Source of the DNA: a virus
Reading direction: 5' to 3' (one strand)
Virus record (IMG/VR): IMGVR_UViG_3300042197_002234
Location: 62,001-126,000 of that record
DNA length: 64,000 nucleotides
The notes under the pieces: model-generated
The model's database searches: none
Told to the model about the DNA's origin: nothing
The model's input: the letters and a program-made list of their open reading frames with translations, nothing else
Translations under genes and position numbers: made by a program
In this document: positions 1 through 64,000 of the stretch, in pieces
How positions within the stretch are numbered: the stretch's first letter is position 1
Layout: each line of letters opens with the position of its first letter

Positions 1-66
1 CATAATGAGGATTTAGAATTACCATACCCTGATTTATCAAAATTTCAAATCTATAATTCTAATTAA
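1..66 (+). CDS. 3' end of an unidentified protein (cut by window edge)
   Basis: Frame 1 is open from the window edge and ends with TAA at 64-66, giving 21 residues ending in ...FQIYNSN. The next small gene starts 3 nt later, so it belongs to the same tightly packed + strand gene string. Too little is present to assign a function. Confidence 0.5.
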   Translation, partial: HNEDLELPYPDLSKFQIYNSN

Positions 67-68
67 AA

Positions 69-194
69 ATGAAACCAAAAATTTTATGTGTTCTTAATGT
101 TTTCATGAATTACGAACATTATGAATGGAAAAAAAATAATCAGTGGGTACTTACCGCACATAGAAAAGAGACAAAATTTAATCAAGTGATATGA
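69..194 (+). CDS. small hypothetical protein, 41 aa
   Basis: ATG at 69 opens a 41-residue frame that ends in an ATGA overlap with the start of the WbqC-like gene at 191. This coupling, and the 3-nt gap to the preceding stop, support a translated gene. The peptide begins MKPKILCVLNVFMNYEHYEW. I recognise no domain; it could be the truncated N-terminus of a larger sugar-pathway enzyme. Confidence 0.5.
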   Translation: MKPKILCVLNVFMNYEHYEWKKNNQWVLTAHRKETKFNQVI

Positions 195-859
195 AAGTAG
201 CGATAATGCAACCTTATTTTTTCCCCTATATTGGATATTTTCAACTAATTAAAAGTGTTGATGTTTATATTAACTTAGACCACGTTTCATTTATGAAACG
301 CAGTTACATGACAAGAAATGAATTAAAAAATAAAACAAGTATAAATTTGAATGTAACTAAAGGAAGTCAAAATAAAAGTTGTATTGAAACATTTGTTAAT
401 GTTGATGAAGATTATATTAATAAATTCAAAAAAACTTTATATCATTTATACGGTAAGACATCCCATTATGACGAAATTATAAATGAAATTATTAATCCGT
501 GTTTTACAGTTGGAAATGTAAATATTTCCACGTTCAATTTGAAAGTATTAAAAAAAATTTGTTCTTTTTTAGAAATAAACACAAAAATTGTTGATTCATC
601 ATTCGGTATGACAGAAAGAAAAAAAGGTGATGGTATTATCGACATTATAAAGAAATTTAATTCTACCGAATACATTAACGCTATTGGGGGTAAAAAATTA
701 TACAACAAAGAATACTTTAAAAACAATGGAATTAATTTATATTTTATAGAAATGTTAGACGTAAATTTTGAAAATCCGTATTCATCAATACTTGACTTAT
801 TATTCACGTACGAAAAAAAACACATAATTCAAAATTTAGACAAGTATAAATTGACATGA
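191..859 (+). CDS. WbqC-like family protein
   Basis: The 222-residue protein starts MKVAIMQPYFFPYIGYFQL, the characteristic opening of the WbqC family, found in O-antigen and capsule gene clusters and whose biochemical role is poorly defined. Further family-like features are the H-V-x-F segment near residue 31 and a conserved middle region. It overlaps both neighbours by 4 nt, placing it in one transcript with a methyltransferase and a sugar acetyltransferase. In a phage this suggests modification of a glycan or of virion or DNA sugars. Family call is firm, role is inference. Confidence 0.8.
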   Translation: MKVAIMQPYFFPYIGYFQLIKSVDVYINLDHVSFMKRSYMTRNELKNKTSINLNVTKGSQNKSCIETFVNVDEDYINKFKKTLYHLYGKTSHYDEIINEIINPCFTVGNVNISTFNLKVLKKICSFLEINTKIVDSSFGMTERKKGDGIIDIIKKFNSTEYINAIGGKKLYNKEYFKNNGINLYFIEMLDVNFENPYSSILDLLFTYEKKHIIQNLDKYKLT

Positions 860-1470
860 AATATTTGGAAATAGCTAAACATTATCAAGAATGTTTTAAA
901 AAACACGGTGACAATAATTTTGGTGTTGATTGGCCAAACTTCGAAGATACTTTAACTAGACATCAAATTATGTTTGAAATTACCAAACATACGGACAATA
1001 ATATTTCTTTTTTAGATTTTGGATGTGGTTTAGGACATTTTAAAGAATGGCTAAATAAAAATTCACAGTCAAATATTAACTATTTTGGGTTAGACATTAA
1101 TAAAGACTTTACCGATTTATGTCAAAAAAAATTTCCTGACTCTAAATTTTATTGTAAAGACATTTTAATTGATGACAAAATACCTAATTTTGATTACATT
1201 ATATGTAATGGTACTTTTACAGAAAAAAGAAATTTAACTCAACTTGAAATGATGAGTTATTTTCAAGAAATAATTAAAAAACTATGGAATAAATGTGATA
1301 AAGGGATTTCATTTAATCTTATGTCGAAATACGTAGATTGGGAAAGAGAAGATTTATTTCATGTTTCATTAGATGAACTTAGTTGGTTTTTAACAAAAAA
1401 TTTATCAAGAAATTTTGTATATAGAAACGACTATAAATTATACGAATTTACAACATATGTCTATAAATAA
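856..1470 (+). CDS. class I SAM-dependent methyltransferase
   Basis: Residues 52-80 read as a Rossmann SAM-binding motif: a hydrophobic strand, D-F-G-C-G-L-G-H, then an acidic residue after the next strand (GLDIN). A second motif IICNGTF lies near residue 115. At 204 aa it is a stand-alone domain. It overlaps WbqC by 4 nt and the next gene by 14 nt, so it is translationally coupled to the sugar cluster. The substrate is unknown; sugar or nucleotide-sugar methylation fits the setting. Confidence 0.75.
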   Translation: MKYLEIAKHYQECFKKHGDNNFGVDWPNFEDTLTRHQIMFEITKHTDNNISFLDFGCGLGHFKEWLNKNSQSNINYFGLDINKDFTDLCQKKFPDSKFYCKDILIDDKIPNFDYIICNGTFTEKRNLTQLEMMSYFQEIIKKLWNKCDKGISFNLMSKYVDWEREDLFHVSLDELSWFLTKNLSRNFVYRNDYKLYEFTTYVYK

Positions 1471-2137
1471 AAAAGTAATAATTTTTGGAGTTAAAGATTT
1501 GGCCGAATTAGCACATTATTATTTAACAAATGACAGCGATTATGAAGTCATTGCATTCACAATAAATAAAAGTTATTTAAATTCAACAATATTTATCCCA
1601 AAAGGGTCGGATACTGAATATCCTGTTGTTGAATTTGAAACCATCGAAAAAATTTATCCTCCAACTGAATATAGTTTATTTGCACCAATGACAGGTGTAA
1701 ATATGAACCAATCAAGAAAAAAAATATTTGAAGATGGTAAAAGTAAAGGGTACCAGTTTATATCTTATATTTCATCAAAATCGACCAGTTTTAATAATAA
1801 AATAGGTGAAAATTGTTTTATATTAGAAGATAATACTTTACAACCTTTTACAGAAATTGGTAATAATGTTGTTATGTGGAGCGGTAATCACATTGGTCAC
1901 CATGGTAAAATTGAAGACCATGTTTTTTTCACATCCCATGTCGTGTTATCAGGTCATTGTCACGTTAAAGAAAGAGCTTGGTTTGGTGTCAATTCTACAA
2001 TTAGAGATGGTTTAGTAATTGAAGAAGGTACTTTAGTTTCAATGGGGTCTTTGATAACAAAATCAACAGAACCATTTGGATTTTATATGGGGTCACCCGC
2101 TAAAAAACAAGATAAAAAATCATATGATGTGTTATAA
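1457..2137 (+). CDS. PglD/NeuD-like sugar O- or N-acetyltransferase
   Basis: I start it at ATG 1457 (MSINKKVIIFGVKDLAELA), a typical PglD-type N-terminal nucleotide-sugar-binding fold, rather than the in-frame upstream start at 1415. The C-terminal half has hexapeptide-type turns (IGENCFILEDNTLQ, IGNNVVMWSG, IEDHVFFTSHVVL) and ends MGSPAK, as in left-handed beta-helix acetyltransferases. A catalytic-type His lies in SHVVLSGHCHV. It is part of the 1-5187 gene string and probably acetylates a nucleotide-activated sugar. Confidence 0.75.
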   Translation: MSINKKVIIFGVKDLAELAHYYLTNDSDYEVIAFTINKSYLNSTIFIPKGSDTEYPVVEFETIEKIYPPTEYSLFAPMTGVNMNQSRKKIFEDGKSKGYQFISYISSKSTSFNNKIGENCFILEDNTLQPFTEIGNNVVMWSGNHIGHHGKIEDHVFFTSHVVLSGHCHVKERAWFGVNSTIRDGLVIEEGTLVSMGSLITKSTEPFGFYMGSPAKKQDKKSYDVL

Positions 2138-2144
2138 TTGAAAA

Positions 2145-3050
2145 ATGTGGGAAAAAAAACAAAATATTTTTAACAAACACCATTCACAAGTTCCAGTTGT
2201 GGACGAATATGATTTTTTTTATAGGGTTTATTATTCAACAAGAATAGATGGTAAAAGTACACCTTTATTTATCGATGTTGATAAAGATAACCCTTCAAAA
2301 ATAATTAAAGAACACAATAAATCAATTTTGGATTTAGGTGAAAAAGGTTCTTTCGATTGGGCGGGTATTATGCCAACTGAAATAATCAATTATGGAGGTA
2401 AAAAATTTTTATATTATATTGGATGGTCATTAAGACAAGATGTGCCTTATCACAACAATTTAGGTTTGGCCATTAGTGAAGATGATGGTCATACTTGGAA
2501 AAAATTTTCAAAAGGCCCTATATTTCACACTTCTTATAAAGAACCAGGTTATATTGGTACTGTTGAAATTATGATTGAAAATGGTATATGGAAGATGTGG
2601 TATCTATCATGTTTGAATTGGATTGATAATAACGATATAATGGAACCAACTTATGATATAAAATATGCAACGTCATCAAATGGTATTGATTGGATACCTA
2701 CTGGTTTAACTTGTATACCTTTAGAAAAAAATGAGGGTGGAATATCATGTGCTAGAGTTATAAAAGAAGAAAACAAATATCATATGTGGTATTCTGTACG
2801 AAATAAAATAGATTATCGTAATAATAAAGAAAATTCATATAGAATAAAAAAAGCAGAATCTATTGACGGGATAGTTTGGGAGAAAAATGATAAAATTGAA
2901 TTAGATATCTCGGACACAAATGAATGGGAAAATACAATGGTCTGTTACCCCTTTATTATTGAAAAAGAGAAAGAATTACTTATGTTTTATAATGGTAATA
3001 ATTTTGGTAAAACTGGTATAGGTTATGCAAGAAAAAGAAGAATTAATTAA
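2145..3050 (+). CDS. glycosidase-like five-bladed propeller protein
   Basis: This 301-residue protein has repeated blade signatures: SEDDGHTWKKFSKGPIF near residue 115, GIWKMWYLSCLNW near 148, TSSNGIDWIPTG near 178 and EENKYHMWYSVRN near 208. This pattern is seen in GH43/GH32-like propellers and related glycan-binding proteins. Catalytic acidic residues cannot be assigned with confidence, so it may bind rather than cut sugars. It overlaps the dioxygenase gene by 26 nt. Confidence 0.6.
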   Translation: MWEKKQNIFNKHHSQVPVVDEYDFFYRVYYSTRIDGKSTPLFIDVDKDNPSKIIKEHNKSILDLGEKGSFDWAGIMPTEIINYGGKKFLYYIGWSLRQDVPYHNNLGLAISEDDGHTWKKFSKGPIFHTSYKEPGYIGTVEIMIENGIWKMWYLSCLNWIDNNDIMEPTYDIKYATSSNGIDWIPTGLTCIPLEKNEGGISCARVIKEENKYHMWYSVRNKIDYRNNKENSYRIKKAESIDGIVWEKNDKIELDISDTNEWENTMVCYPFIIEKEKELLMFYNGNNFGKTGIGYARKRRIN

Positions 3051-3759
3051 CGAAGGGTTTATAATTTTTAAAAATTTTTTTCCCAAAAGTACAGTTCAAA
3101 ATTTACTAGAAAATTCTAAAAAAATTTTTCAAATACAATTTAATCATTTTGGATATAACGATTCTTTCACTGAGAATATGATTAAATTATTTCAGGAACA
3201 TCAAGAGGTATTTATTAACTGTGGTAAATTAATTCAAACAGGATTGATTGATTTATATCAATTATCAACCAATAATAAATTAATAAATAAATTAAACGAT
3301 TTAGGTATTACATATCCTAATATGTGTACTAGACCTGTTTTATTTTTTAATCACCCTAAATTAGCCAAAGAAGAACATTATTATAAAACACCCCCTCACC
3401 AAGATTGGCCTTCTATGGAATCTAGTTTAGATTCTGTAGTTGTATGGGTCCCATTAGTTGATGTAAACAGTAAAAATGGTTCTATCATAATTTGGCCAAA
3501 AAGTCATAAAGAAGGTGTTTTACCTTATAAAAATATAGGTGGTTTTGCAACTGTTGAAGGTTTTAAAAATGGATTACAAACTGAATTGGAAGTTGGTGAC
3601 GTAGTTATATTTTCAACTTTATTAGTCCATTCTTCAGGAGACATACTTGATAACTCAATAAGATGGTCGTGTCATTTTAGATATACCAACTTAGAAAATT
3701 ACGAATATATTGAAAGAGGATTCCCAAACCCATATATATACAAACCAATAACCAAATAA
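3025..3759 (+). CDS. PhyH-like Fe(II)/2-oxoglutarate dioxygenase
   Basis: The 244-aa product has the phytanoyl-CoA dioxygenase pattern: H-Q-D (iron ligands) near residue 126, VVVWVPLVDVNSKNGSIIIWPKSHKEG, then GDVVIFSTLLVHSSGD with the distal His and an Arg in RWSCHFRYT. Family members hydroxylate small molecules or modified sugars and nucleosides. Within a sugar cluster it may tailor the same substrate as the neighbouring methyl- and acetyltransferases. It overlaps the following glycosyltransferase start by one base. Confidence 0.8.
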   Translation: MQEKEELINEGFIIFKNFFPKSTVQNLLENSKKIFQIQFNHFGYNDSFTENMIKLFQEHQEVFINCGKLIQTGLIDLYQLSTNNKLINKLNDLGITYPNMCTRPVLFFNHPKLAKEEHYYKTPPHQDWPSMESSLDSVVVWVPLVDVNSKNGSIIIWPKSHKEGVLPYKNIGGFATVEGFKNGLQTELEVGDVVIFSTLLVHSSGDILDNSIRWSCHFRYTNLENYEYIERGFPNPYIYKPITK

Positions 3760-4460
3760 TGAAATTTGCAGTAGTAATTACAACATATCAAAGAAAAGAT
3801 GGAAGCACTCCGATAGTGTTAAAAAGAGCAATAGATTCTATTTTTAATCAGGATTATAAAAATTTTAAAATTTATATAATAGGTGATAAATACGAAAATA
3901 ATGAAGAATTTGAATCTATTATGAATTTTTATTCTTCAGACAAATTGATTTTTGAAAATTTACCCGAAGCCAAAGAAAGAGATAAATATAAAGACAAATG
4001 GTTAATTTGGTCTTATGCTGGTTGTCACGCTAATAATTATGGAATTCAAAAAGCGGTTGATGATGGTTTTGAATATATTTGTCATTTAGACCATGATGAT
4101 GAATGGTATCCAAATCACTTATCATCCTTAAAGAATGCTATTGATAAAACAAACTCTCTTTGGTTGTGTACTAAATCAGAGTATGTTGGGGGAAGAATCC
4201 TTCCAAATATACATGGAGAAGAATTAATCCCTATTTTACCAATACCACAAGGTTTAATTCATTCGTCAACGTGTATTAATTTTAAAAAAATACCTTTAAG
4301 ACATAGAAACATATATGAAGAAACAGGTAAATTAGGTTTACCAGGTGACGCTGATTTATGGGAAAGAATAGCTAAATATTTAAAAGATAACAACCAAACA
4401 GGGTGTTTGGTAAATAAAATAACATGTAAACACATTGAAGAGGGTTATGAAAGACAATAA
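3759..4460 (+). CDS. GT2-type glycosyltransferase (GT-A fold)
   Basis: The N-terminus FAVVITTYQRKDG, the Y-K-N-F-K-I-Y-I-IGD segment and HLDHDDEWYPNH (a DxD-type motif near residue 110) are those of family 2 glycosyltransferases. Length (233 aa) fits a soluble catalytic domain without membrane segments. It is coupled by short overlaps to both neighbours. Donor and acceptor are not predictable. Confidence 0.8.
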   Translation: MKFAVVITTYQRKDGSTPIVLKRAIDSIFNQDYKNFKIYIIGDKYENNEEFESIMNFYSSDKLIFENLPEAKERDKYKDKWLIWSYAGCHANNYGIQKAVDDGFEYICHLDHDDEWYPNHLSSLKNAIDKTNSLWLCTKSEYVGGRILPNIHGEELIPILPIPQGLIHSSTCINFKKIPLRHRNIYEETGKLGLPGDADLWERIAKYLKDNNQTGCLVNKITCKHIEEGYERQ

Positions 4461-5187
4461 TAAAATAAAAATAGTTACTTACATAGATAGAAAAAATATA
4501 TTATCTGAAGTTTTTATAAATTACTATTTAAGATTTTTGAACCATAATGAATTTCATTTTTTAATTTTAGACAAAAACTATGATTCTGTCTCAGAATACT
4601 TAAAATCAAAAAATTTTTCAGATATTAATTTTGAAATTGTTAGAAATGATTACATTGGGATGCCCACACTTTTAGATAAACAAAATTCAATTGTAGAAGA
4701 ATTAATATCTAACGGATTTTTAGTTATATATGTTGATTTAGATGAAATTTTATATCATCACAATCTACGTGAATATATCCTAAATTTTGACGGGGACTAT
4801 ATAACTGCGAAAGGTATAGTAATAATACCAAATACTGATGAAGAAATAATTGATGAAAATAAATCTATATTATCTCAAAGAAAATATTGTATAATAGATA
4901 ATGAATATCATTCAAAAGTATCAGTATTAAAATCAAAATTTATATGGACGGGAGGTCGACACAATAAAAATGGATATAAAATATTTGACGATATATATCT
5001 TATAGATATTGGAAAATGCTGCCCACAAATAATGTTAGATAATAATATGACAAGTAATATTTTATATGAAAAGAAAACTGAACGTTATTCTATAACAGAT
5101 AAAAATAGTATTCAAAACATTTTAAATGGGTGGAGAAAATCATTAATTAAAATACCCGAATACATTACCGAAACTAATTTATTTTAA
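4447..5187 (+). CDS. glycosyltransferase-like protein of unknown specificity
   Basis: The first ATG of this frame is at 4447 (MKDNNKIKIVTYIDRKN), overlapping the upstream gene by 14 nt. Near residue 90 LVIYVDLDEILYHHNLREYI resembles the DxDE region of GT-A glycosyltransferases that handle a divalent metal. I recognise no closer family. It ends the + strand sugar island; a gap of about 90 nt follows before PhoH. Confidence 0.5.
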   Translation: MKDNNKIKIVTYIDRKNILSEVFINYYLRFLNHNEFHFLILDKNYDSVSEYLKSKNFSDINFEIVRNDYIGMPTLLDKQNSIVEELISNGFLVIYVDLDEILYHHNLREYILNFDGDYITAKGIVIIPNTDEEIIDENKSILSQRKYCIIDNEYHSKVSVLKSKFIWTGGRHNKNGYKIFDDIYLIDIGKCCPQIMLDNNMTSNILYEKKTERYSITDKNSIQNILNGWRKSLIKIPEYITETNLF

Positions 5188-5277
5188 TGAATTAATTAAG
5201 AAAACAAATAGCCCTAAACAACCAAGTAGTAACAGTGTCTTTTTGATAAAAAAATTAAAATAAAAAAATAAATATAA

Positions 5278-6003
5278 ATGGTACAAAAGAAAAAAACAAA
5301 CTCAACTTCAGAGTCCGAACCAAAATACAAAACAAAGAAAGAATTAATTTCTCACATAATTAAGAAAAAGACAAAAGAAAAGTTTTTATCTGAAAGTCAA
5401 AGAAAATACTATGATTATTTAATTAACAGTCAAATAACAATCTGTTCAGGTCCCGCGGGTGTTGGTAAAAGTTATATAGCTATGAAGGCAGCAATTGATT
5501 TGTTGTCTGACCCAACAACACCATATGAAAAAATTATAATAGTAAGGCCCGCAGTTGAAGCTGAGGAAAAATTAGGTTCATTACCAGGTGGTGTTGAGGA
5601 AAAATTAGACCCGTATATTTTCCCATCGTATTACTTAATGAATAAAATTATTGGTAAAGAAGCTAGAGAAAAATTAAAAGAAATTGATGTGATTGAAGTG
5701 TTCGCATTAGCTTACATGAGAGGTATGAACATTGATAACTCTATCTTAATTTTTGAAGAGGCTCAAAATTCAACCCCAAGTCAAATGAAATTATTATTGA
5801 CAAGGATTGGATTTAATAGTAAATTCTTTATTTCGGGGGATTTAGAACAAACTGATAGATATAAAGATAAAACTCATTCAGGTTTGTGGGACGCTTTGAA
5901 AAGATTTAAAGATATTGAAAGTATTAATACTTTTGAATTTGATGATAAAGATATTGTTAGAAATCCATTAATTACCAAAATATTAAAAAGATACGAAGAA
6001 TGA
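5278..6003 (+). CDS. phoH: PhoH-like P-loop ATPase
   Basis: The protein (241 aa) has a Walker A motif ICSGPAGVGKSYIAMKAA near residue 56 and a Walker B ILIFEEAQNSTPSQMKLLLTRIG near 156, with the sensor-like FISGDLEQTD. These are diagnostic of PhoH, a superfamily 1-like ATPase common in myoviruses and probably acting on RNA. It overlaps the next gene by 4 nt. A basic Lys-rich N-terminal extension of about 30 residues precedes the core. Confidence 0.9.
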   Translation: MVQKKKTNSTSESEPKYKTKKELISHIIKKKTKEKFLSESQRKYYDYLINSQITICSGPAGVGKSYIAMKAAIDLLSDPTTPYEKIIIVRPAVEAEEKLGSLPGGVEEKLDPYIFPSYYLMNKIIGKEAREKLKEIDVIEVFALAYMRGMNIDNSILIFEEAQNSTPSQMKLLLTRIGFNSKFFISGDLEQTDRYKDKTHSGLWDALKRFKDIESINTFEFDDKDIVRNPLITKILKRYEE

Positions 6004-6596
6004 GAATTGGTGTAGAAATTAACGGGGTTTTAAGAAATACTTTAGGTAAAGTAGAACAAACTTATCAAAAATTTATGATTGATAAGACTGAAGGTATTGA
6101 AACTGACGATGATTTTATTTATGAAATTAAAAAACCAATAACCTCATTATCAATTCAAAATCATTTTACTTTTAAAGATGAGGAAGAACTATATTCTTTT
6201 TTATATGAAGAATTTCCCATGGAGATTTTTGGTCATTCTCAATCAACAGAATATTCAACCTTTAATGATTTAAATGAAATCTACGTTAAATTAAGAAACG
6301 ACCATGATTTTATTATAGTTTCAGATGAAATTGGTAAATCAAAACCAGCATCTTTATTCTTCTTATCTAAATTTGGGTGTGAATTTGAAAAAGTAAAATT
6401 TTATAGTAATACAACAATAAATTCAATGTGGAATGAAATTGATGTTTTACTTACGGCAAATCCCGCCTTATTATTAGAACATCCGTTAGATAAAGTATTA
6501 ATAAAATATAATACTGAATATAATAACGAAATTATAACAAAATACGAAATAAACAAAATAAAAGAACTTGAAGAAGTTATTAAACAATTAAAATAA
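6000..6596 (+). CDS. hypothetical protein, possibly HAD-like
   Basis: 198 aa beginning MRIGVEINGVLRNTLGKVE. The opening strand and loop and the late segment EIDVLLTANPALLLEHP are laid out like a HAD-type hydrolase, and TVSDEIGKSKP-like residues (IIVSDEIGKSKPASLFF) supply a central Lys. The nucleophile Asp is replaced (EING), so it is probably not an active phosphatase. It is coupled to PhoH (4-nt overlap) and to the next gene. Confidence 0.4.
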   Translation: MRIGVEINGVLRNTLGKVEQTYQKFMIDKTEGIETDDDFIYEIKKPITSLSIQNHFTFKDEEELYSFLYEEFPMEIFGHSQSTEYSTFNDLNEIYVKLRNDHDFIIVSDEIGKSKPASLFFLSKFGCEFEKVKFYSNTTINSMWNEIDVLLTANPALLLEHPLDKVLIKYNTEYNNEIITKYEINKIKELEEVIKQLK

Positions 6597-6868
6597 TGTT
6601 AAAAATTTTAGGAGACCATTATTACTTAGATTTAGACGCAATTGATGAGTACATTCAAATAAAAGATAATAAATCTTCATCAGGAGAAACTGAAGGTAAT
6701 CATATTAGTATTGTAAAATATGAAACCATAAAACTAATGTTAGAGGTATTAATGGACGAAAACGAACAAATAGATGAATCTTTGGGTGGTAAAAGCTCCG
6801 AAATAACAATACCTTTTAAATTAGCATTTAACACTTTATTAAATAAAAAATTATTAAACAAATATTAA
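6596..6868 (+). CDS. small hypothetical protein, 90 aa
   Basis: Starts one base before the preceding stop is finished and ends 2 nt before the next ATG, so it sits in the same operon. The sequence MLKILGDHYYLDLDAIDEYI... is acidic with a Lys-rich C-terminus. No known domain is recognised. Confidence 0.6.
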   Translation: MLKILGDHYYLDLDAIDEYIQIKDNKSSSGETEGNHISIVKYETIKLMLEVLMDENEQIDESLGGKSSEITIPFKLAFNTLLNKKLLNKY

Positions 6869-6870
6869 AT

Positions 6871-7935
6871 ATGGAACAGGATAAATTAGAAAAATTAGAA
6901 AAATCAATTCAGAACATGAAAGATAAAAAATCAAGAATTTATCTTTTAGTTCAAGATACTAGAGGTAACGCAAAGGCCTCTATATCATACATTTACAATT
7001 TAGGTATGGCGTTGTTGGACGCGGGATATAATCCTATTATGCTACATGAAAAACCTGATTATATGGGCGTTTCAACATGGATGTCAGGTGATTTTATGAC
7101 AGCGTTACCTCACAAAGCGATTGAGGGTGAAAATTTAGAAGTATCACCTGAAGACTTTATAGTTATTCCAGAGCTTTATGGTTTTGTTATGAGTCAAATT
7201 TCTAAATTACCTTGTGGTAAAATAGTTTTATCTCAAGCGTATGACCATCTTTTAGAGACTTTACAACCAGGACAGACTTGGACTCAATTAGGGTTTTTCA
7301 AATGTATTACCACATCAGAAACTCAAAAAGAATATCTTGATGGTGTTATGAAAAACGTATCATATGATATTTTAAAACCTTTTATTTCTGAAGAATTTAT
7401 TAAATCAGAATACCCATCAAAACCAATTATTGCGGTTCATAGTAGAGACCAAAAAGATTCTGTCAACATGATTAAATCTTTTTATATTAAGTTCCCACAA
7501 TATAGATGGGTAACATTTAGAGATATGAGAGGTTTATCTCAAAAAGAATTTGCGAACACATTAAAAGATTGTTGTTTGTCAGTTTGGATTGACGAAACAA
7601 GTTCATACGGTACGTTCCCATTAGAATCCATGAAATGTGGTGTACCAGTATTAGGGTTAGTTCCAAACATGCTACCTGAATGGATGAATGAAGATAATGG
7701 TATTTGGGTTAATAATAAAATACACATTGTAGACTATGTTGCGGATTATATACAAAATTGGTTGGAGGATAACTTAAACCCAAACTTGTATGAATCTATG
7801 TTAAAAACAGTTGAAAATTTATCAACTAAAGAAGAATTTTATAAAGTGTCTGTAAGCCTATTTGAGGGTTACCTAAATAAAAGAATGTCTTCATTTGAAG
7901 AACAATTATCTAAACTACAAACAATAGAAGAATAA
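6871..7935 (+). CDS. GT-B-type glycosyltransferase
   Basis: The 354-aa protein has an N-terminal Rossmann-like half (RIYLLVQDTRGNAKAS..., with ISYIYNLGMALLDAGY) and a C-terminal half with SVWIDETSSYGTFPLESMKCGVPVLGL, a typical GT-B donor-binding E-x7-E-like stretch followed by the CGVPVLG turn. It is followed 1 nt later by a GT2 enzyme, suggesting sequential glycosylation. These enzymes are embedded in a virion and transcription gene string, so a virion protein or phage DNA is a plausible acceptor. Confidence 0.7.
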   Translation: MEQDKLEKLEKSIQNMKDKKSRIYLLVQDTRGNAKASISYIYNLGMALLDAGYNPIMLHEKPDYMGVSTWMSGDFMTALPHKAIEGENLEVSPEDFIVIPELYGFVMSQISKLPCGKIVLSQAYDHLLETLQPGQTWTQLGFFKCITTSETQKEYLDGVMKNVSYDILKPFISEEFIKSEYPSKPIIAVHSRDQKDSVNMIKSFYIKFPQYRWVTFRDMRGLSQKEFANTLKDCCLSVWIDETSSYGTFPLESMKCGVPVLGLVPNMLPEWMNEDNGIWVNNKIHIVDYVADYIQNWLEDNLNPNLYESMLKTVENLSTKEEFYKVSVSLFEGYLNKRMSSFEEQLSKLQTIEE

Positions 7936-7936
7936 T

Positions 7937-8749
7937 ATGGAAGAGAAAAAAACTTTTGACGTTTCGGTTATTTTACCGATTAAATCAGGAAAATCTAATG
8001 GTTTTACTGAGTATTTTGAAAAATGTATAGAATCCTTGAAGATTCAAAAAGTAGGTATTAATGAACTAATTATTGTTCACACAAACGAAACTTACTTGGT
8101 CGACTACCTAAACAATTTTGATTTTGGCGATTTAAGTGTTATTAAGGTTGAGTGGACTAAAGAACCTAATTACGCATCACAGATTAACATTGGTGTTCGT
8201 AGTGCAAAATCTAAATGGGTATCGTTATTTGAAATGGATGATGAATACTCAAGTATTTGGTTTAAAAATGTTGATTTGTATTCTAACTCATATTCAGATG
8301 TTGACGTATTTTTACCTATTGTTGTGGATACTGACGCTCAAGGTAAGTTTGCTGGTTTTACTAACGAAGCGACTTTCGCAGCTAACTTTACTCCTGAAAT
8401 GGGTATCCTAACTAACGAAACTTTGTTAGATTACCAAAATTTTCAAACATCAGGTATGGTAATTAAAAAGTCATCCTTTATTGATTATGGTTTAATGAAA
8501 CCATCATTTAAACTTACTTTTGGTTATGAATTCTTTTTAAGAATGACACATAACTCAGTTAAAATTATGTCGATTCCAAGAATTGGATACAAACATACTA
8601 ACTTAAGAGATGGTTCTATTTTTTGGAACTACAAAAATGGTGAAGATAGAATGTTAGAGGATGAAGTTAAATTTTGGATAGAGTCGGCCAAGAAAGAATA
8701 TTTCTTTATTAATGATAGAGCCATAAAATATGAACCTCAACAAGTTTAA
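7937..8749 (+). CDS. GT2-type glycosyltransferase
   Basis: FDVSVILPIKSGKSNGFTEYF at the N-terminus, the ELIIVHTN strand and KWVSLFEMDDEYS (metal-binding acidic motif near residue 98) identify a GT-A family 2 enzyme of 270 aa. Its stop overlaps the start of the sigma-like gene at 8749. It probably works with the adjacent GT-B enzyme; acceptor unknown. Confidence 0.75.
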   Translation: MEEKKTFDVSVILPIKSGKSNGFTEYFEKCIESLKIQKVGINELIIVHTNETYLVDYLNNFDFGDLSVIKVEWTKEPNYASQINIGVRSAKSKWVSLFEMDDEYSSIWFKNVDLYSNSYSDVDVFLPIVVDTDAQGKFAGFTNEATFAANFTPEMGILTNETLLDYQNFQTSGMVIKKSSFIDYGLMKPSFKLTFGYEFFLRMTHNSVKIMSIPRIGYKHTNLRDGSIFWNYKNGEDRMLEDEVKFWIESAKKEYFFINDRAIKYEPQQV

Positions 8750-9498
8750 TGACTGAAAATTTAAAACTAAGTGGTGAAACAAATGTTGAGTTAAAAAAGA
8801 AAGGTAGAAAACCAAAACAAAAAAATTATTTTGATACCCCTGAAGAAGAGGCTGTTGTTAGATTTTTACAAGCGGAAAGTGACGAGGAACGAAATAAGAT
8901 TTACAATGAGTTTTTAAGAAAACCTTTAGACAAAATGATATCTTCAATTATTAGAAGATACAAACTCTATAGAAAAGACATGGATTTTACGGAAATACAT
9001 GTGGACACTCATTCATTTTTAATGACCAAAGTAGAAAAATTTAAGCCTTCAAAGGAAAAGAAGGCTTATTCTTATTTTGGAACAATTTGTAAAAATTATT
9101 TGATGGGTCAAATAATTAAAGACCAAAAAGAAATTAATAGAAAAATTTCTTACGAGGATATATCATCTAATTTAGAAAACAATCCATCATATTCATATGA
9201 TATTGATTCTGATGTTATTGATTCTGAAAATGTGATAAAAAAATTTTTATTAGAACTTGATAATTTTTTAGATAGTGAAAATTTATCCGAAAACGAATCT
9301 AAGTTAGGGCACGCATTATATGAATTATTTGATAATTACGAACAAATTTTTATTGGTAATGACAATAATAAATTTAATAAAAATGTAATTCTTCTTTCAT
9401 TAAGAGAAATGACAAATTTATCAACTAAAGAAATTAGAGGTTCCATGAAGAAATACAAAATCATGTACTATAATTTAATAGAAAGTATGGTTAAATAA
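8749..9498 (+). CDS. sigma-70-like factor, possibly gp55-type late sigma
   Basis: Residues 55-125 (YNEFLRKPLDKMISSIIRRYKLYR ... EIHVDTHSFLMTKVEKFKPSKEKKAYSYFGTICKNYLMGQI) resemble sigma region 2, including the aromatic-rich part that melts the -10 element. The C-terminus LSLREMTNLSTKEIRGSMKKYK could be a degenerate helix-turn-helix. At 249 aa it is close to T4 gp55 in size class, and it precedes the baseplate genes. It is the best candidate for recognising the ATATTTATA-like motifs found before structural genes. Confidence 0.6.
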   Translation: MTENLKLSGETNVELKKKGRKPKQKNYFDTPEEEAVVRFLQAESDEERNKIYNEFLRKPLDKMISSIIRRYKLYRKDMDFTEIHVDTHSFLMTKVEKFKPSKEKKAYSYFGTICKNYLMGQIIKDQKEINRKISYEDISSNLENNPSYSYDIDSDVIDSENVIKKFLLELDNFLDSENLSENESKLGHALYELFDNYEQIFIGNDNNKFNKNVILLSLREMTNLSTKEIRGSMKKYKIMYYNLIESMVK

Positions 9499-9513
9499 AA
9501 AAAATCAAAATTA

Positions 9514-9522
9514 ATATTTATA
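9514..9522 (+). promoter_or_regulatory. candidate late promoter ATATTTATA
   Basis: ATATTTATA lies 3 nt before the ATG at 9526. The same motif precedes other structural genes. The very short spacing would make any transcript from it leaderless or begin inside the gene, so it may instead serve another start. Confidence 0.35.
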
Positions 9523-9525
9523 GAT

Positions 9526-9897
9526 ATGCCAAGACCTCAAAAAAAAGAAATTACTTTAACTAAAGAATCTATGTTATCTCTAATGCAAGAGATATATAAT
9601 GAATTAGTTGAACAAAGAAATACCGCAATTAGAATTCAAAATAAAATGTTAAGTATGATGAAGGAACCTGAGGATATGACGTTAATAGGTCCTGTTATCG
9701 AAAAACAACAAAAAATTATCAATGATTGTTTAGAGAAAAAATTAACTCTATCAAAATTACAATCAACCATGTGGGACAAAACTAACACAGGTAGTGAATC
9801 ATTCTCAATCGCGGATTTAGGTATGGACGATGAAACATTACAAAGTTTGATTGAAAAAGATTTGTCGAAAGACAATGATGGTTACAAAATGAAATAA
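9526..9897 (+). CDS. hypothetical protein, 123 aa, helical
   Basis: MPRPQKKEITLTKESMLSLMQEIYNELVEQRNTA... is predicted by eye to be largely alpha-helical and possibly coiled coil (residues 10-80), ending in an acidic tail. It lies between the sigma-like gene and the first large virion gene. It could be a transcription partner (gp33-like position) or a small tail assembly protein; neither is shown by sequence. Confidence 0.55.
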   Translation: MPRPQKKEITLTKESMLSLMQEIYNELVEQRNTAIRIQNKMLSMMKEPEDMTLIGPVIEKQQKIINDCLEKKLTLSKLQSTMWDKTNTGSESFSIADLGMDDETLQSLIEKDLSKDNDGYKMK

Positions 9898-9907
9898 GTT
9901 TAATTAA

Positions 9908-11812
9908 ATGTCTTTAGATTTAAATTTAGATTACGATAGTGCTAAAAGAAAAATTGAAGCCTCTAAAAGTTATAATGATTTAAAAAATCAATATGACCAG
10001 GCAACTAAAAAGGGTGGTGATTCTTTTGAAGAGTTTAGTGGTGATGTTACAGAATCTATTGACAAGTTAAAACAAGAAACTAAAAAGTTTCAAAGACAAA
10101 TAAAAAATCAGTTTGAGCAATTACTCGACATTAATAATGTAACAGGTGGAAAAGGAAGTAACTCGATTAGGTATATTAAAAGATTACTTTTAAAAACTCT
10201 TAGAAATATTGAACCAAAAATTTCTGAGATTGTTCAAGACTGTTCACTAAAAGCTATTGGTTGTGACCAAGAGCAAACTTATGACCCTCAAATATTATAC
10301 ATTAAGGTAAGTTCTATAGATTTAATAAACTTACTTAAAAAAGACCCAACATCTGATGATGGTAGGGTTCTATATGAAAAATACCCAATAAATGTTCAAG
10401 TATATCCTTTTGCAATGAATAAAGAATTGTATGAAAGGATACAAAGTGGTAATCCATACTCAGTAGATAATGGTCAGTTATATTTAGGAGCCTCAACACA
10501 ACCTTTATTTGATATTCAATACGTTGAGTTTGATAATTTTGGTCAAACAGGTCCTTGGTTTAAAATAACATTACAATCAAGACTTAACAATGTTAACAAA
10601 GTAGGAACCTTTTTAGTTGATTATTACAAGTCAATTAAACTTGTTGATTTTACAAACATAATGGCTTACATAATGGAGTCATTGAGCGGTGCAATATCAA
10701 TAAGTGCAAATGTGGGAATTGTACAAGCCGATGACACGAGTAAATTTTTATTATTGATTCAAAGAATCTTAGGATTATGTTTTGACGGTAAAAGTGAAAT
10801 TGATGTTAGTGGTATTGCAAAATTAGCCGAGTTAGATGGTGTTGATAATTCATTTTTTGAATTTACTGACATTGATTTAAGAAATATTGACCAACGAATT
10901 ACAAATATAAAAAATGGTGTTGTTGAGTTTGAGGAATGTGGTAATGTAAAGTTACCTGTTAATTTCCAAGAGATATTAGAAGGTTTAAATAATTTAAATT
11001 TTGTTGAGGATAAGGATTTGGTTGATGCTGCGGATGCTTTAACCGACACATTAACTAACAATCCTGCTTGGAAAGGATTTGCGATTGATGGTAATATAAA
11101 TGCCGCGGTAGATTTAAATTTTGTTAAGTTAATTGTTCAAGGATTAATATCAGCATTATTAAGCCCAAAAGTTTTATTACCAATTATGATTTTATTAAAA
11201 TCGTTAGGTAATGACATTGTTGATGTTATTGACACATTGGTTAAATTTATGAAAGAATTTAAAGATTTTGTAATCTGTGTTGTATCAAGAGTTGGGGCAA
11301 TTTTTGTTGAGGAATTATTTAATCTAATTAAGAAAGACATTAAAAATTTATTACAGGCAATAATTTTAGATGTTGCAAAAGAAAAATTAGATAAAAGAAT
11401 TATTATAATATTAAAATTAATTCAATTATTAATACTAATTGCTGAATTTATATCAGATTGGCGAAGGTGTAAAAGCGTGATAGATGAAATATTATGGTTA
11501 CTAAGAATTTTAACTTCTGGTTGGGGCGGTGAAGTACCCTTACCGTTATTGTTCGCGTCTCAATTAATGGACGGATACTCAGAAACAAGAGCGTTTATCG
11601 GAGCCATTGAGGAAATGCAAAAAATGGGTATACCTACAGGGGCAATGCCAGATGGTAGTCCTAACTTAACAGTACTTCAAATGTTTGGCCAAATGAAAGC
11701 GATGGCTAGTGAAGAAGCTGAAAATGGTAAACTACAGGTGGCGATTCCACCATTAACTATGACACCAGCGGGATTAACAGTCCCCGCCAGTGGATTTGGT
11801 AAGAGTGTATAA
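9908..11812 (+). CDS. putative virion structural protein, 634 aa
   Basis: The N-terminal 100 residues are charged and helical (KLKQETKKFQRQIKNQFEQLL). The middle is mixed, and residues 420-540 contain several strongly hydrophobic helices (ALLSPKVLLPIMILLKSLG, IIIILKLIQLLILIAEFI). The C-terminus is Gly/Pro rich. Its place directly upstream of the gp5-like hub suggests a baseplate or tail-tube component. It is too short for a typical T4-like tape measure. I do not recognise the family. Confidence 0.5.
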   Translation: MSLDLNLDYDSAKRKIEASKSYNDLKNQYDQATKKGGDSFEEFSGDVTESIDKLKQETKKFQRQIKNQFEQLLDINNVTGGKGSNSIRYIKRLLLKTLRNIEPKISEIVQDCSLKAIGCDQEQTYDPQILYIKVSSIDLINLLKKDPTSDDGRVLYEKYPINVQVYPFAMNKELYERIQSGNPYSVDNGQLYLGASTQPLFDIQYVEFDNFGQTGPWFKITLQSRLNNVNKVGTFLVDYYKSIKLVDFTNIMAYIMESLSGAISISANVGIVQADDTSKFLLLIQRILGLCFDGKSEIDVSGIAKLAELDGVDNSFFEFTDIDLRNIDQRITNIKNGVVEFEECGNVKLPVNFQEILEGLNNLNFVEDKDLVDAADALTDTLTNNPAWKGFAIDGNINAAVDLNFVKLIVQGLISALLSPKVLLPIMILLKSLGNDIVDVIDTLVKFMKEFKDFVICVVSRVGAIFVEELFNLIKKDIKNLLQAIILDVAKEKLDKRIIIILKLIQLLILIAEFISDWRRCKSVIDEILWLLRILTSGWGGEVPLPLLFASQLMDGYSETRAFIGAIEEMQKMGIPTGAMPDGSPNLTVLQMFGQMKAMASEEAENGKLQVAIPPLTMTPAGLTVPASGFGKSV

Positions 11813-11813
11813 T

Positions 11814-12026
11814 ATGACTAAAAAAGAACAAGCCGAAAAAACTTTAAGAATTGTAAAAGATTTTAAATCACATTCAAATAAAGACTTACAATTTGCGATG
11901 GACTTTATTCAAGAAGATTTTAATTTTACTAAAGAACAAATATTAAAATTAACAGAACATTTAGATAAGTTAGAATTAACTTATAATACGGTATTAAAAG
12001 AATACAAAACAAGAAATAAAAAATGA
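11814..12026 (+). CDS. small hypothetical protein, 70 aa
   Basis: ATG at 11814 (MTKKEQAEKTLRIVKDF) is preferred over the in-frame start at 11790 because it immediately follows the previous stop. The product is a charged two-helix peptide. It overlaps the gp5-like gene by 4 nt, so it is co-translated with baseplate genes and may be a tail accessory protein. Confidence 0.6.
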   Translation: MTKKEQAEKTLRIVKDFKSHSNKDLQFAMDFIQEDFNFTKEQILKLTEHLDKLELTYNTVLKEYKTRNKK

Positions 12027-13645
12027 AAATAGATAATCAAAACAAACATCAAATTTTATTTCCAGGTATTGTAGTCGATGTTAAAGACCCTGCAATGCTA
12101 GGTAGAGTTAGAGCAAGACCTGTAACCAAGGACATTGAATCTATGATTTCAGGTATTGATACGACTAAAATAGAAAATGGTGATTTAAAAGAACAATACA
12201 AATGGACATCTATTGACCCATTAGTATTTATGCCTTTGTTACCGTTTTTTGTTAGCCAAGTTCCAAGAGAAACTGAATATATTCATATTATATACATGAA
12301 TAAACAGTTTCAAAACAAAAATCAGTTTTACATTCAAGGACCTTTTTCATCCCCAATGTTAAGCCCTAATGAGGTCTTTAATTCTGCTGAAAAATATTTA
12401 GCCGCGGGTGATTTAATTAAAGAAATACCTGGTGTTAGAAATCCTGATGGTTCATTTAAAGTTGATTGGAGTGAGGGGGTGTTCCCAATGCCAGGAGATA
12501 ATGCAATTTTAGGTAGAAGATTTTCCGACATTATATTTAAATCAAGACAGGGTGAAACTGGTCTTGAAGATTCTGTTTTAATTAGAGCGGGAAAAACAAA
12601 ATCTTTAGTACCTGGCGAATTACCAAGAGCCAATAATGACAGGTCTTTTTTACAATTAAGTTATTTTGGTCGAGAAAAAATAACAGGTGAAACAAAAAAA
12701 CAAAGTAGGTTTGTTGAGAATGTTAAAGTGGTAAAAAAGATGATAATTTGGGATATTCAAAATTTAGAAAACGGTCAAAATTCATTTAATGGGAGCGTTG
12801 GTTTATATAATGTAATACCATCAGGAAAAGTTAATACTAAAAATTTTCAAGCGGATACTATACTAAATTTATCGATAGGTACTGATTTTTCGGGTCCTTT
12901 GGAGGAAATTAAATTTAATGCGAAGACTTTTGAGGAATCGTCTAATTTAATTAATAAATTTATTGAGGGCGTTTTTAAGGGTAATCTAACTAATATACCA
13001 GATTATCCCGTTAAATCAGCATCAAATTTATCACCAGAACAAACGTTTCCCTTTGTTGTTACACCATCAAAAAAAAGTTATGAAACTGGTATTAAATTTG
13101 CACCTTCACAAGTTATAAATGACGTAAAAGAATTGGTTAATTATACTAAATTTTATGGTAAAATAAAATTAAATACGGGACTAGTTAATAGCGGATGGTT
13201 TTTAGTTTCGGAGAACAAAAATGGTGTGGCAGCTATTGGTCCACAAGTTGATACAAAGATAGATGAATTTACTGAAACAAGTTTTGTGGATAGCGATGTA
13301 AGTTATGCCGTGCTAGGTGGTCAAAATGTTTATTTGTTATCTCAAATGTCCGAAGGTCCAAAAGGTAAAGTAGATTTATATAACACAATTTACGGAATTA
13401 GTCAAGATAAATTTATTGGTGATAATAGCTCGATTCAAAATAGAACATACGCAATGGTTAGGGGTGACGAACTTATGATTTTATTAAGAAAAATATTCTC
13501 ATACGTTACAGGTCACGTTCACGCCATAGCTACAGTACCACCAATTCCTGTGGCTGCTGGTAACGGTCAAACAAGTGCAGAAATTGACGCGATATTAGCA
13601 AACTCAGAAAATACGGTATTAAATCAACAAATAAGGATTAATTGA
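12023..13645 (+). CDS. gp5-like baseplate hub / spike protein
   Basis: Residues 10-30 (QILFPGIVVDVKDPAMLGRVRARP) are the N-terminal OB-fold opening of T4 gp5-type baseplate hubs, followed by WTSIDPLVFMPLLPFF and PMPGDNAILGRRFSDIIFKSRQG. The 540-aa protein would form the central trimer at the tip of the tail. No lysozyme domain of T4 gp5 type is apparent, so wall cleavage may lie with the M23 protein encoded elsewhere. Function follows the family; length and partners are unverified. Confidence 0.75.
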   Translation: MKIDNQNKHQILFPGIVVDVKDPAMLGRVRARPVTKDIESMISGIDTTKIENGDLKEQYKWTSIDPLVFMPLLPFFVSQVPRETEYIHIIYMNKQFQNKNQFYIQGPFSSPMLSPNEVFNSAEKYLAAGDLIKEIPGVRNPDGSFKVDWSEGVFPMPGDNAILGRRFSDIIFKSRQGETGLEDSVLIRAGKTKSLVPGELPRANNDRSFLQLSYFGREKITGETKKQSRFVENVKVVKKMIIWDIQNLENGQNSFNGSVGLYNVIPSGKVNTKNFQADTILNLSIGTDFSGPLEEIKFNAKTFEESSNLINKFIEGVFKGNLTNIPDYPVKSASNLSPEQTFPFVVTPSKKSYETGIKFAPSQVINDVKELVNYTKFYGKIKLNTGLVNSGWFLVSENKNGVAAIGPQVDTKIDEFTETSFVDSDVSYAVLGGQNVYLLSQMSEGPKGKVDLYNTIYGISQDKFIGDNSSIQNRTYAMVRGDELMILLRKIFSYVTGHVHAIATVPPIPVAAGNGQTSAEIDAILANSENTVLNQQIRIN

Positions 13646-13653
13646 TATTTATA
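13645..13653 (+). promoter_or_regulatory. candidate late promoter ATATTTATA
   Basis: ATATTTATAA directly after the gp5-like stop and 14 nt before the ATG at 13668. It matches the motif in front of other structural genes. Confidence 0.45.
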
Positions 13654-13667
13654 AGTAAAACACTTAA

Positions 13668-15146
13668 ATGTCAATTAATAATTCGTATTTTAGTAAAAAC
13701 AATACTTTAATATCTAATAGTTTTACAAATACAGGTAGAAACCCTGTAACTGAACTGTTTTTTGGTACAACAGCAGTATCTCAATACCCTAATGGTTTTA
13801 GTAGATTTATTTTTAACTTAGACTTATCTCTTCTTTTACAAAAAATTTCGGACGGTACAATAACTACAGGTTGTACTAATAATATGACACATACTTTGAG
13901 AATGGTTAATACTTCAACATTTGATTTAGAACTATTAAATACATCAACATCTCAAGGTAGAATAAGAGCGACATCATTTGATTTAATTCTTTTTAGAATT
14001 CCATATATCAATGATGACCAAAACACCCCTCAAATTTGGGACGAGGGTGTTGGATATGATTTTGCGGATTTAATTTACGAATACAGTAATTTTGATAAGA
14101 ATTTTTCTGATAGACCATCAAATTGGTATCAAACAACAACGATAGGTGTTTGGACTGAAGATGGAATTTACAGTAATGACAATACGGGTAATGTTAATTA
14201 TTCAGGTTTAACTATTGTAGATACGCAACATTTTGAATTTGGTAATGAGAATATTTCGTTTGATATGACAAATGAAATAAACTTAATTATTAATGGTAGT
14301 TTAATAAATGTTGCAGGATGGGGCATTGCGTTTAAGCCTCAAGTAGAAAGTTTAACAGGTCTAACTAATACATATGAGGTACAATTTTTTACTAGACATA
14401 CTCAAACTTTTTACGAACCATTTTTAGAAACGAATTATAATGATTTAATTGATGATGATAGAAATTTATTTTCATTAGGTAAATCAAATAAATTGTATTT
14501 GTATCTCTATGATAGTGGTAACCCAATTAATTTAGATAACAATCCTTTGGTTGACATTTTAGACCTATCTGGTGACCCAATACCAGGTTTAACAGGTTTG
14601 ACAACATGTAGAAGAACAAAAGGGGTTTATGAAGTCGTTATACCTCCGTTAGTAGGATATAAAACACCATGTGTGTTCACTGATAAATGGTACAATCTTA
14701 ATTTAAACGGGTTTCCATTACCAATTCAATATAATGAATTTACTGTACAACCACTTAAAAACTCAATTCAAATTGGTACAAATTCTGCCGACCCAAAATT
14801 ATATGGGTTTGATTTTTACGGTATCAAACAAGATGAAAAAATATTAAATTCTGATATTAGAAAAGTTGGGGTTATCATCAAACAAGCTTACACAACTGAA
14901 AAATTATTACAAAATGTTGATGCGTCTTACAGAGTGTATGTTAGAGAAGGTCAAACAGAAGTTGAAGTTCAAGGTTGGACAAAAATTAACAGGACTCCAA
15001 ACGAATATTATTTCATATTTGACACACGAGATAAAATACCTAATGAATATTATATTGATATTCAGGTTGTGAGTAGTGGAGAAGTTAACACTTACAAAAA
15101 ACAAATAAAATTTCAAATAGTTAATATGAAATATTTGGAACAATAA
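13668..15146 (+). CDS. putative baseplate or tail-fibre protein, 492 aa
   Basis: The first 220 residues are beta-rich (FNLDLSLLLQKISDGTITTGC, HTLRMVNTSTFDLELLN, FDLILFRIPYIND) and resemble a jelly-roll or carbohydrate-binding layer, followed by Ig-like strands. It lies behind a candidate late promoter and next to the hub gene. A receptor-contacting or fibre role is likely but inferred; no family is recognised. Confidence 0.5.
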   Translation: MSINNSYFSKNNTLISNSFTNTGRNPVTELFFGTTAVSQYPNGFSRFIFNLDLSLLLQKISDGTITTGCTNNMTHTLRMVNTSTFDLELLNTSTSQGRIRATSFDLILFRIPYINDDQNTPQIWDEGVGYDFADLIYEYSNFDKNFSDRPSNWYQTTTIGVWTEDGIYSNDNTGNVNYSGLTIVDTQHFEFGNENISFDMTNEINLIINGSLINVAGWGIAFKPQVESLTGLTNTYEVQFFTRHTQTFYEPFLETNYNDLIDDDRNLFSLGKSNKLYLYLYDSGNPINLDNNPLVDILDLSGDPIPGLTGLTTCRRTKGVYEVVIPPLVGYKTPCVFTDKWYNLNLNGFPLPIQYNEFTVQPLKNSIQIGTNSADPKLYGFDFYGIKQDEKILNSDIRKVGVIIKQAYTTEKLLQNVDASYRVYVREGQTEVEVQGWTKINRTPNEYYFIFDTRDKIPNEYYIDIQVVSSGEVNTYKKQIKFQIVNMKYLEQ

Positions 15147-15149
15147 AAG

Positions 15150-15158
15150 ATATTTATA
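15150..15158 (+). promoter_or_regulatory. candidate late promoter ATATTTATA
   Basis: ATATTTATAAATA lies 11 nt before the ATG at 15170, in the 23-nt gap between two tail genes. Confidence 0.45.
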
Positions 15159-15169
15159 AATAAAAAAAA

Positions 15170-15532
15170 ATGGCAAATAGAATAATTACAGCAACCACCT
15201 GTGTTGAGGGTGTATCAACCGAATATATTATTAATGATTCAGGTATTGATTTTTCAAAAATATATCAATTAAATAATGGATTATGTGCATCAATCGCTTC
15301 AGGGGAAACAACAAACAATTTCCCTAATATGTCATTCCCTTATGGACCATTTAACGATTGTGACGATTGTTATGAACCATTAAGTGCTAATACCGAATCA
15401 TTGGTTTGTGTTGAGTGTTCAGGTTCAACCTTTACAGTTACACCTCCCCACCCTGTTTACACAAACGGTCAATTTAAAGATATTGTCCAACTAAACGCTA
15501 TCGTTATTGGTGGTAACGGATTAAACGCTTAA
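15170..15532 (+). CDS. small Cys-containing structural-type protein, 120 aa
   Basis: MANRIITATTCVEGVSTEYIIND... contains C-D-D-C and C-V-E-C pairs near residues 64-67 and 83-86, which could bind a metal. The rest is polar beta-type sequence as in small tail decorations. It has its own candidate late promoter. Family unknown. Confidence 0.5.
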   Translation: MANRIITATTCVEGVSTEYIINDSGIDFSKIYQLNNGLCASIASGETTNNFPNMSFPYGPFNDCDDCYEPLSANTESLVCVECSGSTFTVTPPHPVYTNGQFKDIVQLNAIVIGGNGLNA

Positions 15533-15551
15533 AATATGAAAAAAAACAATT

Positions 15552-15887
15552 ATGAAAAAAATAATTAGACTAACTGAATCAGAATTAACAAAATTAATTG
15601 AGAATAGTATTAAAAGTATTAGAGAAGAAGATGAAGAATTAGGGGTTAGAGATATGGGATTCAAGGTTGAGCCCAATATTAGAATGACTCCAAGAGAGAA
15701 AGAAGTTGAAAGTTTGTTTGGTAAATACGAAGAACAAATTCCAAATGACGTTCTCAGATATCTAAGAAAAAACCCACAATTACTTATGAATCGTTTGGTC
15801 GATATTTACGGTGAAAAGTTTTTAGACTTTGCAGAAAAAGCGTACATAAATCAAATGAAAAAAAATTTAAAAAATGACAACTATTAA
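15552..15887 (+). CDS. hypothetical virion-associated protein with LTE-type N-terminal tag
   Basis: The 111-aa protein opens MKKIIRLTESELTKLIENSI, followed by RVMTPREKEVES-like charged helices (RMTPREKEVESLFGKYEEQI). The opening matches a motif shared by several proteins in this window: hydrophobic residues, LTE, an acidic residue, then an amphipathic helix. I infer a targeting or docking tag. It overlaps the next gene by 14 nt. Confidence 0.6.
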   Translation: MKKIIRLTESELTKLIENSIKSIREEDEELGVRDMGFKVEPNIRMTPREKEVESLFGKYEEQIPNDVLRYLRKNPQLLMNRLVDIYGEKFLDFAEKAYINQMKKNLKNDNY

Positions 15888-16695
15888 ATTAACCGAAAAA
15901 GATTTAAACAGAATTATTAAAAGGGTGATTGTGGAGACATCGCCTGAAGGAATATCTCTAACTTATGATGATGTTGTTAAAGCGTGTCTTGGGTATTTAA
16001 TTGAATGGAGTAAGGGTATGAGACCATTTAAGGACAATCAAGGGTTCACAGGTACGGTAGTAAAAAATGACGAAATGGTTAGTGAACTTAAAAAATATTT
16101 AATATCTCTTCGTGATAAAAAAGAAAAAAGACCTTTAAGTAAGGAGTCTAAGGTGTTATTAAGGACAATTATAAAAATGTTAAAAAAGGTTCAAGATAAA
16201 CAAAGATATATTACATTGGGTTCCACTTACAATGAATCAGTTTTGTCAAAAAATATGGGAAAAATGTTATCAGAACAAAAAACCCAACGATATATGTTCT
16301 TTTCAAATTTAGAACAAATGAGAAGACAGTGTGATTTATTACTTGATTTAGACCATAGTGAAATTGAATCTATTTTAAGTGATGGTCATGATTGGGCTCA
16401 AGACCATATTGCCGAAGCTAAAAATAATATGGACCAAGTATTTGACTTCTTGATGAATGAAACCAAACGATATCACAAAATGGGGGATGAAGTTATGGTT
16501 CCTTCAAACACAGATGTTATGGAAGAAGGTCGTAAAAAGACTGGTACTAAATTATGCGCTCGTGGTAAAGCCGCTGCTAAGGCGAGGTACGACGTATTTC
16601 CAAGTGCATATAGTAATGGGCATGGAGTACAGGTTTGTAAAGGAAAGATAAAAGGTCTTGATGGTAAAAAAAGATGTTCACCACCTTATTGTTAA
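15874..16695 (+). CDS. hypothetical protein with LTE-type tag and basic C-terminus
   Basis: Starts MTTIKLTEKDLNRIIKRVIV, again the LTE-type opening. The 273-aa product is mostly helical; its last 50 residues are basic and Cys-containing (KKTGTKLCARGKAAAKARYDV, then VCKGKIKGLDGKKRC), a region that looks nucleic-acid-binding and is similar to a stretch in the 17701-18849 protein. It could be an injected or DNA-packaged head protein. A terminator follows at once. Confidence 0.55.
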   Translation: MTTIKLTEKDLNRIIKRVIVETSPEGISLTYDDVVKACLGYLIEWSKGMRPFKDNQGFTGTVVKNDEMVSELKKYLISLRDKKEKRPLSKESKVLLRTIIKMLKKVQDKQRYITLGSTYNESVLSKNMGKMLSEQKTQRYMFFSNLEQMRRQCDLLLDLDHSEIESILSDGHDWAQDHIAEAKNNMDQVFDFLMNETKRYHKMGDEVMVPSNTDVMEEGRKKTGTKLCARGKAAAKARYDVFPSAYSNGHGVQVCKGKIKGLDGKKRCSPPYC

Positions 16696-16697
16696 AA

Positions 16698-16729
16698 AAT
16701 AAAAGAGACATTTAGTCTCTTTTTTTTTT
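16698..16729 (+). terminator. intrinsic terminator after tail gene string
   Basis: AAAGAGAC, a 5-nt loop ATTTA, GTCTCTTT and then a long T run: a classic rho-independent terminator. Confidence 0.85.
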
Positions 16730-16761
16730 GTGTTTTAATGTCTATCCATATATTTATTAGT

Positions 16762-17247
16762 ATGGGTAGACAATGTAGTAAATGTGGCGATGTTAAATCA
16801 GATAATGATTTTTACCAAACACAAAGAGGTAATAGATGTAAGGAGTGTATTTTAATTGAAACTAGAGAATATAAGAGAAAAAAAAGGTTAGACCCCGAAC
16901 ATAGAAAAATGGAAGGTATTAAGCAAAAAGAAAGAAGGGTTAGTCTTTGGCAAAACACTTTAATACACGATTCAAAACACCGTAAAATTGAGAATACCTT
17001 AACCGTTGATGATGTGAATGAAATGTTTAATAAACAAAACGGTTTATGTTATTGGTTCAAAATCCCTTTAATACCTTCAAATCATAAAAAACACCCACAA
17101 CAACCTTCTTTGGACAGACTTGACAGAAATAAAGGGTATACAAAAGAAAATGTGGTATTATGTTGTTATTCTGCAAACATAGGTCGTAATGAAAATAATT
17201 TAGAAACTTGGTCTGATTTTTTAAAATTACTTTTGATTAATAAATAA
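16762..17247 (+). CDS. HNH-family endonuclease, probable homing type
   Basis: I use ATG 16762 (MGRQCSKCGDVKSDNDFYQ); the ATG at 16738 adds only MSIHIFIS. A zinc-finger-like C-x2-C ... C-x2-C at residues 5-31 precedes an HNH-like C-terminus (PSLDRLDRNKGYTKENVVLCCYSANIGRN), typical of free-standing phage HNH enzymes that spread by cutting uninserted genomes. ATATTTATTAGT sits immediately before the ATG, and exactly the same string precedes the HNH gene at 60696-61241. Confidence 0.8.
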   Translation: MGRQCSKCGDVKSDNDFYQTQRGNRCKECILIETREYKRKKRLDPEHRKMEGIKQKERRVSLWQNTLIHDSKHRKIENTLTVDDVNEMFNKQNGLCYWFKIPLIPSNHKKHPQQPSLDRLDRNKGYTKENVVLCCYSANIGRNENNLETWSDFLKLLLINK

Positions 17248-17262
17248 ACTTTACTATATTTG
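17233..17262 (+). promoter_or_regulatory. host-type promoter TTG-N19-TATATTTG
   Basis: TTG (17233-17235) and TATATTTG (17255-17262) are exactly 19 nt apart, the Bacteroidota primary sigma consensus. It reads into the 17280 gene. Confidence 0.75.
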
Positions 17263-17279
17263 TGTAAATGAAATTTTGA

Positions 17280-17699
17280 ATGATGAATCGGTCCTTAAAA
17301 AGAATATTAAAACGAATGTACGTTAAGTTCGTTCTGTGGCACAAATATAGAGTATTAACGCCTGATATTCATAGAAATTCAAACGAAATGATATGTGTTT
17401 CCATATGTAGAAAACTGGTCTCCCATCATGACTCAGAATTTGCCATAGCACCAATCTCCTACAAAAAATACATAAAAAATAAAACACTAGGTTTGTTTGT
17501 TGTTTTATACGAAAGACAGATTAGTATTACAAACCACGTTTATCATTATGATGTAGTAGTTTCACAAAGAGAGTGGGACAAAATAATGTCCATATACGAC
17601 CAAAAAACTGAAAAGATTAGACAAGAGTATGAGTCTGAAATTCACTCACAAATAAAACACTCTTTACACACAATTTTAGAAAAAGTTAGTAATCCCTAA
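17280..17699 (+). CDS. hypothetical protein, 139 aa, basic N-terminus
   Basis: MMNRSLKRILKRMYVKFVLWHKYR... is strongly basic for 25 residues, then mixed, ending in a charged helix. It has a consensus host promoter just upstream and converges on the minus-strand gene ending at 17701, with a gap of one base. No family recognised; an early-expressed host-directed factor is possible. Confidence 0.55.
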   Translation: MMNRSLKRILKRMYVKFVLWHKYRVLTPDIHRNSNEMICVSICRKLVSHHDSEFAIAPISYKKYIKNKTLGLFVVLYERQISITNHVYHYDVVVSQREWDKIMSIYDQKTEKIRQEYESEIHSQIKHSLHTILEKVSNP

Positions 17700-17700
17700 C

Positions 17701-18849
17701 TTATTTACTACTTAAAACTTTTTTTACAATTCTAACTAAATCAGATTCGGTTAATTTAATAGTTTTTGAATTACCCATCTGTTCGAATTTATTATTACTG
17801 TAATTAGTAAACTCATGGATTATATTCATAAGTTTACCATATAAATTATACCTGTCAAATAAATTCATAATTTTGTCATAATTTACCACATTATTTTTTT
17901 CGTCATAAATTATTATACCATCAGGGCTTGGGTATCTTCCACCTAAATAAGTTTCATTTGGTTTATTAATATAAAAACCAAATTTAGATGATTCTAATTT
18001 TTTTTGTAATTCTATATCCTTAATGATTAAATACCCCAATGAACCCATTTTATTATGTTTATTAAACATAGTTTCGTCAGATGATGATGTACACCATTTA
18101 GTATTTGCACCGTATTTACATGACGCGGCATGGGTTAATGGTATTACAAATAAGAAATTATCATCTTCATATATTTTTTCTTTTTCATTAGGTTCTATTT
18201 TAAATTTTTCAACAATAGTCTTTTTACTTAAAACATTTTCTTTCTTTGGTTTGTATGAAGTCATTACAGGTTTTTGTCCTTTACCTGTTTGTGTATCTTG
18301 TTTTTCTGCTTTACGTTTTTGTTGACACGCCGCTCTTTTTTGTGAATCACTCATTTTACCAGCAACACCCGCAGCTCTACATTTTGGATAAGCACCTTTT
18401 GATGTATCAGGTCTACCACATGGGGGATGTTTACCATTAACCTTTCTACATATATTAACCCAAGGCCCTTTTGGTTGTTTAGAACCCTTAGGTTTTTTCT
18501 TTGTACCAAACCAAACTGCCAAATCTTCATTCAAAGGTATTTTATCAACATCAATCCATTCACTTTCACCGATAGTTATAAAATCATAATTATTTTCTGC
18601 GTGCTTGGTACCAACTTCGGCTCTTTTTTCAATCTTTTTACGTTTGTGTTTTGGGGTACTCATTTTACCATCCATAGCATCATGTTCTAATTCAGGACTG
18701 TCAAAAGGTGTTACACTAATACTGAAAGGTGCTAATTGTGACTTTTCAAATTCATGATAACCAGGCACTATTGGTGGAACATATCCATCAACACCGTTTG
18801 TTGATGTCATTTCTTTTAAAACCTTTTTTATTATACTTTCTTTTAACAT
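17701..18849 (-). CDS. 382-aa protein with KYGANTKWC domain and tags at both ends
   Basis: The N-terminus MLKESIIKKVLKEMTST and the C-terminus SKTIKLTESDLVRIVKKVL both match the recurring amphipathic LTE-type tag of this phage. Residues 110-190 are basic and Cys-bearing (KGPWVNICRKVNGKHPPCGRP, CRAAGVAGKMSDSQKRAAC). Residues 235-270 hold ASCKYGANTKWCTSS, a signature of a phage domain that is common in large phages and functionally uncharacterised. A candidate late promoter precedes it. Possibly an internal head or injected protein. Confidence 0.6.
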   Translation of the reverse strand: MLKESIIKKVLKEMTSTNGVDGYVPPIVPGYHEFEKSQLAPFSISVTPFDSPELEHDAMDGKMSTPKHKRKKIEKRAEVGTKHAENNYDFITIGESEWIDVDKIPLNEDLAVWFGTKKKPKGSKQPKGPWVNICRKVNGKHPPCGRPDTSKGAYPKCRAAGVAGKMSDSQKRAACQQKRKAEKQDTQTGKGQKPVMTSYKPKKENVLSKKTIVEKFKIEPNEKEKIYEDDNFLFVIPLTHAASCKYGANTKWCTSSSDETMFNKHNKMGSLGYLIIKDIELQKKLESSKFGFYINKPNETYLGGRYPSPDGIIIYDEKNNVVNYDKIMNLFDRYNLYGKLMNIIHEFTNYSNNKFEQMGNSKTIKLTESDLVRIVKKVLSSK

Positions 18850-18865
18850 AATAAATAACTATACT

Positions 18866-18874
18866 TATAAATAT
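18866..18874 (-). promoter_or_regulatory. candidate late promoter, divergent region
   Basis: Minus-sense ATATTTATAAG lies 16 nt before the start at 18849. A similar plus-sense ATTTATAATT (18880-18889) precedes the 18894 gene, so the 44-nt gap may drive both directions. Confidence 0.45.
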
Positions 18875-18893
18875 CACAAATTTATAATTAAGG

Positions 18894-19139
18894 ATGCAAG
18901 AGGAAGAATTATTCGGAAAGTTGTTTAAAACAATACCATTGTATAACGAAGGTCATTTAGAGATAATATTACAAACAATGGATAATGAGTCGGCAACATT
19001 TATGTTAATACAAGCGGTTAGACATGCCTTTGATAAAGGTGTTTACTCTATAGGTGAAACCGAGGTTATTTCAAAATCAATCAGAGTGTTATCCAAAAAA
19101 GAAGAAACTCAAGAAATTGAAAAAGAAACCGAAAATTAA
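18894..19139 (+). CDS. small hypothetical protein, 81 aa
   Basis: MQEEELFGKLFKTIPLYNEGHLEIIL... is acidic and helical. It is a lone + strand gene between minus-strand structural genes and is followed by a separately promoted secreted protein. No domain recognised. Confidence 0.55.
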   Translation: MQEEELFGKLFKTIPLYNEGHLEIILQTMDNESATFMLIQAVRHAFDKGVYSIGETEVISKSIRVLSKKEETQEIEKETEN

Positions 19140-19141
19140 TT

Positions 19142-19171
19142 TTGGTGTTTATTTTTTTTTAGTTATCTTTG
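19142..19171 (+). promoter_or_regulatory. host-type promoter TTG-N19-TATCTTTG
   Basis: TTG (19142-19144) and TATCTTTG (19164-19171) are 19 nt apart. The ATG at 19176 is only 4 nt beyond the -7 box, so the mRNA should be leaderless or nearly so. Confidence 0.75.
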
Positions 19172-19175
19172 AAGT

Positions 19176-19757
19176 ATGAAAAACATCCTAACAATATTGT
19201 CAATCTTTTTGTTCAGTGTTCTTAACGCTCAAACAAGAAAAGACACTATTGGTAACAATCTTAATATTAAGTATCTTAATTCTTTATTGTTAGAGGTTAG
19301 TAATGAAATTACCAAAGACAGTGGTGTTACATACGTATATAATGACGTTGCTTTCAAATGTGCGGAATATCAATCTTCTTACTTGTCAGTAAACGCTAAA
19401 ATTCACAATCAAAATAAAAATTGGCATCGCAATTACAAAGAACATAGAGGAGTATTACTTAACAGTTTGTCAGATAGACAAAAATATTTTGACAAAAAAC
19501 AAACTTTAGGTTGTGCTGCGGAAAATTGTACTCTTAAATACTTAGACCCATCTATGACCTACGAAACTTTAGCGAAATCAACAATTCAAAACTTTCTTGA
19601 TTCTGAACCACACAAAAATGTTTTATTAGGTAAAATTATTAAACTAAAATTTTTAAGTTATTCTGCGACAGAAGGAACTTACACTTTTCATGATGGTGTT
19701 AGTGTTGTCACAAAAAAAGTTATTTTTGTTGTTGGTTATTTCAGTGAACCAAAATAA
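19176..19757 (+). CDS. secreted protein, CAP/SCP-like
   Basis: A Sec signal peptide is clear: MKNILTILSIFLFSVLNA then Q-T-R. The mature part has an early helix with NSLLLEVSNEI, HNQNKNWHR and the segment TIQNFLDSEPHKNVLL, which resembles the C-terminal HxN/SPxHxxNLL signature of CAP-superfamily proteins. At 193 aa it fits one CAP domain. Export suggests a role in the periplasm or at the host surface, for example superinfection exclusion. CAP assignment is tentative. Confidence 0.55.
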   Translation: MKNILTILSIFLFSVLNAQTRKDTIGNNLNIKYLNSLLLEVSNEITKDSGVTYVYNDVAFKCAEYQSSYLSVNAKIHNQNKNWHRNYKEHRGVLLNSLSDRQKYFDKKQTLGCAAENCTLKYLDPSMTYETLAKSTIQNFLDSEPHKNVLLGKIIKLKFLSYSATEGTYTFHDGVSVVTKKVIFVVGYFSEPK

Positions 19758-19786
19758 AAAAGGTGGTTAATACCACCTTTTTTATT
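19758..19786 (+). terminator. intrinsic terminator
   Basis: AAAAAAGGTGGT, loop TAAT, ACCACCTTTTTT. It is symmetric enough to serve both the + gene ending at 19757 and the - gene ending at 19788. Confidence 0.8.
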
Positions 19787-19787
19787 A

Positions 19788-20996
19788 TTATCTTAAATTA
19801 ATTGTTGTTAGTGTAAATTGTAAAACTCTAATATAATAATATTCATCTCTGGCAGCTACTAATACTGGTCTACCTTCAGTAACATATTTTGTACTTGATT
19901 CGGCTCTTGTGTCATAAACACCTTGTTTTTCTCTTGGATTTTGAAATTTACCGAAAGACAACCCCCCAATAAATAATTCGTCACCGCTTATATAAGCTTC
20001 AGGTGTTGTGTTTCCGTTTAATCCTGTACTGTAATCAAAAGTTGGTAATACATCATCACCTAAATCCTTAACATCTGTTTTTAATATACCTGTATTAGTA
20101 TTTGATAATCTTTTAGCGGGAACTACTCCACCGCCAAACTTTGTTAAATCAACAAAAGTTTCAATTTCAGGTATTGCTTCAGCGGGGATTTGGGTTCCTG
20201 AGGTGCCTTGTGTTTTTGTTGTTTTACTACCTAAATCCACACTAACTTCAGTACTTGATGGTTTTACTGTTACCATTCTAAATTCAGAACCCCTTTTATC
20301 TTGTTGGCCATAATAGTTTATACCTGTTTCATATTTAATTTTATTTGTAATATCTTGACCTGTTTTATCTAAAACGTCTTGTATAATTATTTTACCCAAC
20401 TCTTCACCTCTATTATCAGCTAAGTACTGATTCATTTTGCTTGGGTCAGTTTCACCAGCGTACGGTGGAGTGTCTGAATGGTCTAAAGAAGAATACCCTG
20501 AAGGAACATCCAATGTTGGTCTTGCGGAGTCGGCAGTTCCTTGAATTGTGAAAGTAGGTAATTTAGATGTATTAGCAACACTTAAAAAATCAACAATCTT
20601 TTTAATAAATTCGTCGTAAGCTGATTTAGCATCAGGATATCTATCAAATTTTGGTTTAACCATATTATCAGGATATGGAAACAAAGAATCTTTTAATTCT
20701 AATTCGGTAAAAATAGGTTCAGGGGTTTTTCCTGGTGGTGTATCAGGTGTGCTTTCACCTTTAGTACCTAATCTGATTCCACTAGTCATTAAGGTCATGT
20801 TGTATTCACCACCTTCGTATTCCACATTAGTTGCAACAACTCCTGAAGGGTTATTTAATTCAACATTACCTTTGGTTCCTCCTTTCCAATTAAAAGATAC
20901 TTTTTTTGATTTTTGTTCACTGACAACAACACCTCTTTGATAACCAAAAAGGTATTTCATGTTATATAATTCTTCAGTTAGTAATTTTTTTTCCAT
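19788..20996 (-). CDS. 402-aa protein with LTE-type tag and OmpA-like segment
   Basis: The N-terminus MEKKLLTEELYNMKYLFGYQ ... VVVSEQ is the LTE-type tag ending in a VSE sequence that resembles a gp21-type processing site. Residues 140-225 (FTIQGTADSARPTLDV ... NQYLADNRGEELGKIIIQDVL) resemble the OmpA-like peptidoglycan-associating core: a 'G.AD..' strand, then N-x-x-L-A-x-x-R. The gene is clustered with two more LTE-tagged proteins, one with a peptidoglycan-binding domain. Possibly head-internal proteins delivered at infection. Confidence 0.55.
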   Translation of the reverse strand: MEKKLLTEELYNMKYLFGYQRGVVVSEQKSKKVSFNWKGGTKGNVELNNPSGVVATNVEYEGGEYNMTLMTSGIRLGTKGESTPDTPPGKTPEPIFTELELKDSLFPYPDNMVKPKFDRYPDAKSAYDEFIKKIVDFLSVANTSKLPTFTIQGTADSARPTLDVPSGYSSLDHSDTPPYAGETDPSKMNQYLADNRGEELGKIIIQDVLDKTGQDITNKIKYETGINYYGQQDKRGSEFRMVTVKPSSTEVSVDLGSKTTKTQGTSGTQIPAEAIPEIETFVDLTKFGGGVVPAKRLSNTNTGILKTDVKDLGDDVLPTFDYSTGLNGNTTPEAYISGDELFIGGLSFGKFQNPREKQGVYDTRAESSTKYVTEGRPVLVAARDEYYYIRVLQFTLTTINLR

Positions 20997-21008
20997 TTAT
21001 ATTATTTT

Positions 21009-21536
21009 TTAAACTTCATCAGATTTAAAAGATACTGCTGAACCTTGTTGTGTTCCACCTTGTTGTGTTCCATCTTGTTGTGTTCCACCTTGTTGTGTTC
21101 CACCTTGTTGTGTTCCACCTTGTTGTGTTCCATCTTGTGGTGTTCCTGTTGTCGGTGCTGATTGAGCTCCTGAAATAACACCACCACAAGCGGTAAACGC
21201 TGTAGTAGTTTTTGGACCCCAAATACCATCCTCAACTAATTTTGTTGGTAACTTATCAGTTGGGCATTTATCATTAATTTTTATCTGTACTTGTAAAACT
21301 TTATCTTTACACGCAGGTTTTTTATTTGCACCTAAACCAGCACAAGTTGCGGTTTTCCATCTTTCTGATGTTGTTCCACCTTGTGGTGTTTGTTGTGCTA
21401 CTGGTTGTTGTGCAGCTGGTTGTTGTGCAGCTGGTTGTTGTGCATCTTGTTGTTCTGATAATCTATTTTTAGCGGTAACGTGTAAATTTAAAATACGTTC
21501 TTTTTCAGATTCTGTTAAAATTATTCTTTTTTTCAT
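21009..21536 (-). CDS. LTE-tagged protein with peptidoglycan-binding-like domain and QQGGT repeats
   Basis: The opening MKKRIILTESEKERILNLHV ... RLSEQQ is the tag with an LSE end. A Gln/Ala/Pro linker follows. Residues 65-130 (ATCAGLGANKKPACKDKVLQV and VEDGIWGPKTTTAFTAC) resemble the PG_binding_1 fold (DGIWGPKT motif), with two Cys pairs. The C-terminal 45 residues are GGTQQ repeats encoded by a 15-bp tandem repeat. Such low-complexity tails vary by slippage. Confidence 0.65.
   Translation of the reverse strand: MKKRIILTESEKERILNLHVTAKNRLSEQQDAQQPAAQQPAAQQPVAQQTPQGGTTSERWKTATCAGLGANKKPACKDKVLQVQIKINDKCPTDKLPTKLVEDGIWGPKTTTAFTACGGVISGAQSAPTTGTPQDGTQQGGTQQGGTQQGGTQQDGTQQGGTQQGSAVSFKSDEV
21030..21150. 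repeat. 15-bp tandem repeat, coding
   Basis: About six to seven units of TGTTCCACCTTGTTG (with CCA/CAT variants) encode (GGTQQ)n in the minus-strand gene. It is an in-frame minisatellite, not a CRISPR array: the unit is short and there are no spacers. Confidence 0.9.
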
Positions 21537-21540
21537 TTTA

Positions 21541-22281
21541 TTATGAGGTTAAATATTTGTCCAAATCAGCATCAGTTGGTACTGAAGCTTTTGGTTTAGT
21601 TGTTCCTGCGGTCGCACCAGATGAAGCTGCGGTTTTAAATTCTTTATCATTACAAGTGTAGTTTAATACTTGCTTTGTTGTAATGTCACCTTTTCTTCCA
21701 TTACCAAAGTATCTAAAATTACCAATAACAAATGAACCATTTGATTCCATTTTAATACGCTTCTTATTGGCTAATGTTGGTACACATGGGAAATTTTTGA
21801 ATGTTTCCTCAGCACTTTTTGAAGCCGCTGGTGCTGGGGTTACTTTAGGTACAGTAATTTTAATTGAATTTTCTTTAAAAATATCATTACCACTACTATC
21901 AACATCATCTTGGTAGGTCATTGTAATTCCAATACTTTTTAGGTGATTATAAATTTGTTCAACGTAACTTAAATCGTCGGTACCAAACTCACCATTCAAT
22001 ATATTAACAATTGTTATATACTCACCCATACCATAAGCGGGAATTAAACCATTAACCAAATTAAACATATTACCGTCTTTAATTTCCTGTATTGCAGCAA
22101 CAATTGCGTCCTCATCAGTACCCATACCTACAGCCGCTTTAGCCATTTTGGCAGCAATTCTTTTAGCTGATTTGGTTAATTCATCACTTTGTTCGGTTAA
22201 ATATTGATTTTTTGTGGCAGTTTCATGAAGATTTAAAATTCTATTTCTCTCATCTTCATTTATTAAAAATAAATTTTTCAT
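21541..22281 (-). CDS. LTE-type-tagged 246-aa protein with annexin-like helical segment
   Basis: MKNLFLINEDERNRILNLHE ... NQYLTEQ is a close relative of the tag in the 21009 gene, with an LTE end. Residues 45-85 (AKAAVGMGTDEDAIVAAIQEI) recall the GxGTDE loop of annexin-type or similar helical repeats. The C-terminal third has Cys pairs and Ser/Ala linkers. Function unknown; context suggests a virion component. Confidence 0.55.
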   Translation of the reverse strand: MKNLFLINEDERNRILNLHETATKNQYLTEQSDELTKSAKRIAAKMAKAAVGMGTDEDAIVAAIQEIKDGNMFNLVNGLIPAYGMGEYITIVNILNGEFGTDDLSYVEQIYNHLKSIGITMTYQDDVDSSGNDIFKENSIKITVPKVTPAPAASKSAEETFKNFPCVPTLANKKRIKMESNGSFVIGNFRYFGNGRKGDITTKQVLNYTCNDKEFKTAASSGATAGTTKPKASVPTDADLDKYLTS

Positions 22282-22300
22282 TTTTTACTAGTTTTTATTA

Positions 22301-22309
22301 TATAAATAT
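22301..22309 (-). promoter_or_regulatory. candidate late promoter
   Basis: Minus-sense ATATTTATA, 19 nt before the start at 22281. It would transcribe the 22281-19788 cluster of tagged proteins. Confidence 0.5.
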
Positions 22310-22331
22310 CACACAATCCAAAAAAAAGTCG

Positions 22332-22339
22332 TATCTTTG
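22332..22339 (+). promoter_or_regulatory. host-type -7 box TATCTTTG for the sRNA
   Basis: TATCTTTG fits the TAnnTTTG box; no TTG is present 19 nt upstream, so the -33 element is weak or absent. Confidence 0.5.
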
Positions 22340-22343
22340 TATT

Positions 22344-22453
22344 GTAATTAAAGGAAACGATTCAGATACAAGATATTTAATTACGTTGTCAGGGCGAAAG
22401 AATCCTGATTTAAACAGGGAAGGAACGATTCAGATACAACCCCCTGTTTTTTT
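22344..22453 (+). ncRNA. candidate sRNA with two identical loop motifs
   Basis: Three hairpins follow a -7 box. First: GTAATTAAA (22344-22352) pairs with TTTAATTAC (22376-22384) around a loop holding AACGATTCAGATACAA (22356-22371). Second: TCAGG/CCTGA (22389-22408). Third: AAACAGGG (22412-22419) pairs with CCCTGTTT (22442-22449), its loop holds the same 16-nt motif (22424-22439), and it runs into a T tract, so it is also the terminator. No ORF is present. The motif occurs twice more, in the leaders of the giant RNA at 46414-46740. Confidence 0.8.
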
Positions 22454-22865
22454 ACACCCAAATTACAACTTGGTCTTTACCAACCCTAAATGGATTGTCA
22501 TATGATTCCCTAAAAACTGTTGTAATATATAGTTTCCAATATAAACCCATTTCTTGGTTTGGAACTACTGACATAGCCATTGCCTTTTCGGGTGATTTAA
22601 TAACAAAGGCCTCGCCTTCAGTAATGTCTCCTGATATAATTTTTTCAGCAATTTCATTTCTTGCTTGTTGAACAATATAACTTATTTCACCATTAGAGAT
22701 TTCTCTCTCGTCATAATTTTCAATACCCTCTCTTTTTCTTCTAAGGTAGGCGTGGTGTGTTCTGTCAATATCAAATGCAAAGGTAACTTCGATATTTGCT
22801 GATATTTGAGCAATCCTTTTTTCTAACAAAAGAGATTCCTTGATTAATTGACGTAATAGATTCAT
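22452..22865 (-). CDS. hypothetical protein, 137 aa
   Basis: MNLLRQLIKESLLLEKRIAQI is a short amphipathic opening reminiscent of the tag family. The rest (VTFAFDIDRTHHAYLRRKREG, then EISYIVQQARNEIAEKIISGD) looks like a compact alpha/beta domain. A TATTTATA-like motif lies just upstream. Its 3' end meets the T run of the convergent sRNA terminator. Confidence 0.55.
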   Translation of the reverse strand: MNLLRQLIKESLLLEKRIAQISANIEVTFAFDIDRTHHAYLRRKREGIENYDEREISNGEISYIVQQARNEIAEKIISGDITEGEAFVIKSPEKAMAMSVVPNQEMGLYWKLYITTVFRESYDNPFRVGKDQVVIWV

Positions 22866-22885
22866 TACATATAAATACTTTTAAA

Positions 22886-23563
22886 CTAAGTTTTGTTTGA
22901 TTTTCGAATATTTTCCTCGCCCCACAATGGTTGGAGGTTTTCTAATGACCAACATTTCATAAATTCTTCGTCCCCAATTTCTACTATATTATGGACAGAA
23001 ATGGGTGTTATATGGTCAACATGCCAATCACCATAGTTATCCCATGTCATACCGTCTTTAAATTGTTTTTCTAAGTGATTAATAAGTTCTTCAGGTGTAT
23101 ATTTTAGAATATCAAAATAATGTCCGTTTTTTTGAACATTGTTTTCTTTTAATACCTGATAAATAGCGGTTCTAAAATTATTGATTAGTTTATAGATGGG
23201 GTCAGTATCTTTACGATGTTTTTCGTACTTACGTTTATAATCTCTATGTTTATCAATATTTTTTTCTCTCCATTGTTTATGATACTCATTAAGACGTTCT
23301 CTATTTTCTTTAGACCATTTTTGGTGACTTTCTGAAAGTCGTGTTTTATTTTTTTCTCTATATTTTTTATCGGCAACTTTTTTACCGCCTAAAAACTTTC
23401 TTCCACTACCTTTAATAACCACCCCATTTTCTTTTAATATTCTACTTATGGTAAAAGTGGACCAATTAAATTTTTCAGATATTTCGCGTAATCCTTTAAG
23501 TTCATCGACAAACATTACTTTAATTTCATTAATTTCTTTCTCAGTTGGGGTAATCTTTTTCAT
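22886..23563 (-). CDS. HNH endonuclease with N-terminal HTH
   Basis: ATG at 23563 (MKKITPTEKEINEIKVMF) is preferred over the upstream start at 23599. Residues 3-45 form a helix-turn-helix (LREISEKFNWSTFTISRILKENG). A long Lys/Arg-rich central helix follows, then an HNH core HVDHITPISVHN ... WSLENLQPLWGEENIRKSN. This is the standard architecture of free-standing phage HNH endonucleases. It separates the tagged-protein cluster from the capsid gene and has an ATATTTATA motif 4 nt before its ATG. Confidence 0.85.
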   Translation of the reverse strand: MKKITPTEKEINEIKVMFVDELKGLREISEKFNWSTFTISRILKENGVVIKGSGRKFLGGKKVADKKYREKNKTRLSESHQKWSKENRERLNEYHKQWREKNIDKHRDYKRKYEKHRKDTDPIYKLINNFRTAIYQVLKENNVQKNGHYFDILKYTPEELINHLEKQFKDGMTWDNYGDWHVDHITPISVHNIVEIGDEEFMKCWSLENLQPLWGEENIRKSNKT

Positions 23564-23618
23564 ATAATATAAATATAATATATTATTACAAAAAAACAAC
23601 TATTTAATTTTATATATA

Positions 23619-23649
23619 AAAAAAGGTCAGATTTCTCTGACCTTTTTAA
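23619..23649 (-). terminator. intrinsic terminator after the capsid gene
   Basis: On the minus strand AAAAAGGTCAGA, GAAA, TCTGACCTTTTTTT: a strong stem with GAAA loop and T run, just past the capsid stop at 23669. Confidence 0.9.
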
Positions 23650-23668
23650 GATTTATTTAAGGGTTTGA

Positions 23669-25522
23669 TTATCTCAATTCTCTTAAATCAAATGTACGAA
23701 CTCCATCAACGGTAATACGTGCGTAGAAGCGGTTGTTCACCATTTTTTTCGCGTATCTCGTCATTATACCTTTTATTGGAGTAAAGTTAAATGGATTGTA
23801 CATTGTAGGAGTTAATTGTAGAGGTACATACGGTGCGTAGATGTAACCTGTGTCTAACAATGACGTTCCTTTGTGTCCAATTAACACTTGGTTAGCTGGG
23901 AAGTAAGGGTCACGGTAAACTTGGTAACGACCTGCTAATGTACCAACTCTTTCAATACCCATGTTGTATTGGTCTTGCTCAGGAGATGCGTTAGATACGT
24001 GGAAGTATTCTAAATCATCAAAGATTGCAGAAACCTCAGATGATACAACAATCCAGTTAGCTCCACCACGAAGTGTTGACTTGTGAATTTGAGCTGACAA
24101 TTGGTTGATAGCTGTAATCAATGTTTGGTTCCAGTCTTTCTGAGTGTAAGAAGTAGTTTGAGAAATTCTTCTCCAACCGTTGTAGTCCCAACGTAGGTTC
24201 CAAGCCGCACCTTTACGTAAGTCACGTAAAATTTCACGGTCAATCTCAGCTGCTACTTGCTCAGATAACAATGCTGTTAACTCAGCTTCAGCGTCGATGT
24301 TATGGAATGCTGCTACGTCTTGAGCCAATTCAGGAGACCATTGTGCTCTTAGTTTTCTTTCTGTTACAGAAACTGTAACTGACTCAAGGTCGAAAGAAAC
24401 TTCACCAATTTTGTCTTCGAATTCTAACTCTTCGTAACGTCTCCATGCTGCGTAGAATGAACTTGAAGTTAAACCTGTCGAAATTGTAGTACCAGTGTAA
24501 CCATCCAAAGATGTTGAGTTACAATCAGCACATACTGGACAAGATAAATCTACTTCCAAGTAAATACAACCATCTGCAGAACAGATATTTTTAAATGAAC
24601 CACCATTACCTGTTGAAGGCCATGATGTAGTTACTGTGTTACCGTATTGAACGATACCTTGACCATATTGTTGAGTAACAACTCTGAACAACAATGGACC
24701 TGTAGATACTGTACAAGGTGAGCCTTCAGCAACTGTTAAACCAGCACCTGTAAAGATAATTAAGTTAGACAAGAACTCTTCTGTGTCCATTTCATTACCA
24801 TTAGGTCCGATTAATTTACCAGCACCTGTGTCAGCGAAACCACACATTTTAACGATAACTTTTCTTGTGTTACCTGAAGCGATAAGACCACTACCATCAG
24901 TTGTACCCGAAATAATCGCATCTTCTAAGTTACCGTTACTCCATTTTTGGATTGAGGTTGTTGCTGTGATAGCTGACCAACGACCTTTAGAATAATCGAA
25001 TAAACCTGCTGGGTCTAAACCTGGTTCAGTTCCTTCGTAGAATAAATCGTAAAGGTTTTTAGAGAATGGTGCTCCACTGTTATAACCCGCTGCTGGGTCA
25101 CCAGGATAGTTACCAGGAGAACCTACAGGTGCGTAGTGGTCACCTGAAGATACATCACTCCACTGAGTGTTAGTACCACCACTGTAACCTTGAATTTTAG
25201 GTACGAAGTAGAACAATTTACCGATAGGTAAGTTCATTGCTTGTACAGAAACGATATCGTTTGCTAACAACTTAGAAAACACACGTCTAACGATTGGGAA
25301 AACCACAGTTTCAAAAGAACCTGAAGAACCGTCAGAAGTTGCTTCGTTAATCAAGAAGCTAGCTTGGTTTTCATAAAGCTGAGCTACGTTTTCTTTTAGG
25401 TGGCCTTTAAGACCTTCAAGGAACCCTAATTTGTCCCATTTGTTAATTGTATCTTCTTTGATAACTTTAAGGTGCTTAAGACCGATGTTACCAACAAGAC
25501 CTGATTCTAATAATGCTCCCAT
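23669..25522 (-). CDS. major capsid protein, T4 gp23-like
   Basis: The 617-aa sequence carries gp23-type landmarks: FPIVRRVFSKLLANDIVSVQAMNLP near residue 85, VSVTERKLRAQWSPELAQDVAAFHNIDAEAELTALLSEQVAAEIDREI in the middle third, and the C-terminal VPLQLTPTMYNPFNFTPIKGIMTRYAKKMV. It forms the capsid hexamers. An insertion around residues 170-350 with Cys-rich VCADCNSTS is longer than in T4. Base composition is richer in G+C than neighbours, as expected for a very highly expressed gene. It is followed by its own terminator. Confidence 0.93.
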   Translation of the reverse strand: MGALLESGLVGNIGLKHLKVIKEDTINKWDKLGFLEGLKGHLKENVAQLYENQASFLINEATSDGSSGSFETVVFPIVRRVFSKLLANDIVSVQAMNLPIGKLFYFVPKIQGYSGGTNTQWSDVSSGDHYAPVGSPGNYPGDPAAGYNSGAPFSKNLYDLFYEGTEPGLDPAGLFDYSKGRWSAITATTSIQKWSNGNLEDAIISGTTDGSGLIASGNTRKVIVKMCGFADTGAGKLIGPNGNEMDTEEFLSNLIIFTGAGLTVAEGSPCTVSTGPLLFRVVTQQYGQGIVQYGNTVTTSWPSTGNGGSFKNICSADGCIYLEVDLSCPVCADCNSTSLDGYTGTTISTGLTSSSFYAAWRRYEELEFEDKIGEVSFDLESVTVSVTERKLRAQWSPELAQDVAAFHNIDAEAELTALLSEQVAAEIDREILRDLRKGAAWNLRWDYNGWRRISQTTSYTQKDWNQTLITAINQLSAQIHKSTLRGGANWIVVSSEVSAIFDDLEYFHVSNASPEQDQYNMGIERVGTLAGRYQVYRDPYFPANQVLIGHKGTSLLDTGYIYAPYVPLQLTPTMYNPFNFTPIKGIMTRYAKKMVNNRFYARITVDGVRTFDLRELR

Positions 25523-25559
25523 TTTTTTGGTTTTTTATTAATTTTTGTTTAGTTTATTT

Positions 25560-27164
25560 TTATTTTATTTTTGCCATTAAATCTTTCATTCTTAAGAACT
25601 GAGGATTTTCATAAGTTTTAGACTCAATCAAGCTAACCGCTGAACCTGTTACTTGAACGTTTTCAATTTTACGCTCAATAGATTCGTTCATTGGTTGACT
25701 TGTCTTAACTGAAAGTTCATCTTTAATGGTCTTGTAAAGATTCTTAGATTCTTTTAGAGACTCAACACCGTCAAATCTTCTCAAGATGTTAATTTTTTCT
25801 TGTTTAGATGTTGAATGTTCAGTGAACAAACGAGTTGCGTATGCTAAGTTTGAGTTAAATACTGCAACTTCATTTAATTTATTTCTGAACACGTTAAGTG
25901 CTTTTCTGTACTCTTCATTTTTCTCTCTAAGAATTTGTACTTCTTTAGCGGTACTTTCGAAAGTTAAGTTTCTATTAGGAGTGATTGCTTTTCTTAAACC
26001 ACGACCTGATTTAGAACCGTTTCCGTAAGTTCTTGCCGCCTCTTTGGTTTCATCCTTTTTAACGGTTTTCATTTTACCGTCCATGTTTTCACCTTCTTTG
26101 TATTCAAATTTTGCCTTACCTGTACCCATGGTTTTGTTAACTTTTTTCTTAATAGTTTTAAAACCACCTTCCATGTTAGGTTTGTTAGAATACACTTTTC
26201 TTTTATTTGGACTACCCATTCCGACACCTTTAGGTTTTACTGTCATTTTAGATTCCATAACGTCATCTAAAGCTTCAACATCACCTTCTTCCATTTCATA
26301 GTCTTTGTAGTGACCATCAACGTCACCCATTTTGCGACCACCTCTTCTCTTGAAGTCGTGTTTGTTTCCACCATATTCACCTTCTTCCATGTCTTCCATT
26401 TCGTCCATTTCGATTTCGTATACAATTTCTTCTCCGTCAGACTCTTCCTCATAAAACATACCACCAGGTCTGTCTTCTTCAGGTTGTGATGGTAAGTCCA
26501 TATAATCATCCATATCATCTATGTCCATGTAATCCATGTTCATATCATCCATGTCGTCCATACCATATTCGTCGTCATCACTCATGAATACTCTTTCAAC
26601 GATATCTTCAATTGACTCTTCGCCTTCCTCAACATCGTACATTTCAGAAAATTCTTCTTCCATGTCTCCATAATCAACACCTTCCATTTCTTCCATGTCA
26701 CCAGTGTAGTCGTCATCATCACCTTCACCAACAATCATGTATTCTTTACCTTCATCTTTAAGATTAATGTTTCCAGCATCATCCTTTACAACAACAATGT
26801 TGTCTTCAGGACCTGCTAAAGAAAATACACGTAAGATTTCATCTTCATCTTCAATGCCAGTTAGGTCGATAGTGTCTTCCTCATCACCCATGTCCATGTC
26901 CATTTCGGTGTCCATGTCAAGTTCGTCGTTATCAGTATCCATTTCGTCACCTTCCATGTCATCCATTTCAGGTTCTTCCATTTCAACGTCTGTGTCAATC
27001 TCCATATCGTCTTCTTCTTGTTCAGACAGAGATTCTTTTACTAATTCTTTGATTTCTTCCTTCATTGTTGAAGCAAGTATTCCTTTTGCATTTTCAGCAA
27101 CCGCTTCTTCCAAGTTTTTCATTTGGATGATTGCTTCTTCTACTAAAGATTTTTCTTTTGCCAT
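25560..27164 (-). CDS. prohead core scaffold, gp22-like
   Basis: Start at 27164 (MAKEKSLVEEAIIQMKNLEE) is preferred over 27206 because an ATATTTATA motif lies 20 nt upstream. Residues 55-270 are extremely rich in Asp/Glu/Met. The C-terminus (STAKEVQILREKNEEYRKALNVFRNKL, then LRRFDGVESLKESKNLYKTI) resembles the helical end of T4-like scaffolds. It is encoded between capsid and protease, the classical order. It would be digested by the prohead protease before packaging. At 534 aa it is about twice T4 gp22, mostly because of the acidic region. Confidence 0.8.
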   Translation of the reverse strand: MAKEKSLVEEAIIQMKNLEEAVAENAKGILASTMKEEIKELVKESLSEQEEDDMEIDTDVEMEEPEMDDMEGDEMDTDNDELDMDTEMDMDMGDEEDTIDLTGIEDEDEILRVFSLAGPEDNIVVVKDDAGNINLKDEGKEYMIVGEGDDDDYTGDMEEMEGVDYGDMEEEFSEMYDVEEGEESIEDIVERVFMSDDDEYGMDDMDDMNMDYMDIDDMDDYMDLPSQPEEDRPGGMFYEEESDGEEIVYEIEMDEMEDMEEGEYGGNKHDFKRRGGRKMGDVDGHYKDYEMEEGDVEALDDVMESKMTVKPKGVGMGSPNKRKVYSNKPNMEGGFKTIKKKVNKTMGTGKAKFEYKEGENMDGKMKTVKKDETKEAARTYGNGSKSGRGLRKAITPNRNLTFESTAKEVQILREKNEEYRKALNVFRNKLNEVAVFNSNLAYATRLFTEHSTSKQEKINILRRFDGVESLKESKNLYKTIKDELSVKTSQPMNESIERKIENVQVTGSAVSLIESKTYENPQFLRMKDLMAKIK

Positions 27165-27184
27165 AATTTGTTTATATTTTAATA

Positions 27185-27193
27185 TATAAATAT
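27185..27193 (-). promoter_or_regulatory. candidate late promoter
   Basis: Minus-sense ATATTTATATA, 20 nt before the scaffold start at 27164. Confidence 0.5.
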
Positions 27194-27276
27194 TACCATT
27201 TAGCAAAAAAGTTTAATTATCACTATTTTGATAAATGGTTTTTTATATACAATAAATATTTCCAAATTCACAAAAA

Positions 27277-27304
27277 ATAAAAAAGGGGACTATTGTCCCC
27301 TTTT
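27277..27304 (-). terminator. intrinsic terminator
   Basis: Minus-sense AAAAGGGGAC, AATA, GTCCCCTTTTTTA, downstream of the 27329-27538 gene; separates the protease unit from the scaffold unit. Confidence 0.85.
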
Positions 27305-27328
27305 AATTATTGAAAATAATTGAAATTA

Positions 27329-27538
27329 TTATTCTATCACCTCATCAATTTTACTTTCAACAATGGCTGTGATTCTCCAATCTTGAGTGTAGTTTTCGTA
27401 AACTTTAGTTACTTTAGCCTCAACGTCAGTAGGACTATAACCCCTAACCAATTTTTCTTCTCTTAATTTTTTAATTTTTCCTGATTGGTCATCAACCATA
27501 TCAGTTGTGATTTTTGCTACAAAATACTTTTCGTCCAT
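27329..27538 (-). CDS. small hypothetical protein, 69 aa
   Basis: MDEKYFVAKITTDMVDDQSGKIKKLREEKLVRGYSPTDVEAKV... is a compact beta/alpha protein, 10 nt behind the prohead protease and followed by a terminator. T4 has small core proteins (gp67, gp68) in a comparable place, but similarity to them is not visible. Confidence 0.6.
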   Translation of the reverse strand: MDEKYFVAKITTDMVDDQSGKIKKLREEKLVRGYSPTDVEAKVTKVYENYTQDWRITAIVESKIDEVIE

Positions 27539-27548
27539 AATATAATTT

Positions 27549-28271
27549 TTAATATCCCAAATAATCGGTTAATCTTTTCATTAAGTCAATAGATTTGTCT
27601 GTAGCTCCACCAGTTTGTTTTTGCATTTTCATTTTATTTTCTTCCTCAATATTTTCTTCAAAGTTAAATCTTTCTTCAGGTTGACTAAATAAATAAGCTC
27701 CAGGTGTTGATGGTGAAGATACCAAGTCAAAACATATTAATTCAAAATCGTCTTGTACTTCATTTTGTTCACCAACTTTTTTAAGTGAACCAACACCACG
27801 AGATGATATACCTAATGTTACACCTTGTCTTAAGTAATTAGCTGCCATGTCCCCCTTAGTAGAAACAATACCTCTTTCATGGAACCCTGGTGAAGTTAAT
27901 AATTTTAGCTTACCCATCAATACAGGCCCGTCCCACCAAATATCGGTTATTATGTGAGATACTCTATCCAAGTCTATAAGAGAAGATTCAGGGTGGTTTA
28001 ACTCAGAAAGAGCCGTTCCTTTTTGAATCATCTTTTTATAATTGTCAGCCTCTCTTTTTAATATACGTTCAGGGTATATTCTACCATTTCTGTTTGGGGT
28101 ATTATACTTTTGTAACACCGCGTAGAATTCAAAAGGTTTGGAATGGTCTAACATTGCTTTAGACTCCATAATAAATTGATTGTTTTCTTCTTTTGGATTA
28201 ATAAATCCCGCATCATATTCAATCAAAATACCTTTACCACTCTCATGAGGTTTTAATATTTTCAAATCCAT
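27549..28271 (-). CDS. prohead core protease, gp21-like
   Basis: The 240-aa protein has the herpes-assemblin-like fold signatures: YNTPNRNGRIYPERIL near residue 57, catalytic His in TALSELNHPESSLID near 90 and catalytic Ser in LGISSRGVGSLKKVG near 154. T4 gp21 cuts scaffold and internal proteins after L/I-x-E. This enzyme is the likely processor of the LSE/LTE/VSE-ended N-terminal tags seen elsewhere in the window. Confidence 0.9.
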   Translation of the reverse strand: MDLKILKPHESGKGILIEYDAGFINPKEENNQFIMESKAMLDHSKPFEFYAVLQKYNTPNRNGRIYPERILKREADNYKKMIQKGTALSELNHPESSLIDLDRVSHIITDIWWDGPVLMGKLKLLTSPGFHERGIVSTKGDMAANYLRQGVTLGISSRGVGSLKKVGEQNEVQDDFELICFDLVSSPSTPGAYLFSQPEERFNFEENIEEENKMKMQKQTGGATDKSIDLMKRLTDYLGY

Positions 28272-28296
28272 GTTTAATATTTTTATTTAATAAATA

Positions 28297-28767
28297 TCAA
28301 AGATTTGCTATTTGTAGTGTTTCATTATTTGGATTACCTTTTTTTGTCAAATAAAATTTAAAATACTCATTGTTGTAAAAGACTTCATCAAATATGTTAT
28401 TAGCGATTTTTTTAAGTGAATCTTTAATTTCTTTTGATTTGAAATCCTTATCGTCTTTAATTAAGTAAAAATTGATTTCTAAGTTCATAAATGATTTTTT
28501 ACCTAATGAAATTCCACTTGACCTTAAATCTAAATCTACAATAAATTTTTCTTCAAAAAGATTGTTATTAACGGAATCTAATGTTGCGTGTTTTATCGCC
28601 CTGCTCATGTTTAGTACTACTCTATTCCAATTTTCGTACTCATCGATGGGTTCTACCCAAGTTTGGATGTTTAAATAAATTGATTTTAACTTTACTGAAT
28701 CTACTGTACCATAGGTTATTTTTGCAAAGTTATTTGTTTGAATTTTTGAGGTTTTCCCCTTTTTCAT
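28297..28767 (-). CDS. hypothetical protein, 156 aa
   Basis: Basic N-terminus MKKGKTSKIQTNNFAKITYG followed by beta strands (VKLKSIYLNIQTWVEP, FIVDLDLRSSGISLG). It heads the protease unit and lies divergent to the bS21 gene. It could be a small head or neck protein; no family recognised. Confidence 0.5.
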   Translation of the reverse strand: MKKGKTSKIQTNNFAKITYGTVDSVKLKSIYLNIQTWVEPIDEYENWNRVVLNMSRAIKHATLDSVNNNLFEEKFIVDLDLRSSGISLGKKSFMNLEINFYLIKDDKDFKSKEIKDSLKKIANNIFDEVFYNNEYFKFYLTKKGNPNNETLQIANL

Positions 28768-28846
28768 TTGTCTTCATATTTTCCCTGTTTATTTTTTTAA
28801 TAATAATAGGTATATTTAGAGTTATAGTCAAAAAACTAATAAATTG

Positions 28847-28852
28847 AAAGGA
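28847..28852 (+). promoter_or_regulatory. Shine-Dalgarno-like AAAGGA before bS21
   Basis: AAAGGA ends 5 nt before the ATG at 28858. Purine-rich anti-SD complements are rare before genes here, and in Bacteroidota an SD before rpsU is known to be tied to bS21 autoregulation. Confidence 0.6.
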
Positions 28853-28857
28853 AATAT

Positions 28858-29052
28858 ATGATTATTGTAAAAGTAGACAAAAATTCTAATTTGGAAAAGG
28901 CCTTAAAAGTTTACAAAAGTAAAATTATTAAGACAAGACAACTTTCTGAAATTAATAACAGAAAAGAGTTTGTTAAAAAATCGGTTAAGAGAAGACAACA
29001 GATTTTAAAGGCTAAATACGTACAAAAAACATTTAAATCAAATAACGATTAA
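28858..29052 (+). CDS. rpsU: ribosomal protein bS21 homologue
   Basis: The 64-aa product MIIVKVDKNSNLEKALKVYK ... KSVKRRQQILKAKYVQK matches bS21 over its whole length: N-terminal beta strand, 'EKALKxYK', and the conserved basic 'KxSxKRR...KAKYxQ' helix. bS21 sits near the 30S platform and anti-SD helix. A phage copy could replace the host protein and change initiation-site choice. It is a single + strand gene inside a long minus-strand structural region and has an SD-like AAAGGA upstream. Confidence 0.9.
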   Translation: MIIVKVDKNSNLEKALKVYKSKIIKTRQLSEINNRKEFVKKSVKRRQQILKAKYVQKTFKSNND

Positions 29053-29768
29053 ATATTTTCGTTTAGACCTTTTAATTTAAAATATGATAATTTATCGTAT
29101 TTTTCAGAAATAACTTTTGATAAAGTTTCATCAATTTTTGATTTAGTACTTTTATCAATTGTTTCATTTTTTAAGTTTGTTAATTTTGTAACAACACTTT
29201 CTTTAATAGTTTCAAACTCACTGACATATTTTGAATCGTCCTCTGATAAAATTTTAATTAATTCTTTTTTGTCAGATTCATTTAGAGATTCTATGTAATT
29301 ACTAATAGTCTTATTAGCTAAATTAACCATAGAACTAATTGGGATTAAAGGTGTTTCAGACTTAGTTAAAGGTTTTTTCTTAAGTGTTTCCGAAATAAGT
29401 CTTCGGCTTTCAAGTCTAGACTCAATCATTAAAACATTATTTGAAAATAAATTATCAATATTTTTATATTGGTTTTCAACTATAGTGTTTTTAACCCAAT
29501 TCTTAATTTTATTAACATCACTTTCATTTATTTTATTTACGGTATTTTCATATACAGTAATACACTCATTGATGTAATCAAAAACTAAATTATTATCAAT
29601 ACCTTTGTTAGATGATAAATTATCGTACAAATAGTAAATTTTAGAAATATTTTTATTTTCTAAAACATACTTTTTAAAGTTTTTTAGTTCTTCTTTAAGG
29701 GTACCTTTTTTATACGATTCTAATAAGGTATTTTCTATTCTTGATTTTAATATTCCGAAATTCATCAT
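29049..29768 (-). CDS. hypothetical structural-region protein, 239 aa
   Basis: Almost entirely charged, helical, Lys/Glu/Asn/Ser-rich sequence (FGILKSRIENTLLESYKKGTLK ...). It shares 4 bp with the convergent bS21 gene. A late-type motif lies 10 nt upstream. Location between protease and portal suggests a head-assembly role. Confidence 0.5.
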   Translation of the reverse strand: MMNFGILKSRIENTLLESYKKGTLKEELKNFKKYVLENKNISKIYYLYDNLSSNKGIDNNLVFDYINECITVYENTVNKINESDVNKIKNWVKNTIVENQYKNIDNLFSNNVLMIESRLESRRLISETLKKKPLTKSETPLIPISSMVNLANKTISNYIESLNESDKKELIKILSEDDSKYVSEFETIKESVVTKLTNLKNETIDKSTKSKIDETLSKVISEKYDKLSYFKLKGLNENI

Positions 29769-29778
29769 TGTTTTTAAT

Positions 29779-29787
29779 TATAAATAT
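29779..29787 (-). promoter_or_regulatory. candidate late promoter
   Basis: Minus-sense ATATTTATAATTAAAA, 10 nt before the start at 29768; overlaps the portal stop codon. Confidence 0.45.
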
Positions 29788-31592
29788 CAATCTCTTAATA
29801 TTTTACTTAATTGAGCTTCTATTTCACCCAAAGAATTTCTTGCTTTCGACAAGTCAATATAATCCTCAGCGTGTAACAAATCATCACTTTCTAATAAAAT
29901 ATTCAAATTATCTCTTTTTACAGATTCAGGCGTTATCTCGCCGCCACCTTCAGATGGTGGAGGAGGTGGTGGCATTTCACCACCCATTTCGCCGCCTGGA
30001 GGTGGTGGTGGAGCCGCAGCCGCGTTAGCGGTATCACCTGTTTTAGAGCCGTAAAGTTTGTCAATATTGTCAAAAACACCTGTGTGACTAATAATTGTTG
30101 CGGTATTTGTAAGTTCCGCACCTACAGCTTTTTCAATTCTCTGTTGTTGTAAATCAAGTTTGATTTCTTCGTCTGAGAAACCTAATACGTGTTTTTTAGC
30201 CCAAGTAACAGAAACTGGTGCAATACCTTCAATTGCGGTAACAGCATCTTTATATAATAAAATTTTTTCTTTCCAAACTTCAATTTTTAATAAATCAGCT
30301 TGAGTTGACGGATTGGTTAATGCTAATGTAAAATTAGATAATTCATCTTCAAAACCTAATAAAAATAAATGAATGATTGCGATTTTATTTAATTCCGCTA
30401 TCATACATTTTTGTATTCTATTAATAGTTCTTGCGAAACGAATATCCATTAATGATAAATTTTTACCATCACCAACAGGTTCTTCAAATCCTAAAAACGC
30501 TTTAGGAACACGAAGAGCCGTTAACAATTTCTTTTGGATGTACTCGATGTCGGCAATCTCCGCTAAATTCTGAGCTCCAGGTAATGTATCGATTGGGCTT
30601 GGAGCTGCGGGGTCTCTAACTGGAATAAAATAATCTTGGTCAACCGCCATTTGATTAAATCTCATGTCAACATTTCCTGTTTTAGAATCAACAACTTGGT
30701 CTCTTTTAAATTTATTTGCAACACGTTGTACATATGGTTCAACATCTTTGTCGTCCATGTTTCCAACATATACTTTAAACACTCTTCTTTCAGGAGCCCT
30801 TGATGTTCTATAAATTAACATCGCGTCTTCAGATAATAAAAGTTGTTTCCAAATACGTCTGGCTTTTTCTAACATAGATGTACCATATGGAAGTTTTCTG
30901 TCATCACCCAACAATCTAAAATGAGCTATTTCCCAAGAATTAAATTCCATATCCTTGGCTTTCCATTTAAATCTTAAACCTTTGTTTTCAACAGGTTCTT
31001 CAACGTTAGCTGATTTAGCCGCCATACCTCTTTCAAGACGTTCAATCTCGATATTTGGTAATTGCATGCACCCAACAACACCCTTGTCAGAATCTAATTT
31101 TAAATAAACAAAGTTATCTCCATACTTACAAGTGTTTCTTGTCCACATTGGTAAGTTTGTATTAATGTCTAAAACATTATTAAATAAATCAACAAGAATT
31201 GATTTAATACGTTTTGACTCTGAATAGATTTGTAACATATAACCATTTTGGTCAACAGTTGTTGATTCTTCTCCGTAAATGTCTAATGCAGCGGAAATCT
31301 CAGGGGTATACTCCATAGATTCGTAATCGTAGAACGAAGCTAAACGAGTCGGTTCATAATAAACGGCTTGTGTATATAAATTACTTTCAATTTTAGTCCA
31401 CTGATTAGCAAGATAATAAGTTTGTTGAGCCTGCAATTTTTGCATCTCATACTCTTGTTTGGATGTAGTTCTAAGTAATTCTTTTTTATCTAATTTATAG
31501 GTTGGGTAGTCCTGCTTCAATAATGAATTAGGACCAAAGGCTTGGGACAACCTTTGCCAAACTGTAAATTGATTATTTTGATTATTTTCCAT
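29787..31592 (-). CDS. portal protein, gp20-like
   Basis: 601 aa with the signature LPYGTSMLEKARRIWKQLLLSEDAMLIYRTSRAPERRVFKVYVGNM near residue 235, followed by the long helical stem. This is the dodecameric channel for DNA entry. The C-terminus has an unusual AAAAPPPPPGGEMGGEMPPPPPP stretch not found in T4. The gene follows the terminase gene in the standard packaging order. Confidence 0.92.
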   Translation of the reverse strand: MENNQNNQFTVWQRLSQAFGPNSLLKQDYPTYKLDKKELLRTTSKQEYEMQKLQAQQTYYLANQWTKIESNLYTQAVYYEPTRLASFYDYESMEYTPEISAALDIYGEESTTVDQNGYMLQIYSESKRIKSILVDLFNNVLDINTNLPMWTRNTCKYGDNFVYLKLDSDKGVVGCMQLPNIEIERLERGMAAKSANVEEPVENKGLRFKWKAKDMEFNSWEIAHFRLLGDDRKLPYGTSMLEKARRIWKQLLLSEDAMLIYRTSRAPERRVFKVYVGNMDDKDVEPYVQRVANKFKRDQVVDSKTGNVDMRFNQMAVDQDYFIPVRDPAAPSPIDTLPGAQNLAEIADIEYIQKKLLTALRVPKAFLGFEEPVGDGKNLSLMDIRFARTINRIQKCMIAELNKIAIIHLFLLGFEDELSNFTLALTNPSTQADLLKIEVWKEKILLYKDAVTAIEGIAPVSVTWAKKHVLGFSDEEIKLDLQQQRIEKAVGAELTNTATIISHTGVFDNIDKLYGSKTGDTANAAAAPPPPPGGEMGGEMPPPPPPSEGGGEITPESVKRDNLNILLESDDLLHAEDYIDLSKARNSLGEIEAQLSKILRD

Positions 31593-31629
31593 ATTAAAAA
31601 TTTAATCTCAATTAATAATAATTAAATAG

Positions 31630-31791
31630 TTAGGTTCTTTTAATCTTATTAATGTTAATGTCATTATTTGGTTTCTGTTCATTTATTGTGTTATCACCAC
31701 CAGGTTTTACATTACTAACACCTTGTCCTGTAACATTTAATTTACTACCGTTAATAATATTTCTCGATTTTTTTCTCTGAACAAATCCCAT
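31630..31791 (-). CDS. small hypothetical protein, 53 aa
   Basis: ATG at 31791 opens MGFVQRKKSRNIINGSKLNV and ends at TAA 31630. It fills most of the gap between terminase and portal, with a late-type motif 12 nt upstream. Basic N-terminus, Gly/Asn-rich middle. No family recognised. Confidence 0.5.
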   Translation of the reverse strand: MGFVQRKKSRNIINGSKLNVTGQGVSNVKPGGDNTINEQKPNNDININKIKRT

Positions 31792-31803
31792 ATTAGTTTT
31801 TAT

Positions 31804-31812
31804 TATAAATAT
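31804..31812 (-). promoter_or_regulatory. candidate late promoter
   Basis: Minus-sense ATATTTATAATAAAA, 12 nt before the 53-aa gene; probably also serves the portal gene. Confidence 0.45.
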
Positions 31813-33581
31813 TATCTAACCCCAAATAACCAACCATACTTATGATAATCTTCTTTTGTAAAATTTTGACCACCAAACTGCCTAATCCTATCGTTGTTAT
31901 TTGGTATAACAGGATTAAAACTTAAAGCCTCTCTTGATTGTTCATTAGTGTTTACTGACCAAGACTCAATCATCGCTTTAGTGTGTTCAGTAACTTTTGT
32001 TAGACTAGCAAATGATGATTCGGCAACATAGGTCGCCATCGCTATTGACATAATTAAGTCATCATGTCGTCCTTTTTGGTGGTCTGGTCTACCATTAATG
32101 TAAACAAAAGTGTCCATTTCATTATATAAACGTGTACTATAAATTCTAAAACTATGTCTCATAGCTTCTTCATATGAAGATATAATTTGGACTCGTTTGT
32201 TGTTAAAATTTATTCCTGGTATTTTTTCTAAAGCCTTTGGGTCGTATTTCCATTTATTTGCGGTATCAACACCATCAATATATAAATCTCTATAACCCAT
32301 TTCTTGTAATTTTCTTGATGTTGAGACTCCCATACCGCCAGTTATATCGACAACAATAAACGCATTGTACATACTACCCCATTTATAACATATTTCAGCC
32401 ATTGTGTCGGGTGGTAATTTACCCACAAATTCAGCAACCTGTTCTCTTTCATCAAAATCAATAATTTGAAATGAACTAAAGTCTTCACTATCTCCACGAC
32501 TAACGTCAACCCCCATAACATATTTGTGACCCAAAACAGGTTCCTTCCAAATCCAAAGTGAGTTAGAAACCATTTTGTTTTGTGGTTCTTTTAACATGTT
32601 TTCTTTTATGTTTTGCATTAATTTAGAATCAAAAACATTGTCACCTGAACCTAAAAAGTTACACTCTAATTCCTGAGAAACTTTTCTTTTATCGTATTTA
32701 AGTTTTTTAACCATTGCTTCAAACCAAGATGAACATGGTTTGTACCCCATTGATATTAAAGACTTAACCTCATTAAAATCTCTATTATTAATAGGAATGT
32801 GTTCCCAACTAATATTAGTTTTTAAATCATATTCTTCTTTGTTTAACAAATAGTGAACAATATCGTCAGTTTTTACAAAATATAAATCTTTAGTGTATCG
32901 TGGGTCTCGGTACCAATACATTTCAGAAATTCTGAAATCATTCATATTTCTTAGTGATTGGTCATAAATTTCATAATAAATTGCGTCGTGTCCGTTTGGC
33001 GTTGATATTACAATAACTTTACCTCCAGTAGATAGAGACGCCATACAAGCCGCCCAAAAGTCACTATCGGCTTCAATAAACGCAGCTTCGTCAAATACAA
33101 GTATTGTTGGTGTAAAACCTCTTAAAGCGTCTTTAGATGTTGCCACGGCTTTCACCTCACAACCGTTATTTAACTTATAGTGTTTTTGAGAATTTTTTTC
33201 AGGTGCAAAATCAATACCAACCCAAGAAGGCCACTGACCTACAAAAGCTCTAATTTTATTGGCCATCTCTAAAGACGTGTCCAATTTATTAGCAATAATT
33301 AGAATTTTTTCAGGTTTTGATTTTTTAGCGAATGCTAATTTTTTTGAAATCCATGCCGCGGTAACTGTTGAAACTCCAGCCTGACGATATTTTAACGCAA
33401 TATTTTCATTGTATTTTTCATAATCACTTAACAATGAAAGTTGGTCGGGAAATAACTCTAATGGTACGTATTTGGATACCGTGTTGTCGTAAGTTTCTAA
33501 ATAAGTTTTAAGTGCGTAATGATTGTCTTTTTGACATTTTACATATTCTATTAAAACTTGTTCTTTTGTAAGATTACTCAT
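31812..33581 (-). CDS. large terminase subunit, gp17-like
   Basis: The 589-aa protein has an ATPase domain with Walker A-type LKYRQAGVST near residue 61 and Walker B ILVFDEAAFIEAD near 157, then coupling motif VISTPNG. The RNase H-like nuclease domain has GVDVSRGDSEDFSSFQIID near 354, VVDITGGMG and RHDDLIMSIAMA. It cuts and pumps DNA into proheads. Length and order match T4-like phages. The start overlaps nothing; the next upstream gene ends 6 nt before it. Confidence 0.95.
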   Translation of the reverse strand: MSNLTKEQVLIEYVKCQKDNHYALKTYLETYDNTVSKYVPLELFPDQLSLLSDYEKYNENIALKYRQAGVSTVTAAWISKKLAFAKKSKPEKILIIANKLDTSLEMANKIRAFVGQWPSWVGIDFAPEKNSQKHYKLNNGCEVKAVATSKDALRGFTPTILVFDEAAFIEADSDFWAACMASLSTGGKVIVISTPNGHDAIYYEIYDQSLRNMNDFRISEMYWYRDPRYTKDLYFVKTDDIVHYLLNKEEYDLKTNISWEHIPINNRDFNEVKSLISMGYKPCSSWFEAMVKKLKYDKRKVSQELECNFLGSGDNVFDSKLMQNIKENMLKEPQNKMVSNSLWIWKEPVLGHKYVMGVDVSRGDSEDFSSFQIIDFDEREQVAEFVGKLPPDTMAEICYKWGSMYNAFIVVDITGGMGVSTSRKLQEMGYRDLYIDGVDTANKWKYDPKALEKIPGINFNNKRVQIISSYEEAMRHSFRIYSTRLYNEMDTFVYINGRPDHQKGRHDDLIMSIAMATYVAESSFASLTKVTEHTKAMIESWSVNTNEQSREALSFNPVIPNNNDRIRQFGGQNFTKEDYHKYGWLFGVR

Positions 33582-33587
33582 AATTTA

Positions 33588-34943
33588 TTAGTTTCTTGAG
33601 ATACCCAAGCCACCTAATAAATCATCAAGGTCATCATCGTCCATACCATAATCATCTTTATCTAGCGCTGTTTCAGCCTCATATTGACGTAACTCTTGAA
33701 TAATTTCATTAACCATTCTTTGTATAAACTGAGCCCCTTGAGGGTTGCCTGAAAGTATTAATTTAGCAATTCTGAAAAATTCTTCAGCCGAAAGTTTAGA
33801 AAATCTCATAAATAAATAATGTTGTATATGTTTTTTGTCTTCGTCAAAAAGTTCTGCGGGATAAGCCTCTGTAAATTTTTCCCAAAATATAGGACCTAAT
33901 CTCATGTCCCATATTTCAGCAGGTAAAGTGTCTTCAGCCCCCATAACCATTTCGGCTTGTCTTGGGTCATCAGGTAGTCCATGTGTACCAAACACTTCAT
34001 ATACACCTTTTATCAATTCGTGCATCAATAGTGGGAATGTCGCAGCTCTTGCTTTAACTGTTGGCGGTTCTGTGTCTGGTTCAACTTCAGTTTGACCTAG
34101 TTGACCTCCACCTGAACCCGCCATACCTTCCATGTCAGGATAAACCCAATATAAGTGGTCCATTAAAGATTGTGTTACACCATAAAGACCAACTAATTCA
34201 GGGTTTAATCTGTTTAATTCATCCTGTACTAAATGGAACATATAGTGACCTTTTTTAGCCGCTCCTTGAATCAAAGAGTTAATAAATCTTCTTTTAGCTC
34301 TTTCCATATTGAATTTTTCAAATTCATCTACAAAATCTTCTAAATCTTCTTTGTGGTCTTCAGCTTCTTTGAACGCGTCTTCAACATCTTCTTTACTTGG
34401 TTCTTCAGGTTCACTTCTCATCCCTTCGGCAGAACTCATAGGGCCAGAAACTAATTTGGCATCAAACTGTAAAGCTCCTTCAGGAATACCCATTTCTTTT
34501 TTTACTAAATCTACCGCCAAATTTTCAAGATATTCTTTATTATTTCTTTCAACTGATTGTATTTTTTGTAAACCTTGCATCGCCATCATCATTAATTGCA
34601 TTAATGGATTAGCTCCTTGTAAAGGTTGCGTAGTACCTAAATAATTTCTAACTTTATTTACGGAATCTTTAAATCTTTTAGATGATACAAGTTCAACAAA
34701 GTCTCTATCGCCTTTTGGCATTGCGGGGTGTTCAGAATATGGTGTTTGTTTTGAAGTAATCTTTCTTTCGATACCAGGTTCCATTCTTTCAGGACCCTCA
34801 TAATCAATTGGTGCTTCTTTTAAAGATTTTTTTACTTCGTTTAGTAAAGTATATTCTTTTTTAGTTAAACCTTCGTTAACTAATTTTTTTTGTAAATCGT
34901 TTTTCAATTTTAAAGACTTTTCTATTTTAGTATTAAGAGCCAT
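33588..34943 (-). CDS. virion-region protein, 451 aa
   Basis: Begins with a charged helix (KIEKSLKLKNDLQKKLVNEGLTKKEYTLLNEVKK), then SKQTPYSEHPAMPKGDRDF and an acidic stretch (EEPSKEDVEDAFKEAEDHKEDLEDF). The C-terminal half is helical and ends in Asp-rich DDDDLDDLLGGLG. It precedes terminase and overlaps its operon. Possibly a small-terminase or neck-like protein by position only; sequence gives no proof. Confidence 0.45.
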   Translation of the reverse strand: MALNTKIEKSLKLKNDLQKKLVNEGLTKKEYTLLNEVKKSLKEAPIDYEGPERMEPGIERKITSKQTPYSEHPAMPKGDRDFVELVSSKRFKDSVNKVRNYLGTTQPLQGANPLMQLMMMAMQGLQKIQSVERNNKEYLENLAVDLVKKEMGIPEGALQFDAKLVSGPMSSAEGMRSEPEEPSKEDVEDAFKEAEDHKEDLEDFVDEFEKFNMERAKRRFINSLIQGAAKKGHYMFHLVQDELNRLNPELVGLYGVTQSLMDHLYWVYPDMEGMAGSGGGQLGQTEVEPDTEPPTVKARAATFPLLMHELIKGVYEVFGTHGLPDDPRQAEMVMGAEDTLPAEIWDMRLGPIFWEKFTEAYPAELFDEDKKHIQHYLFMRFSKLSAEEFFRIAKLILSGNPQGAQFIQRMVNEIIQELRQYEAETALDKDDYGMDDDDLDDLLGGLGISRN

Positions 34944-34945
34944 AA

Positions 34946-35938
34946 TTATTTTAAATTAATTCCTATTTCATCAAAAGATAACCATGTTGGTAAACTTTTT
35001 CTACCTGCTTTTGGAGCTGGTTTAACACCAGGTTTTGGTTGATACGGTGTTGCAGGTTTACTTGGTTTAGTTGGCGTATCAATGTCAATATCAGGTTTAA
35101 CAGGAGCTTCTTTACCTGCTTTAGGAGCTGGTTTAACACCTGGTTTTGGTTGATATGGAGTAGCTGGTTTACTTGGTTTAGTAGGTGTATCAACATCTGG
35201 TTTAACTTCAGGTCTTGCAGGTGCTGTTTGAGTGCCTTGTTCTTTAACCAAATTTAAAAATTCTTTTTTGGTCATTTTAGGTGTTATGTGTTTTTCAATC
35301 AATCTTAAAACTTGTTTTTCCATTTCACTTTCACCAAATGTAGGATTTATAGATACATTATTCAACTGTTTTTTTAACCCACCCGCAAAAGCTGAAGCGA
35401 CTTTCTTAGTGTAATTTGACATACCACTTTCTTTAGTTTCCTCTTTTTTCTTTTCAGGTAACTTTTTGAAGTTTTTTGTTTTTGATGCAAACTCATCAGC
35501 CATTTTACACCATTTCTTTTGTTCTTTAGTTTTTCCATCACCACATTTTGCAAAGAAATATTTTTGTTGTTTTTTGGATTCAAACTTCTCCATTAATCTT
35601 TTGTATTCCTCCTCTAATTCACCAGTTCCGTCGCCATAATTTTTAAATCCGTCGTCAGAGTCTGGACCTACTTGATGTGGGTCTTGGGTTCTTTCACCCT
35701 TTTCAAAATCCATAGGGTCTTCTTCATCCTCATATACTTCAAATGTTGACCCAGTTTGTTTAAGTTTGTCAATCTCAGCTTGATTTTTGCTGGATACCAT
35801 AACTTTTTCATTTGTTTCACCCTTAGACTCAAGTAATTTTTTATATAAAGTATTAACTTGAGATTCACTCAAATTAGTAACAGTTGATGGTTTAAGTCCG
35901 TATTGGATTAATTTTAATTGTTTTTGGTTAGTTTTCAT
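34946..35938 (-). CDS. virion-region protein with Pro/Lys repeats, 330 aa
   Basis: N-terminal VTNLSESQVNTLYKKLLESKGE resembles the LTE-type amphipathic tag. A basic Cys-containing region (KKQQKYFFAKCGDGKTKEQKK) follows. The C-terminus has two copies of a 30-residue unit containing TPTKPSKPATPYQPKPGVK, an extended Pro/Lys linker like those in cell-wall-spanning or DNA-binding tails. Function unknown. Confidence 0.5.
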   Translation of the reverse strand: MKTNQKQLKLIQYGLKPSTVTNLSESQVNTLYKKLLESKGETNEKVMVSSKNQAEIDKLKQTGSTFEVYEDEEDPMDFEKGERTQDPHQVGPDSDDGFKNYGDGTGELEEEYKRLMEKFESKKQQKYFFAKCGDGKTKEQKKWCKMADEFASKTKNFKKLPEKKKEETKESGMSNYTKKVASAFAGGLKKQLNNVSINPTFGESEMEKQVLRLIEKHITPKMTKKEFLNLVKEQGTQTAPARPEVKPDVDTPTKPSKPATPYQPKPGVKPAPKAGKEAPVKPDIDIDTPTKPSKPATPYQPKPGVKPAPKAGRKSLPTWLSFDEIGINLK

Positions 35939-36338
35939 ATACTACCTTTGTTTCAAATTCTAAAACGATGTCACGTTCATACAATTTATCTTTTACAGAT
36001 TTTTCATCGTCACCAAATCTAAATACTAATCTGGTTTTATAATCAAAATCTATATCTTCACTTTCATTTTCCCATGCTAAGGCGATTACACCATCTATCG
36101 CATCAATCATAGAAAAAAAGTCGGAGTTTTGAACTACCGACATTGTTATCTTATCATTTTTTAGAACACCTACTTTTTTGATATGTTCTAAATTAGGTGG
36201 AAACGGGTATCCGTTTGATGGTTTTGAATCCCAATTTTCACCCCATATATTTTCTTTAGTTTCAGAAAATACAAATTCATATATGTTATCACCTTTGTAA
36301 TTAGGCCCAAGTTCATTAACATATATTAAAAAACTCAT
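35928..36338 (-). CDS. hypothetical protein, 136 aa
   Basis: MSFLIYVNELGPNYKGDNIYEFVFSE ... looks like a compact beta-rich domain (VRFGDDEKSVKDKLYERDIVLEFETKVVYE). It overlaps both neighbours (11 and 4 nt), so it is in the same head operon. No family recognised. Confidence 0.6.
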   Translation of the reverse strand: MSFLIYVNELGPNYKGDNIYEFVFSETKENIWGENWDSKPSNGYPFPPNLEHIKKVGVLKNDKITMSVVQNSDFFSMIDAIDGVIALAWENESEDIDFDYKTRLVFRFGDDEKSVKDKLYERDIVLEFETKVVYEN

Positions 36339-37600
36339 AAAATTTGACCGTTTACTGAAACCTTAATTTGTTTATTTCTAATTTCAAATACTAAATTTTT
36401 ACTTTTAGTTTTACCCAATAGTTTAGCATTTGGATATTTTGAAATTAATTTTTTAGACATGATTTCTTGTGAAACTGTTTCGGATACTACTTTAATTTTG
36501 TTTAAAGTTTTCTCTTTGTGCTCAACAATTTGTTGTTTTTTAGCAATTATTTGTTTTTTCTCATTTTCAGTAATTGTAAAATATTTTTTCAAAACACTAT
36601 CAACTTTTGATTCAGTAAACATACCTTCAATCATATCAGAAATTTTCTTTTCATGTCTACTTTCTTTAGTTTCAACATCCATACCCTCTTCAACATTCGA
36701 AAATAAATCATCAACAAATTTATCAGCTGTCATTTCTTCAGCCATTTCACCTTCAGGTGCCGTTGGTTCAACAGGTTCTTCAACTTCCATATCAACATCA
36801 ACTTCTTCCTCACCACCTTCCATACCAACTTCTTCTTCAGCACCTTCTAATTTATTAACAATGTCTTCCATATCTTCTTCATCCAAATTATCTAAATTTA
36901 ATGCTGATAATACAGAATTAATAACATATTTAATATCTTTAGAAGACATTTGTTGTTCTTCATCGTCATTTAATGTTCTAATTTTTTGAGCTAATTTTCC
37001 TGTTAACTTTTGTATTGTTTTAAAAGTTACAACTTCTTCCTCACCTTCATCACCTTTATCTTCCATATCAACATCAACATCCATTTCGGTGTCAACATCC
37101 ATTTCAGGTGACGGTTCAGGAGTTGGTTTATCTACAGGTGTTTCAGGTGCGGGTGCTGGAGCGGGTGCGGGTGCTGGAGCGGGCGCCTGTTCTTTAGTTT
37201 CACCAAACTTTAAAATATATTTGGTGGCTGCTTTTTCATAAACATCGCCCTCAAACAAATTAACATTACCCTCATAACCTTCGTTTAAGTTAACTTCTTT
37301 AGCAATTAAATTAAGTCTTTTAAACGCTTGTGAATAAGAAGGATAATATTTTCTATTCTTCATAGGTTCAATATAATCCATTCCAACAGATTCGTTTAAT
37401 GATTTTTTAATTACATATCCATTTTTTTCTTTAACAATGTGGTATTTATTCCCATCGGCTAAAGTTTTTGAATAATCAATGCTCGTGTCCTCGTTTACAG
37501 GATTTGGCGTGTGTTCGTTATATCTAGAAATTTCAAGGATACGACTAATTTTATCCATTCCCTGTAATTTTTCACTTCCAATTGGTTTTAATTTTCCCAT
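36335..37600 (-). CDS. acidic virion-region protein, 421 aa
   Basis: N-terminal 130 residues are mixed with repeated YxxSYSQAFKRLNLIAKEVNL-type segments. A (AP)n stretch follows, then a strongly acidic middle (MDVDTEMDVDVDMEDKGDEGEEE) and a basic helical C-terminus. The pattern resembles scaffold or internal-core proteins processed during head maturation. A late-type motif is 29 nt upstream. Confidence 0.5.
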   Translation of the reverse strand: MGKLKPIGSEKLQGMDKISRILEISRYNEHTPNPVNEDTSIDYSKTLADGNKYHIVKEKNGYVIKKSLNESVGMDYIEPMKNRKYYPSYSQAFKRLNLIAKEVNLNEGYEGNVNLFEGDVYEKAATKYILKFGETKEQAPAPAPAPAPAPAPETPVDKPTPEPSPEMDVDTEMDVDVDMEDKGDEGEEEVVTFKTIQKLTGKLAQKIRTLNDDEEQQMSSKDIKYVINSVLSALNLDNLDEEDMEDIVNKLEGAEEEVGMEGGEEEVDVDMEVEEPVEPTAPEGEMAEEMTADKFVDDLFSNVEEGMDVETKESRHEKKISDMIEGMFTESKVDSVLKKYFTITENEKKQIIAKKQQIVEHKEKTLNKIKVVSETVSQEIMSKKLISKYPNAKLLGKTKSKNLVFEIRNKQIKVSVNGQIL

Positions 37601-37629
37601 TTTAGTTTTTTTTTAAAAATTATTTTATA

Positions 37630-37638
37630 TATAAATAT
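37630..37638 (-). promoter_or_regulatory. candidate late promoter
   Basis: Minus-sense ATATTTATATATAAAA about 30 nt before the start at 37600; it could drive the gene string down to terminase. Confidence 0.5.
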
Positions 37639-37675
37639 ACGACGAATTAAAAATGTTTGTTTTTAAGTTTCAAAC

Positions 37676-39415
37676 TTATTGCTTAAATAATGAACCTATT
37701 GTTCCACTAAATAAATTAATTAAATCGTCTTGAGTTATAGTACCTGTATTTACTGTAGGAGTTTCTGTGGATGATGGCTCTATTGTTGTTATAGTTTTAC
37801 CACCTTTTATGTATGGTTCAGGGTCCACAGGTTTACCATTTTCATACAATTCAAAGTGTAAATGAGCCCCTCCTGAATTGCCACTACCAATATCACCTTT
37901 AGCACCACCTGTTAATCCAAGAGAATCACCTTGTGCGATAGTATCACCTTTTTTAACATCTATCTTCTTTAAATGACAATATCTACTTTTTAATCCGTTT
38001 CCGTGGTCAATAAATAAAGTACCACCACAAGAATTATTTCTTATTTCAGAATCAACAACAATTCCATTCGCTGGTGAAATTACATTAGTTCCTGATGGAA
38101 CTGCAATATCAATACCACTATGTTTTTTACCCCATCTAGAGCCAAACTTACTACTAATATTTGTGCTGTTAACAGGGTTTAAAAATTTTGTTTGAACTTC
38201 TTTATATGATTCTTTAGATGCGGTTGTTTTACCCGCAAAAATTTCTTCAGAGTTTTTCAATAAATCACGTAAATGTTTTCCATATGGTAGTCCAATGTGA
38301 ACATGGGTCATGTTGTTATTATTAGTCCATTCTGAAATATCACCAATTCTATCACCTACGTTAACTTCATCACCAGGTTTTAATTCAACATTTTTTAAAT
38401 GAGTGTAAAATATATCAGGGTATCCATCACTACCTTTTATTGATACTTGGGTACCGTATACTTTACCTGAATTTTTACCTGTATCCCTAATTTTACTTAC
38501 CTTACCTTTAGTGTATGAGTTGACTAATGTACCTGCGGGAGCAAAAACATCCCAAGCGTTATCTGATTGCCAATTACCAAAAGCTCTGGACCCGTGATTT
38601 TTTGGTCCGTTTTCTAAATCAGTTTTAAAAACACCACCAATATTTGTGGTACTTTCCTTTAAAGATAATAATTTATCCGAATGTTTGTTTTGAGAATTAT
38701 ATAGTTTTTCAATATACCCATTTCTTCTTAATATTTTGAATACAATATTTTCATCGGAATATTCACCACCTTTTTCAAGACCACAAGTTCTATATTTTTT
38801 TAATTTTTCTTTATACTTTTTAAGTATTTTGTTAGCTTCTTCTATAGACTCATCTTCAATGTTTTCAACAACACCGTCGATAATATTCATCCATTGTTGA
38901 GCTTTAGATTTAATTAATTTTTTGTCTATTTTAATATTCTCTTTTTTAGGGGTAACTAACCATTCATCATTTAAAACTGAAAACACACCACTACTAAAAT
39001 GAGACTCAGATTCATTCTGAACATAAAGTTCAACATCATATCCATATATAGTAATATCATGTTTATCATTATATATTGTTTTTTTTAACCTAAAAAGTTC
39101 TTCGTATAATGGTAGTTCTTTTTTTGAAAATTGATTAAAATCGGTTAAAATATGTAAATCAATATCAGAGTATTTAGACCAATTATAATTAGCCAATGAA
39201 CCAGTCATTAAAACATCTGAAACAATAATATCAACATCTAAAAAATTTACAAATTCGTTTGCGATTTCTAATAATCTATTTCTAACTTTTGGGTTCATCA
39301 TATATGATTGACCGTCAGGGTCTCCCATATATTTTTCTTTTGGTAAATACCAAATCTTAGGATTAAGGTTGTCCTGTTGATTAAATGATGATAAGATTGA
39401 TTGTATATTACCCAT
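37676..39415 (-). CDS. fusion of nucleotidyltransferase-like and double M23 peptidase domains
   Basis: Residues 60-95 contain MTGSLANYNWSKYSDIDLHIL, the G-S-x9-D-x-D core of minimal nucleotidyltransferases. Two LytM/M23-like domains follow. The first (about 260-385) lacks the canonical first His (DNAWDVFAPAG) but keeps THVHIGL. The second (about 400-545) has HSGIDIAVPSG, GLKSRYCHLKKI and GGAHLHFELYENG, so the zinc site looks intact. The M23 domain would cut peptidoglycan peptides during infection or lysis. Joining to an NTase domain is unusual. Confidence 0.8.
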   Translation of the reverse strand: MGNIQSILSSFNQQDNLNPKIWYLPKEKYMGDPDGQSYMMNPKVRNRLLEIANEFVNFLDVDIIVSDVLMTGSLANYNWSKYSDIDLHILTDFNQFSKKELPLYEELFRLKKTIYNDKHDITIYGYDVELYVQNESESHFSSGVFSVLNDEWLVTPKKENIKIDKKLIKSKAQQWMNIIDGVVENIEDESIEEANKILKKYKEKLKKYRTCGLEKGGEYSDENIVFKILRRNGYIEKLYNSQNKHSDKLLSLKESTTNIGGVFKTDLENGPKNHGSRAFGNWQSDNAWDVFAPAGTLVNSYTKGKVSKIRDTGKNSGKVYGTQVSIKGSDGYPDIFYTHLKNVELKPGDEVNVGDRIGDISEWTNNNNMTHVHIGLPYGKHLRDLLKNSEEIFAGKTTASKESYKEVQTKFLNPVNSTNISSKFGSRWGKKHSGIDIAVPSGTNVISPANGIVVDSEIRNNSCGGTLFIDHGNGLKSRYCHLKKIDVKKGDTIAQGDSLGLTGGAKGDIGSGNSGGAHLHFELYENGKPVDPEPYIKGGKTITTIEPSSTETPTVNTGTITQDDLINLFSGTIGSLFKQ

Positions 39416-39446
39416 AATACTATAAATAGTATGGTAAATACATTTA

Positions 39447-39689
39447 TTACAACTTGGTATATTTGTATTTCTTAGAAATATCTGAACTAAAAAATTTTCC
39501 TTGAGATTCTGTCATTCTAAAACGAGTGTATATTTCGTGAGGGACAGAATCGTATTTATATTTAAGACCATTTTTAAATTCAACAATCATTTCTTTTGAT
39601 TCTGTATCGTATTCTGTTCTTACGATATTACTTGACTGGACTTCATTCAATATCTTCGTCCCAATTATCTCTTCTTTCGTTATTGCCAT
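39447..39689 (-). CDS. KTSC-domain protein
   Basis: 80 aa; residues 20-75 (SNIVRTEYDTESKEMIVEFKNGLKYKYDSVPHEIYTRF ... SQGKFFSSDI) match the KTSC domain, a small fold often seen in phages and thought to bind nucleic acid or ribosome partners. It overlaps the upstream gene by 47 nt in another frame. Confidence 0.75.
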   Translation of the reverse strand: MAITKEEIIGTKILNEVQSSNIVRTEYDTESKEMIVEFKNGLKYKYDSVPHEIYTRFRMTESQGKFFSSDISKKYKYTKL

Positions 39690-39984
39690 TTTCTAAAGGT
39701 GTTAATAAATCTATTTTATATAATTCACTTTTAAGGTAATCCGAGAAATCACTAAAGTCAACACTATCACCAAAGTAACTCTTTATTTCGGAAAACAACT
39801 CATCACGTGAATTAAGAAATCTGTGATGTAACGACATTAATTCATTTGGATAGTTGGGTGGATTTCTTAATTCATATTCGGTCCAACCCTCTCTCTGAAA
39901 AAATTTTCTAATTTTATAATAATTTTCAATTAGCTCTTTATCAGCGTTTAAAGTTTTAATGAATTTTTCCAAACGTACATTCAT
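39643..39984 (-). CDS. hypothetical protein, 113 aa
   Basis: MNVRLEKFIKTLNADKELIENYYKIRKFFQREGWTEYELR... is helical and charged. Its 3' end overlaps the KTSC gene. An AATAAATAT motif, complementary to the late-type consensus, lies just upstream. Family unknown. Confidence 0.6.
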   Translation of the reverse strand: MNVRLEKFIKTLNADKELIENYYKIRKFFQREGWTEYELRNPPNYPNELMSLHHRFLNSRDELFSEIKSYFGDSVDFSDFSDYLKSELYKIDLLTPLENGNNERRDNWDEDIE

Positions 39985-40053
39985 AACAATAAATATGAAG
40001 TAGGTTGATATTTTACCAAACTATAATTATGTTTATGTCATACATTTTATATT

Positions 40054-42096
40054 ATGATAGAATCAATGGATAATGGTAACAAAGGTAAAACACCTAAAAC
40101 AGGTTCAGAATCTTCAACTCCTGTACTTGATAACTTTAGTCGAGATTTAATTAAATTAGCTGAGCAAGGTAAGTTAGACCCTGTAATTGGTAGAGAAAGA
40201 GAAATTACAAGAATTGCTCAAATTCTATCTCGTAGAAAGAAAAATAACCCGATTATTATAGGTGAACCTGGTTGTGGTAAGACGGCAATTGTTGAGGGAT
40301 TAGCAATTAAAATTTTCAATGGAGATTGTCCTCGTAATTTAATGGATAAAAGAATTGTATCTCTCGATATGACATCGATTGTTGCGGGTACAAAATATCG
40401 TGGTCAGTTTGAGGAAAGAATGAAAGTTATTATTGAAGAGCTACAAACAACTCCAAATACAATTGTGTTTATCGATGAAATTCACACTATTGTTGGGGCA
40501 GGCAATTCTTCAGGTTCTTTAGATGCTTCAAATATTTTTAAACCCGCACTTGCTCGTGGGGAAATTCAATGCGTAGGGGCGACAACTCTTGATGAATATC
40601 GTAAGAATTTTGAAAAGGATGGGGCTTTAGAACGTCGTTTTCAAAAGGTTATTGTAGATGCTGCCACTAAAGAAGAAACATTAGAAATACTTTTAAACGC
40701 TAAAGACAAATATGAAACATTTCATAAAGTTTCATTCTCAAATGAAATATTAAAATTATGTGTGGATTTAGCAGATAGATATATAACTGACCGTGAGTTT
40801 CCCGATAAGGCTTTTGATATTATTGATGAGGTTGGAGCTCGTAGTCAGGTCGAAATTAAAATGCCTGAGATAATTGAAAAATTAAAACAGGAGGCGGCTC
40901 AGGTTAAATTAGATAAACTTGAGGTGGTTAAAAGACAGAACTATGAAGAAGCTGCAAATCTTAGAGATAAGGAAAAACGTATTCTAACCAAATTAGAAAA
41001 TGAAAAAGTTAAATTTGAACAAGAACTTTTAACAAGTAAAAAAGAAGTTTTACCTGAATTGGTTTATGAGGTTGTTTCTAACATGACCAAAATACCAATC
41101 AATAAATTAAATTCAGATGAAACTAAATCTTTATCTGAACTTGAAAATGTTTTATCAAGTAAAGTAATAGGTCAATCTGAAGCGGTGTCAAAAATTGCAA
41201 AGTCAATCCGTCGTAATAGAATCGGAATTAAAGACCCCAAAAAACCTATTGGTTCATTTATTTTCTTGGGTTCAACAGGGGTTGGTAAAACATATTTAGC
41301 AAAACAATTAGCAAAAGAGATTTTTGGTAGTGAAGATAACATGATTCGTGTGGATATGTCAGAATACCAAGAGAAACACACCATCTCACGTTTGATTGGG
41401 GCACCTCCTGGATATGTGGGATATGATGAAGGTGGTCAATTAACCGAACAGGTTAAAAACAAACCTTACTCAGTGGTTTTGTTTGATGAGATTGAAAAGG
41501 CAAATAAAGATATTTTTGCAACTCTTCTACAAGTTTTGGATGATGGTCATTTAACTGATGGTCTTGGACGTAAAATTAACTTTAAAAATTGTGTTATAAT
41601 TATGACATCAAATGTTGGTGTTAAAAAACTACAAGATTTTGGTGTTGGTGTTGGATTTGAGACGAAGGCAAGTTCTTATATTAAAGAAGAACAAAAACGA
41701 GATATGTTAAAGAAAGAACTTAAAAAGTTTTTTGCACCTGAGTTTTTAAATAGGATTGATGAAATTATTATCTTTAATTCATTGGTTAAAGATGATGTTA
41801 AAAAAATTGTTAAGATTGAACTTGAGCAATTAATAAAAAGATTGGTAGGTTTAAACTATAATGTAAAGTTTGATGACACAATTTTAGAAATGATTTCTGA
41901 AGTAGGGTTTGATGAAATGTATGGTGCTAGACCTATTAAAAGAGCAATTCAGGATAAGTTGGAGGATTTCATATCTGAAGAGATACTTAAAGGTTCTATA
42001 GTTGAAAATACCGAATATACTTTAGTTTCGGAAAACAATGAGGTAAAATTTAAGGGTGAGAACAAAAAGGGGAAAAAGAAAAAAGAGGGTGAATAA
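40054..42096 (+). CDS. ClpA/ClpC-type AAA+ unfoldase without N domain
   Basis: Two AAA+ modules are intact. D1 has IIIGEPGCGKTAIVEGLA and TIVFIDEIHTIVGAG. D2 has FLGSTGVGKTYLAKQLAKEI, GAPPGYVGYDEGGQLTEQV and VVLFDEIEKAN with EFLNRIDEII. A short UVR-like middle segment (LEVVKRQNYEEAANLRDKEKRI) recalls ClpC. The usual substrate-binding N domain is missing: D1 starts near residue 25. No ClpP gene is in this window, so it may pair with host ClpP or act as a chaperone. The nearby phage tmRNA makes tagged substrates a plausible cargo. Confidence 0.9.
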   Translation: MIESMDNGNKGKTPKTGSESSTPVLDNFSRDLIKLAEQGKLDPVIGREREITRIAQILSRRKKNNPIIIGEPGCGKTAIVEGLAIKIFNGDCPRNLMDKRIVSLDMTSIVAGTKYRGQFEERMKVIIEELQTTPNTIVFIDEIHTIVGAGNSSGSLDASNIFKPALARGEIQCVGATTLDEYRKNFEKDGALERRFQKVIVDAATKEETLEILLNAKDKYETFHKVSFSNEILKLCVDLADRYITDREFPDKAFDIIDEVGARSQVEIKMPEIIEKLKQEAAQVKLDKLEVVKRQNYEEAANLRDKEKRILTKLENEKVKFEQELLTSKKEVLPELVYEVVSNMTKIPINKLNSDETKSLSELENVLSSKVIGQSEAVSKIAKSIRRNRIGIKDPKKPIGSFIFLGSTGVGKTYLAKQLAKEIFGSEDNMIRVDMSEYQEKHTISRLIGAPPGYVGYDEGGQLTEQVKNKPYSVVLFDEIEKANKDIFATLLQVLDDGHLTDGLGRKINFKNCVIIMTSNVGVKKLQDFGVGVGFETKASSYIKEEQKRDMLKKELKKFFAPEFLNRIDEIIIFNSLVKDDVKKIVKIELEQLIKRLVGLNYNVKFDDTILEMISEVGFDEMYGARPIKRAIQDKLEDFISEEILKGSIVENTEYTLVSENNEVKFKGENKKGKKKKEGE

Positions 42097-42109
42097 CCCT
42101 CTTTTTTTT
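42082..42109 (+). terminator. intrinsic terminator, bidirectional
   Basis: AAAAGAGGGT, GAATA, ACCCTCTTTTTTTT; the Clp stop codon lies in the loop. It also fits as terminator for the convergent gene ending at 42108. Confidence 0.85.
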
Positions 42110-42938
42110 AATCGAATAACGAATATCTACCGTATCTTGGATTGGAGATGTATTTATATTTATCGTACCCCAAACTCTCAATGAGTTCTTTACCTGTTTT
42201 AATACCGTTATATACATCCTCAACAACTACATACTCATTTGGTGTGTGATATCTGTAATACCCAATCGCAAAATTAATACAAGAAAAGTCGAACAACTTT
42301 TTAAGCATATACACATCAGTATATGGATGTGACTCGTATCGTCTTTCTCGATTAAATGTTTCGGTCAAAACTTTATCACATTTTTCAAAGAAATTACTCG
42401 TTGAATCAAAAAGTTGAACTCCCATACAATATTGACTAACCATAGAATTGCCAGGAGCATCAAATTGAATTGCATAACCCACGTTATCAAAGAAGTTCTT
42501 ACTTGCGTTTTTGGAACCGTGGCATCCTGTTTCTTCTGAAACAAAAAAAGCCACTTTTAAATTAGGTAATTCTTTTAAAAGTTCCAAACAGGCGAAAACA
42601 CCACACTTATCGTCACCACCAATACCTGTTGGTTTTCCTTTGTCATTATAACCTTTTAACGCAAGTTTTAATTCACCTTGGTCATTAGGTAATTGTTCTT
42701 CATGAACATTAATAATATCAAGTTGGTGTACAGTATCTGTATGTGCAACAACACATGGAAAATACTCAATATTTTCATCAGTTTGTTTAGTAACATAAAT
42801 GTTGTAATAGTCATCAACCTCAAATGAAAAATTATTCTTGGTTAACCAATCAACCAAAAATTCAATCATTCTGTCTTCTTTATACGTTTTTGTTGGAACG
42901 GATAGTACATCCTTCAACAATTGATAATCTCTTTCCAT
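42108..42938 (-). CDS. M20/M42-like metallopeptidase
   Basis: Start at ATG 42938 (MERDYQLLKDVLSVPTKTYK). Metal ligands are visible: VVAHTDTVHQ near residue 66, GIGGDDKCGVFACLELL near 104 and FFVSEETGCHGS near 133, as in peptidase T and M42-type aminopeptidases. The remaining lobes are reduced. TACCTTTG lies 4 nt before the ATG, so the transcript should be leaderless. It may recycle peptides made by Clp or prohead proteolysis. Confidence 0.8.
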   Translation of the reverse strand: MERDYQLLKDVLSVPTKTYKEDRMIEFLVDWLTKNNFSFEVDDYYNIYVTKQTDENIEYFPCVVAHTDTVHQLDIINVHEEQLPNDQGELKLALKGYNDKGKPTGIGGDDKCGVFACLELLKELPNLKVAFFVSEETGCHGSKNASKNFFDNVGYAIQFDAPGNSMVSQYCMGVQLFDSTSNFFEKCDKVLTETFNRERRYESHPYTDVYMLKKLFDFSCINFAIGYYRYHTPNEYVVVEDVYNGIKTGKELIESLGYDKYKYISNPRYGRYSLFD

Positions 42939-42956
42939 AATACAAAGGTAAGACAA

Positions 42957-44018
42957 TTATTTCAATTTACGAAATTTTTTTTGTTCAAATAATTCAGGCT
43001 GATATAAAAACACATTAAAATCTTCGGGACTGTAACTTCTTCTATCCTGATTACTATACGGTTTTTGTGTTGCAACCATAAGTAATTGTTTTTTAACATC
43101 AACATCATAAATATTAAAAGTTAAATCAGGGTTTTTTGGGGTTTTGTACCATGTTCCAACTTTATATTTATCTAATATAGGTGATACTTCATCAATAAAC
43201 TTTTTCATGTCCACAAAATCTTCATCATCAGTTAGTTTATCCATTATTTTTTCTAATTGGTAATCAACATTTCTATCAAAACTTTCTTGGTCAAAATCAA
43301 TACAATCTTGTTCGTACATGTATTCATACCAACTACCACCAATACTAATATCTTTACCTATTTTTTCTAAAACTTCATAAATAGTTAAAGAAGTATCGTT
43401 AACCATTTTGTATAAACTTAATAATACAGATACTGTAGTGTAATAACTATAAAAACACCCTCTTGAAAATATACCATATTGTTGAAATGCTTCACAAGTT
43501 TCAGACTCAATCATTTCTGCAGCACCTCTATTTTTACAATTATTTCTTTCTGAGGTATATTCCCATTTGATTTCATCAACTTGTCTTTCAAACATTGTTT
43601 CTAACAAATTAGACGCTTGTTCAAAATCTTCATCATCTTCAAGTTTAGAATATTTTGGAGCAATTAATTTTAATATATCAGAAACTTTTGATATGTTTTC
43701 AGGTCCAAAACCTCTAATAATATATCCTTGTTTCCAATCGTCATCAACCCAATCGCTACTTTCAAACTCAAAAGTATCATAATTTGAGTATACCCCATTT
43801 GCGAACCATATATCATCATCAGATAAATCAAATAATTTCCAATAATCCTCATTATCTGAAAATCTTAACCTAACTAAACTTTTACCAGGAACTGAAGAAT
43901 TAAATCTATAACTATAAATTAAATCATCTAATCTTTCTAATTCATAGCCAGAAATTTCTTCACCATTCTTAATCTTGACTAAAGCATCGTATATTTCACT
44001 GTTGTTTGATGATTCCAT
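42957..44018 (-). CDS. hypothetical protein, 353 aa
   Basis: Acidic, Asp/Tyr-rich protein (YELERLDDLIYSYRF, DDDIWFANGVYSNYDTFEFES, ILDKYKVGTWYKTPKNPD). No transmembrane segments or known motif were recognised. It has an AATAAATAT-type motif upstream and is divergent from the tmRNA. Function unknown. Confidence 0.55.
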   Translation of the reverse strand: MESSNNSEIYDALVKIKNGEEISGYELERLDDLIYSYRFNSSVPGKSLVRLRFSDNEDYWKLFDLSDDDIWFANGVYSNYDTFEFESSDWVDDDWKQGYIIRGFGPENISKVSDILKLIAPKYSKLEDDEDFEQASNLLETMFERQVDEIKWEYTSERNNCKNRGAAEMIESETCEAFQQYGIFSRGCFYSYYTTVSVLLSLYKMVNDTSLTIYEVLEKIGKDISIGGSWYEYMYEQDCIDFDQESFDRNVDYQLEKIMDKLTDDEDFVDMKKFIDEVSPILDKYKVGTWYKTPKNPDLTFNIYDVDVKKQLLMVATQKPYSNQDRRSYSPEDFNVFLYQPELFEQKKFRKLK

Positions 44019-44051
44019 GAATATTTATCTTAACAATAAATATTAACTTAT

Positions 44052-44103
44052 TTGGATATTCAAAAAAGTTTCGTATATTTGTATAAGAATTAAGTTCTTT
44101 AAC
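44052..44103 (+). promoter_or_regulatory. tmRNA promoter with boxA-like leader
   Basis: TTG (44052-44054), exactly 19 nt, TATATTTG (44074-44081), then GTTCTTTAAC (44094-44103), a boxA-like antitermination element, 4 nt before the mature tmRNA 5' end. Confidence 0.8.
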
Positions 44104-44107
44104 ATAT

Positions 44108-44502
44108 GGGGGTAACTCGGAATTGACTGACATAGTTGGTTATTCGGGGCACGCAGTGAGAGGGTTCCTATCACTTAAATCTATGGAGTCAACGATTAGA
44201 CGGCAACGTTCTAAACAAAATGGCGACTATCGGTCTTATCCGTGAAGACGCTGCGGTTGTAGCCTAAGGGATTAGGAAACACCATTCGGGTCGGGAGGAC
44301 ATTAACCCAGGAACAGAAGTCCTTATCAGGTGTGGTTTCTATCTTAAAAGGAACAAGTGGAGGATTAGTTCTCAGTAAACCGAACCACTTTAAAAATAAG
44401 GGAATTGTGAAATTTCGGAACATTAGCTTAAATGTTGTCCTAAGCGTGTAGTCCTTAGTAGTCAAGATGGACAAGACGACGGTTCGAACCCGTCTACCTC
44501 CA
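44108..44502 (+). ncRNA. ssrA: tmRNA (transfer-messenger RNA)
   Basis: The 5' end GGGGGTA pairs with TACCTCC (44495-44501) as a tRNA-like acceptor stem, followed by discriminator A; CCA is not encoded. The T arm is GACGG-TTCGAAC-CCGTC. A frame starting at GCG 44223 encodes ATIGLIREDAAVVA and ends TAA 44265-44267; its hydrophobic C-terminus is like the AA-ending degron tags. Length 395 nt fits one-piece tmRNA. tmRNA rescues stalled ribosomes and tags nascent chains. A promoter, boxA and terminator frame it. The resume codon is inferred from the frame, not proven. Confidence 0.9.
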
Positions 44503-44506
44503 CTTA

Positions 44507-45058
44507 TTAAACCTCATCTTCGGATGAGGTTTTTTTATTTAAACTAATTAGTTCACAAAATGAAATCATTTCCTCATGGGTCATAGAATTTTTTGCCAAA
44601 TTGGCGGCGATTGATATAAACTGTATGTTCCCTTTCACATAACCTTGTGATGAATCAACCCTATCGATGGATGCTGTTTTTAATTTATCATTACATCCGT
44701 TAATTTTGGGTAAAGATAACTCAACTCCAGTATACACACATGTATTTTGACGTTCCCATAGTTCTTTTAAATATTCTAAATCAATATCAAATTCATAATT
44801 ACGTTGCTTGACCCTTCGTAATAAATCTCTAAATCCTGTAAACTCATCTTTACGATTACTAGAATGTTTTGTAATGTCATATCCTGACCGATTATTAATT
44901 AATTTTTTGGTATTATATAATCCAACACACCTTCTACCACAAAAATTAAGTCTACCCTTGTCCAAATTTCTTTTTATTTCACTAGTTGGTTTATCGAATT
45001 CTAACCCACATTGGTAACAAACACATTTTTCGGTTTTTCGTTTATAAAATTTATTCAT
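44507..45058 (-). CDS. HNH-like endonuclease next to tmRNA
   Basis: 183 aa with a zinc-binding opening (CVCYQCGLEFDKPTSEIKRNLDKGRLNFCGRRCVG) and a C-terminal HNH-like region TASIDRVDSSQGYVKGNIQFISIAANLAKN. The layout matches the 16762 enzyme. Lying between tmRNA and the giant RNA, it is a probable homing endonuclease targeting a flanking RNA gene. Its stop falls in the tmRNA terminator stem. Confidence 0.8.
   Translation of the reverse strand: MNKFYKRKTEKCVCYQCGLEFDKPTSEIKRNLDKGRLNFCGRRCVGLYNTKKLINNRSGYDITKHSSNRKDEFTGFRDLLRRVKQRNYEFDIDLEYLKELWERQNTCVYTGVELSLPKINGCNDKLKTASIDRVDSSQGYVKGNIQFISIAANLAKNSMTHEEMISFCELISLNKKTSSEDEV
44509..44534 (+). terminator. tmRNA terminator
   Basis: AACCTCATC, TTCG, GATGAGGTT then a T run; a UUCG-capped intrinsic terminator just after the tmRNA. 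Confidence 0.9.
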
Positions 45059-45130
45059 ATCTTTTATTTTTCAATAAATATTGTGGATGTTAGGAAAAGT
45101 TGTGGATGTAGTAAAATTTAGTACATAAAA

Positions 45131-45165
45131 AAAGGGAAGAACTTTTCGCGAGTTGTTCTTCCCTT
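45131..45165 (-). terminator. strong terminator of the giant RNA
   Basis: Minus-sense AAGGGAAGAAC (rc of 45155-45165) pairs over 11 bp with GTTCTTCCCTT (rc of 45132-45142), then a 7-T run. It marks a defined 3' end for the minus-strand transcript. Confidence 0.9.
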
Positions 45166-46462
45166 GTTTTGTCCTAGGAATTTAAACCTACCGAGTCGTT
45201 AGTGACACAACTGCGGAACCCTATTTCGTTGGGTGGTACTAGTTTCACGAGTATTTTATTTTCAGTTTACATGTTTTAAGACCGTTAAACATTGTGGTTA
45301 TAATACTGTCCACATCCTAAAAATTAGTCTTTACCATTTTTTTACATTAACCATGGTGGTCTTGGTTTGACCCTACAGGGTAACTTTACTTTTTTAGTTT
45401 TTTTATGGAACAAAAACATGGTGTTGTTTGATTACTTATCAATCACCCTAAAACCTGTTGGAATAATTTGAAGGTCAGTTTTGACTCATGACTTCAGAGG
45501 ACTTACCACAATCACCTTCCTACATTGATTGGAGTCACTTGTTTTTCGGCTTAGGCTGAGAATACACCTTTTGTTGAGAACCTTTAGGGACATTATTGTT
45601 TCTTCCCGTTTCCACTTCCTTTTGAGAAGTATTTCTCAGTGACGGTTATTTAGGTGAACCACTCCTTGAGGTTTGAATTACTCTCATCTTACTTGACTCT
45701 TTCCGAGGATGCCTCCCCAGTTCGTCCTTGCGGGACTAAAGGTTTTTCGGATAACTACACGTTGGCTTGGGACCTCAGTGTGCAATGAACGGCTCATTAC
45801 TAAGTAGTCACCTTTCATTCAAACCTGACGGACACTTTTCCTTTTATTATTATTAAATGGTCTTTAATTTCAAATAAAGAGTTTTGTGTCGTGGATTGTC
45901 GAAGTAGTGGTCCGTCTGAGGATTTGTTATCTTTTGAACAACAAAATACCAAACTACTCCGTGAGATGTCCCCACCTCCATACTTCAAGACTACTTCGAG
46001 AAAATCCCTTTGGTAAAGGAAATTCAAGGATAATGTCGGCACCACCCGTTTGTTATCATACCTTTCGGTTTTAAGTATCCTATGATATTGGAACCCTCAA
46101 TAATGATTTTGGAAAACCATGTTTTGATTGATTCCTACGGGTTATTCCTATTGGTGTTCCCACCTCAAACAGACGACCCACATCGCCTGTTCATCTAACC
46201 ACTTTCCCTACAGCGTTGCCCTCGGTACTAAAGGTTAAACGGTATCCCGCTTGTGTACTCGACCTCGGTTTCCCAAGACGCAAATCTGTCAACACAACAG
46301 ACTCACTTTATCCCACTTTCGTGGTTTATTTAACGACCATACACGGCCGATTATCGTTTTCAAGTTATCATCACTCCGAAGAGTTACTTTCACCTGATGG
46401 ATAATTCAATAAGTCAAAGAACTTTTGAGAGTTGTATCTGAATCGTTGTCATTCTCAATTGT
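45132..46462 (-). ncRNA. giant structured noncoding RNA, about 1.33 kb
   Basis: The stretch has no plausible coding frame, is richer in G+C than the genes, and is bounded by a consensus promoter (P2) and an 11-bp terminator. Many stems are capped by stable tetraloops on the minus strand: UUCG at 46373-46384, GAAA at 46313-46324, 46264-46277 and 46060-46069. Other hairpins are at 45724-45736 and 45624-45637. A T-arm-like hairpin lies at 45174-45191. It resembles the size class and phage/tRNA-linked context of GOLLD and ROOL RNAs, but I cannot match it to either. No group I or II intron core or RNase P core was recognised. Confidence 0.75.
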
Positions 46463-46497
46463 TTTACAAAGTTAAGAAGATTTTTTCTATTTGTCAA
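46414..46497 (-). promoter_or_regulatory. promoter P2 and leader of giant RNA
   Basis: TTG (rc of 46495-46497), 20 nt, TAACTTTG (rc of 46467-46474). The leader forms a hairpin TTGAGA/TCTCAA (46425-46458) whose loop shows AACGATTCAGATACAA (rc of 46432-46447), followed by boxA GTTCTTTGA (rc of 46414-46422). Confidence 0.8.
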
Positions 46498-46509
46498 ATT
46501 TTTCTTAAA

Positions 46510-46665
46510 CTTTTTTTTTGATTACTATAACCGTTGTGGTAATATGTTTCACTTACACTTTAAATGCGAAGGACATCTGCTTTATTTCATACAGTTGAAA
46601 GTTTGTCCCGTAGTCACTTTCCTCACATACAACAGTAGCCCTACGGACCTAGACTGTTTCTGTAA
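46510..46665 (-). ncRNA. candidate structured RNA between tandem leaders
   Basis: Downstream of P1, the minus-sense RNA has GTCCGTAG pairing with CTACGGGAC (one bulge) around GAGGAAAGTG, and a 3' hairpin ATTAC...GTAAT. It has no terminator of its own, so it may be processed from a longer P1 transcript that reads through P2. The GAGGAAAGT string recalls RNase P P4, but the partner elements are not present. Confidence 0.5.
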
Positions 46666-46674
46666 CCAATATTT

Positions 46675-46758
46675 TCAAAGAACTTTTGAGAGTTGTATCT
46701 GAATCGTTGTCATTCTCAATTGTTTTACAAATTTAAGAAGAATTTTTTAATCTTCCAA
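46675..46758 (-). promoter_or_regulatory. promoter P1 and duplicated leader
   Basis: TTG (rc of 46756-46758), 20 nt, TAAATTTG (rc of 46728-46735), then the same TTGAGA/TCTCAA hairpin with AACGATTCAGATACAA (rc of 46693-46708) and boxA (rc of 46675-46683). About 65 nt are near-identical to the P2 leader. Confidence 0.8.
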
Positions 46759-46762
46759 ATTT

Positions 46763-46903
46763 TTAAAGAACTTTTTTTTAATTTCAGACTGTGCTACCGT
46801 CACACCTAATTTGATTAATTATGTGGTTAATTAATCTCGGAATTACACCATGTGTCTTTTCTGAAATGTTTTACAAAGGTAATAAAAAAAATGTGTCTGT
46901 CAA
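46763..46903 (-). promoter_or_regulatory. promoter P0 and leader module
   Basis: TTG (rc of 46901-46903), exactly 19 nt, TACCTTTG (rc of 46874-46881). The RNA that follows has TTTCAGA...TCTGAAA closing a loop of about 85 nt and ends in a boxA-like GTTCTTTAA (rc of 46763-46771). This makes a third start point ahead of the giant RNA. Confidence 0.65.
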
Positions 46904-47036
46904 TACCCTGAGCGATATTTTTTTTTAATTTAATAATAAATATAGCCATTTTGTTAAAAATTCATTTTTTTTTAGCTTGATTGTTGATTTTTTGGTATTT
47001 GTAACCTATTTATTAATCAAATTAAATTATTTAACT

Positions 47037-47210
47037 ATGAAAAAACTATTTTTCGCAACAATGATTACACTTTCTATGGTTATGGTATCATGTGGAGGAA
47101 ACAACACCGAGGCTACGACTGAATTAACTGACTCAACCGCTGTTGATTCTACTTTGGTAGATACTACAGCCGTATCAGTTGATACTGTTTCTGTGGATAC
47201 TGCAAACTAA
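47037..47210 (+). CDS. small lipoprotein, 57 aa
   Basis: ATG 47037 gives MKKLFFATMITLSMVMVSCGG, a lipoprotein signal with lipobox VSC. The mature part is a Thr/Asp/Val/Ser-rich tail with imperfect repeats (TAVDST, TLVDTT, SVDTVSVDT). Small surface lipoproteins of this type are common in flavobacteria and can act in superinfection exclusion. The in-frame start at 46977 would spoil the signal peptide. Confidence 0.75.
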   Translation: MKKLFFATMITLSMVMVSCGGNNTEATTELTDSTAVDSTLVDTTAVSVDTVSVDTAN

Positions 47211-47235
47211 AACTGATTGAAGAATCTAAAAAGAA

Positions 47236-47263
47236 AAACCCCTCATATGAGGGGTTTTTTTAT
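47236..47263. terminator. bidirectional intrinsic terminator
   Basis: AAAACCCCTCATATGAGGGGTTTTTTT, a perfect palindromic stem between convergent genes. Confidence 0.85.
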
Positions 47264-47871
47264 TTCATTAATTTTTTAATCCTTACAATTTCTTCGTTTA
47301 AATTATCTTCATCTTCACTTTTGTCGTCATCTTTTTTCTTTTTAGAAAATAAGTTTTTAACATCTTTTTTAATTTCCTTACCTACGTGAGTTGCAAGACT
47401 AAATGGTGACAAAAGAATGTCCATAAACGGATTTGGATTTTCTTCAGTATCTAATTTTGGTTTTTGTGTTGTCGTTTTAGTAGTTGTTTTATCTGATTTT
47501 TTTTCTTTATCTATTTTTAGTTTTTTACTAAAAAAGTTAGAAAGTTGTTGTTTACTATCTTTGTCATTAACAATATAAAATTTAATTTTATCATCAGAAA
47601 ATTTACCAATCATGGCACCCTGTTTAACTTTTTCACCATAACTAACATTTATGTTTTCAACATCGCAAAAAACAGAGTAAAATATGTTTTCATCAAACAT
47701 ATGTTTAATTTTAATATAGTTTCTACAATTTGGTGTTTGGTCAAACACTACAATACCCTCGTAAGGTGAAACTATTTTAGTATTTGGGGATGAAGATAAT
47801 TCGGCAACTTTTTGACTTTCGTATTTAAAATCACCATAAGGAGCTGGGTTTATAAATGTTGTTTCTGACAT
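47260..47871 (-). CDS. degenerate M23-like protein, 203 aa
   Basis: Residues 28-110 (NTKIVSPYEGIVVFDQ ... VNINVSYGEKVKQGAMIGKFSD) follow the LytM barrel, but zinc ligands HxxxD and HxH are absent, so it is probably a binding or structural version. The C-terminal half is Lys/Asp-rich and ends DEDNLNEEIVRIKKLM, similar to the amphipathic tag found at other protein ends. It overlaps no gene but is 2 nt behind the GAF-like gene. Confidence 0.55.
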   Translation of the reverse strand: MSETTFINPAPYGDFKYESQKVAELSSSPNTKIVSPYEGIVVFDQTPNCRNYIKIKHMFDENIFYSVFCDVENINVSYGEKVKQGAMIGKFSDDKIKFYIVNDKDSKQQLSNFFSKKLKIDKEKKSDKTTTKTTTQKPKLDTEENPNPFMDILLSPFSLATHVGKEIKKDVKNLFSKKKKDDDKSEDEDNLNEEIVRIKKLMK

Positions 47872-47873
47872 AA

Positions 47874-48476
47874 TTAATTATTTAAATGACCCATGAGAAC
47901 ACCCCCTATTGATGCCGCATGATTACTAATGTGGTTTATTGATTCCATACCAAGTTTGGTTTTTTTCTTAACATAATCAACACCTAATACACCAATAAAT
48001 TTATCGTCAATAGTTTTTATTGAAAAAAGATAAGCAGATTTACATCTAGTATCTTCTGCAACATATTTTAGCCCATATGTTGCAACAGTTTCATCTTTAA
48101 AATCAGGAATTTCAATAATATCATTTTCTAATAATTGATTTATTGACCTACTAAAAAGATTTACGGGAATGTTTTGAAAATTTAACTGAATTGAATTTGT
48201 ACTAGGCGTAACTGTTTCGTAAATAAAACTAAATTTGGCCATTGATTTTCCCGTGGGATAAAAATGACCTCCATTGTGAAATTGTAGTATCCAAACTCTA
48301 TCCGCAGAAAACTCATCTTTAATATGTTCAATTTTGGTTGTAACTAATTCACTGACACGTAAAGCATCTTTTACCATATCAGGGGTTTTCTTTTTTTCAA
48401 ACCTATTTTTTAAATATAAAAGAACTACAGGTCCCAAAATACCTGTAATAAATGCAACAATAACTTCTGTACCCAT
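47874..48476 (-). CDS. membrane-anchored GAF-like protein
   Basis: An N-terminal transmembrane helix (VIVAFITGILGPVVLLYL) is followed by basic residues and a GAF-type fold: RVWILQFHNGGHFYPTGKSM near residue 62, CKSAYLFSIKTIDDKFIGVLGVDYVK near 150. GAF domains bind small ligands. One TM plus a sensor-like domain could be a lysis-timing or signalling protein. It is the first gene of a two-gene unit with the M23-like protein, which supports a lysis link. Confidence 0.6.
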   Translation of the reverse strand: MGTEVIVAFITGILGPVVLLYLKNRFEKKKTPDMVKDALRVSELVTTKIEHIKDEFSADRVWILQFHNGGHFYPTGKSMAKFSFIYETVTPSTNSIQLNFQNIPVNLFSRSINQLLENDIIEIPDFKDETVATYGLKYVAEDTRCKSAYLFSIKTIDDKFIGVLGVDYVKKKTKLGMESINHISNHAASIGGVLMGHLNN

Positions 48477-48524
48477 TATTTATTAAATATTTCTGTTTAA
48501 TAAATATTAAAAAATAAAAAAAAA

Positions 48525-48543
48525 ATACGACATTATGTCGTAT
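48525..48543 (-). terminator. intrinsic terminator of RNA-repair operon
   Basis: Minus-sense AAAATACGACATAATGTCGTATTTTTTTTT, a stem of about 8 bp with a T run directly after the Rnl1-like stop. Confidence 0.8.
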
Positions 48544-48544
48544 T

Positions 48545-49624
48545 TTATAATTTTTCAAATTTTGGTTTTAGTAGTCTCCATACAATATGGTCATATGGTT
48601 TTTTATCCCACATTGCAAACATTACTGACCACAATTTAGGATTTACATATTTTTTAACATATTCCGCAAACTCTTTTTTAGAAGGTTCAGGGTCTACATC
48701 ATTATATTTACCATACCTAAAATAATCGTGTATTTTACCACAATATTCACCTATTTGATAGTGTGAATACCTTAAACCGCTTTCATATTGTTTTATTTTT
48801 TGATAAAACTCGTCAGGTATATTATCTAATAAAACTGACATATCACCATTTGATGATAGGACTTCCCACACCGAAGTTGTTGACACATTGGTCATTATCT
48901 TATGAAGACGCAAATATTCTTCACCTTTAACTTTCATTCTATCACCATTTGAAAATTTGATAACAAAACCTTCATGAGTATCTGCAATCATTTGTTTCAA
49001 ATAAGTGTAGTCGGTTATCCCATTATATTTTCTAACTAAGTTAAATCCTAAATTATTTAGTAAGTTTTTAAAACGGATATCATTTTCATTACCTGCGTGA
49101 ATATCAACCTCAACACCAGTTTTAGTGTGAATCATACCTAACAATACCAAGTCCTCAAAATCATACTGACAAACAATTCTATTTTCAGGATATATTATCT
49201 CGAATAAATAAGTGTAGTCAGTGTGTAATTTTTCGTAGTCATACTTTTTAAGTAATTCAGTTCCTTTGATAGATTGGTCAGAAGTAAATGAACCACGAGT
49301 CGCTAATACCCACTCACCTTTGTAATTAAACAAAATACCCAAAGAACCATCCATTTTTTCAAAAACTTCAAAATCGGAGGTTGCTACGTGACGATTTTCT
49401 TCCATATTGAAAAACTTCTTAAATGGTCTGGCAACTACGTTTCCTTCATTATCAGTAACTAAACCGCGACATTGCAGAGTTATTTCATCCCATAATCTGT
49501 ATTGGTCATATTGCACACCGTATTGAGTCTTTGGTGTATAATTCCAAATAGTCAAAGGAAGAGTTGGGTGAACTTGTTTCATCACCAACCCTTCCTCAAG
49601 ATATTTGTTTAACACTTCTAACAT
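48545..49624 (-). CDS. T4 Rnl1-like RNA ligase
   Basis: The 359-aa protein carries nucleotidyltransferase motif I FEKMDGSLGIL near residue 86 (Lys as AMP acceptor), then VLATRGSF, LFEIIYPENRIVCQY (motif IIIa) and EGFVIKFSNGDRMKVKGEEYL (motifs IV-V). The N-terminal YHPTLPLTIWNYTPKTQY-like region is typical of Rnl1. T4 Rnl1 rejoins tRNA cut by host anticodon nucleases. TATCTTTG ends 4 nt before the ATG, so it also has a near-leaderless internal promoter. Confidence 0.88.
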   Translation of the reverse strand: MLEVLNKYLEEGLVMKQVHPTLPLTIWNYTPKTQYGVQYDQYRLWDEITLQCRGLVTDNEGNVVARPFKKFFNMEENRHVATSDFEVFEKMDGSLGILFNYKGEWVLATRGSFTSDQSIKGTELLKKYDYEKLHTDYTYLFEIIYPENRIVCQYDFEDLVLLGMIHTKTGVEVDIHAGNENDIRFKNLLNNLGFNLVRKYNGITDYTYLKQMIADTHEGFVIKFSNGDRMKVKGEEYLRLHKIMTNVSTTSVWEVLSSNGDMSVLLDNIPDEFYQKIKQYESGLRYSHYQIGEYCGKIHDYFRYGKYNDVDPEPSKKEFAEYVKKYVNPKLWSVMFAMWDKKPYDHIVWRLLKPKFEKL

Positions 49625-49640
49625 AACACAAAGATACTAA

Positions 49641-50681
49641 TTATTTTTCATTTAATAAAAAATTATTTGAAATCGCTTTAAAACTAATTTTATTATCAAA
49701 TGAACGAACCACAACACCTTCTCTTTCAGTTTGTCTATTTAAAACTGAAGTACCTTCAGCATATTTCAACATACCCTCAACAGTATTTGGTAGTAGAAAT
49801 GGTAGTTCCAAACAAGGAACGTATTGTAAATTTAATGTTTCCATCAATTCTAAAAATTGTGACATTGTCATTCTTTCATGTTTGTCAATATCAAAAGCAT
49901 TAAAAAACATTACTTTTTGACCTTTAATTTTATACGGATTCCCTTGGATGCCTTCACCAATAAGTTCACCTTGTAAACAGATATTTTTACCAGTTGATTT
50001 AAGTTTTTCTTCCAAGTTCATTTCTCTAGCTACTTTCCAAAAAGTATTACCTTCCGTTTCAAGTAATTCTAAATTACGAGAACATACGCCAAACTCACCA
50101 TCTTTATAATAAAATGTTGATGATGACCCATCAAGTTTTTCAGTAACGTAAAACTGATTTTTTGATTGGTATAAAAATTCTTGATATTCTTTTGTAATAT
50201 TTTGAACTCTTTCTTCGTCGGTTTTTTGTAGAAAAGATGGGAATAAACCTTTAACCTTACCTGCAAGTTCTGCAGGGATTGGTGGTTCATATTTTACGAT
50301 ACCCAACATTTCAGTTATATCAAGACCTTCAAATGGTGTAACATAAATGTTTGTATCGGGTGGGTTCAAAACGATGATTGGTAAAATCAAACCTTGCGAT
50401 ACTTGACCCCTTAATTTAATAGTTTTCAATCTGAACCCTTCTTGGTCACCCATTTTTTTATATGAACTCTTTCTCAAGAATTCAAATTCAGGACGTACAG
50501 GTAAAAATGAATCAATTTCGCAATAAATTACCATATCACCTACTTTGTGACCAACATCTTTTGCAACCACAACTTTCCATCCGTCTACAGTTGCCAATTC
50601 AATTTTATCCGCCCCTTCAATTGGGGATATGTCTGAAATTTTTCTAATCGATGCTAACTTTCTTTCTGTTTTTACTTCCAT
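49641..50681 (-). CDS. RNA ligase, DRB0094/Rnl5-like
   Basis: 346 aa with an N-terminal OB-like domain (ASIRKISDISPIEGADKIELATVDGWKVVV) and a ligase core with motif I VTEKLDGSSSTFYY near residue 184, VCSRNLEL, LQGELIGEGIQGN and EGVVVRSF. Presence of an N-terminal OB module before the core matches the Deinococcus-type ligase that seals 3'-OH/5'-P nicks. Two different ligases side by side suggest repair of distinct RNA break types. Confidence 0.85.
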   Translation of the reverse strand: MEVKTERKLASIRKISDISPIEGADKIELATVDGWKVVVAKDVGHKVGDMVIYCEIDSFLPVRPEFEFLRKSSYKKMGDQEGFRLKTIKLRGQVSQGLILPIIVLNPPDTNIYVTPFEGLDITEMLGIVKYEPPIPAELAGKVKGLFPSFLQKTDEERVQNITKEYQEFLYQSKNQFYVTEKLDGSSSTFYYKDGEFGVCSRNLELLETEGNTFWKVAREMNLEEKLKSTGKNICLQGELIGEGIQGNPYKIKGQKVMFFNAFDIDKHERMTMSQFLELMETLNLQYVPCLELPFLLPNTVEGMLKYAEGTSVLNRQTEREGVVVRSFDNKISFKAISNNFLLNEK

Positions 50682-50838
50682 AACATTCTAATTTATTGTT
50701 TGTAACATTCCATAAATTTTTTTTACCTTCGGTCATGTGACAATTATGTGATTTTTTTGTTCTATCAGAAAAATCAATAATCATATCATTATGACGATTT
50801 CTAACAATATGTGGACATTCTTTACAATGTTTTTCCAT
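50644..50838 (-). CDS. small Cys/His-rich protein, 64 aa
   Basis: MEKHCKECPHIVRNRHNDMI ... SHNCHMTEGKKNLW has C-x2-C and H-x-C-H patterns consistent with one zinc site. It starts 5 nt after the phosphoesterase stop and overlaps the ligase start by 38 nt, so it is translationally coupled. Its basic, zinc-ribbon-like nature suggests RNA binding, but this is inference. Confidence 0.6.
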   Translation of the reverse strand: MEKHCKECPHIVRNRHNDMIIDFSDRTKKSHNCHMTEGKKNLWNVTNNKLECYGSKNRKKVSID

Positions 50839-50843
50839 TTATT

Positions 50844-51515
50844 TTACCCCTTATCTTTATTTATAATCTCATCGGTGTGGTGGTCATTATCCATTTCAGA
50901 AACTTTGTCTCTGTTTCTAAGTAATGGAACAACTTCACGCATAACGTGATAAGGTCTAAACTCAGGGTGACCATCCATACCAACATCCATACGTTGACCA
51001 ACACCAAACCTTTTGTTTGTTGGTAAGTGACAATGGCCATGTAAGTGCATAACACCTTTGTTCAACCCATCCCAAGAACTAATTGGGTAGTGCATCAAAC
51101 GAAAGGTGTATTCATCTATTTTTAATGTGTTATAGTGAGTAACACTTAAAAACAATCTTTGAATATCTTCCCTGTCATTTTCAATGTGGTGGTCGTGGTT
51201 TCCAAGAACTAAGTGAATGTTTTTACAAACAATTCGGTCCCAAAACTCTTTAATAGATTCAAACCCACCAAAACTCCAATCACCAAGACAAATTAAAATA
51301 TCGTCTTGCATAACATAGTTGTTAATGTTATTAACAATCTCAGAGTTCATTCTTTCCAAATCAGAAAAGTTACGAGTTTGACTTATAGGAATTGAACCAT
51401 CGGGCATACGCCAATTAGTAGTACCACGACAAATGTTTTTGTGGTTATAGTGTGGGTCTGAAAAAATCCACACGTCAGGTAATTTACCTTTTGATATTTC
51501 TTTAATTTTAATCAC
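50844..51515 (-). CDS. calcineurin-like metallophosphoesterase
   Basis: Metal-site motifs are in order: WIFSDPHYNHKNI (D-x-H) near residue 17, LICLGDWSFGG (GD) near 75, HLVLGNHDHH (GNHD) near 98 and MHLHGHCH (GHxH) near 158. Such enzymes can remove 2',3'-cyclic or 3' phosphates before RNA ligation. It starts at GTG 51515, with TATCTTTG ending 4 nt upstream, a leaderless arrangement. It sits in the ligase operon. Confidence 0.85.
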   Translation of the reverse strand: MIKIKEISKGKLPDVWIFSDPHYNHKNICRGTTNWRMPDGSIPISQTRNFSDLERMNSEIVNNINNYVMQDDILICLGDWSFGGFESIKEFWDRIVCKNIHLVLGNHDHHIENDREDIQRLFLSVTHYNTLKIDEYTFRLMHYPISSWDGLNKGVMHLHGHCHLPTNKRFGVGQRMDVGMDGHPEFRPYHVMREVVPLLRNRDKVSEMDNDHHTDEIINKDKG

Positions 51516-52203
51516 GATACAAAGATAAGAAAAAATTCTCTAATTTATCAAGGTTCATAGTAACATTTTTTGGAACATGTGACGGACCGTTGATTGGTTT
51601 CACATCTTTAGTTTGACTTGTCAACTCAAATATTGATTTTGTTTTGGTACCAACATTATATAAACCAAGTGCGTTATGTTTAATTAAATCAACAACCAAT
51701 TTAGTAATAACTGGTGTATAATCGGCATTTGTATAAACATCGACCCAAGCACTTTCATAAGGAAATGGGTGAGGTTTATGAGACAATCGACATATTAAAT
51801 ATTTTTTACCATGATTTATAATGTATTCATCCGCCATTAATTTAGTATATGAATACCAATTTTTATCATGAACAGGGATATCTCTTTCAGTCGCATTTTC
51901 AACTGAATTAACATATACATAATCTGTAGATATATGAACCAGTTTTTTACCATGGTTGTCACAAAATTTTACCAAATTTGTGACAAATTTATAGTTAACA
52001 TCAACCATTGATTCTATGTTGTTAGAATATGTGTCAGTGTTTGCAATACAATTTACAATTACATCATATGGTAACATTTTATATAACCAATAATCAAAAT
52101 TATCCACCCCAATTTCATCTTTCTTTCTTGATAAAAAATCCCAACCTGTTTGGTTTACGATTTCACTACCAAGTTTTCCGTAACCTAAAACTAATACTTT
52201 CAT
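51508..52203 (-). CDS. RmlD-like NAD(P)-dependent reductase
   Basis: 231 aa: nucleotide-binding opening MKVLVLGYGKLGSEIV (GxGxxG variant), NCIANTDTYSNN, and the SDR catalytic-type STDYVYVN ... YSYTKLMADEY (Y-x3-K). This is the dTDP-4-dehydrorhamnose reductase/extended SDR pattern. It would complement the sugar island at 1-5187. Its place inside the RNA-repair operon is odd. It overlaps the upstream gene by an ATGA-type 4 nt. Confidence 0.8.
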   Translation of the reverse strand: MKVLVLGYGKLGSEIVNQTGWDFLSRKKDEIGVDNFDYWLYKMLPYDVIVNCIANTDTYSNNIESMVDVNYKFVTNLVKFCDNHGKKLVHISTDYVYVNSVENATERDIPVHDKNWYSYTKLMADEYIINHGKKYLICRLSHKPHPFPYESAWVDVYTNADYTPVITKLVVDLIKHNALGLYNVGTKTKSIFELTSQTKDVKPINGPSHVPKNVTMNLDKLENFFLSLYRD

Positions 52204-52688
52204 ACTAAAATACTTTCTAATTTAAACCATTTAGGAACTTCTCTACCTTTCCAATTTGCAAAACCTGATTTAGCTCCTCTATAATAATTTCTGTAAGACT
52301 CAACAACACTATTAACTTTATATTCTTGAGGCATTGCTCTTGCAGGTTCGGTAAAACCTATGTCAGGTATATTTGGTCTATTTGAAATACACCACATAAT
52401 AACTTCTAACGATTTATGTTGTTTACCGTAACGATATGTATATTCATTACACAACTCAAGACCTAACTCACACAAGTAAAGGTAGTTTGACAAACTTTCA
52501 CGAGCCCAAATAGCGCAAGGGTGATTTTTGTGAGATAATTTGTACGGAACTTGAGGGGTGACTTGAGGGGTCATATGGTGAACACCACACAAAAGTTGTG
52601 CGGTCTCAAGTATCATCTTGACAACGTGTTTGTCAACATGATACTGAGCACACTTTTTAACATCCCAATCTAAAATAAAAATATTCAT
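52200..52688 (-). CDS. conserved phage protein of unknown function, 162 aa
   Basis: Start at 52688 (MNIFILDWDVKKCAQYHVDKHVVKMI); the longer frame upstream overlaps another gene. The pattern 'D-x-CAQYHxDKHVVKMILE', 'HPCAIWARESLSNYLYLCELGLELC' and 'TYRYGKQHKS' is one I recall as recurring in many large phages without an assigned role. His/Cys/Asp conservation suggests an enzyme. Genetic coupling to cREC and RNA-repair genes is the best functional hint. Confidence 0.7.
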   Translation of the reverse strand: MNIFILDWDVKKCAQYHVDKHVVKMILETAQLLCGVHHMTPQVTPQVPYKLSHKNHPCAIWARESLSNYLYLCELGLELCNEYTYRYGKQHKSLEVIMWCISNRPNIPDIGFTEPARAMPQEYKVNSVVESYRNYYRGAKSGFANWKGREVPKWFKLESILV

Positions 52689-52689
52689 A

Positions 52690-53103
52690 TTAAACCGTAT
52701 GAGGAATTTGAACTCTAACACAATTTTGGGGTAATCTATTAATGTGTCGATAGTTATTAATATATCCCATAATATTTCCTGAACCAATTGCGTTTGCTGA
52801 GTGAACAACAACATCAACCACAGGTTTACCATCCATCCATTCATTAACTAACCATTTAGCCACGTCATAACCCGTTTTTTCCTCAATGTTATCATAGTTT
52901 AGTTCGTAATTCTGATAAACATTACGATGCCACTCAGCCATAGCGGTATCACCTAAATCATGGTCTAATGAAATAATATCGATGTTTTCTAACCCAATTT
53001 CATTTACTTTATCAACAAACTCCTCATAAGAACGGACCACAATCCATTTATTTTCTTCAACAGGAGTTCTAACATCATCCAAATAAATTCTTTTCTTTTC
53101 CAT
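52690..53103 (-). CDS. cyclic-phosphate-processing receiver-like (cREC) protein
   Basis: Start at 53103 (MEKKRIYLDDVRTPVEENKW). Receiver-like acidic pair LDD near residue 8, and IDIISLDHDLGD near 46, then KTGYDVAKWLVNEW. This combination matches the cREC family described with RNA-repair ligases, thought to act on cyclic phosphate ends. It is the first gene of the operon 53103-48545, behind TATATTTG. Confidence 0.7.
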   Translation of the reverse strand: MEKKRIYLDDVRTPVEENKWIVVRSYEEFVDKVNEIGLENIDIISLDHDLGDTAMAEWHRNVYQNYELNYDNIEEKTGYDVAKWLVNEWMDGKPVVDVVVHSANAIGSGNIMGYINNYRHINRLPQNCVRVQIPHTV

Positions 53104-53148
53104 TTTTAATAACTTTATCAGCAAATATAATCATAATTTCTGTAATAA

Positions 53149-53174
53149 AAAACCCCACCTATTGGATGGGGTTA
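53149..53174 (-). terminator. intrinsic terminator
   Basis: Minus-sense AACCCCATCC, AATA, GGTGGGGTTTTTTA, after the zinc-ribbon gene and just before the RNA-repair promoter. Confidence 0.85.
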
Positions 53175-53202
53175 ATATTTTGAAACCTTGTTGTTTTATT
53201 TT

Positions 53203-53952
53203 TTAATATTTTGTACCGCAGTGAGGACAGAATTTATGAGAATCTTTTTTTCTCTTTGTACCACATTCACCACAATATACTTTTAAATCTTTAGATTCAT
53301 AAGGTTTTTGAGAATTAGGTAATATTTTCCATTCTGAAACCACACTTGACCATGTATCAAATTTCATATTTACATATGAAAATTCTTGGTCACTTTTACC
53401 CCCCATCTCAATACGTCCAGTTTCAATTGATTTCACGTTTGAACTGTATTTACAAGACACTTCTGAAGTGTAGTTTGAATTAGTCATTCCTAAACCATTT
53501 GTGGTGAATGTTGGATTATAATACCTTTTATTAGATGAGTCACCTAACCAGTCGTTATAAACCCAGTCAGTAGACCAATTACCACCATAAGATATTTTAG
53601 GTAATGCTTCGTTATAAAACTCAATTCTAACGTCTCCGTTATTTTGAATTGCTTCCATAACTTCCCTTGAATTGGAATCGACTTCATATGTGTCGAATTT
53701 AAATTTACGGGACTCATCCAAATACCTCTCAAGAAATACTCGTTGACCTGGTTTAAGAACAATACCTCCACCTGAGATATAGGTTCCGTTAATTTTTATT
53801 TTAGATAAAACCGTTGTTTTTGTCGGGTTGAATAACTCAATTTCGAATTCATCCCCATTGTTAAGATAGACATTTTGTCCAAATTGTTTAAGACGTTGTT
53901 TGTCTTTTGTGATAAACGCACATGGCGTTGATTGTTTTGTTTGATAATACAT
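53203..53952 (-). CDS. beta-rich protein with C-terminal zinc ribbon, 249 aa
   Basis: The N-terminal 110 residues (LNNGDEFEIELFNPTKTTVLSKIKINGTYI, LKPGQRVFLERYLDES) form a probable beta-sandwich similar to uncharacterised prophage proteins. The C-terminus LKVYCGECGTKRKKDSHKFCPHCGTKY is a clear zinc ribbon (C-x2-C, C-x2-C). It has a structured leader of about 110 nt and its own terminator, so it is an independent unit. Confidence 0.65.
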   Translation of the reverse strand: MYYQTKQSTPCAFITKDKQRLKQFGQNVYLNNGDEFEIELFNPTKTTVLSKIKINGTYISGGGIVLKPGQRVFLERYLDESRKFKFDTYEVDSNSREVMEAIQNNGDVRIEFYNEALPKISYGGNWSTDWVYNDWLGDSSNKRYYNPTFTTNGLGMTNSNYTSEVSCKYSSNVKSIETGRIEMGGKSDQEFSYVNMKFDTWSSVVSEWKILPNSQKPYESKDLKVYCGECGTKRKKDSHKFCPHCGTKY

Positions 53953-53959
53953 TTTTTCC

Positions 53960-54065
53960 TTATTTTAATTTTTATGTTTATTGAACCCCACTTCGTTGGT
54001 AGTTAGCCAACTCAACTGTTACAAGAACAGGTGGACCTCATCAACAAGGTTTCAAGGATAAATAT
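53960..54065 (-). promoter_or_regulatory. structured 5' leader of zinc-ribbon gene
   Basis: The non-coding leader contains hairpin GTTGG/CCAAC (rc of 53995-54016) and further complementary segments (ACCTTGTTGATGAGGT; CTGTTCTTGTAACAG). TATATTTA near 54060 could be the -7 box. It may be a regulatory leader; no known riboswitch was recognised. Confidence 0.45.
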
Positions 54066-54096
54066 AGTAGTATCTGTTTTTTTTGTAAATGTTTTT

Positions 54097-54939
54097 TTAA
54101 TTTGTAGTACAATTAACAAATTCGTATCCATTACTTGTTTTTCTCCAAACAATAAATACAAGTTCAATTTTACTCAAATCCCAATTGGAATTATAATCAA
54201 TAACACGGGACCAATGGTACACCTCACCACTTGACAAATTGTTAAAAATTTCTTCACCGAAAGCTCCTGATGTGGTTGCGGATTTAGCCAATACGTGGTG
54301 ATGAATGTGGGGATTTTGAGAACTACCATTTTGAGATGCCGTAATCTCTTTATGTAAAAATAATGCAGACATGGTATATACACCTGATAAATTTTCAAAG
54401 GATTTAATATACACATTAACATTTAATTTACCAGCGTTTTTACCCGCACCTTGGGTTATGTGACTACCAATAGATAATTTTGGCGTTTGACTATTTTTAT
54501 TTGTTATTTCACCTGGTATTCCTGAAGTACTTGTACCTACAAAATTGTCATTGACAAAGAAATTAGGCGTGCCTGTATACTGCCATTTTGTAGAAAATTC
54601 ATCAACCAAAGGACCGTTGTCAGGTGTGGTTAACCCATCGTTAATTTGTAAAGACATTGCCAACACATTACCTTTATGGTTGTTATATAATTCCTCAAAT
54701 CTAGTGACACCCCATCCACCACAAGGACCACACCAAGTTGCGGTAAATTTACCAAAAATGGAGTTTTGTGTACTATCAACATACACACAAGACCCGTCAT
54801 TTATAATCGCATTTGGGTTATAATTAACCGATTTTGAATCGGTGCATCCTTTAATTGCCGAATCATCATCAACCAATAATGTTGGTTCTTGACAACTAGC
54901 CAATATAAAGAATAATAAAAATAATAAGTAGTTTTTCAT
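54097..54939 (-). CDS. lipoprotein with thioredoxin-like fold, Omp28-like
   Basis: Lipoprotein signal MKNYLLFLLFFILASCQEP (lipobox ASC). A calcium-binding-type segment GCTDSKSVNYNPNAIINDGSCVY, typical of Bacteroidota surface proteins, follows. Then GKFTATWCGPCGGWGVTRFEEL is a thioredoxin active site (C-x2-C). The rest is beta-rich. This is a host-like envelope gene, possibly acquired, that could modify envelope disulfides or block other phages. Confidence 0.75.
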   Translation of the reverse strand: MKNYLLFLLFFILASCQEPTLLVDDDSAIKGCTDSKSVNYNPNAIINDGSCVYVDSTQNSIFGKFTATWCGPCGGWGVTRFEELYNNHKGNVLAMSLQINDGLTTPDNGPLVDEFSTKWQYTGTPNFFVNDNFVGTSTSGIPGEITNKNSQTPKLSIGSHITQGAGKNAGKLNVNVYIKSFENLSGVYTMSALFLHKEITASQNGSSQNPHIHHHVLAKSATTSGAFGEEIFNNLSSGEVYHWSRVIDYNSNWDLSKIELVFIVWRKTSNGYEFVNCTTN

Positions 54940-55006
54940 AATTAATTTTGAAATATTGTATAGATTATATATACATAAATATAATAATTTTTACTTTAAT
55001 TTAAAG

Positions 55007-55504
55007 TTATTTTATTTCAAACGCACAACGGACAACACGACGTTTTTTAATTGCATCTTCAGTGTTACCAATAACAACACCATCTTTAATGGTAAAAGCG
55101 TGACCACGAACAAGAATGAAAAAAGTACCTTTAGGATTTTGTTTTATAAAAGTACCAACGGTCATTTCACGTTTAATTTTTTGACCTTTAACTTTAACTT
55201 CATAAACCAAAGAATTTGCCATCCAATTATTAGTACGATTACCAACTGTATACACACGTTTACCGTTAACTTCAGTATTATTGTCAGACATATTAACCAA
55301 TTTTGATGAGGTCATAAACGTACCTTTTCTTGGTTTTCTTTTAAAATGTTCGGCAACATATTGGTGAGCAAAATCATAGTCAACTTCAAATGACGAGGCA
55401 AAAGCTCTAACAACACAATCATTTGTTTCACCTTTAGCGATTGAGGATTCAAAATATCCTTTAATAGCTTCGTATCTGTTGCAATATGGGAGTCTGTCAT
55501 TCAT
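55007..55504 (-). CDS. papain-like peptidase candidate, 165 aa
   Basis: True start is ATG 55504 (MNDRLPYCNRYEAIKGYF); the longer frame runs back into the tRNA. GETNDCVVRAFASSF near residue 26 offers the nucleophile Cys, and FFILVRGHAFTIKDGVVIGN near 129 the His and acidic partner, in the order of papain-like folds. TATCTTTG ends 5 nt before the ATG, so it is probably leaderless. Substrate unknown. Confidence 0.6.
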   Translation of the reverse strand: MNDRLPYCNRYEAIKGYFESSIAKGETNDCVVRAFASSFEVDYDFAHQYVAEHFKRKPRKGTFMTSSKLVNMSDNNTEVNGKRVYTVGNRTNNWMANSLVYEVKVKGQKIKREMTVGTFIKQNPKGTFFILVRGHAFTIKDGVVIGNTEDAIKKRRVVRCAFEIK

Positions 55505-55555
55505 AATACAAAGATACAAAAAAAATCTGAACCAAAAAAATATTGGTAAAAAAAG

Positions 55556-55629
55556 TGGACCCTGCAGGGCTTGAACCTGCGACCCCTGCATTATGAGTGC
55601 AACGCTCTAACCATCTGAGCTAAGAGTCC
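55556..55629 (-). tRNA. tRNA-Met (CAT)
   Basis: Acceptor GGACTCT/AGGGTCC, D arm GCTCAGATGGTTAGAGC, anticodon loop CTCATAA, T loop TTCAAGC. CCA is not encoded. Could be elongator Met or, if modified, Ile2. Confidence 0.9.
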
Positions 55630-55630
55630 T

Positions 55631-55819
55631 AAAAATAAAAAATGATGTGGGGTATTCCTATTTAGTTTAAATTAACCAGTAGTCTGTTAATGTACACTTG
55701 TTGGTTTTACATCCCCACACCAATAACACACTCATAAGCATTCTACTTCCAGCTCCGAGAAATCGTATCTAACTTAGCCCATCTCACCGCTGTATGGGTA
55801 CTTAAGTTTATGTGTTTTG
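55631..55819 (-). other. structured spacer between tRNAs
   Basis: No ORF or tRNA. Minus-sense stems include AACTTA...TAAGTT enclosing CCCAT/ATGGG, and GTGGGG...CCCCAC. Probably transcribed with the tRNAs. Confidence 0.5.
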
Positions 55820-55891
55820 TAGCCCCTACGGGAATCGAACCCGTCTTTTTAGGATGAAAACCTAATGTCCTAACCGATAGACGAAAGGGCC
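55820..55891 (-). tRNA. tRNA-Glu (TTC)
   Basis: Acceptor GGCCCTT/AGGGGCT, anticodon stem TTAGG/CCTAA with loop TTTTCAT, T arm ACGGG-TTCGATT-CCCGT. Confidence 0.9.
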
Positions 55892-56430
55892 ATAAATAAA
55901 AGGTGTTGAATCATCCCTACGCCATTATAGGAACACCTTTTGTTTTAATATTTGGCGAATTAATATTCCTACCTATATTCCCAAGATTCGTCAGAACATA
56001 GTAACCATCCAAGGTAGGCCTATACTATTACACTCCGTCCATATTTACTCACCTAATCAGATTAGTCATAGGTTTTTCAGATACAGCGTTCAGTGCTACC
56101 CTCAGGACATCTTCACCCTACCCCATAGTTACGTGGTGGTCTCACTCGGAAGAAGAGTGTGTATTGTAGAATTGTCCAGTATTTCTACAACTTGTGGATT
56201 GTATTATGACTAATTAAAGCCCCTAACCCCCTTAATCCATAATGGGGAACTCTTGTTTTAAAGATTCCAACATACCTGAAAGAACTTCCCCTTCTCAGTG
56301 AACACCGTTTATAAGGTGTTATATGTTTTTCACTTTGTGTGTATCTATCCCCCATAGCCCCAAAGACTTCTAGTCGGGGTTCACACACCATAACAGTCGA
56401 GTACTACTGTTAATCGTGGGGTCATTTGCT
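55892..56430 (-). other. 540-nt gene-free structured RNA region
   Basis: No supported ORF. Just before tRNA-Glu, AAAAGGTGTT pairs with AACACCTTTT (55898-55941). Further minus-sense pairings are GTGTG...CACAC near 56340-56390, CACC/GGTG near 56295 and GGGGAA...TTCCCC near 56235-56285. Base composition is like the giant RNA, unlike the genes. Candidate second large ncRNA or processed spacer. Confidence 0.5.
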
Positions 56431-56435
56431 GATTA

Positions 56436-56520
56436 AAGGGAATCGAACCCAATCCTCCGACCCCGTTTACCCCTATGAGGGGGCCACTAGGGTCAGTATG
56501 CCCATTACATCATAACCAAT
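56436..56520 (-). other. tRNA-like element with extended anticodon domain
   Basis: A T-arm-like segment TTGGG-TTCGATT-CCCTT is present, but the middle has GACCC/GGGTC (56459-56494) enclosing a second hairpin CCCC-TCATA-GGGG (56470-56482). Acceptor pairing is poor. Not called a tRNA. Confidence 0.4.
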
Positions 56521-56568
56521 CGTCAGTTTCGAACCTGACAGTTCAAGGTTAATTACTCCTTGAGTTTG

Positions 56569-56646
56569 TTGCGATTTGTGGACTCGAACCACACAGGGGG
56601 TGCGACCCAACTCGGTTCATGAGACCGACCTTACACCTGTATCGCA
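56569..56646 (-). tRNA. atypical tRNA (CAT), D arm reduced
   Basis: Acceptor TGCGATA/ATCGCA, anticodon stem TCGGT/ACCGA with loop CTCATGA, variable arm GGGT-CGC-ACCC and T arm TGTGG-TTCGAGT-CCACA are clear. Only about 11 nt separate the acceptor from the anticodon stem, so no normal D arm fits. It may be a tRNA-like decoy or a derived Met/Ile tRNA. Confidence 0.5.
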
Positions 56647-56651
56647 GTTTT

Positions 56652-56736
56652 TGGTACTCGGAGCGGGACTCGAACCCGCACGGACAATGTCCAGCAGATT
56701 TTAAGTCTGCCTTGGCTACCTTTACAACACCCGAGC
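56652..56736 (-). tRNA. tRNA-Leu (TAA)
   Basis: Class II: acceptor GCTCGGG/TCCGAGT, anticodon stem GCAGA/TCTGC with loop CTTAAAA, long variable arm TGGACATTGTCCG, T arm GCGGG-TTCGAGT-CCCGC; CCA appears encoded. Confidence 0.9.
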
Positions 56737-56743
56737 GTTTATT

Positions 56744-56787
56744 TCAAAGAACACTACAAAGATAAAGAACAAATTTCATATGAACAA
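56744..56787 (-). promoter_or_regulatory. promoter and boxA of tRNA cluster A
   Basis: TTG (rc of 56785-56787), 20 nt, TATCTTTG (rc of 56757-56764), then boxA GTTCTTTGA (rc of 56744-56752), 8 nt before tRNA-Leu. Confidence 0.8.
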
Positions 56788-56808
56788 TACCTTTATAATT
56801 TTTTTTTG

Positions 56809-56912
56809 TCCACTCTGTTGGATTCGAACCAACTTACTCACTCTATATTCGGATACTGCAGTATCAGGCGATATAGAGGTCATCGTGTTTTACCACATAA
56901 CACTAAGAGTGA
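56809..56912 (-). other. tRNA-like RNA with long anticodon arm, 104 nt
   Basis: Acceptor TCACTCT/AGAGTGG (7 bp), D arm GTGT...AACAC and T arm GTTGG-TTCGAAT-CCAAC are canonical. The anticodon arm is replaced by an 8-bp stem CTCTATAT/ATATAGAG (56841-56878) carrying an inner palindromic hairpin GATACTGCAGTATC (56852-56865). No standard 7-nt anticodon loop is present. Confidence 0.65.
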
Positions 56913-56917
56913 ATTTG

Positions 56918-56991
56918 TAGTCGGGGTGGGAATTGAACCCACGACCTTGATGATATAAGCATCCTGCTCTCGACCCCTGAGCTACCCGACC
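56918..56991 (-). tRNA. tRNA-Ile (TAT)
   Basis: Acceptor GGTCGGG/CCCGACT, D arm AGCTCAGGGGTCGAGAGC, anticodon loop CTTATAT on stem GATG/CATC, T loop TTCAATT. Reads AUA, a common codon in this AT-rich genome. Confidence 0.85.
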
Positions 56992-57207
56992 AAATGCCCC
57001 CACCCTGAGATTCCAGGTGAGTAGATATATCGGTTTTCTTTCTTTCAATAAACCTGTGGGTCTTACCCTCTTAAAATTAGTCAACACTACTGGGAGGGAT
57101 TGTGTCGGTTCCCTTTGTTCCCACGATGTCCCACTCGCGCCGTAGACATTCTGCGGAATCATTCTTAAAGTCTTGATTCGAAGACTCTGAGTATCTCTTA
57201 CTCATTG
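56992..57207 (-). other. 216-nt spacer without gene
   Basis: No tRNA or convincing ORF. Balanced base composition suggests transcribed RNA, but I see no dominant closing stem. Confidence 0.4.
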
Positions 57208-57279
57208 AGCTTCCACCCAGGGTCGAACTGGGGACTACTGATTACAAGTCAGTTATTTTACCTGCTAAACTACAGAAGC
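57208..57279 (-). tRNA. tRNA-Thr (TGT)
   Basis: Acceptor GCTTCTG/TGGAAGC, anticodon stem ACTGA/TCAGT with loop CTTGTAA, T arm CCCAG-TTCGACC-CTGGG. Confidence 0.9.
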
Positions 57280-57442
57280 TTATTTATCGTATCTCCGATG
57301 GGAATCGAACCCACCTTGTAAATTACTTGTCAATTGCTCTGACTTATCTCTACAAACTAGTATAAGTAGTGTTAGGCCAATTAACCATCATTTACCCACT
57401 CACTGTTTTTGGTGCGACCTCAACAGATACGGAGATGTTTTG
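57280..57442 (-). other. spacer with isolated T-arm-like segment
   Basis: GTGGG-TTCGATT-CCCAT (near 57300-57316) followed by CGGAGATA looks like a tRNA 3' half, but no matching 5' half (TATCTCC) lies upstream. Probably a tRNA remnant. Confidence 0.4.
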
Positions 57443-57522
57443 TACCGAAGGAGAGACTCGAACTCTCACGCCATATGCAGATGCTTCTAAAACATCCGTG
57501 TCTACCATTCCACCACTTCGGC
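57443..57522 (-). tRNA. tRNA-Leu (TAG)
   Basis: Acceptor GCCGAAG/CTTCGGT, anticodon stem GATGT/GCATC with loop TTTAGAA, variable arm GCATATGGCG, T arm GAGAG-TTCGAGT-CTCTC. Confidence 0.88.
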
Positions 57523-57632
57523 AATTTGTGGGTAGGGTCCTCCCACATTAGACTTAAGGTTTCGGATTCTTTAAAGACAATTCCTAAATGTCAACCGCCC
57601 GCATGTCCTTCACCTTAAAGCGGGAGCCCCTT

Positions 57633-57709
57633 ATGGAGCGAGAGACGAGATTTGAACTCGCGACCCCAACCTTGGCAAGGTTGTGCTCTACCAACTGAGC
57701 TACTCCCGC
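57633..57709 (-). tRNA. tRNA-Gly (GCC)
   Basis: Acceptor GCGGGAG/CTCTCGC, D arm AGCTCAGTTGGTAGAGC, anticodon stem CAACC/GGTTG with loop TTGCCAA; CCA encoded. Confidence 0.92.
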
Positions 57710-57917
57710 AATTAAAAGAAACTTTCCTTCTACGCTCACCGTAGTTTTGGATTTTACTGATGGTTGGTTCCCCATCACCTGTTATGAGTGCACCATAGAG
57801 CAGGGTCCATCACAGAGTCCTTCGGGTCATGTACCTTCGTTATAGTTGCGACCTATTTGAAGCCGAAGTACCTTTCAACGGTGCTAATCCGTCTTCTGTA
57901 AGGAAAGGTTCTTTTTG
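57710..57917 (-). other. 208-nt spacer between two Gly tRNAs
   Basis: No T arm, no tRNA and no convincing ORF seen. GTTCTTT-like text is absent on the sense strand apart from GGTTCTTTTT on the opposite strand. Probably processed out of the cluster B transcript. Confidence 0.4.
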
Positions 57918-57990
57918 AGCAGGTGGAGGTAATCGAAACCTCATCTTCAGAGTGGAAATCTGACATAATATGCCATTATACGACACCTGC
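57918..57990 (-). tRNA. tRNA-Gly (TCC)
   Basis: Acceptor GCAGGTG/CACCTGC, anticodon stem TCAGA/TCTGA with loop TTTCCAC, T stem GAGGT/ACCTC with loop TTCGATT. Confidence 0.9.
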
Positions 57991-58085
57991 GTATTCGAGT
58001 CAGAGTAGTCACGGCCACCTCTGTTCCTTCTGACTCTTATTATAACCGTGGCAAAATGTGGCTCGACCCAAGTTATAATCATTAG

Positions 58086-58160
58086 TTGCGGGGGTAGGAT
58101 TCGAACCTACGTCATTCGGCTTATGAGACCGAGCTGGAACCAACTCCAGTCCACCCCGCC
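58086..58160 (-). tRNA. tRNA-fMet/Met (CAT), initiator-like
   Basis: The 5' GGCGGGG and 3' CCCCGCA leave position 1-72 unpaired, an initiator trait. Loop CTCATAA; T arm GTAGG-TTCGAAT-CCTAC. The anticodon stem lacks the three G:C pairs of E. coli tRNA-fMet, so the initiator call is tentative. Confidence 0.8.
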
Positions 58161-58165
58161 ATTTG

Positions 58166-58237
58166 CGGTCCGTGCGGGAGTCGAACCCGCCACACTGCCG
58201 TGACAGGGCAGCATTATAGCCGATTAACTAACGGACC
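58166..58237 (-). tRNA. tRNA-Asp (GTC)
   Basis: Acceptor GGTCCGT/ACGGACC, anticodon stem CTGCC/GGCAG with loop CTGTCAC, T arm GCGGG-TTCGACT-CCCGC. Confidence 0.92.
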
Positions 58238-58243
58238 TAATTG

Positions 58244-58318
58244 TGGAGACAGTGGGAATTGAACCCACCACACTTTCCTTGCAAGGGAAAATCGCCAAGC
58301 CTTGGTACATGTGTCCCC
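58244..58318 (-). tRNA. tRNA-Ala (TGC)
   Basis: Acceptor GGGGACA/TGTCTCC, anticodon stem TTTCC/GGAAA with loop CTTGCAA, T loop TTCAATT. The D region (CCAAGGCTTGG) is unusual for Ala. Confidence 0.75.
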
Positions 58319-58341
58319 ATTTTTTTTTCTTCACCAATATG

Positions 58342-58403
58342 TCAAAGAACCTTTATCTTTTTAACAACACTACAAAGTTACAAAAGAAATTTTAAAAAAA
58401 CAA
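58342..58403 (-). promoter_or_regulatory. promoter and boxA of tRNA cluster B
   Basis: TTG (rc of 58401-58403), 20 nt, TAACTTTG (rc of 58373-58380), boxA GTTCTTTGA (rc of 58342-58350) followed by CATATTGGT, the same string as in the cluster E leader. Confidence 0.8.
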
Positions 58404-58410
58404 CATCCTT

Positions 58411-58445
58411 GAAAAACAAAAAACCCACCTTTTTATGGGTGGGTT
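58411..58445 (-). terminator. intrinsic terminator ahead of cluster B
   Basis: Minus-sense AACCCACC, 8-nt loop, GGTGGGTT then T run. It ends the transcript carrying the 23-aa ORF. Confidence 0.85.
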
Positions 58446-58471
58446 TGGTATTTCATAGTGTTAGTTTAAAA

Positions 58472-58543
58472 TCATACCATACCCACCTGAGTCAATCCTA
58501 TTGCTTCAGTTGTGCCTAAAAGTATGATATCTAAATTTCTCAT
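58472..58543 (-). CDS. candidate micro-ORF, 23 aa
   Basis: ATGAGA... encodes MRNLDIILLGTTEAIGLTQV plus three residues, between the 58617 gene and a terminator. A comparable short ATGAGA ORF followed by a terminator precedes tRNA cluster E. Translation is unproven. Confidence 0.35.
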   Translation of the reverse strand: MRNLDIILLGTTEAIGLTQVGMV

Positions 58544-58616
58544 TTTTTGCGTTATTGTTTTTTCTTAAATATACCCATTTTTAAAAAAGTATCAATATTA
58601 AGTTTAAAAATACCGA

Positions 58617-58811
58617 TTATTTTTTTGCTTCGGTAATTTTTTCTTTAAACTCAAACCTAATTGTATCACCAACACTATACTTTCGATTGGTACCAATAAT
58701 ACCCGTTTCTAAATGATTTTCAGCGTTTTTTACCTCATAGGTATAGGTTCCGTTAACATCAATGTCACAACAAAGAACCAAAAAAAGTTTAATAATTACA
58801 ATCTCTTTCAT
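58617..58811 (-). CDS. small exported protein, 64 aa
   Basis: Start at 58811 (MKEIVIIKLFLVLCCDIDVNG): a short hydrophobic signal with Cys-Cys, likely a lipoprotein or secreted peptide. The mature part YTYEVKNAENHLETGIIG is beta-like. It begins 4 nt after the upstream stop. Function unknown. Confidence 0.55.
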   Translation of the reverse strand: MKEIVIIKLFLVLCCDIDVNGTYTYEVKNAENHLETGIIGTNRKYSVGDTIRFEFKEKITEAKK

Positions 58812-58815
58812 ATGA

Positions 58816-59283
58816 TTAATTTTTAGTAAATGATTTATCTGCCCAAGTTTTAGCACCCATACGCTCCCAAATTTGGATATCACACATTTCAGGGAAAGAA
58901 GTTCTCATGTCACCAACAGTCAACACTTCCAAGAACCCTTTGTCAATACCAAACCACTTTCCGCTCTTGGTGGTGTATACGTTCATCCAATGACCGTACT
59001 CATTTTTAACCTGAATGTTAACCAAGGCGTTTTTCTTGAATCCAGCGATTACGTTTTTAGGGTAATCAGTTGTGTCACTCATTGTAATGAAACCAGCCTT
59101 ACATTTTACTGCCACACGAAACTCATATTTTTTATCAGTGTCTTTAATGTGGTTTGACACCATTACGTTTATTAATTTGTCTTTGATTCGAGTTTTGAAT
59201 GAACCGAAGAATACATCTCCAGCCATTGTTCCTACAGTTTCTACGATAATTGAGCTTGGGGTGTTTGTGTTGGTATTTGTCAT
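58816..59283 (-). CDS. hypothetical protein, 155 aa
   Basis: ATG 59283 (MTNTNTNTPSSIIVETVG) follows a consensus promoter by about 20 nt. The protein is beta/alpha mixed (KYEFRVAVKCKAGFITM, NVYTTKSGKWFGIDKGFLEVL) with no recognised family. It is a promoter-proximal gene of a two-gene unit. Confidence 0.6.
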   Translation of the reverse strand: MTNTNTNTPSSIIVETVGTMAGDVFFGSFKTRIKDKLINVMVSNHIKDTDKKYEFRVAVKCKAGFITMSDTTDYPKNVIAGFKKNALVNIQVKNEYGHWMNVYTTKSGKWFGIDKGFLEVLTVGDMRTSFPEMCDIQIWERMGAKTWADKSFTKN

Positions 59284-59304
59284 ATTATTTCCGATTTTGT
59301 TATA

Positions 59305-59334
59305 CAAAGATACAACAAAATTTCAAACTACCAA
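59305..59334 (-). promoter_or_regulatory. host-type promoter TTG-N19-TATCTTTG
   Basis: TTG (rc of 59332-59334) and TATCTTTG (rc of 59305-59312) are 19 nt apart. Confidence 0.75.
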
Positions 59335-59342
59335 AACTTTTT

Positions 59343-59804
59343 TTAAAAAAGATAAGAATGTCTGTATTGTAATGGAATTGCTAACCCAAAACCCCAATAT
59401 TTTTCATTAGACACACTATAAGCAATTGCTATATCCCATTGATTTCTTTTTTGAGTTATCATCTTTAATGGGTGAAATTTAACCCAAACTTCAGGTTTTA
59501 TTTCTTTATTGGTATTTGGTAATGTATTGAATTTAATACCCGTACCGATAACTAATCCATTTTTTAAAACACCATAATTAATTCCAAATCTGTTTAAATA
59601 AGGGCTTGGATTCATTTGTCCTATCGGTGCTGAAACCATCCACATATTGTAACCTCCTCCCGCATGAATACCAAACCCTTTGGTGTCCAAGTTTTCCATA
59701 GATAACATAAAACTTTGTTCACCAGGAAAATATGTAATACCTGAGTACTGACCCCACACTTTTGACGTAAAAAATAACGTCAATATAAAAATTATTTTTT
59801 TCAT
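59343..59804 (-). CDS. exported outer-membrane-like protein, 153 aa
   Basis: Signal peptide MKKIIFILTLFFTSKVWGQ. The mature part alternates polar and hydrophobic residues (GFGIHAGGGYNMWMVSAPIG, NQWDIAIAYSVSNEKYWGFGLAIPL) like a small beta-barrel and ends in Phe. It starts 3 nt downstream of tRNA-Tyr on the same strand, so it may be expressed from the tRNA transcript. Confidence 0.65.
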   Translation of the reverse strand: MKKIIFILTLFFTSKVWGQYSGITYFPGEQSFMLSMENLDTKGFGIHAGGGYNMWMVSAPIGQMNPSPYLNRFGINYGVLKNGLVIGTGIKFNTLPNTNKEIKPEVWVKFHPLKMITQKRNQWDIAIAYSVSNEKYWGFGLAIPLQYRHSYLF

Positions 59805-59807
59805 TTG

Positions 59808-59893
59808 TGGAAGTGGTAGGATTCGAACCTACAAGTTTACCGCAAGGGACCTGTTTTACAGACAGGCGAGCACACCATTTGCTCAACACTTCC
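59808..59893 (-). tRNA. tRNA-Tyr (GTA)
   Basis: Class II: acceptor GGAAGTG/CACTTCC, anticodon stem CCTGT/ACAGG with loop CTGTAAA, variable arm CCCTTGCGGT, T loop TTCGAAT. Confidence 0.92.
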
Positions 59894-60104
59894 AAGTTAG
59901 GAAAGAGGAAGATGGTTCAGTGGACATCCTCTTTTACGATTGGCGTTACTCAGGTGTATATCTCCAAACTCCGATGATACCGACCGATATACACTCTCAT
60001 GTCATAGGTATCACCATTCCCCAATCAACCTATAATTTTAAACTAACACCATGACTCCTTTCGACCTTGCACGAGTCGTATCATTCAACTCTGTGTTAGT
60101 TTTG
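59894..60104 (-). other. 210-nt spacer between Tyr and Asn tRNAs
   Basis: No tRNA or ORF. Contains complementary AGAGGA...TCCTCT (59903-59934) and balanced composition; probably transcribed. Confidence 0.4.
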
Positions 60105-60179
60105 CTCCCTCGACAGGATTCGAACCTGTGACCCAACGGTTAACAGCCGTTTGCTCTAAACCTACTGAGCTACGAAGGA
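60105..60179 (-). tRNA. tRNA-Asn (GTT)
   Basis: Acceptor TCCTTCG/CGAGGGA, anticodon stem AACGG/CCGTT with loop CTGTTAA, T arm ACAGG-TTCGAAT-CCTGT. Confidence 0.92.
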
Positions 60180-60183
60180 ATTT

Positions 60184-60256
60184 GCACGGATAGAAGGACT
60201 CGAACCTCCACCAACAGTTTTGGAGACTGGGATGCTACCATTACACCATATCCGTG
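60184..60256 (-). tRNA. tRNA-Trp (CCA)
   Basis: Acceptor CACGGAT/ATCCGTG, anticodon stem CCAGT/ACTGT with loop CTCCAAA, T loop TTCGAGT. Confidence 0.88.
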
Positions 60257-60261
60257 TGTTT

Positions 60262-60337
60262 GAGGTCAGAGTCAGATTTGAACTGACGAATACTTGTTTT
60301 GCAGACAAGCCCCTTAAACCACTTGGGTATCTGACCT
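60262..60337 (-). tRNA. tRNA-Cys (GCA)
   Basis: Acceptor AGGTCAG/CTGACCT, anticodon stem CTTGT/ACAAG with loop CTGCAAA, T loop TTCAAAT. Confidence 0.92.
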
Positions 60338-60393
60338 TAGAGTGTAGTGGGGGGTACCTCCCCTGTGGTTACTACACATTTAACCCACTTTAG

Positions 60394-60468
60394 TGTCCCC
60401 GACAGGGCTCGAACCTGTGACCCGTACATTAAAAGTGTACTGCTCTAATCCAACTGAGCTACGAAGAC
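60394..60468 (-). tRNA. tRNA-Lys (TTT)
   Basis: Acceptor GTCTTCG/CGGGGAC, anticodon stem GTACA/TGTAC with loop CTTTTAA, T loop TTCGAGC. Confidence 0.92.
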
Positions 60469-60475
60469 ATAATTT

Positions 60476-60527
60476 ACGGCTCAAAGAATCTGAGTTTGTG
60501 GCTCAGAAACGCCCAATTTTGAGCCGT
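60476..60527 (-). other. 10-bp processing-type hairpin between tRNAs
   Basis: ACGGCTCAAA (60476-60485) pairs perfectly with TTTGAGCCGT (60518-60527); the 32-nt loop holds another short stem (CTGAG/CTCAG). No T run follows, so it is more likely a processing signal than a terminator. Confidence 0.6.
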
Positions 60528-60531
60528 ATTG

Positions 60532-60606
60532 TAGTCAAGGTTGGACTTGAACCAACGACCTTCTGCGTATCAGGCAGACGCTCTAAACCGACTGAGCTAC
60601 ATGACT
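60532..60606 (-). tRNA. tRNA-Ile (GAT)
   Basis: Acceptor AGTCATG/CTTGACT, anticodon stem TCTGC/GCAGA with loop CTGATAC, T arm GTTGG-TTCAAGT-CCAAC. TATATTTG (rc of 60626-60633) upstream may be its promoter. Confidence 0.92.
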
Positions 60607-60695
60607 ATGTTTTAGTTTTACTGAGCAAATATAACCATTTTTTGGTATATAACGCTCTGTTTTACTATTTTTTTTTTAATATTACCCGACATCAA

Positions 60696-61241
60696 TCATT
60701 TTGATTCAAACTTTTTAATAAAATTTTCACGATAATTGTCAATTATTTGTGAAATTTCACTTCTATACTTTGAGTGTATGTAGTGATGGTGTGTCGGACA
60801 TAACGGTATTAGGTTTTCTATTGAGTTATTAGTATGAACTTCATCGTAGTGGTGAACCGCAACTATTTTATTTTCACCACAAACAACACATTTGTGTTCA
60901 TGATGTTCAAAACAGATTCTACGATAACCATTTTTAGTTTCCGAATATTTACCCCAATTAGGGTTATTTTCACCACTTCTAAAATAAGTATTAGAACAAG
61001 AATGAGAACATGTAACTTTTTCATCTCTATTACCTTTTGAAGTTTCAAAAGATTTGTTACAAACAGGACATTCTTTAATTATTCTATTATAGATTAATTT
61101 TCTACTCCTCAAATGACTAATATCCACCCCATTTTGGTTTATGAATGATTCAAACTTTTTTCTATTTGACCCATTATCATATCCAAACATTTTTATTATC
61201 GCTTCTGACTTAGTTTTCGATGTTTTAATTATATCCTCCAT
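60696..61241 (-). CDS. HNH endonuclease, 181 aa
   Basis: Zinc-finger part ECPVCNKSFETSKGNRDEKVTCSHSCSN near residue 55, then YRRICFEHHEHKCVVCGENKIVAVHHYDEVHTNNSIENLIPLCPTHHHYIHS, a complete HNH-type core. ATATTTATTAGT precedes the ATG exactly as at 16762. It lies between tRNA clusters, a usual homing endonuclease niche. Confidence 0.88.
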   Translation of the reverse strand: MEDIIKTSKTKSEAIIKMFGYDNGSNRKKFESFINQNGVDISHLRSRKLIYNRIIKECPVCNKSFETSKGNRDEKVTCSHSCSNTYFRSGENNPNWGKYSETKNGYRRICFEHHEHKCVVCGENKIVAVHHYDEVHTNNSIENLIPLCPTHHHYIHSKYRSEISQIIDNYRENFIKKFESK

Positions 61242-61304
61242 ACTAATAAATATCTAAATTTGTCGTAAAGTCAAATTTTAATCAAAACTTGTTTAAACGA
61301 TTAG

Positions 61305-61379
61305 TCGGGTAGACTGGACTCGAACCAGCACAATGTCCTCATCCCAAATGAGGCGACCTACCAATTGGTCTACTACCCG
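61305..61379 (-). tRNA. tRNA-Pro (TGG)
   Basis: Acceptor CGGGTAG/CTACCCG, anticodon stem CCTCA/TGAGG with loop TTTGGGA, T loop TTCGAGT. Confidence 0.92.
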
Positions 61380-61389
61380 TTACTTTCAG

Positions 61390-61475
61390 CGGAAGGAGAG
61401 GGGCTCGAACCCTCGCGGCTTTGACACCCTAACAGTTTAGCAAACTGCCCCCTTCACCAACTTGGGTACCCTTCC
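61390..61475 (-). tRNA. tRNA-Ser (GCT)
   Basis: Class II: acceptor GGAAGGG/TCCTTCC, anticodon stem CAGT/ACTG with loop TTGCTAA, long variable arm, T arm GAGGG-TTCGAGC-CCCTC. Confidence 0.92.
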
Positions 61476-61512
61476 TTTTTTTCCGACCTAGCTCGGGAAC
61501 ACACATCGGATG

Positions 61513-61584
61513 TAGTTCTTGAAGGACTTGAACCCTCAATTCCTCGTCCGTAGCGAGACGTGTTATCCATTACACCAAAGAACT
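61513..61584 (-). tRNA. tRNA-Arg (ACG)
   Basis: Acceptor AGTTCTT/AAGAACT, anticodon stem TCTCG/CGAGG with loop CTACGGA, T loop TTCAAGT. ACG needs A34-to-I editing (TadA) to read CGU/CGC/CGA. Confidence 0.9.
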
Positions 61585-61588
61585 ATTT

Positions 61589-61678
61589 TGGCGGAAGCGA
61601 AGGGAATCGAACCCCCAACACGCTATTAACGTGCTACTTGTTTTCAAGACAAGCTCCTCGTCCATTCGGACCACTTCC
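61589..61678 (-). tRNA. tRNA-Ser (TGA)
   Basis: Class II: acceptor GGAAGTG/CGCTTCC, anticodon stem CTTGT/ACAAG with loop CTTGAAA, long variable arm with CACG/CGTG, T loop TTCGATT; CCA encoded. Confidence 0.92.
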
Positions 61679-62215
61679 ATTTTTTTAGGTCGTGACGAAC
61701 CCATCTGTCACTTCTTAATAGATTCTTGTAGTTTACTTACCGCGGTTCAATCCGTTACTAACAGGGAACCCAACCTATTTTGGGTGTAGGGACGGTACCG
61801 ACCCGTCTTATCTAGTTCCACAAACTAGTGCATCACCTTAATGCTTCAAACACCATGTAAAATTGATGGTAATTGGATTTATCAGGAATCCCGTCCACGA
61901 CTTCACACACCATTAGAGAGTTGAGTATTTCTACTTATCCTTAGTGTGTACCCTTGCGTCACGTCTCTCCACGCTTACCAATCTACGCCTTGTACCATCA
62001 ATTTTGTAGTCAGGGTCGGACTCGAACCGAATACCGTTCAAGACGGATTAGACAACCTTACGACTCCATAGAACCCACAAGTGTCTGGGACTATTGGTCT
62101 TGGGGACTCGGGTACCATCCCTCATTACGTCCACCTAACTATTTACCCCACTTCACCAGCTTAACGGACTGGCTGCCATGTGGGAGTGGGGGTTTCCTGT
62201 TATTTCAGGACTCCG
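61679..62215 (-). other. gene-free RNA spacer with one tRNA-like remnant
   Basis: No ORF is supported. At about 62006-62075 a T-arm-like TTCGG-TTCGAGT-CCGAC, acceptor end CCTGACTA and a CCGT/ACGG arm with TTGA occur, but the D arm is missing and the acceptor pairing is partial. The rest is balanced-composition sequence, probably transcribed in cluster D. Confidence 0.45.
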
Positions 62216-62288
62216 TGGTGAGAGCTGGAATCGAACCAGCGGCACGTAGGGCTTCAACCTACTGCTCTACCTACTGAGCTATCACACC
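62216..62288 (-). tRNA. tRNA-Phe (GAA)
   Basis: Acceptor GGTGTGA/TCTCACC, D arm AGCTCAGTAGGTAGAGC, anticodon stem GTAGG/CCTAC with loop TTGAAGC, T arm GCTGG-TTCGATT-CCAGC. Confidence 0.93.
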
Positions 62289-62298
62289 ATATAAAAAA

Positions 62299-62435
62299 TG
62301 ATAGTGTTGGGATACCCGTCTCGTCCCAATCTTAACTGCTTAATCGTAGTTTTACGAGGCCTCGGCAGAGGGTGTTGAACACTGTGAACCTTACAACTAC
62401 TTTGTCGACTTTCATTGTAAGAGTGACCACTATCA
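62299..62435 (-). ncRNA. candidate multibranched small RNA, 137 nt
   Basis: An 8-bp closing stem TGATAGTG/CACTATCA brackets at least three internal stems: CTTACAA/TTGTAAG (62390-62421), TCGTA/TACGA (62344-62357) and TTGGGA/TCCCAA (62307-62329). It lies between the cluster D boxA leader and tRNA-Phe, so it would be excised from the same precursor. No ORF, and no known family recognised. Confidence 0.65.
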
Positions 62436-62449
62436 ATATTTTTTCTATT

Positions 62450-62548
62450 TCAAAGAACCCTTTTCGTCTGGGGTGTAGGTAACCCTATCAAACCTACACC
62501 CCCATCGTTTGTGAATACAAAGTTACAAAACATTTTTCTAACTAACAA
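62450..62548 (-). promoter_or_regulatory. promoter, hairpin and boxA of tRNA cluster D
   Basis: TTG (rc of 62546-62548), 20 nt, CAAAGTTA-complement -7 box at about 62518-62526, then an 11-bp hairpin GGGGTGTAGGT/ACCTACACCCC (62470-62502) and boxA GTTCTTTGA (rc of 62450-62458). Confidence 0.75.
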
Positions 62549-62569
62549 GTACCCACTTATTTTTTTTTG

Positions 62570-62643
62570 TAGTCCCTGTCGGATTCGAACCAACGACCCT
62601 CTGCATGTAAGGCAGATGCTCTAACCAACTGAGCTAAAGGACT
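62570..62643 (-). tRNA. tRNA-Val (TAC)
   Basis: Acceptor AGTCCTT/AGGGACT, D arm AGCTCAGTTGGTTAGAGC, anticodon stem TCTGC/GCAGA with loop CTTACAT, T loop TTCGAAT. Confidence 0.92.
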
Positions 62644-62649
62644 ATTAAG

Positions 62650-62720
62650 TTGCGTGTTCGGGGTTCGAACCCGATTGACCTTCCTTATGAGAGAAAGTTC
62701 TTTTCCCCTAAGCCACGCAA
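62650..62720 (-). tRNA. tRNA (CAT), Met or Ile2 type
   Basis: Acceptor TGCGTG/CACGCA, anticodon loop CTCATAA on a weak stem TTTCT/GGAAG, T arm TCGGG-TTCGAAC-CCCGA. With three to four CAT tRNAs in the window, one is likely lysidine-modified Ile2; which one cannot be told. Confidence 0.75.
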
Positions 62721-62726
62721 TTTATG

Positions 62727-62797
62727 TTACCCCCCAAGGATTCGAACCTCGATTAAGTGGACCAAAACCACTTGTCCTGCCATTAGACGAGAGGGTA
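62727..62797 (-). tRNA. tRNA-Gln (TTG)
   Basis: Acceptor TACCCTC/GGGGGTA, anticodon stem AGTGG/CCACT with loop TTTTGGT, T loop TTCGAAT. Confidence 0.92.
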
Positions 62798-62816
62798 ATT
62801 TTAGGTTACCAATATG

Positions 62817-62825
62817 TCAAAGAAC
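62817..62825 (-). promoter_or_regulatory. boxA ahead of cluster E tRNAs
   Basis: Minus-sense GTTCTTTGA followed by CATATTGGT, placed after the terminator and 20 nt before tRNA-Gln. Confidence 0.65.
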
Positions 62826-62834
62826 CCGTAAAAC

Positions 62835-62864
62835 AAAAAACCCCGAACTTTTTATGGTTCGGGG
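62835..62864 (-). terminator. terminator or attenuator upstream of tRNA-Gln
   Basis: Minus-sense CCCCGAAC, 8-nt loop, GTTCGGGG then a T-rich run. It lies between the promoter and the tRNAs, so cluster E expression would need read-through. Confidence 0.85.
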
Positions 62865-62897
62865 TCTGTTATCTGTTTTACTTTCAAATATCCACAA

Positions 62898-62987
62898 TTA
62901 TTCCGAACCAATATTTTGCACACGTGGATACCAGCAATTTTTAAATTGCGACTTACTGATAATGACCATATGTTTATTAGTTCTCAT
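62898..62987 (-). CDS. candidate micro-ORF, 29 aa, in cluster E leader
   Basis: MRTNKHMVIISKSQFKNCWY plus nine residues, directly downstream of a consensus promoter and upstream of the attenuator-like terminator. It could be a leader peptide or just chance; translation unproven. Confidence 0.4.
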   Translation of the reverse strand: MRTNKHMVIISKSQFKNCWYPRVQNIGSE

Positions 62988-63010
62988 TGTATTTTAATTT
63001 ATAAGTATTA

Positions 63011-63040
63011 CAAAGTTAAGAAAAATTTTAGACAAGTCAA
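63011..63040 (-). promoter_or_regulatory. host-type promoter of cluster E
   Basis: TTG (rc of 63038-63040), exactly 19 nt, TAACTTTG (rc of 63011-63018). Confidence 0.8.
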
Positions 63041-63047
63041 ACTTTTT

Positions 63048-63305
63048 TTAAAATCTTTTCGCAATTTTAAGAATTGTTTCCTCTTCTTCCCTAGTTAACA
63101 TCAACCTACTGTTAGATAATTTATCCAAAGCGATTCCCCATTCTAACTCCATAATGTTTTTTCGTTCTTCAGGAACATTGTAATAAGTTGGTTTGATATG
63201 ACCATCCTCGGTCAGAATATCAATCAATTCTTTAATTTCTCTTTTTGAACAAGCGTCAACAAAATCGCTTGGGTCTATGTCTACATAAGATTCAAATTCT
63301 GGCAT
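63048..63305 (-). CDS. hypothetical protein, 85 aa
   Basis: MPEFESYVDIDPSDFVDACSKREIKELIDILTEDG... is acidic and helical. The form 'DIDPxDFVxxCSxREIxELI' recurs in phage and plasmid hypothetical proteins as far as I recall. Second gene after the 77-aa protein. Confidence 0.6.
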   Translation of the reverse strand: MPEFESYVDIDPSDFVDACSKREIKELIDILTEDGHIKPTYYNVPEERKNIMELEWGIALDKLSNSRLMLTREEEETILKIAKRF

Positions 63306-63317
63306 ATTTTTTTAATA

Positions 63318-63551
63318 TTAAATGGTTTCGTCAATTTTATCTTGAATTTCAATAATTTTTGATTCAATGTATCTTTCTAATTTTTCTGACACATTAAGAT
63401 ATTGTTCCCTTAGTTTATGAAATTCTTCATCATTAATTTCTTTAAAAGAACTATAATGCTTGAAACAATAGTGGAATCCTTCCGCACCTATTCTGTATCG
63501 AACCATTTCAAAGTTCTCTAATTCTTCATGTAAATAATCTATATTACTCAT
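63318..63551 (-). CDS. hypothetical protein, 77 aa
   Basis: MSNIDYLHEELENFEMVRYRIGAEGFHYCFKHYSSFKEIND ... helical, with GFHYCFKHYSSF as its only distinctive stretch. Overlaps the archaemetzincin stop by 4 nt. Confidence 0.6.
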   Translation of the reverse strand: MSNIDYLHEELENFEMVRYRIGAEGFHYCFKHYSSFKEINDEEFHKLREQYLNVSEKLERYIESKIIEIQDKIDETI

Positions 63552-64000
63552 TGGTTTAATTTTCTTTTACAGTTATTACAAAATTCTTTACGGTTAGTAC
63601 CATTAACTTTCATTAAACAGTCTTCGTCGTCGCAGTGATTTAGACCAAAGTTGTGACCTAATTCATGATTAGCAACATTCTGTAGGTTAGAAATTCTATA
63701 GTTACCGTTAATCTTTAATTGATAAGTACTAACAACAGCGGCGTCATGGTAAAATCTTGCGTAACCACTAATTAATTCAAGGTTATTCTCATGAGAACAC
63801 AAAGGATGATTAGTAACATATACGTGACGACCATCACCATCACCTTCTTCCAAGTTTAAAGTTTCAAGAGCATTAACATATTCACCGTTAATGAAATAAC
63901 GAGAGCTAGGGTTTGAATGTGGATTACCGATTTTAGTTTCTAAACCGTAAAAATTTTCGATTCCCTGGCAAACAGTCTCCAAATCTTCATGACTGTAATC
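63548..64000 (-). CDS. archaemetzincin-type zinc protease (5' end beyond window)
   Basis: The frame is open to the window edge, so the N-terminus is missing; the TTG at 63982 is not a convincing start. The C-terminus has HELGHNFGLNHCDDEDCLM and, 17 residues later, C-x2-C: the HExxHxxGxxHC-x4-CxM-x17-CxxC signature of archaemetzincins, which bind a catalytic and a structural zinc. Such proteases occur in archaea, animals and some bacteria; a phage copy is unusual. Substrate unknown. Confidence 0.85.
   Translation of the reverse strand, partial: DYSHEDLETVCQGIENFYGLETKIGNPHSNPSSRYFINGEYVNALETLNLEEGDGDGRHVYVTNHPLCSHENNLELISGYARFYHDAAVVSTYQLKINGNYRISNLQNVANHELGHNFGLNHCDDEDCLMKVNGTNRKEFCNNCKRKLNQ

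Follow-up and report, generated by a model that had tools for sequence, protein, structure and literature searches.

The region described here lies in a 64,000-nt window (minus- and plus-strand positions below are counted from its first letter) that covers positions 62,001 to 126,000 of the virus record IMGVR_UViG_3300042197_002234, which has 195,527 bases in total. On the minus strand, an ORF scan of the block 45132–46462 detected only ORFs of ≤76 amino acids, none of them gene-like, in agreement with an earlier note on this DNA that had called the block gene-free. We are highly confident that the region 45126–46412 consists of a GOLLD RNA of ~860 nt (5' domain, variable linker, and 3' domain), behind which a separable RNA module of ~380 nt (hereafter tail) and a terminator lie on the same strand. 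An additional structured RNA of ~155 nt (hereafter element) is located upstream of GOLLD, between two identical copies of a promoter/boxA-like leader (table 1).

Table 1. Features of the GOLLD region in window coordinates, listed in the direction of the minus strand
Feature	Position	Strand	Basis
Distal promoter-like site, Bacteroidota type (TTTG ... TAAATTTG)	46728..46759	-	Pattern match; recurs in relatives
Leader copy 1, 57 nt, boxA-like end AAAAGTTCTTTGA	46675..46731	-	Identical to copy 2
Element, apparently undescribed structured RNA of ~155 nt	46515..46669	-	30 distinct homologues covary; own model 166.6 bits
Proximal promoter-like site (TTTGAC ... TAACTTTG)	46467..46498	-	Pattern match
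Leader copy 2, 57 nt, boxA-like end AAAAGTTCTTTGA	46414..46470	-	Identical to copy 1
GOLLD 5' domain (5' limit approximate)	45962..46385	-	Alignment with two GOLLDs of >600-kb phages; 12 of the 29 best covarying pairs
GOLLD 3' domain	45553..45961	-	Rfam RF02032 model positions 1–416, 327.7 bits, E = 3.9e-93
Variable linker in GOLLD (limits approximate)	45842..45898	-	Unpaired and poorly conserved in Rfam alignment
Tail, conserved 3' RNA module, starts AAGUGACUCC	45165..45540	-	Conserved in 14 distinct loci; covariation; model R2 145.7 bits
Intrinsic terminator closing the tail	45126..45164	-	Inverted repeat and T run seen; same place in relatives

A phage tmRNA gene (44108–44505, plus strand, 68.7 bits with Rfam) converges on the GOLLD unit, and 24 tRNA genes covering most amino acids are found on one strand at 55555–62797 (minus). 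Within this tRNA array lies a member of a known family, freshwater-1 RNA (RF02979; 57752–57814, minus strand, 76.3 bits). Protein-coding neighbors include an M23 peptidase (47260–47871) and two adjacent RNA ligases (48545–50681, minus strand; Pfam RNA_lig_T4_1 and RNA_ligase), whose pairing is suggestive of tRNA repair.

The Rfam GOLLD model (RF02032; gathering cut-off 150 bits) spans only the 3' domain of this RNA and was matched over its full length. The 5' domain, a separate and less conserved unit of ~420 nt, is present too, as shown by covariation and by alignment: upstream of 45961, the window can be aligned to the matching part of two GOLLD-bearing phage records of >600 kb. In total, GOLLD occupies ~830–860 nt, from about 45553 to 46385–46412. 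The solved GOLLD env-38 has 833 nt, with residues 1–420 forming the 5' domain and residues 421–833 the 3' domain (PMC12286853). By analogy, the variable linker of the window would correspond to the linker that is disordered in the cage interior of the solved RNA (PMC12286853).

The window RNA thus resembles GOLLD in its full-length 3' domain match, its 5' domain, its linker, and its total length of ~860 nt, as well as in its phage and tRNA context and a conserved contact dinucleotide (see below). It differs in having a conserved 3' module beyond the Rfam model, and the apparently undescribed ~155-nt RNA and tandem promoter/boxA-like leaders upstream. The earlier note had proposed a wholly new class of phage RNA of ~1.3 kb that has no motif in common with GOLLD. 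It is true that the block is longer than the solved GOLLD, as the note had observed, and that its 3' third matches no Rfam family; however, the excess length is a separate conserved RNA module, the 5' half aligns with other GOLLDs, and the full-length match of 327.7 bits contradicts the absence of common motifs. We consider a new class extremely improbable for the block as a whole, and for 45553–46385 it is ruled out by the Rfam match and the 5'-half alignment. Other large RNAs named in the note share only general likeness: ROOL is a large phage/prophage RNA near tRNAs which also forms a cage (PMC12286853), and HEARO and OLE are large bacterial structured RNAs. ROOL gave no Rfam match at the gathering threshold, nor at E ≤ 1 over 44900–47060, and the same was observed for HEARO and OLE in the window; GOLLD was matched instead.

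To analyze the structure of this RNA, we gathered 141 loci by DNA patterns and a neighboring RNA ligase, plus later loci. From these, 57 distinct GOLLD sequences were taken, equivalent to an effective number of 37 when weighted at 90% identity, and covariation was scored between all columns. Strong covariation was observed in both domains. All of the 29 top covarying pairs are ≥98% standard pairs with frequent two-sided changes, and 12 of them fall in the 5' domain, outside the Rfam model. The structure is far above chance, which bears out the earlier description of a structured, phage-linked, and tRNA-associated noncoding RNA. The hairpins listed in that description all exist in the sequence but are unequally supported: those at 46313–46324, 46264–46277, and 45724–45736 sit on covarying pairs, and the T-arm-like hairpin at 45174–45191 covaries in relatives, whereas the one at 45624–45637 competes with a better supported helix (45628–45616). 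One contig (L108) contains GOLLD twice, at 4080–4894 and 9627–10441; the copies appear to be identical and point in opposite directions, possibly reflecting a terminal repeat or an assembly effect.

In the published 14-mer cage of GOLLD, one of the loop contacts (B8) is symmetric, and the dinucleotide inside it can be either GC or CG (PMC12286853). In our alignment, the loop dinucleotide at about 45731–45729 is GC in 34, CG in 18, and AT in 5 of the 57 sequences, and is self-complementary in 57/57. This dinucleotide appears to match the symmetric bridge B8 of PMC12286853, in which case the loop would be L21a by position and description. A loop-to-junction pair (45840–45770) also switches, between C-G (32 sequences) and G-C (24 sequences) among the 57, and the neighboring pair 45841–45769 is G-C in 55 and T-A in 2. 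The former switch is consistent with bridge B7 (L20–J13/15). Both bridges were assigned from their description in PMC12286853, not by aligning individual residues to the solved RNA, and the assignments are therefore putative. All evidence given here, including that for the GOLLD fold, the conserved contact dinucleotide, and the conserved order of the cassette, is computational.

Promoter-like sites were identified with the Bacteroidota-type pattern TTTG-N-TAnnTTTG, which has 14 matches in the whole window (4.85 expected). The identical 57-nt leader occurs twice, with a chance expectation of 0. A consensus promoter and a boxA leader had been reported previously, and both are present, but in two sets rather than one. 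Many relatives have one or two leaders like those of the window in front of their GOLLD. A looser promoter pattern, applied without a chance control, gave a match in 42 of the 50 distinct GOLLD loci whose upstream flank was long enough. Transcription probably starts from the leaders, and a single transcript of 1.33 kb is plausible. The transcript ends are uncertain because there are two promoters. The terminator proposed in the earlier note is visible as an inverted repeat and a T run at about 45126–45164 on the minus strand; our terminator scanner missed it because its loop exceeds the scanner's 8-nt limit.

The tail is ~380 nt long and has a terminator at its end in most relatives. In the window and in loci L080, L099, and L141, there is no tRNA and the tail lies directly 3' of GOLLD. 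In many other relatives, a tRNA-Met begins ~12 nt after GOLLD, and the sequence behind this tRNA starts with AAGTGACTCC. In L143, the distance between GOLLD and tail is about 640 nt, and an ORF on the reverse strand, located between GOLLD and the 3' part of the tRNA-Met preceding the tail, resembles a GIY-YIG homing endonuclease (start MKYTIYKITN, from reading of the sequence only).

Five tail helices have a covariation of 0.281, versus 0.131 ± 0.016 in shuffled and ≤0.169 in slid controls (14 distinct sequences, MAFFT register). The arms H1, H4, H6, H7, and H8 each score above all 500 shuffles, a weaker test than that in the MAFFT register as these arms were hand-picked by eye; for some of them, the string was picked up where it recurs elsewhere in the sequence, which leaves the pair counts unchanged. 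RNAalifold recovered only a few helices from the whole tail, owing to misplaced gaps in the MAFFT alignment. The first bases of the tail (AGUGA) could form a kissing pair with the loop of H7 (UCACU), although these bases hardly vary. H8 is the T-arm-like hairpin, at about 45175–45190, and its T-loop-like loop, together with the tRNA-Met that adjoins the tail in relatives, gives the module some likeness to a tRNA T-arm or tmRNA. Neither ARAGORN nor Rfam identified a tRNA or tmRNA in the tail, and 45165–45540 matched no Rfam 15 family, with only chance-level hits on the opposite strand (E = 0.51).

A covariance model of the 3' half of the tail detected the tail behind GOLLD in L161, a locus outside the training set of the model. 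The model also detected the tail in L041, a 58.8-kb contig in which leader, tRNA-like sequence (not called as a tRNA by ARAGORN), and tail occur in succession and GOLLD is absent. This is the only case found of a tail without GOLLD, all other tails having been found behind it. L163 has a motif resembling the tail within its GOLLD region, which in all likelihood matches by chance. The L041 arrangement indicates that the tail is a separable module, and implies that GOLLD and tail may not be one functional RNA. Alternatively, the tail might be an integral third domain of the GOLLD cage RNA, present in every subunit, as may be suggested by its lack of a promoter-like leader of its own and its position directly after GOLLD in the window, L080, L099, and L141. 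However, most sampled GOLLD loci lack the tail, the tRNA-Met that intervenes in many tail-bearing loci would be cut out by RNase P/Z, and L041 has the leader, the tRNA-like sequence, and the tail but not GOLLD. We regard an integral third domain as unlikely.

The element consists of a closing helix (P1), hairpin Pc, helix P2, and hairpins Pb and P5, and a six-pair kissing interaction (Pa) joins the loops of Pc and Pb. Among 30 distinct sequences, 92.3% of the possible standard pairs are formed in the six helices, and two-sided changes are seen in 27 of the 41 base pairs, a set that includes the kissing interaction. Covariation is 0.611, compared with 0.206 ± 0.012 in shuffled and ≤0.162 in slid controls; the structure was partly inferred from the same 30 sequences, and the gap to the controls is very large. 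Energy folding of the element region alone gave no signal (z = -0.32), for which the kissing interaction in the fold is probably responsible, and covariation was therefore used for the element. RNAalifold also predicts the nested part, and a model of this part finds FpV4-type copies, which are outside the model, at 82–88 bits. Some copies have a 31-nt insert where others carry a different hairpin or none. An Rfam 15 search up to E = 10 gave only chance hits to the element (best E = 0.37, all far under gathering scores), and the element in 11 other loci had no Rfam 15 match either. Two resemblances were considered and rejected: an RNase P-like element (common GAGGAAAGU) has no Rfam support, and the helix order does not fit the topology of an HDV-like pseudoknot.

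We then analyzed the distribution of the element. BLAST of the region against phages matched 29 Flavobacterium phages at a spot upstream of GOLLD; FpV4, the only one of the 29 examined, has a tmRNA nearby and lacks GOLLD. Pattern searches revealed the element in 46 viral stretches and in 2 genome assemblies, and a copy nearly identical to that of L160 is present in a 735-kb phage record. Overall, the element is found near GOLLD, tRNA, or tmRNA genes in diverse phages. Of the 50 distinct GOLLD loci with enough flank, a sample partly picked via the element, 18 have the element upstream of GOLLD at a distance of ≤700 nt. GOLLD is above the cut-off in 21 of 44 records, which were picked for the element or the tail and do not give an unbiased rate. 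Five element-bearing phages (L007, L010, L173, L177, and L180) have divergent GOLLD-like matches of 72–86 bits, under the Rfam cut-off.

From 1.5 kb upstream to 3 kb downstream of the element, every GOLLD is on the element's strand, and so are all nearby tRNA and tmRNA genes with a single exception, the tmRNA that L174 has 2 kb downstream. This shared strand, and the boxA-like leaders that flank the element in the window, raise the possibility that it acts in cis as an antitermination RNA, similar to the put and EAR RNAs, and allows polymerase to traverse long arrays that are not translated. On the other hand, the element does not stand at the start of the tRNA genes in L183 (where it is between tRNA-Thr and tRNA-Asn), L172, and L177, but within or after them, and we consider an antitermination role doubtful.

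Thus, the cassette contains one known kind of RNA, GOLLD, and two RNAs without an Rfam 15 family, tail and element, which apparently represent undescribed families. We found no description of either in the papers searched, and an earlier listing under another name is possible. Concerning their role, we give an even chance to the reading that tail and element are separate RNA genes in a GOLLD/tRNA operon of untranslated RNAs and do not act on GOLLD. Such independence is consistent with elements that lack a GOLLD and are found close to tmRNA or within tRNA arrays, and with the one tail without GOLLD; less easily explained by it are the 18 of 50 GOLLD loci with the element close upstream (in that partly element-chosen sample) and the finding of the tail elsewhere only behind GOLLD. 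A more speculative reading, to which we assign a rather low probability, is that a multi-RNA cassette makes GOLLD cages in Bacteroidota-type phages, in which element and tail would serve as assembly partner, regulator, or cargo and tRNA-Met would be optional.

A likely mechanism may be outlined as follows. Transcription would begin at a host-type promoter and yield a long RNA that is not translated; the boxA-like leader would help RNA polymerase to read through without Rho termination, as boxA does in rRNA operons. The RNA would then fold into two domains, and loop–loop contacts might assemble it into a multi-copy cage like that of the solved env-38 GOLLD, as the conserved contact sites suggest. 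During the lytic stage, the cage would enclose or display covalently linked or translation-related RNA; candidates for a linked RNA are the linker and, in relatives, tRNA-Met and tail. GOLLD expression is reported to go up in lysis, and ribosomes to bind GOLLD in pull-downs (PMC12286853). Enclosure or display of such RNA in the lytic stage is the function we consider most likely for the cage, as a tentative hypothesis with less than an even chance.

Apart from GOLLD, the element constitutes an RNA family that is well supported and has an elaborate fold, and the phages that carry it range from a group of isolated Flavobacterium psychrophilum phages to a 735-kb metagenomic phage. The conserved RNAs behind and before GOLLD are concrete candidates for cargo or partners of the cage, and they make the role of the GOLLD cage testable by co-purification. 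If both families are new and GOLLD-linked, they would provide concrete candidates for the partners or cargo of an RNA cage.
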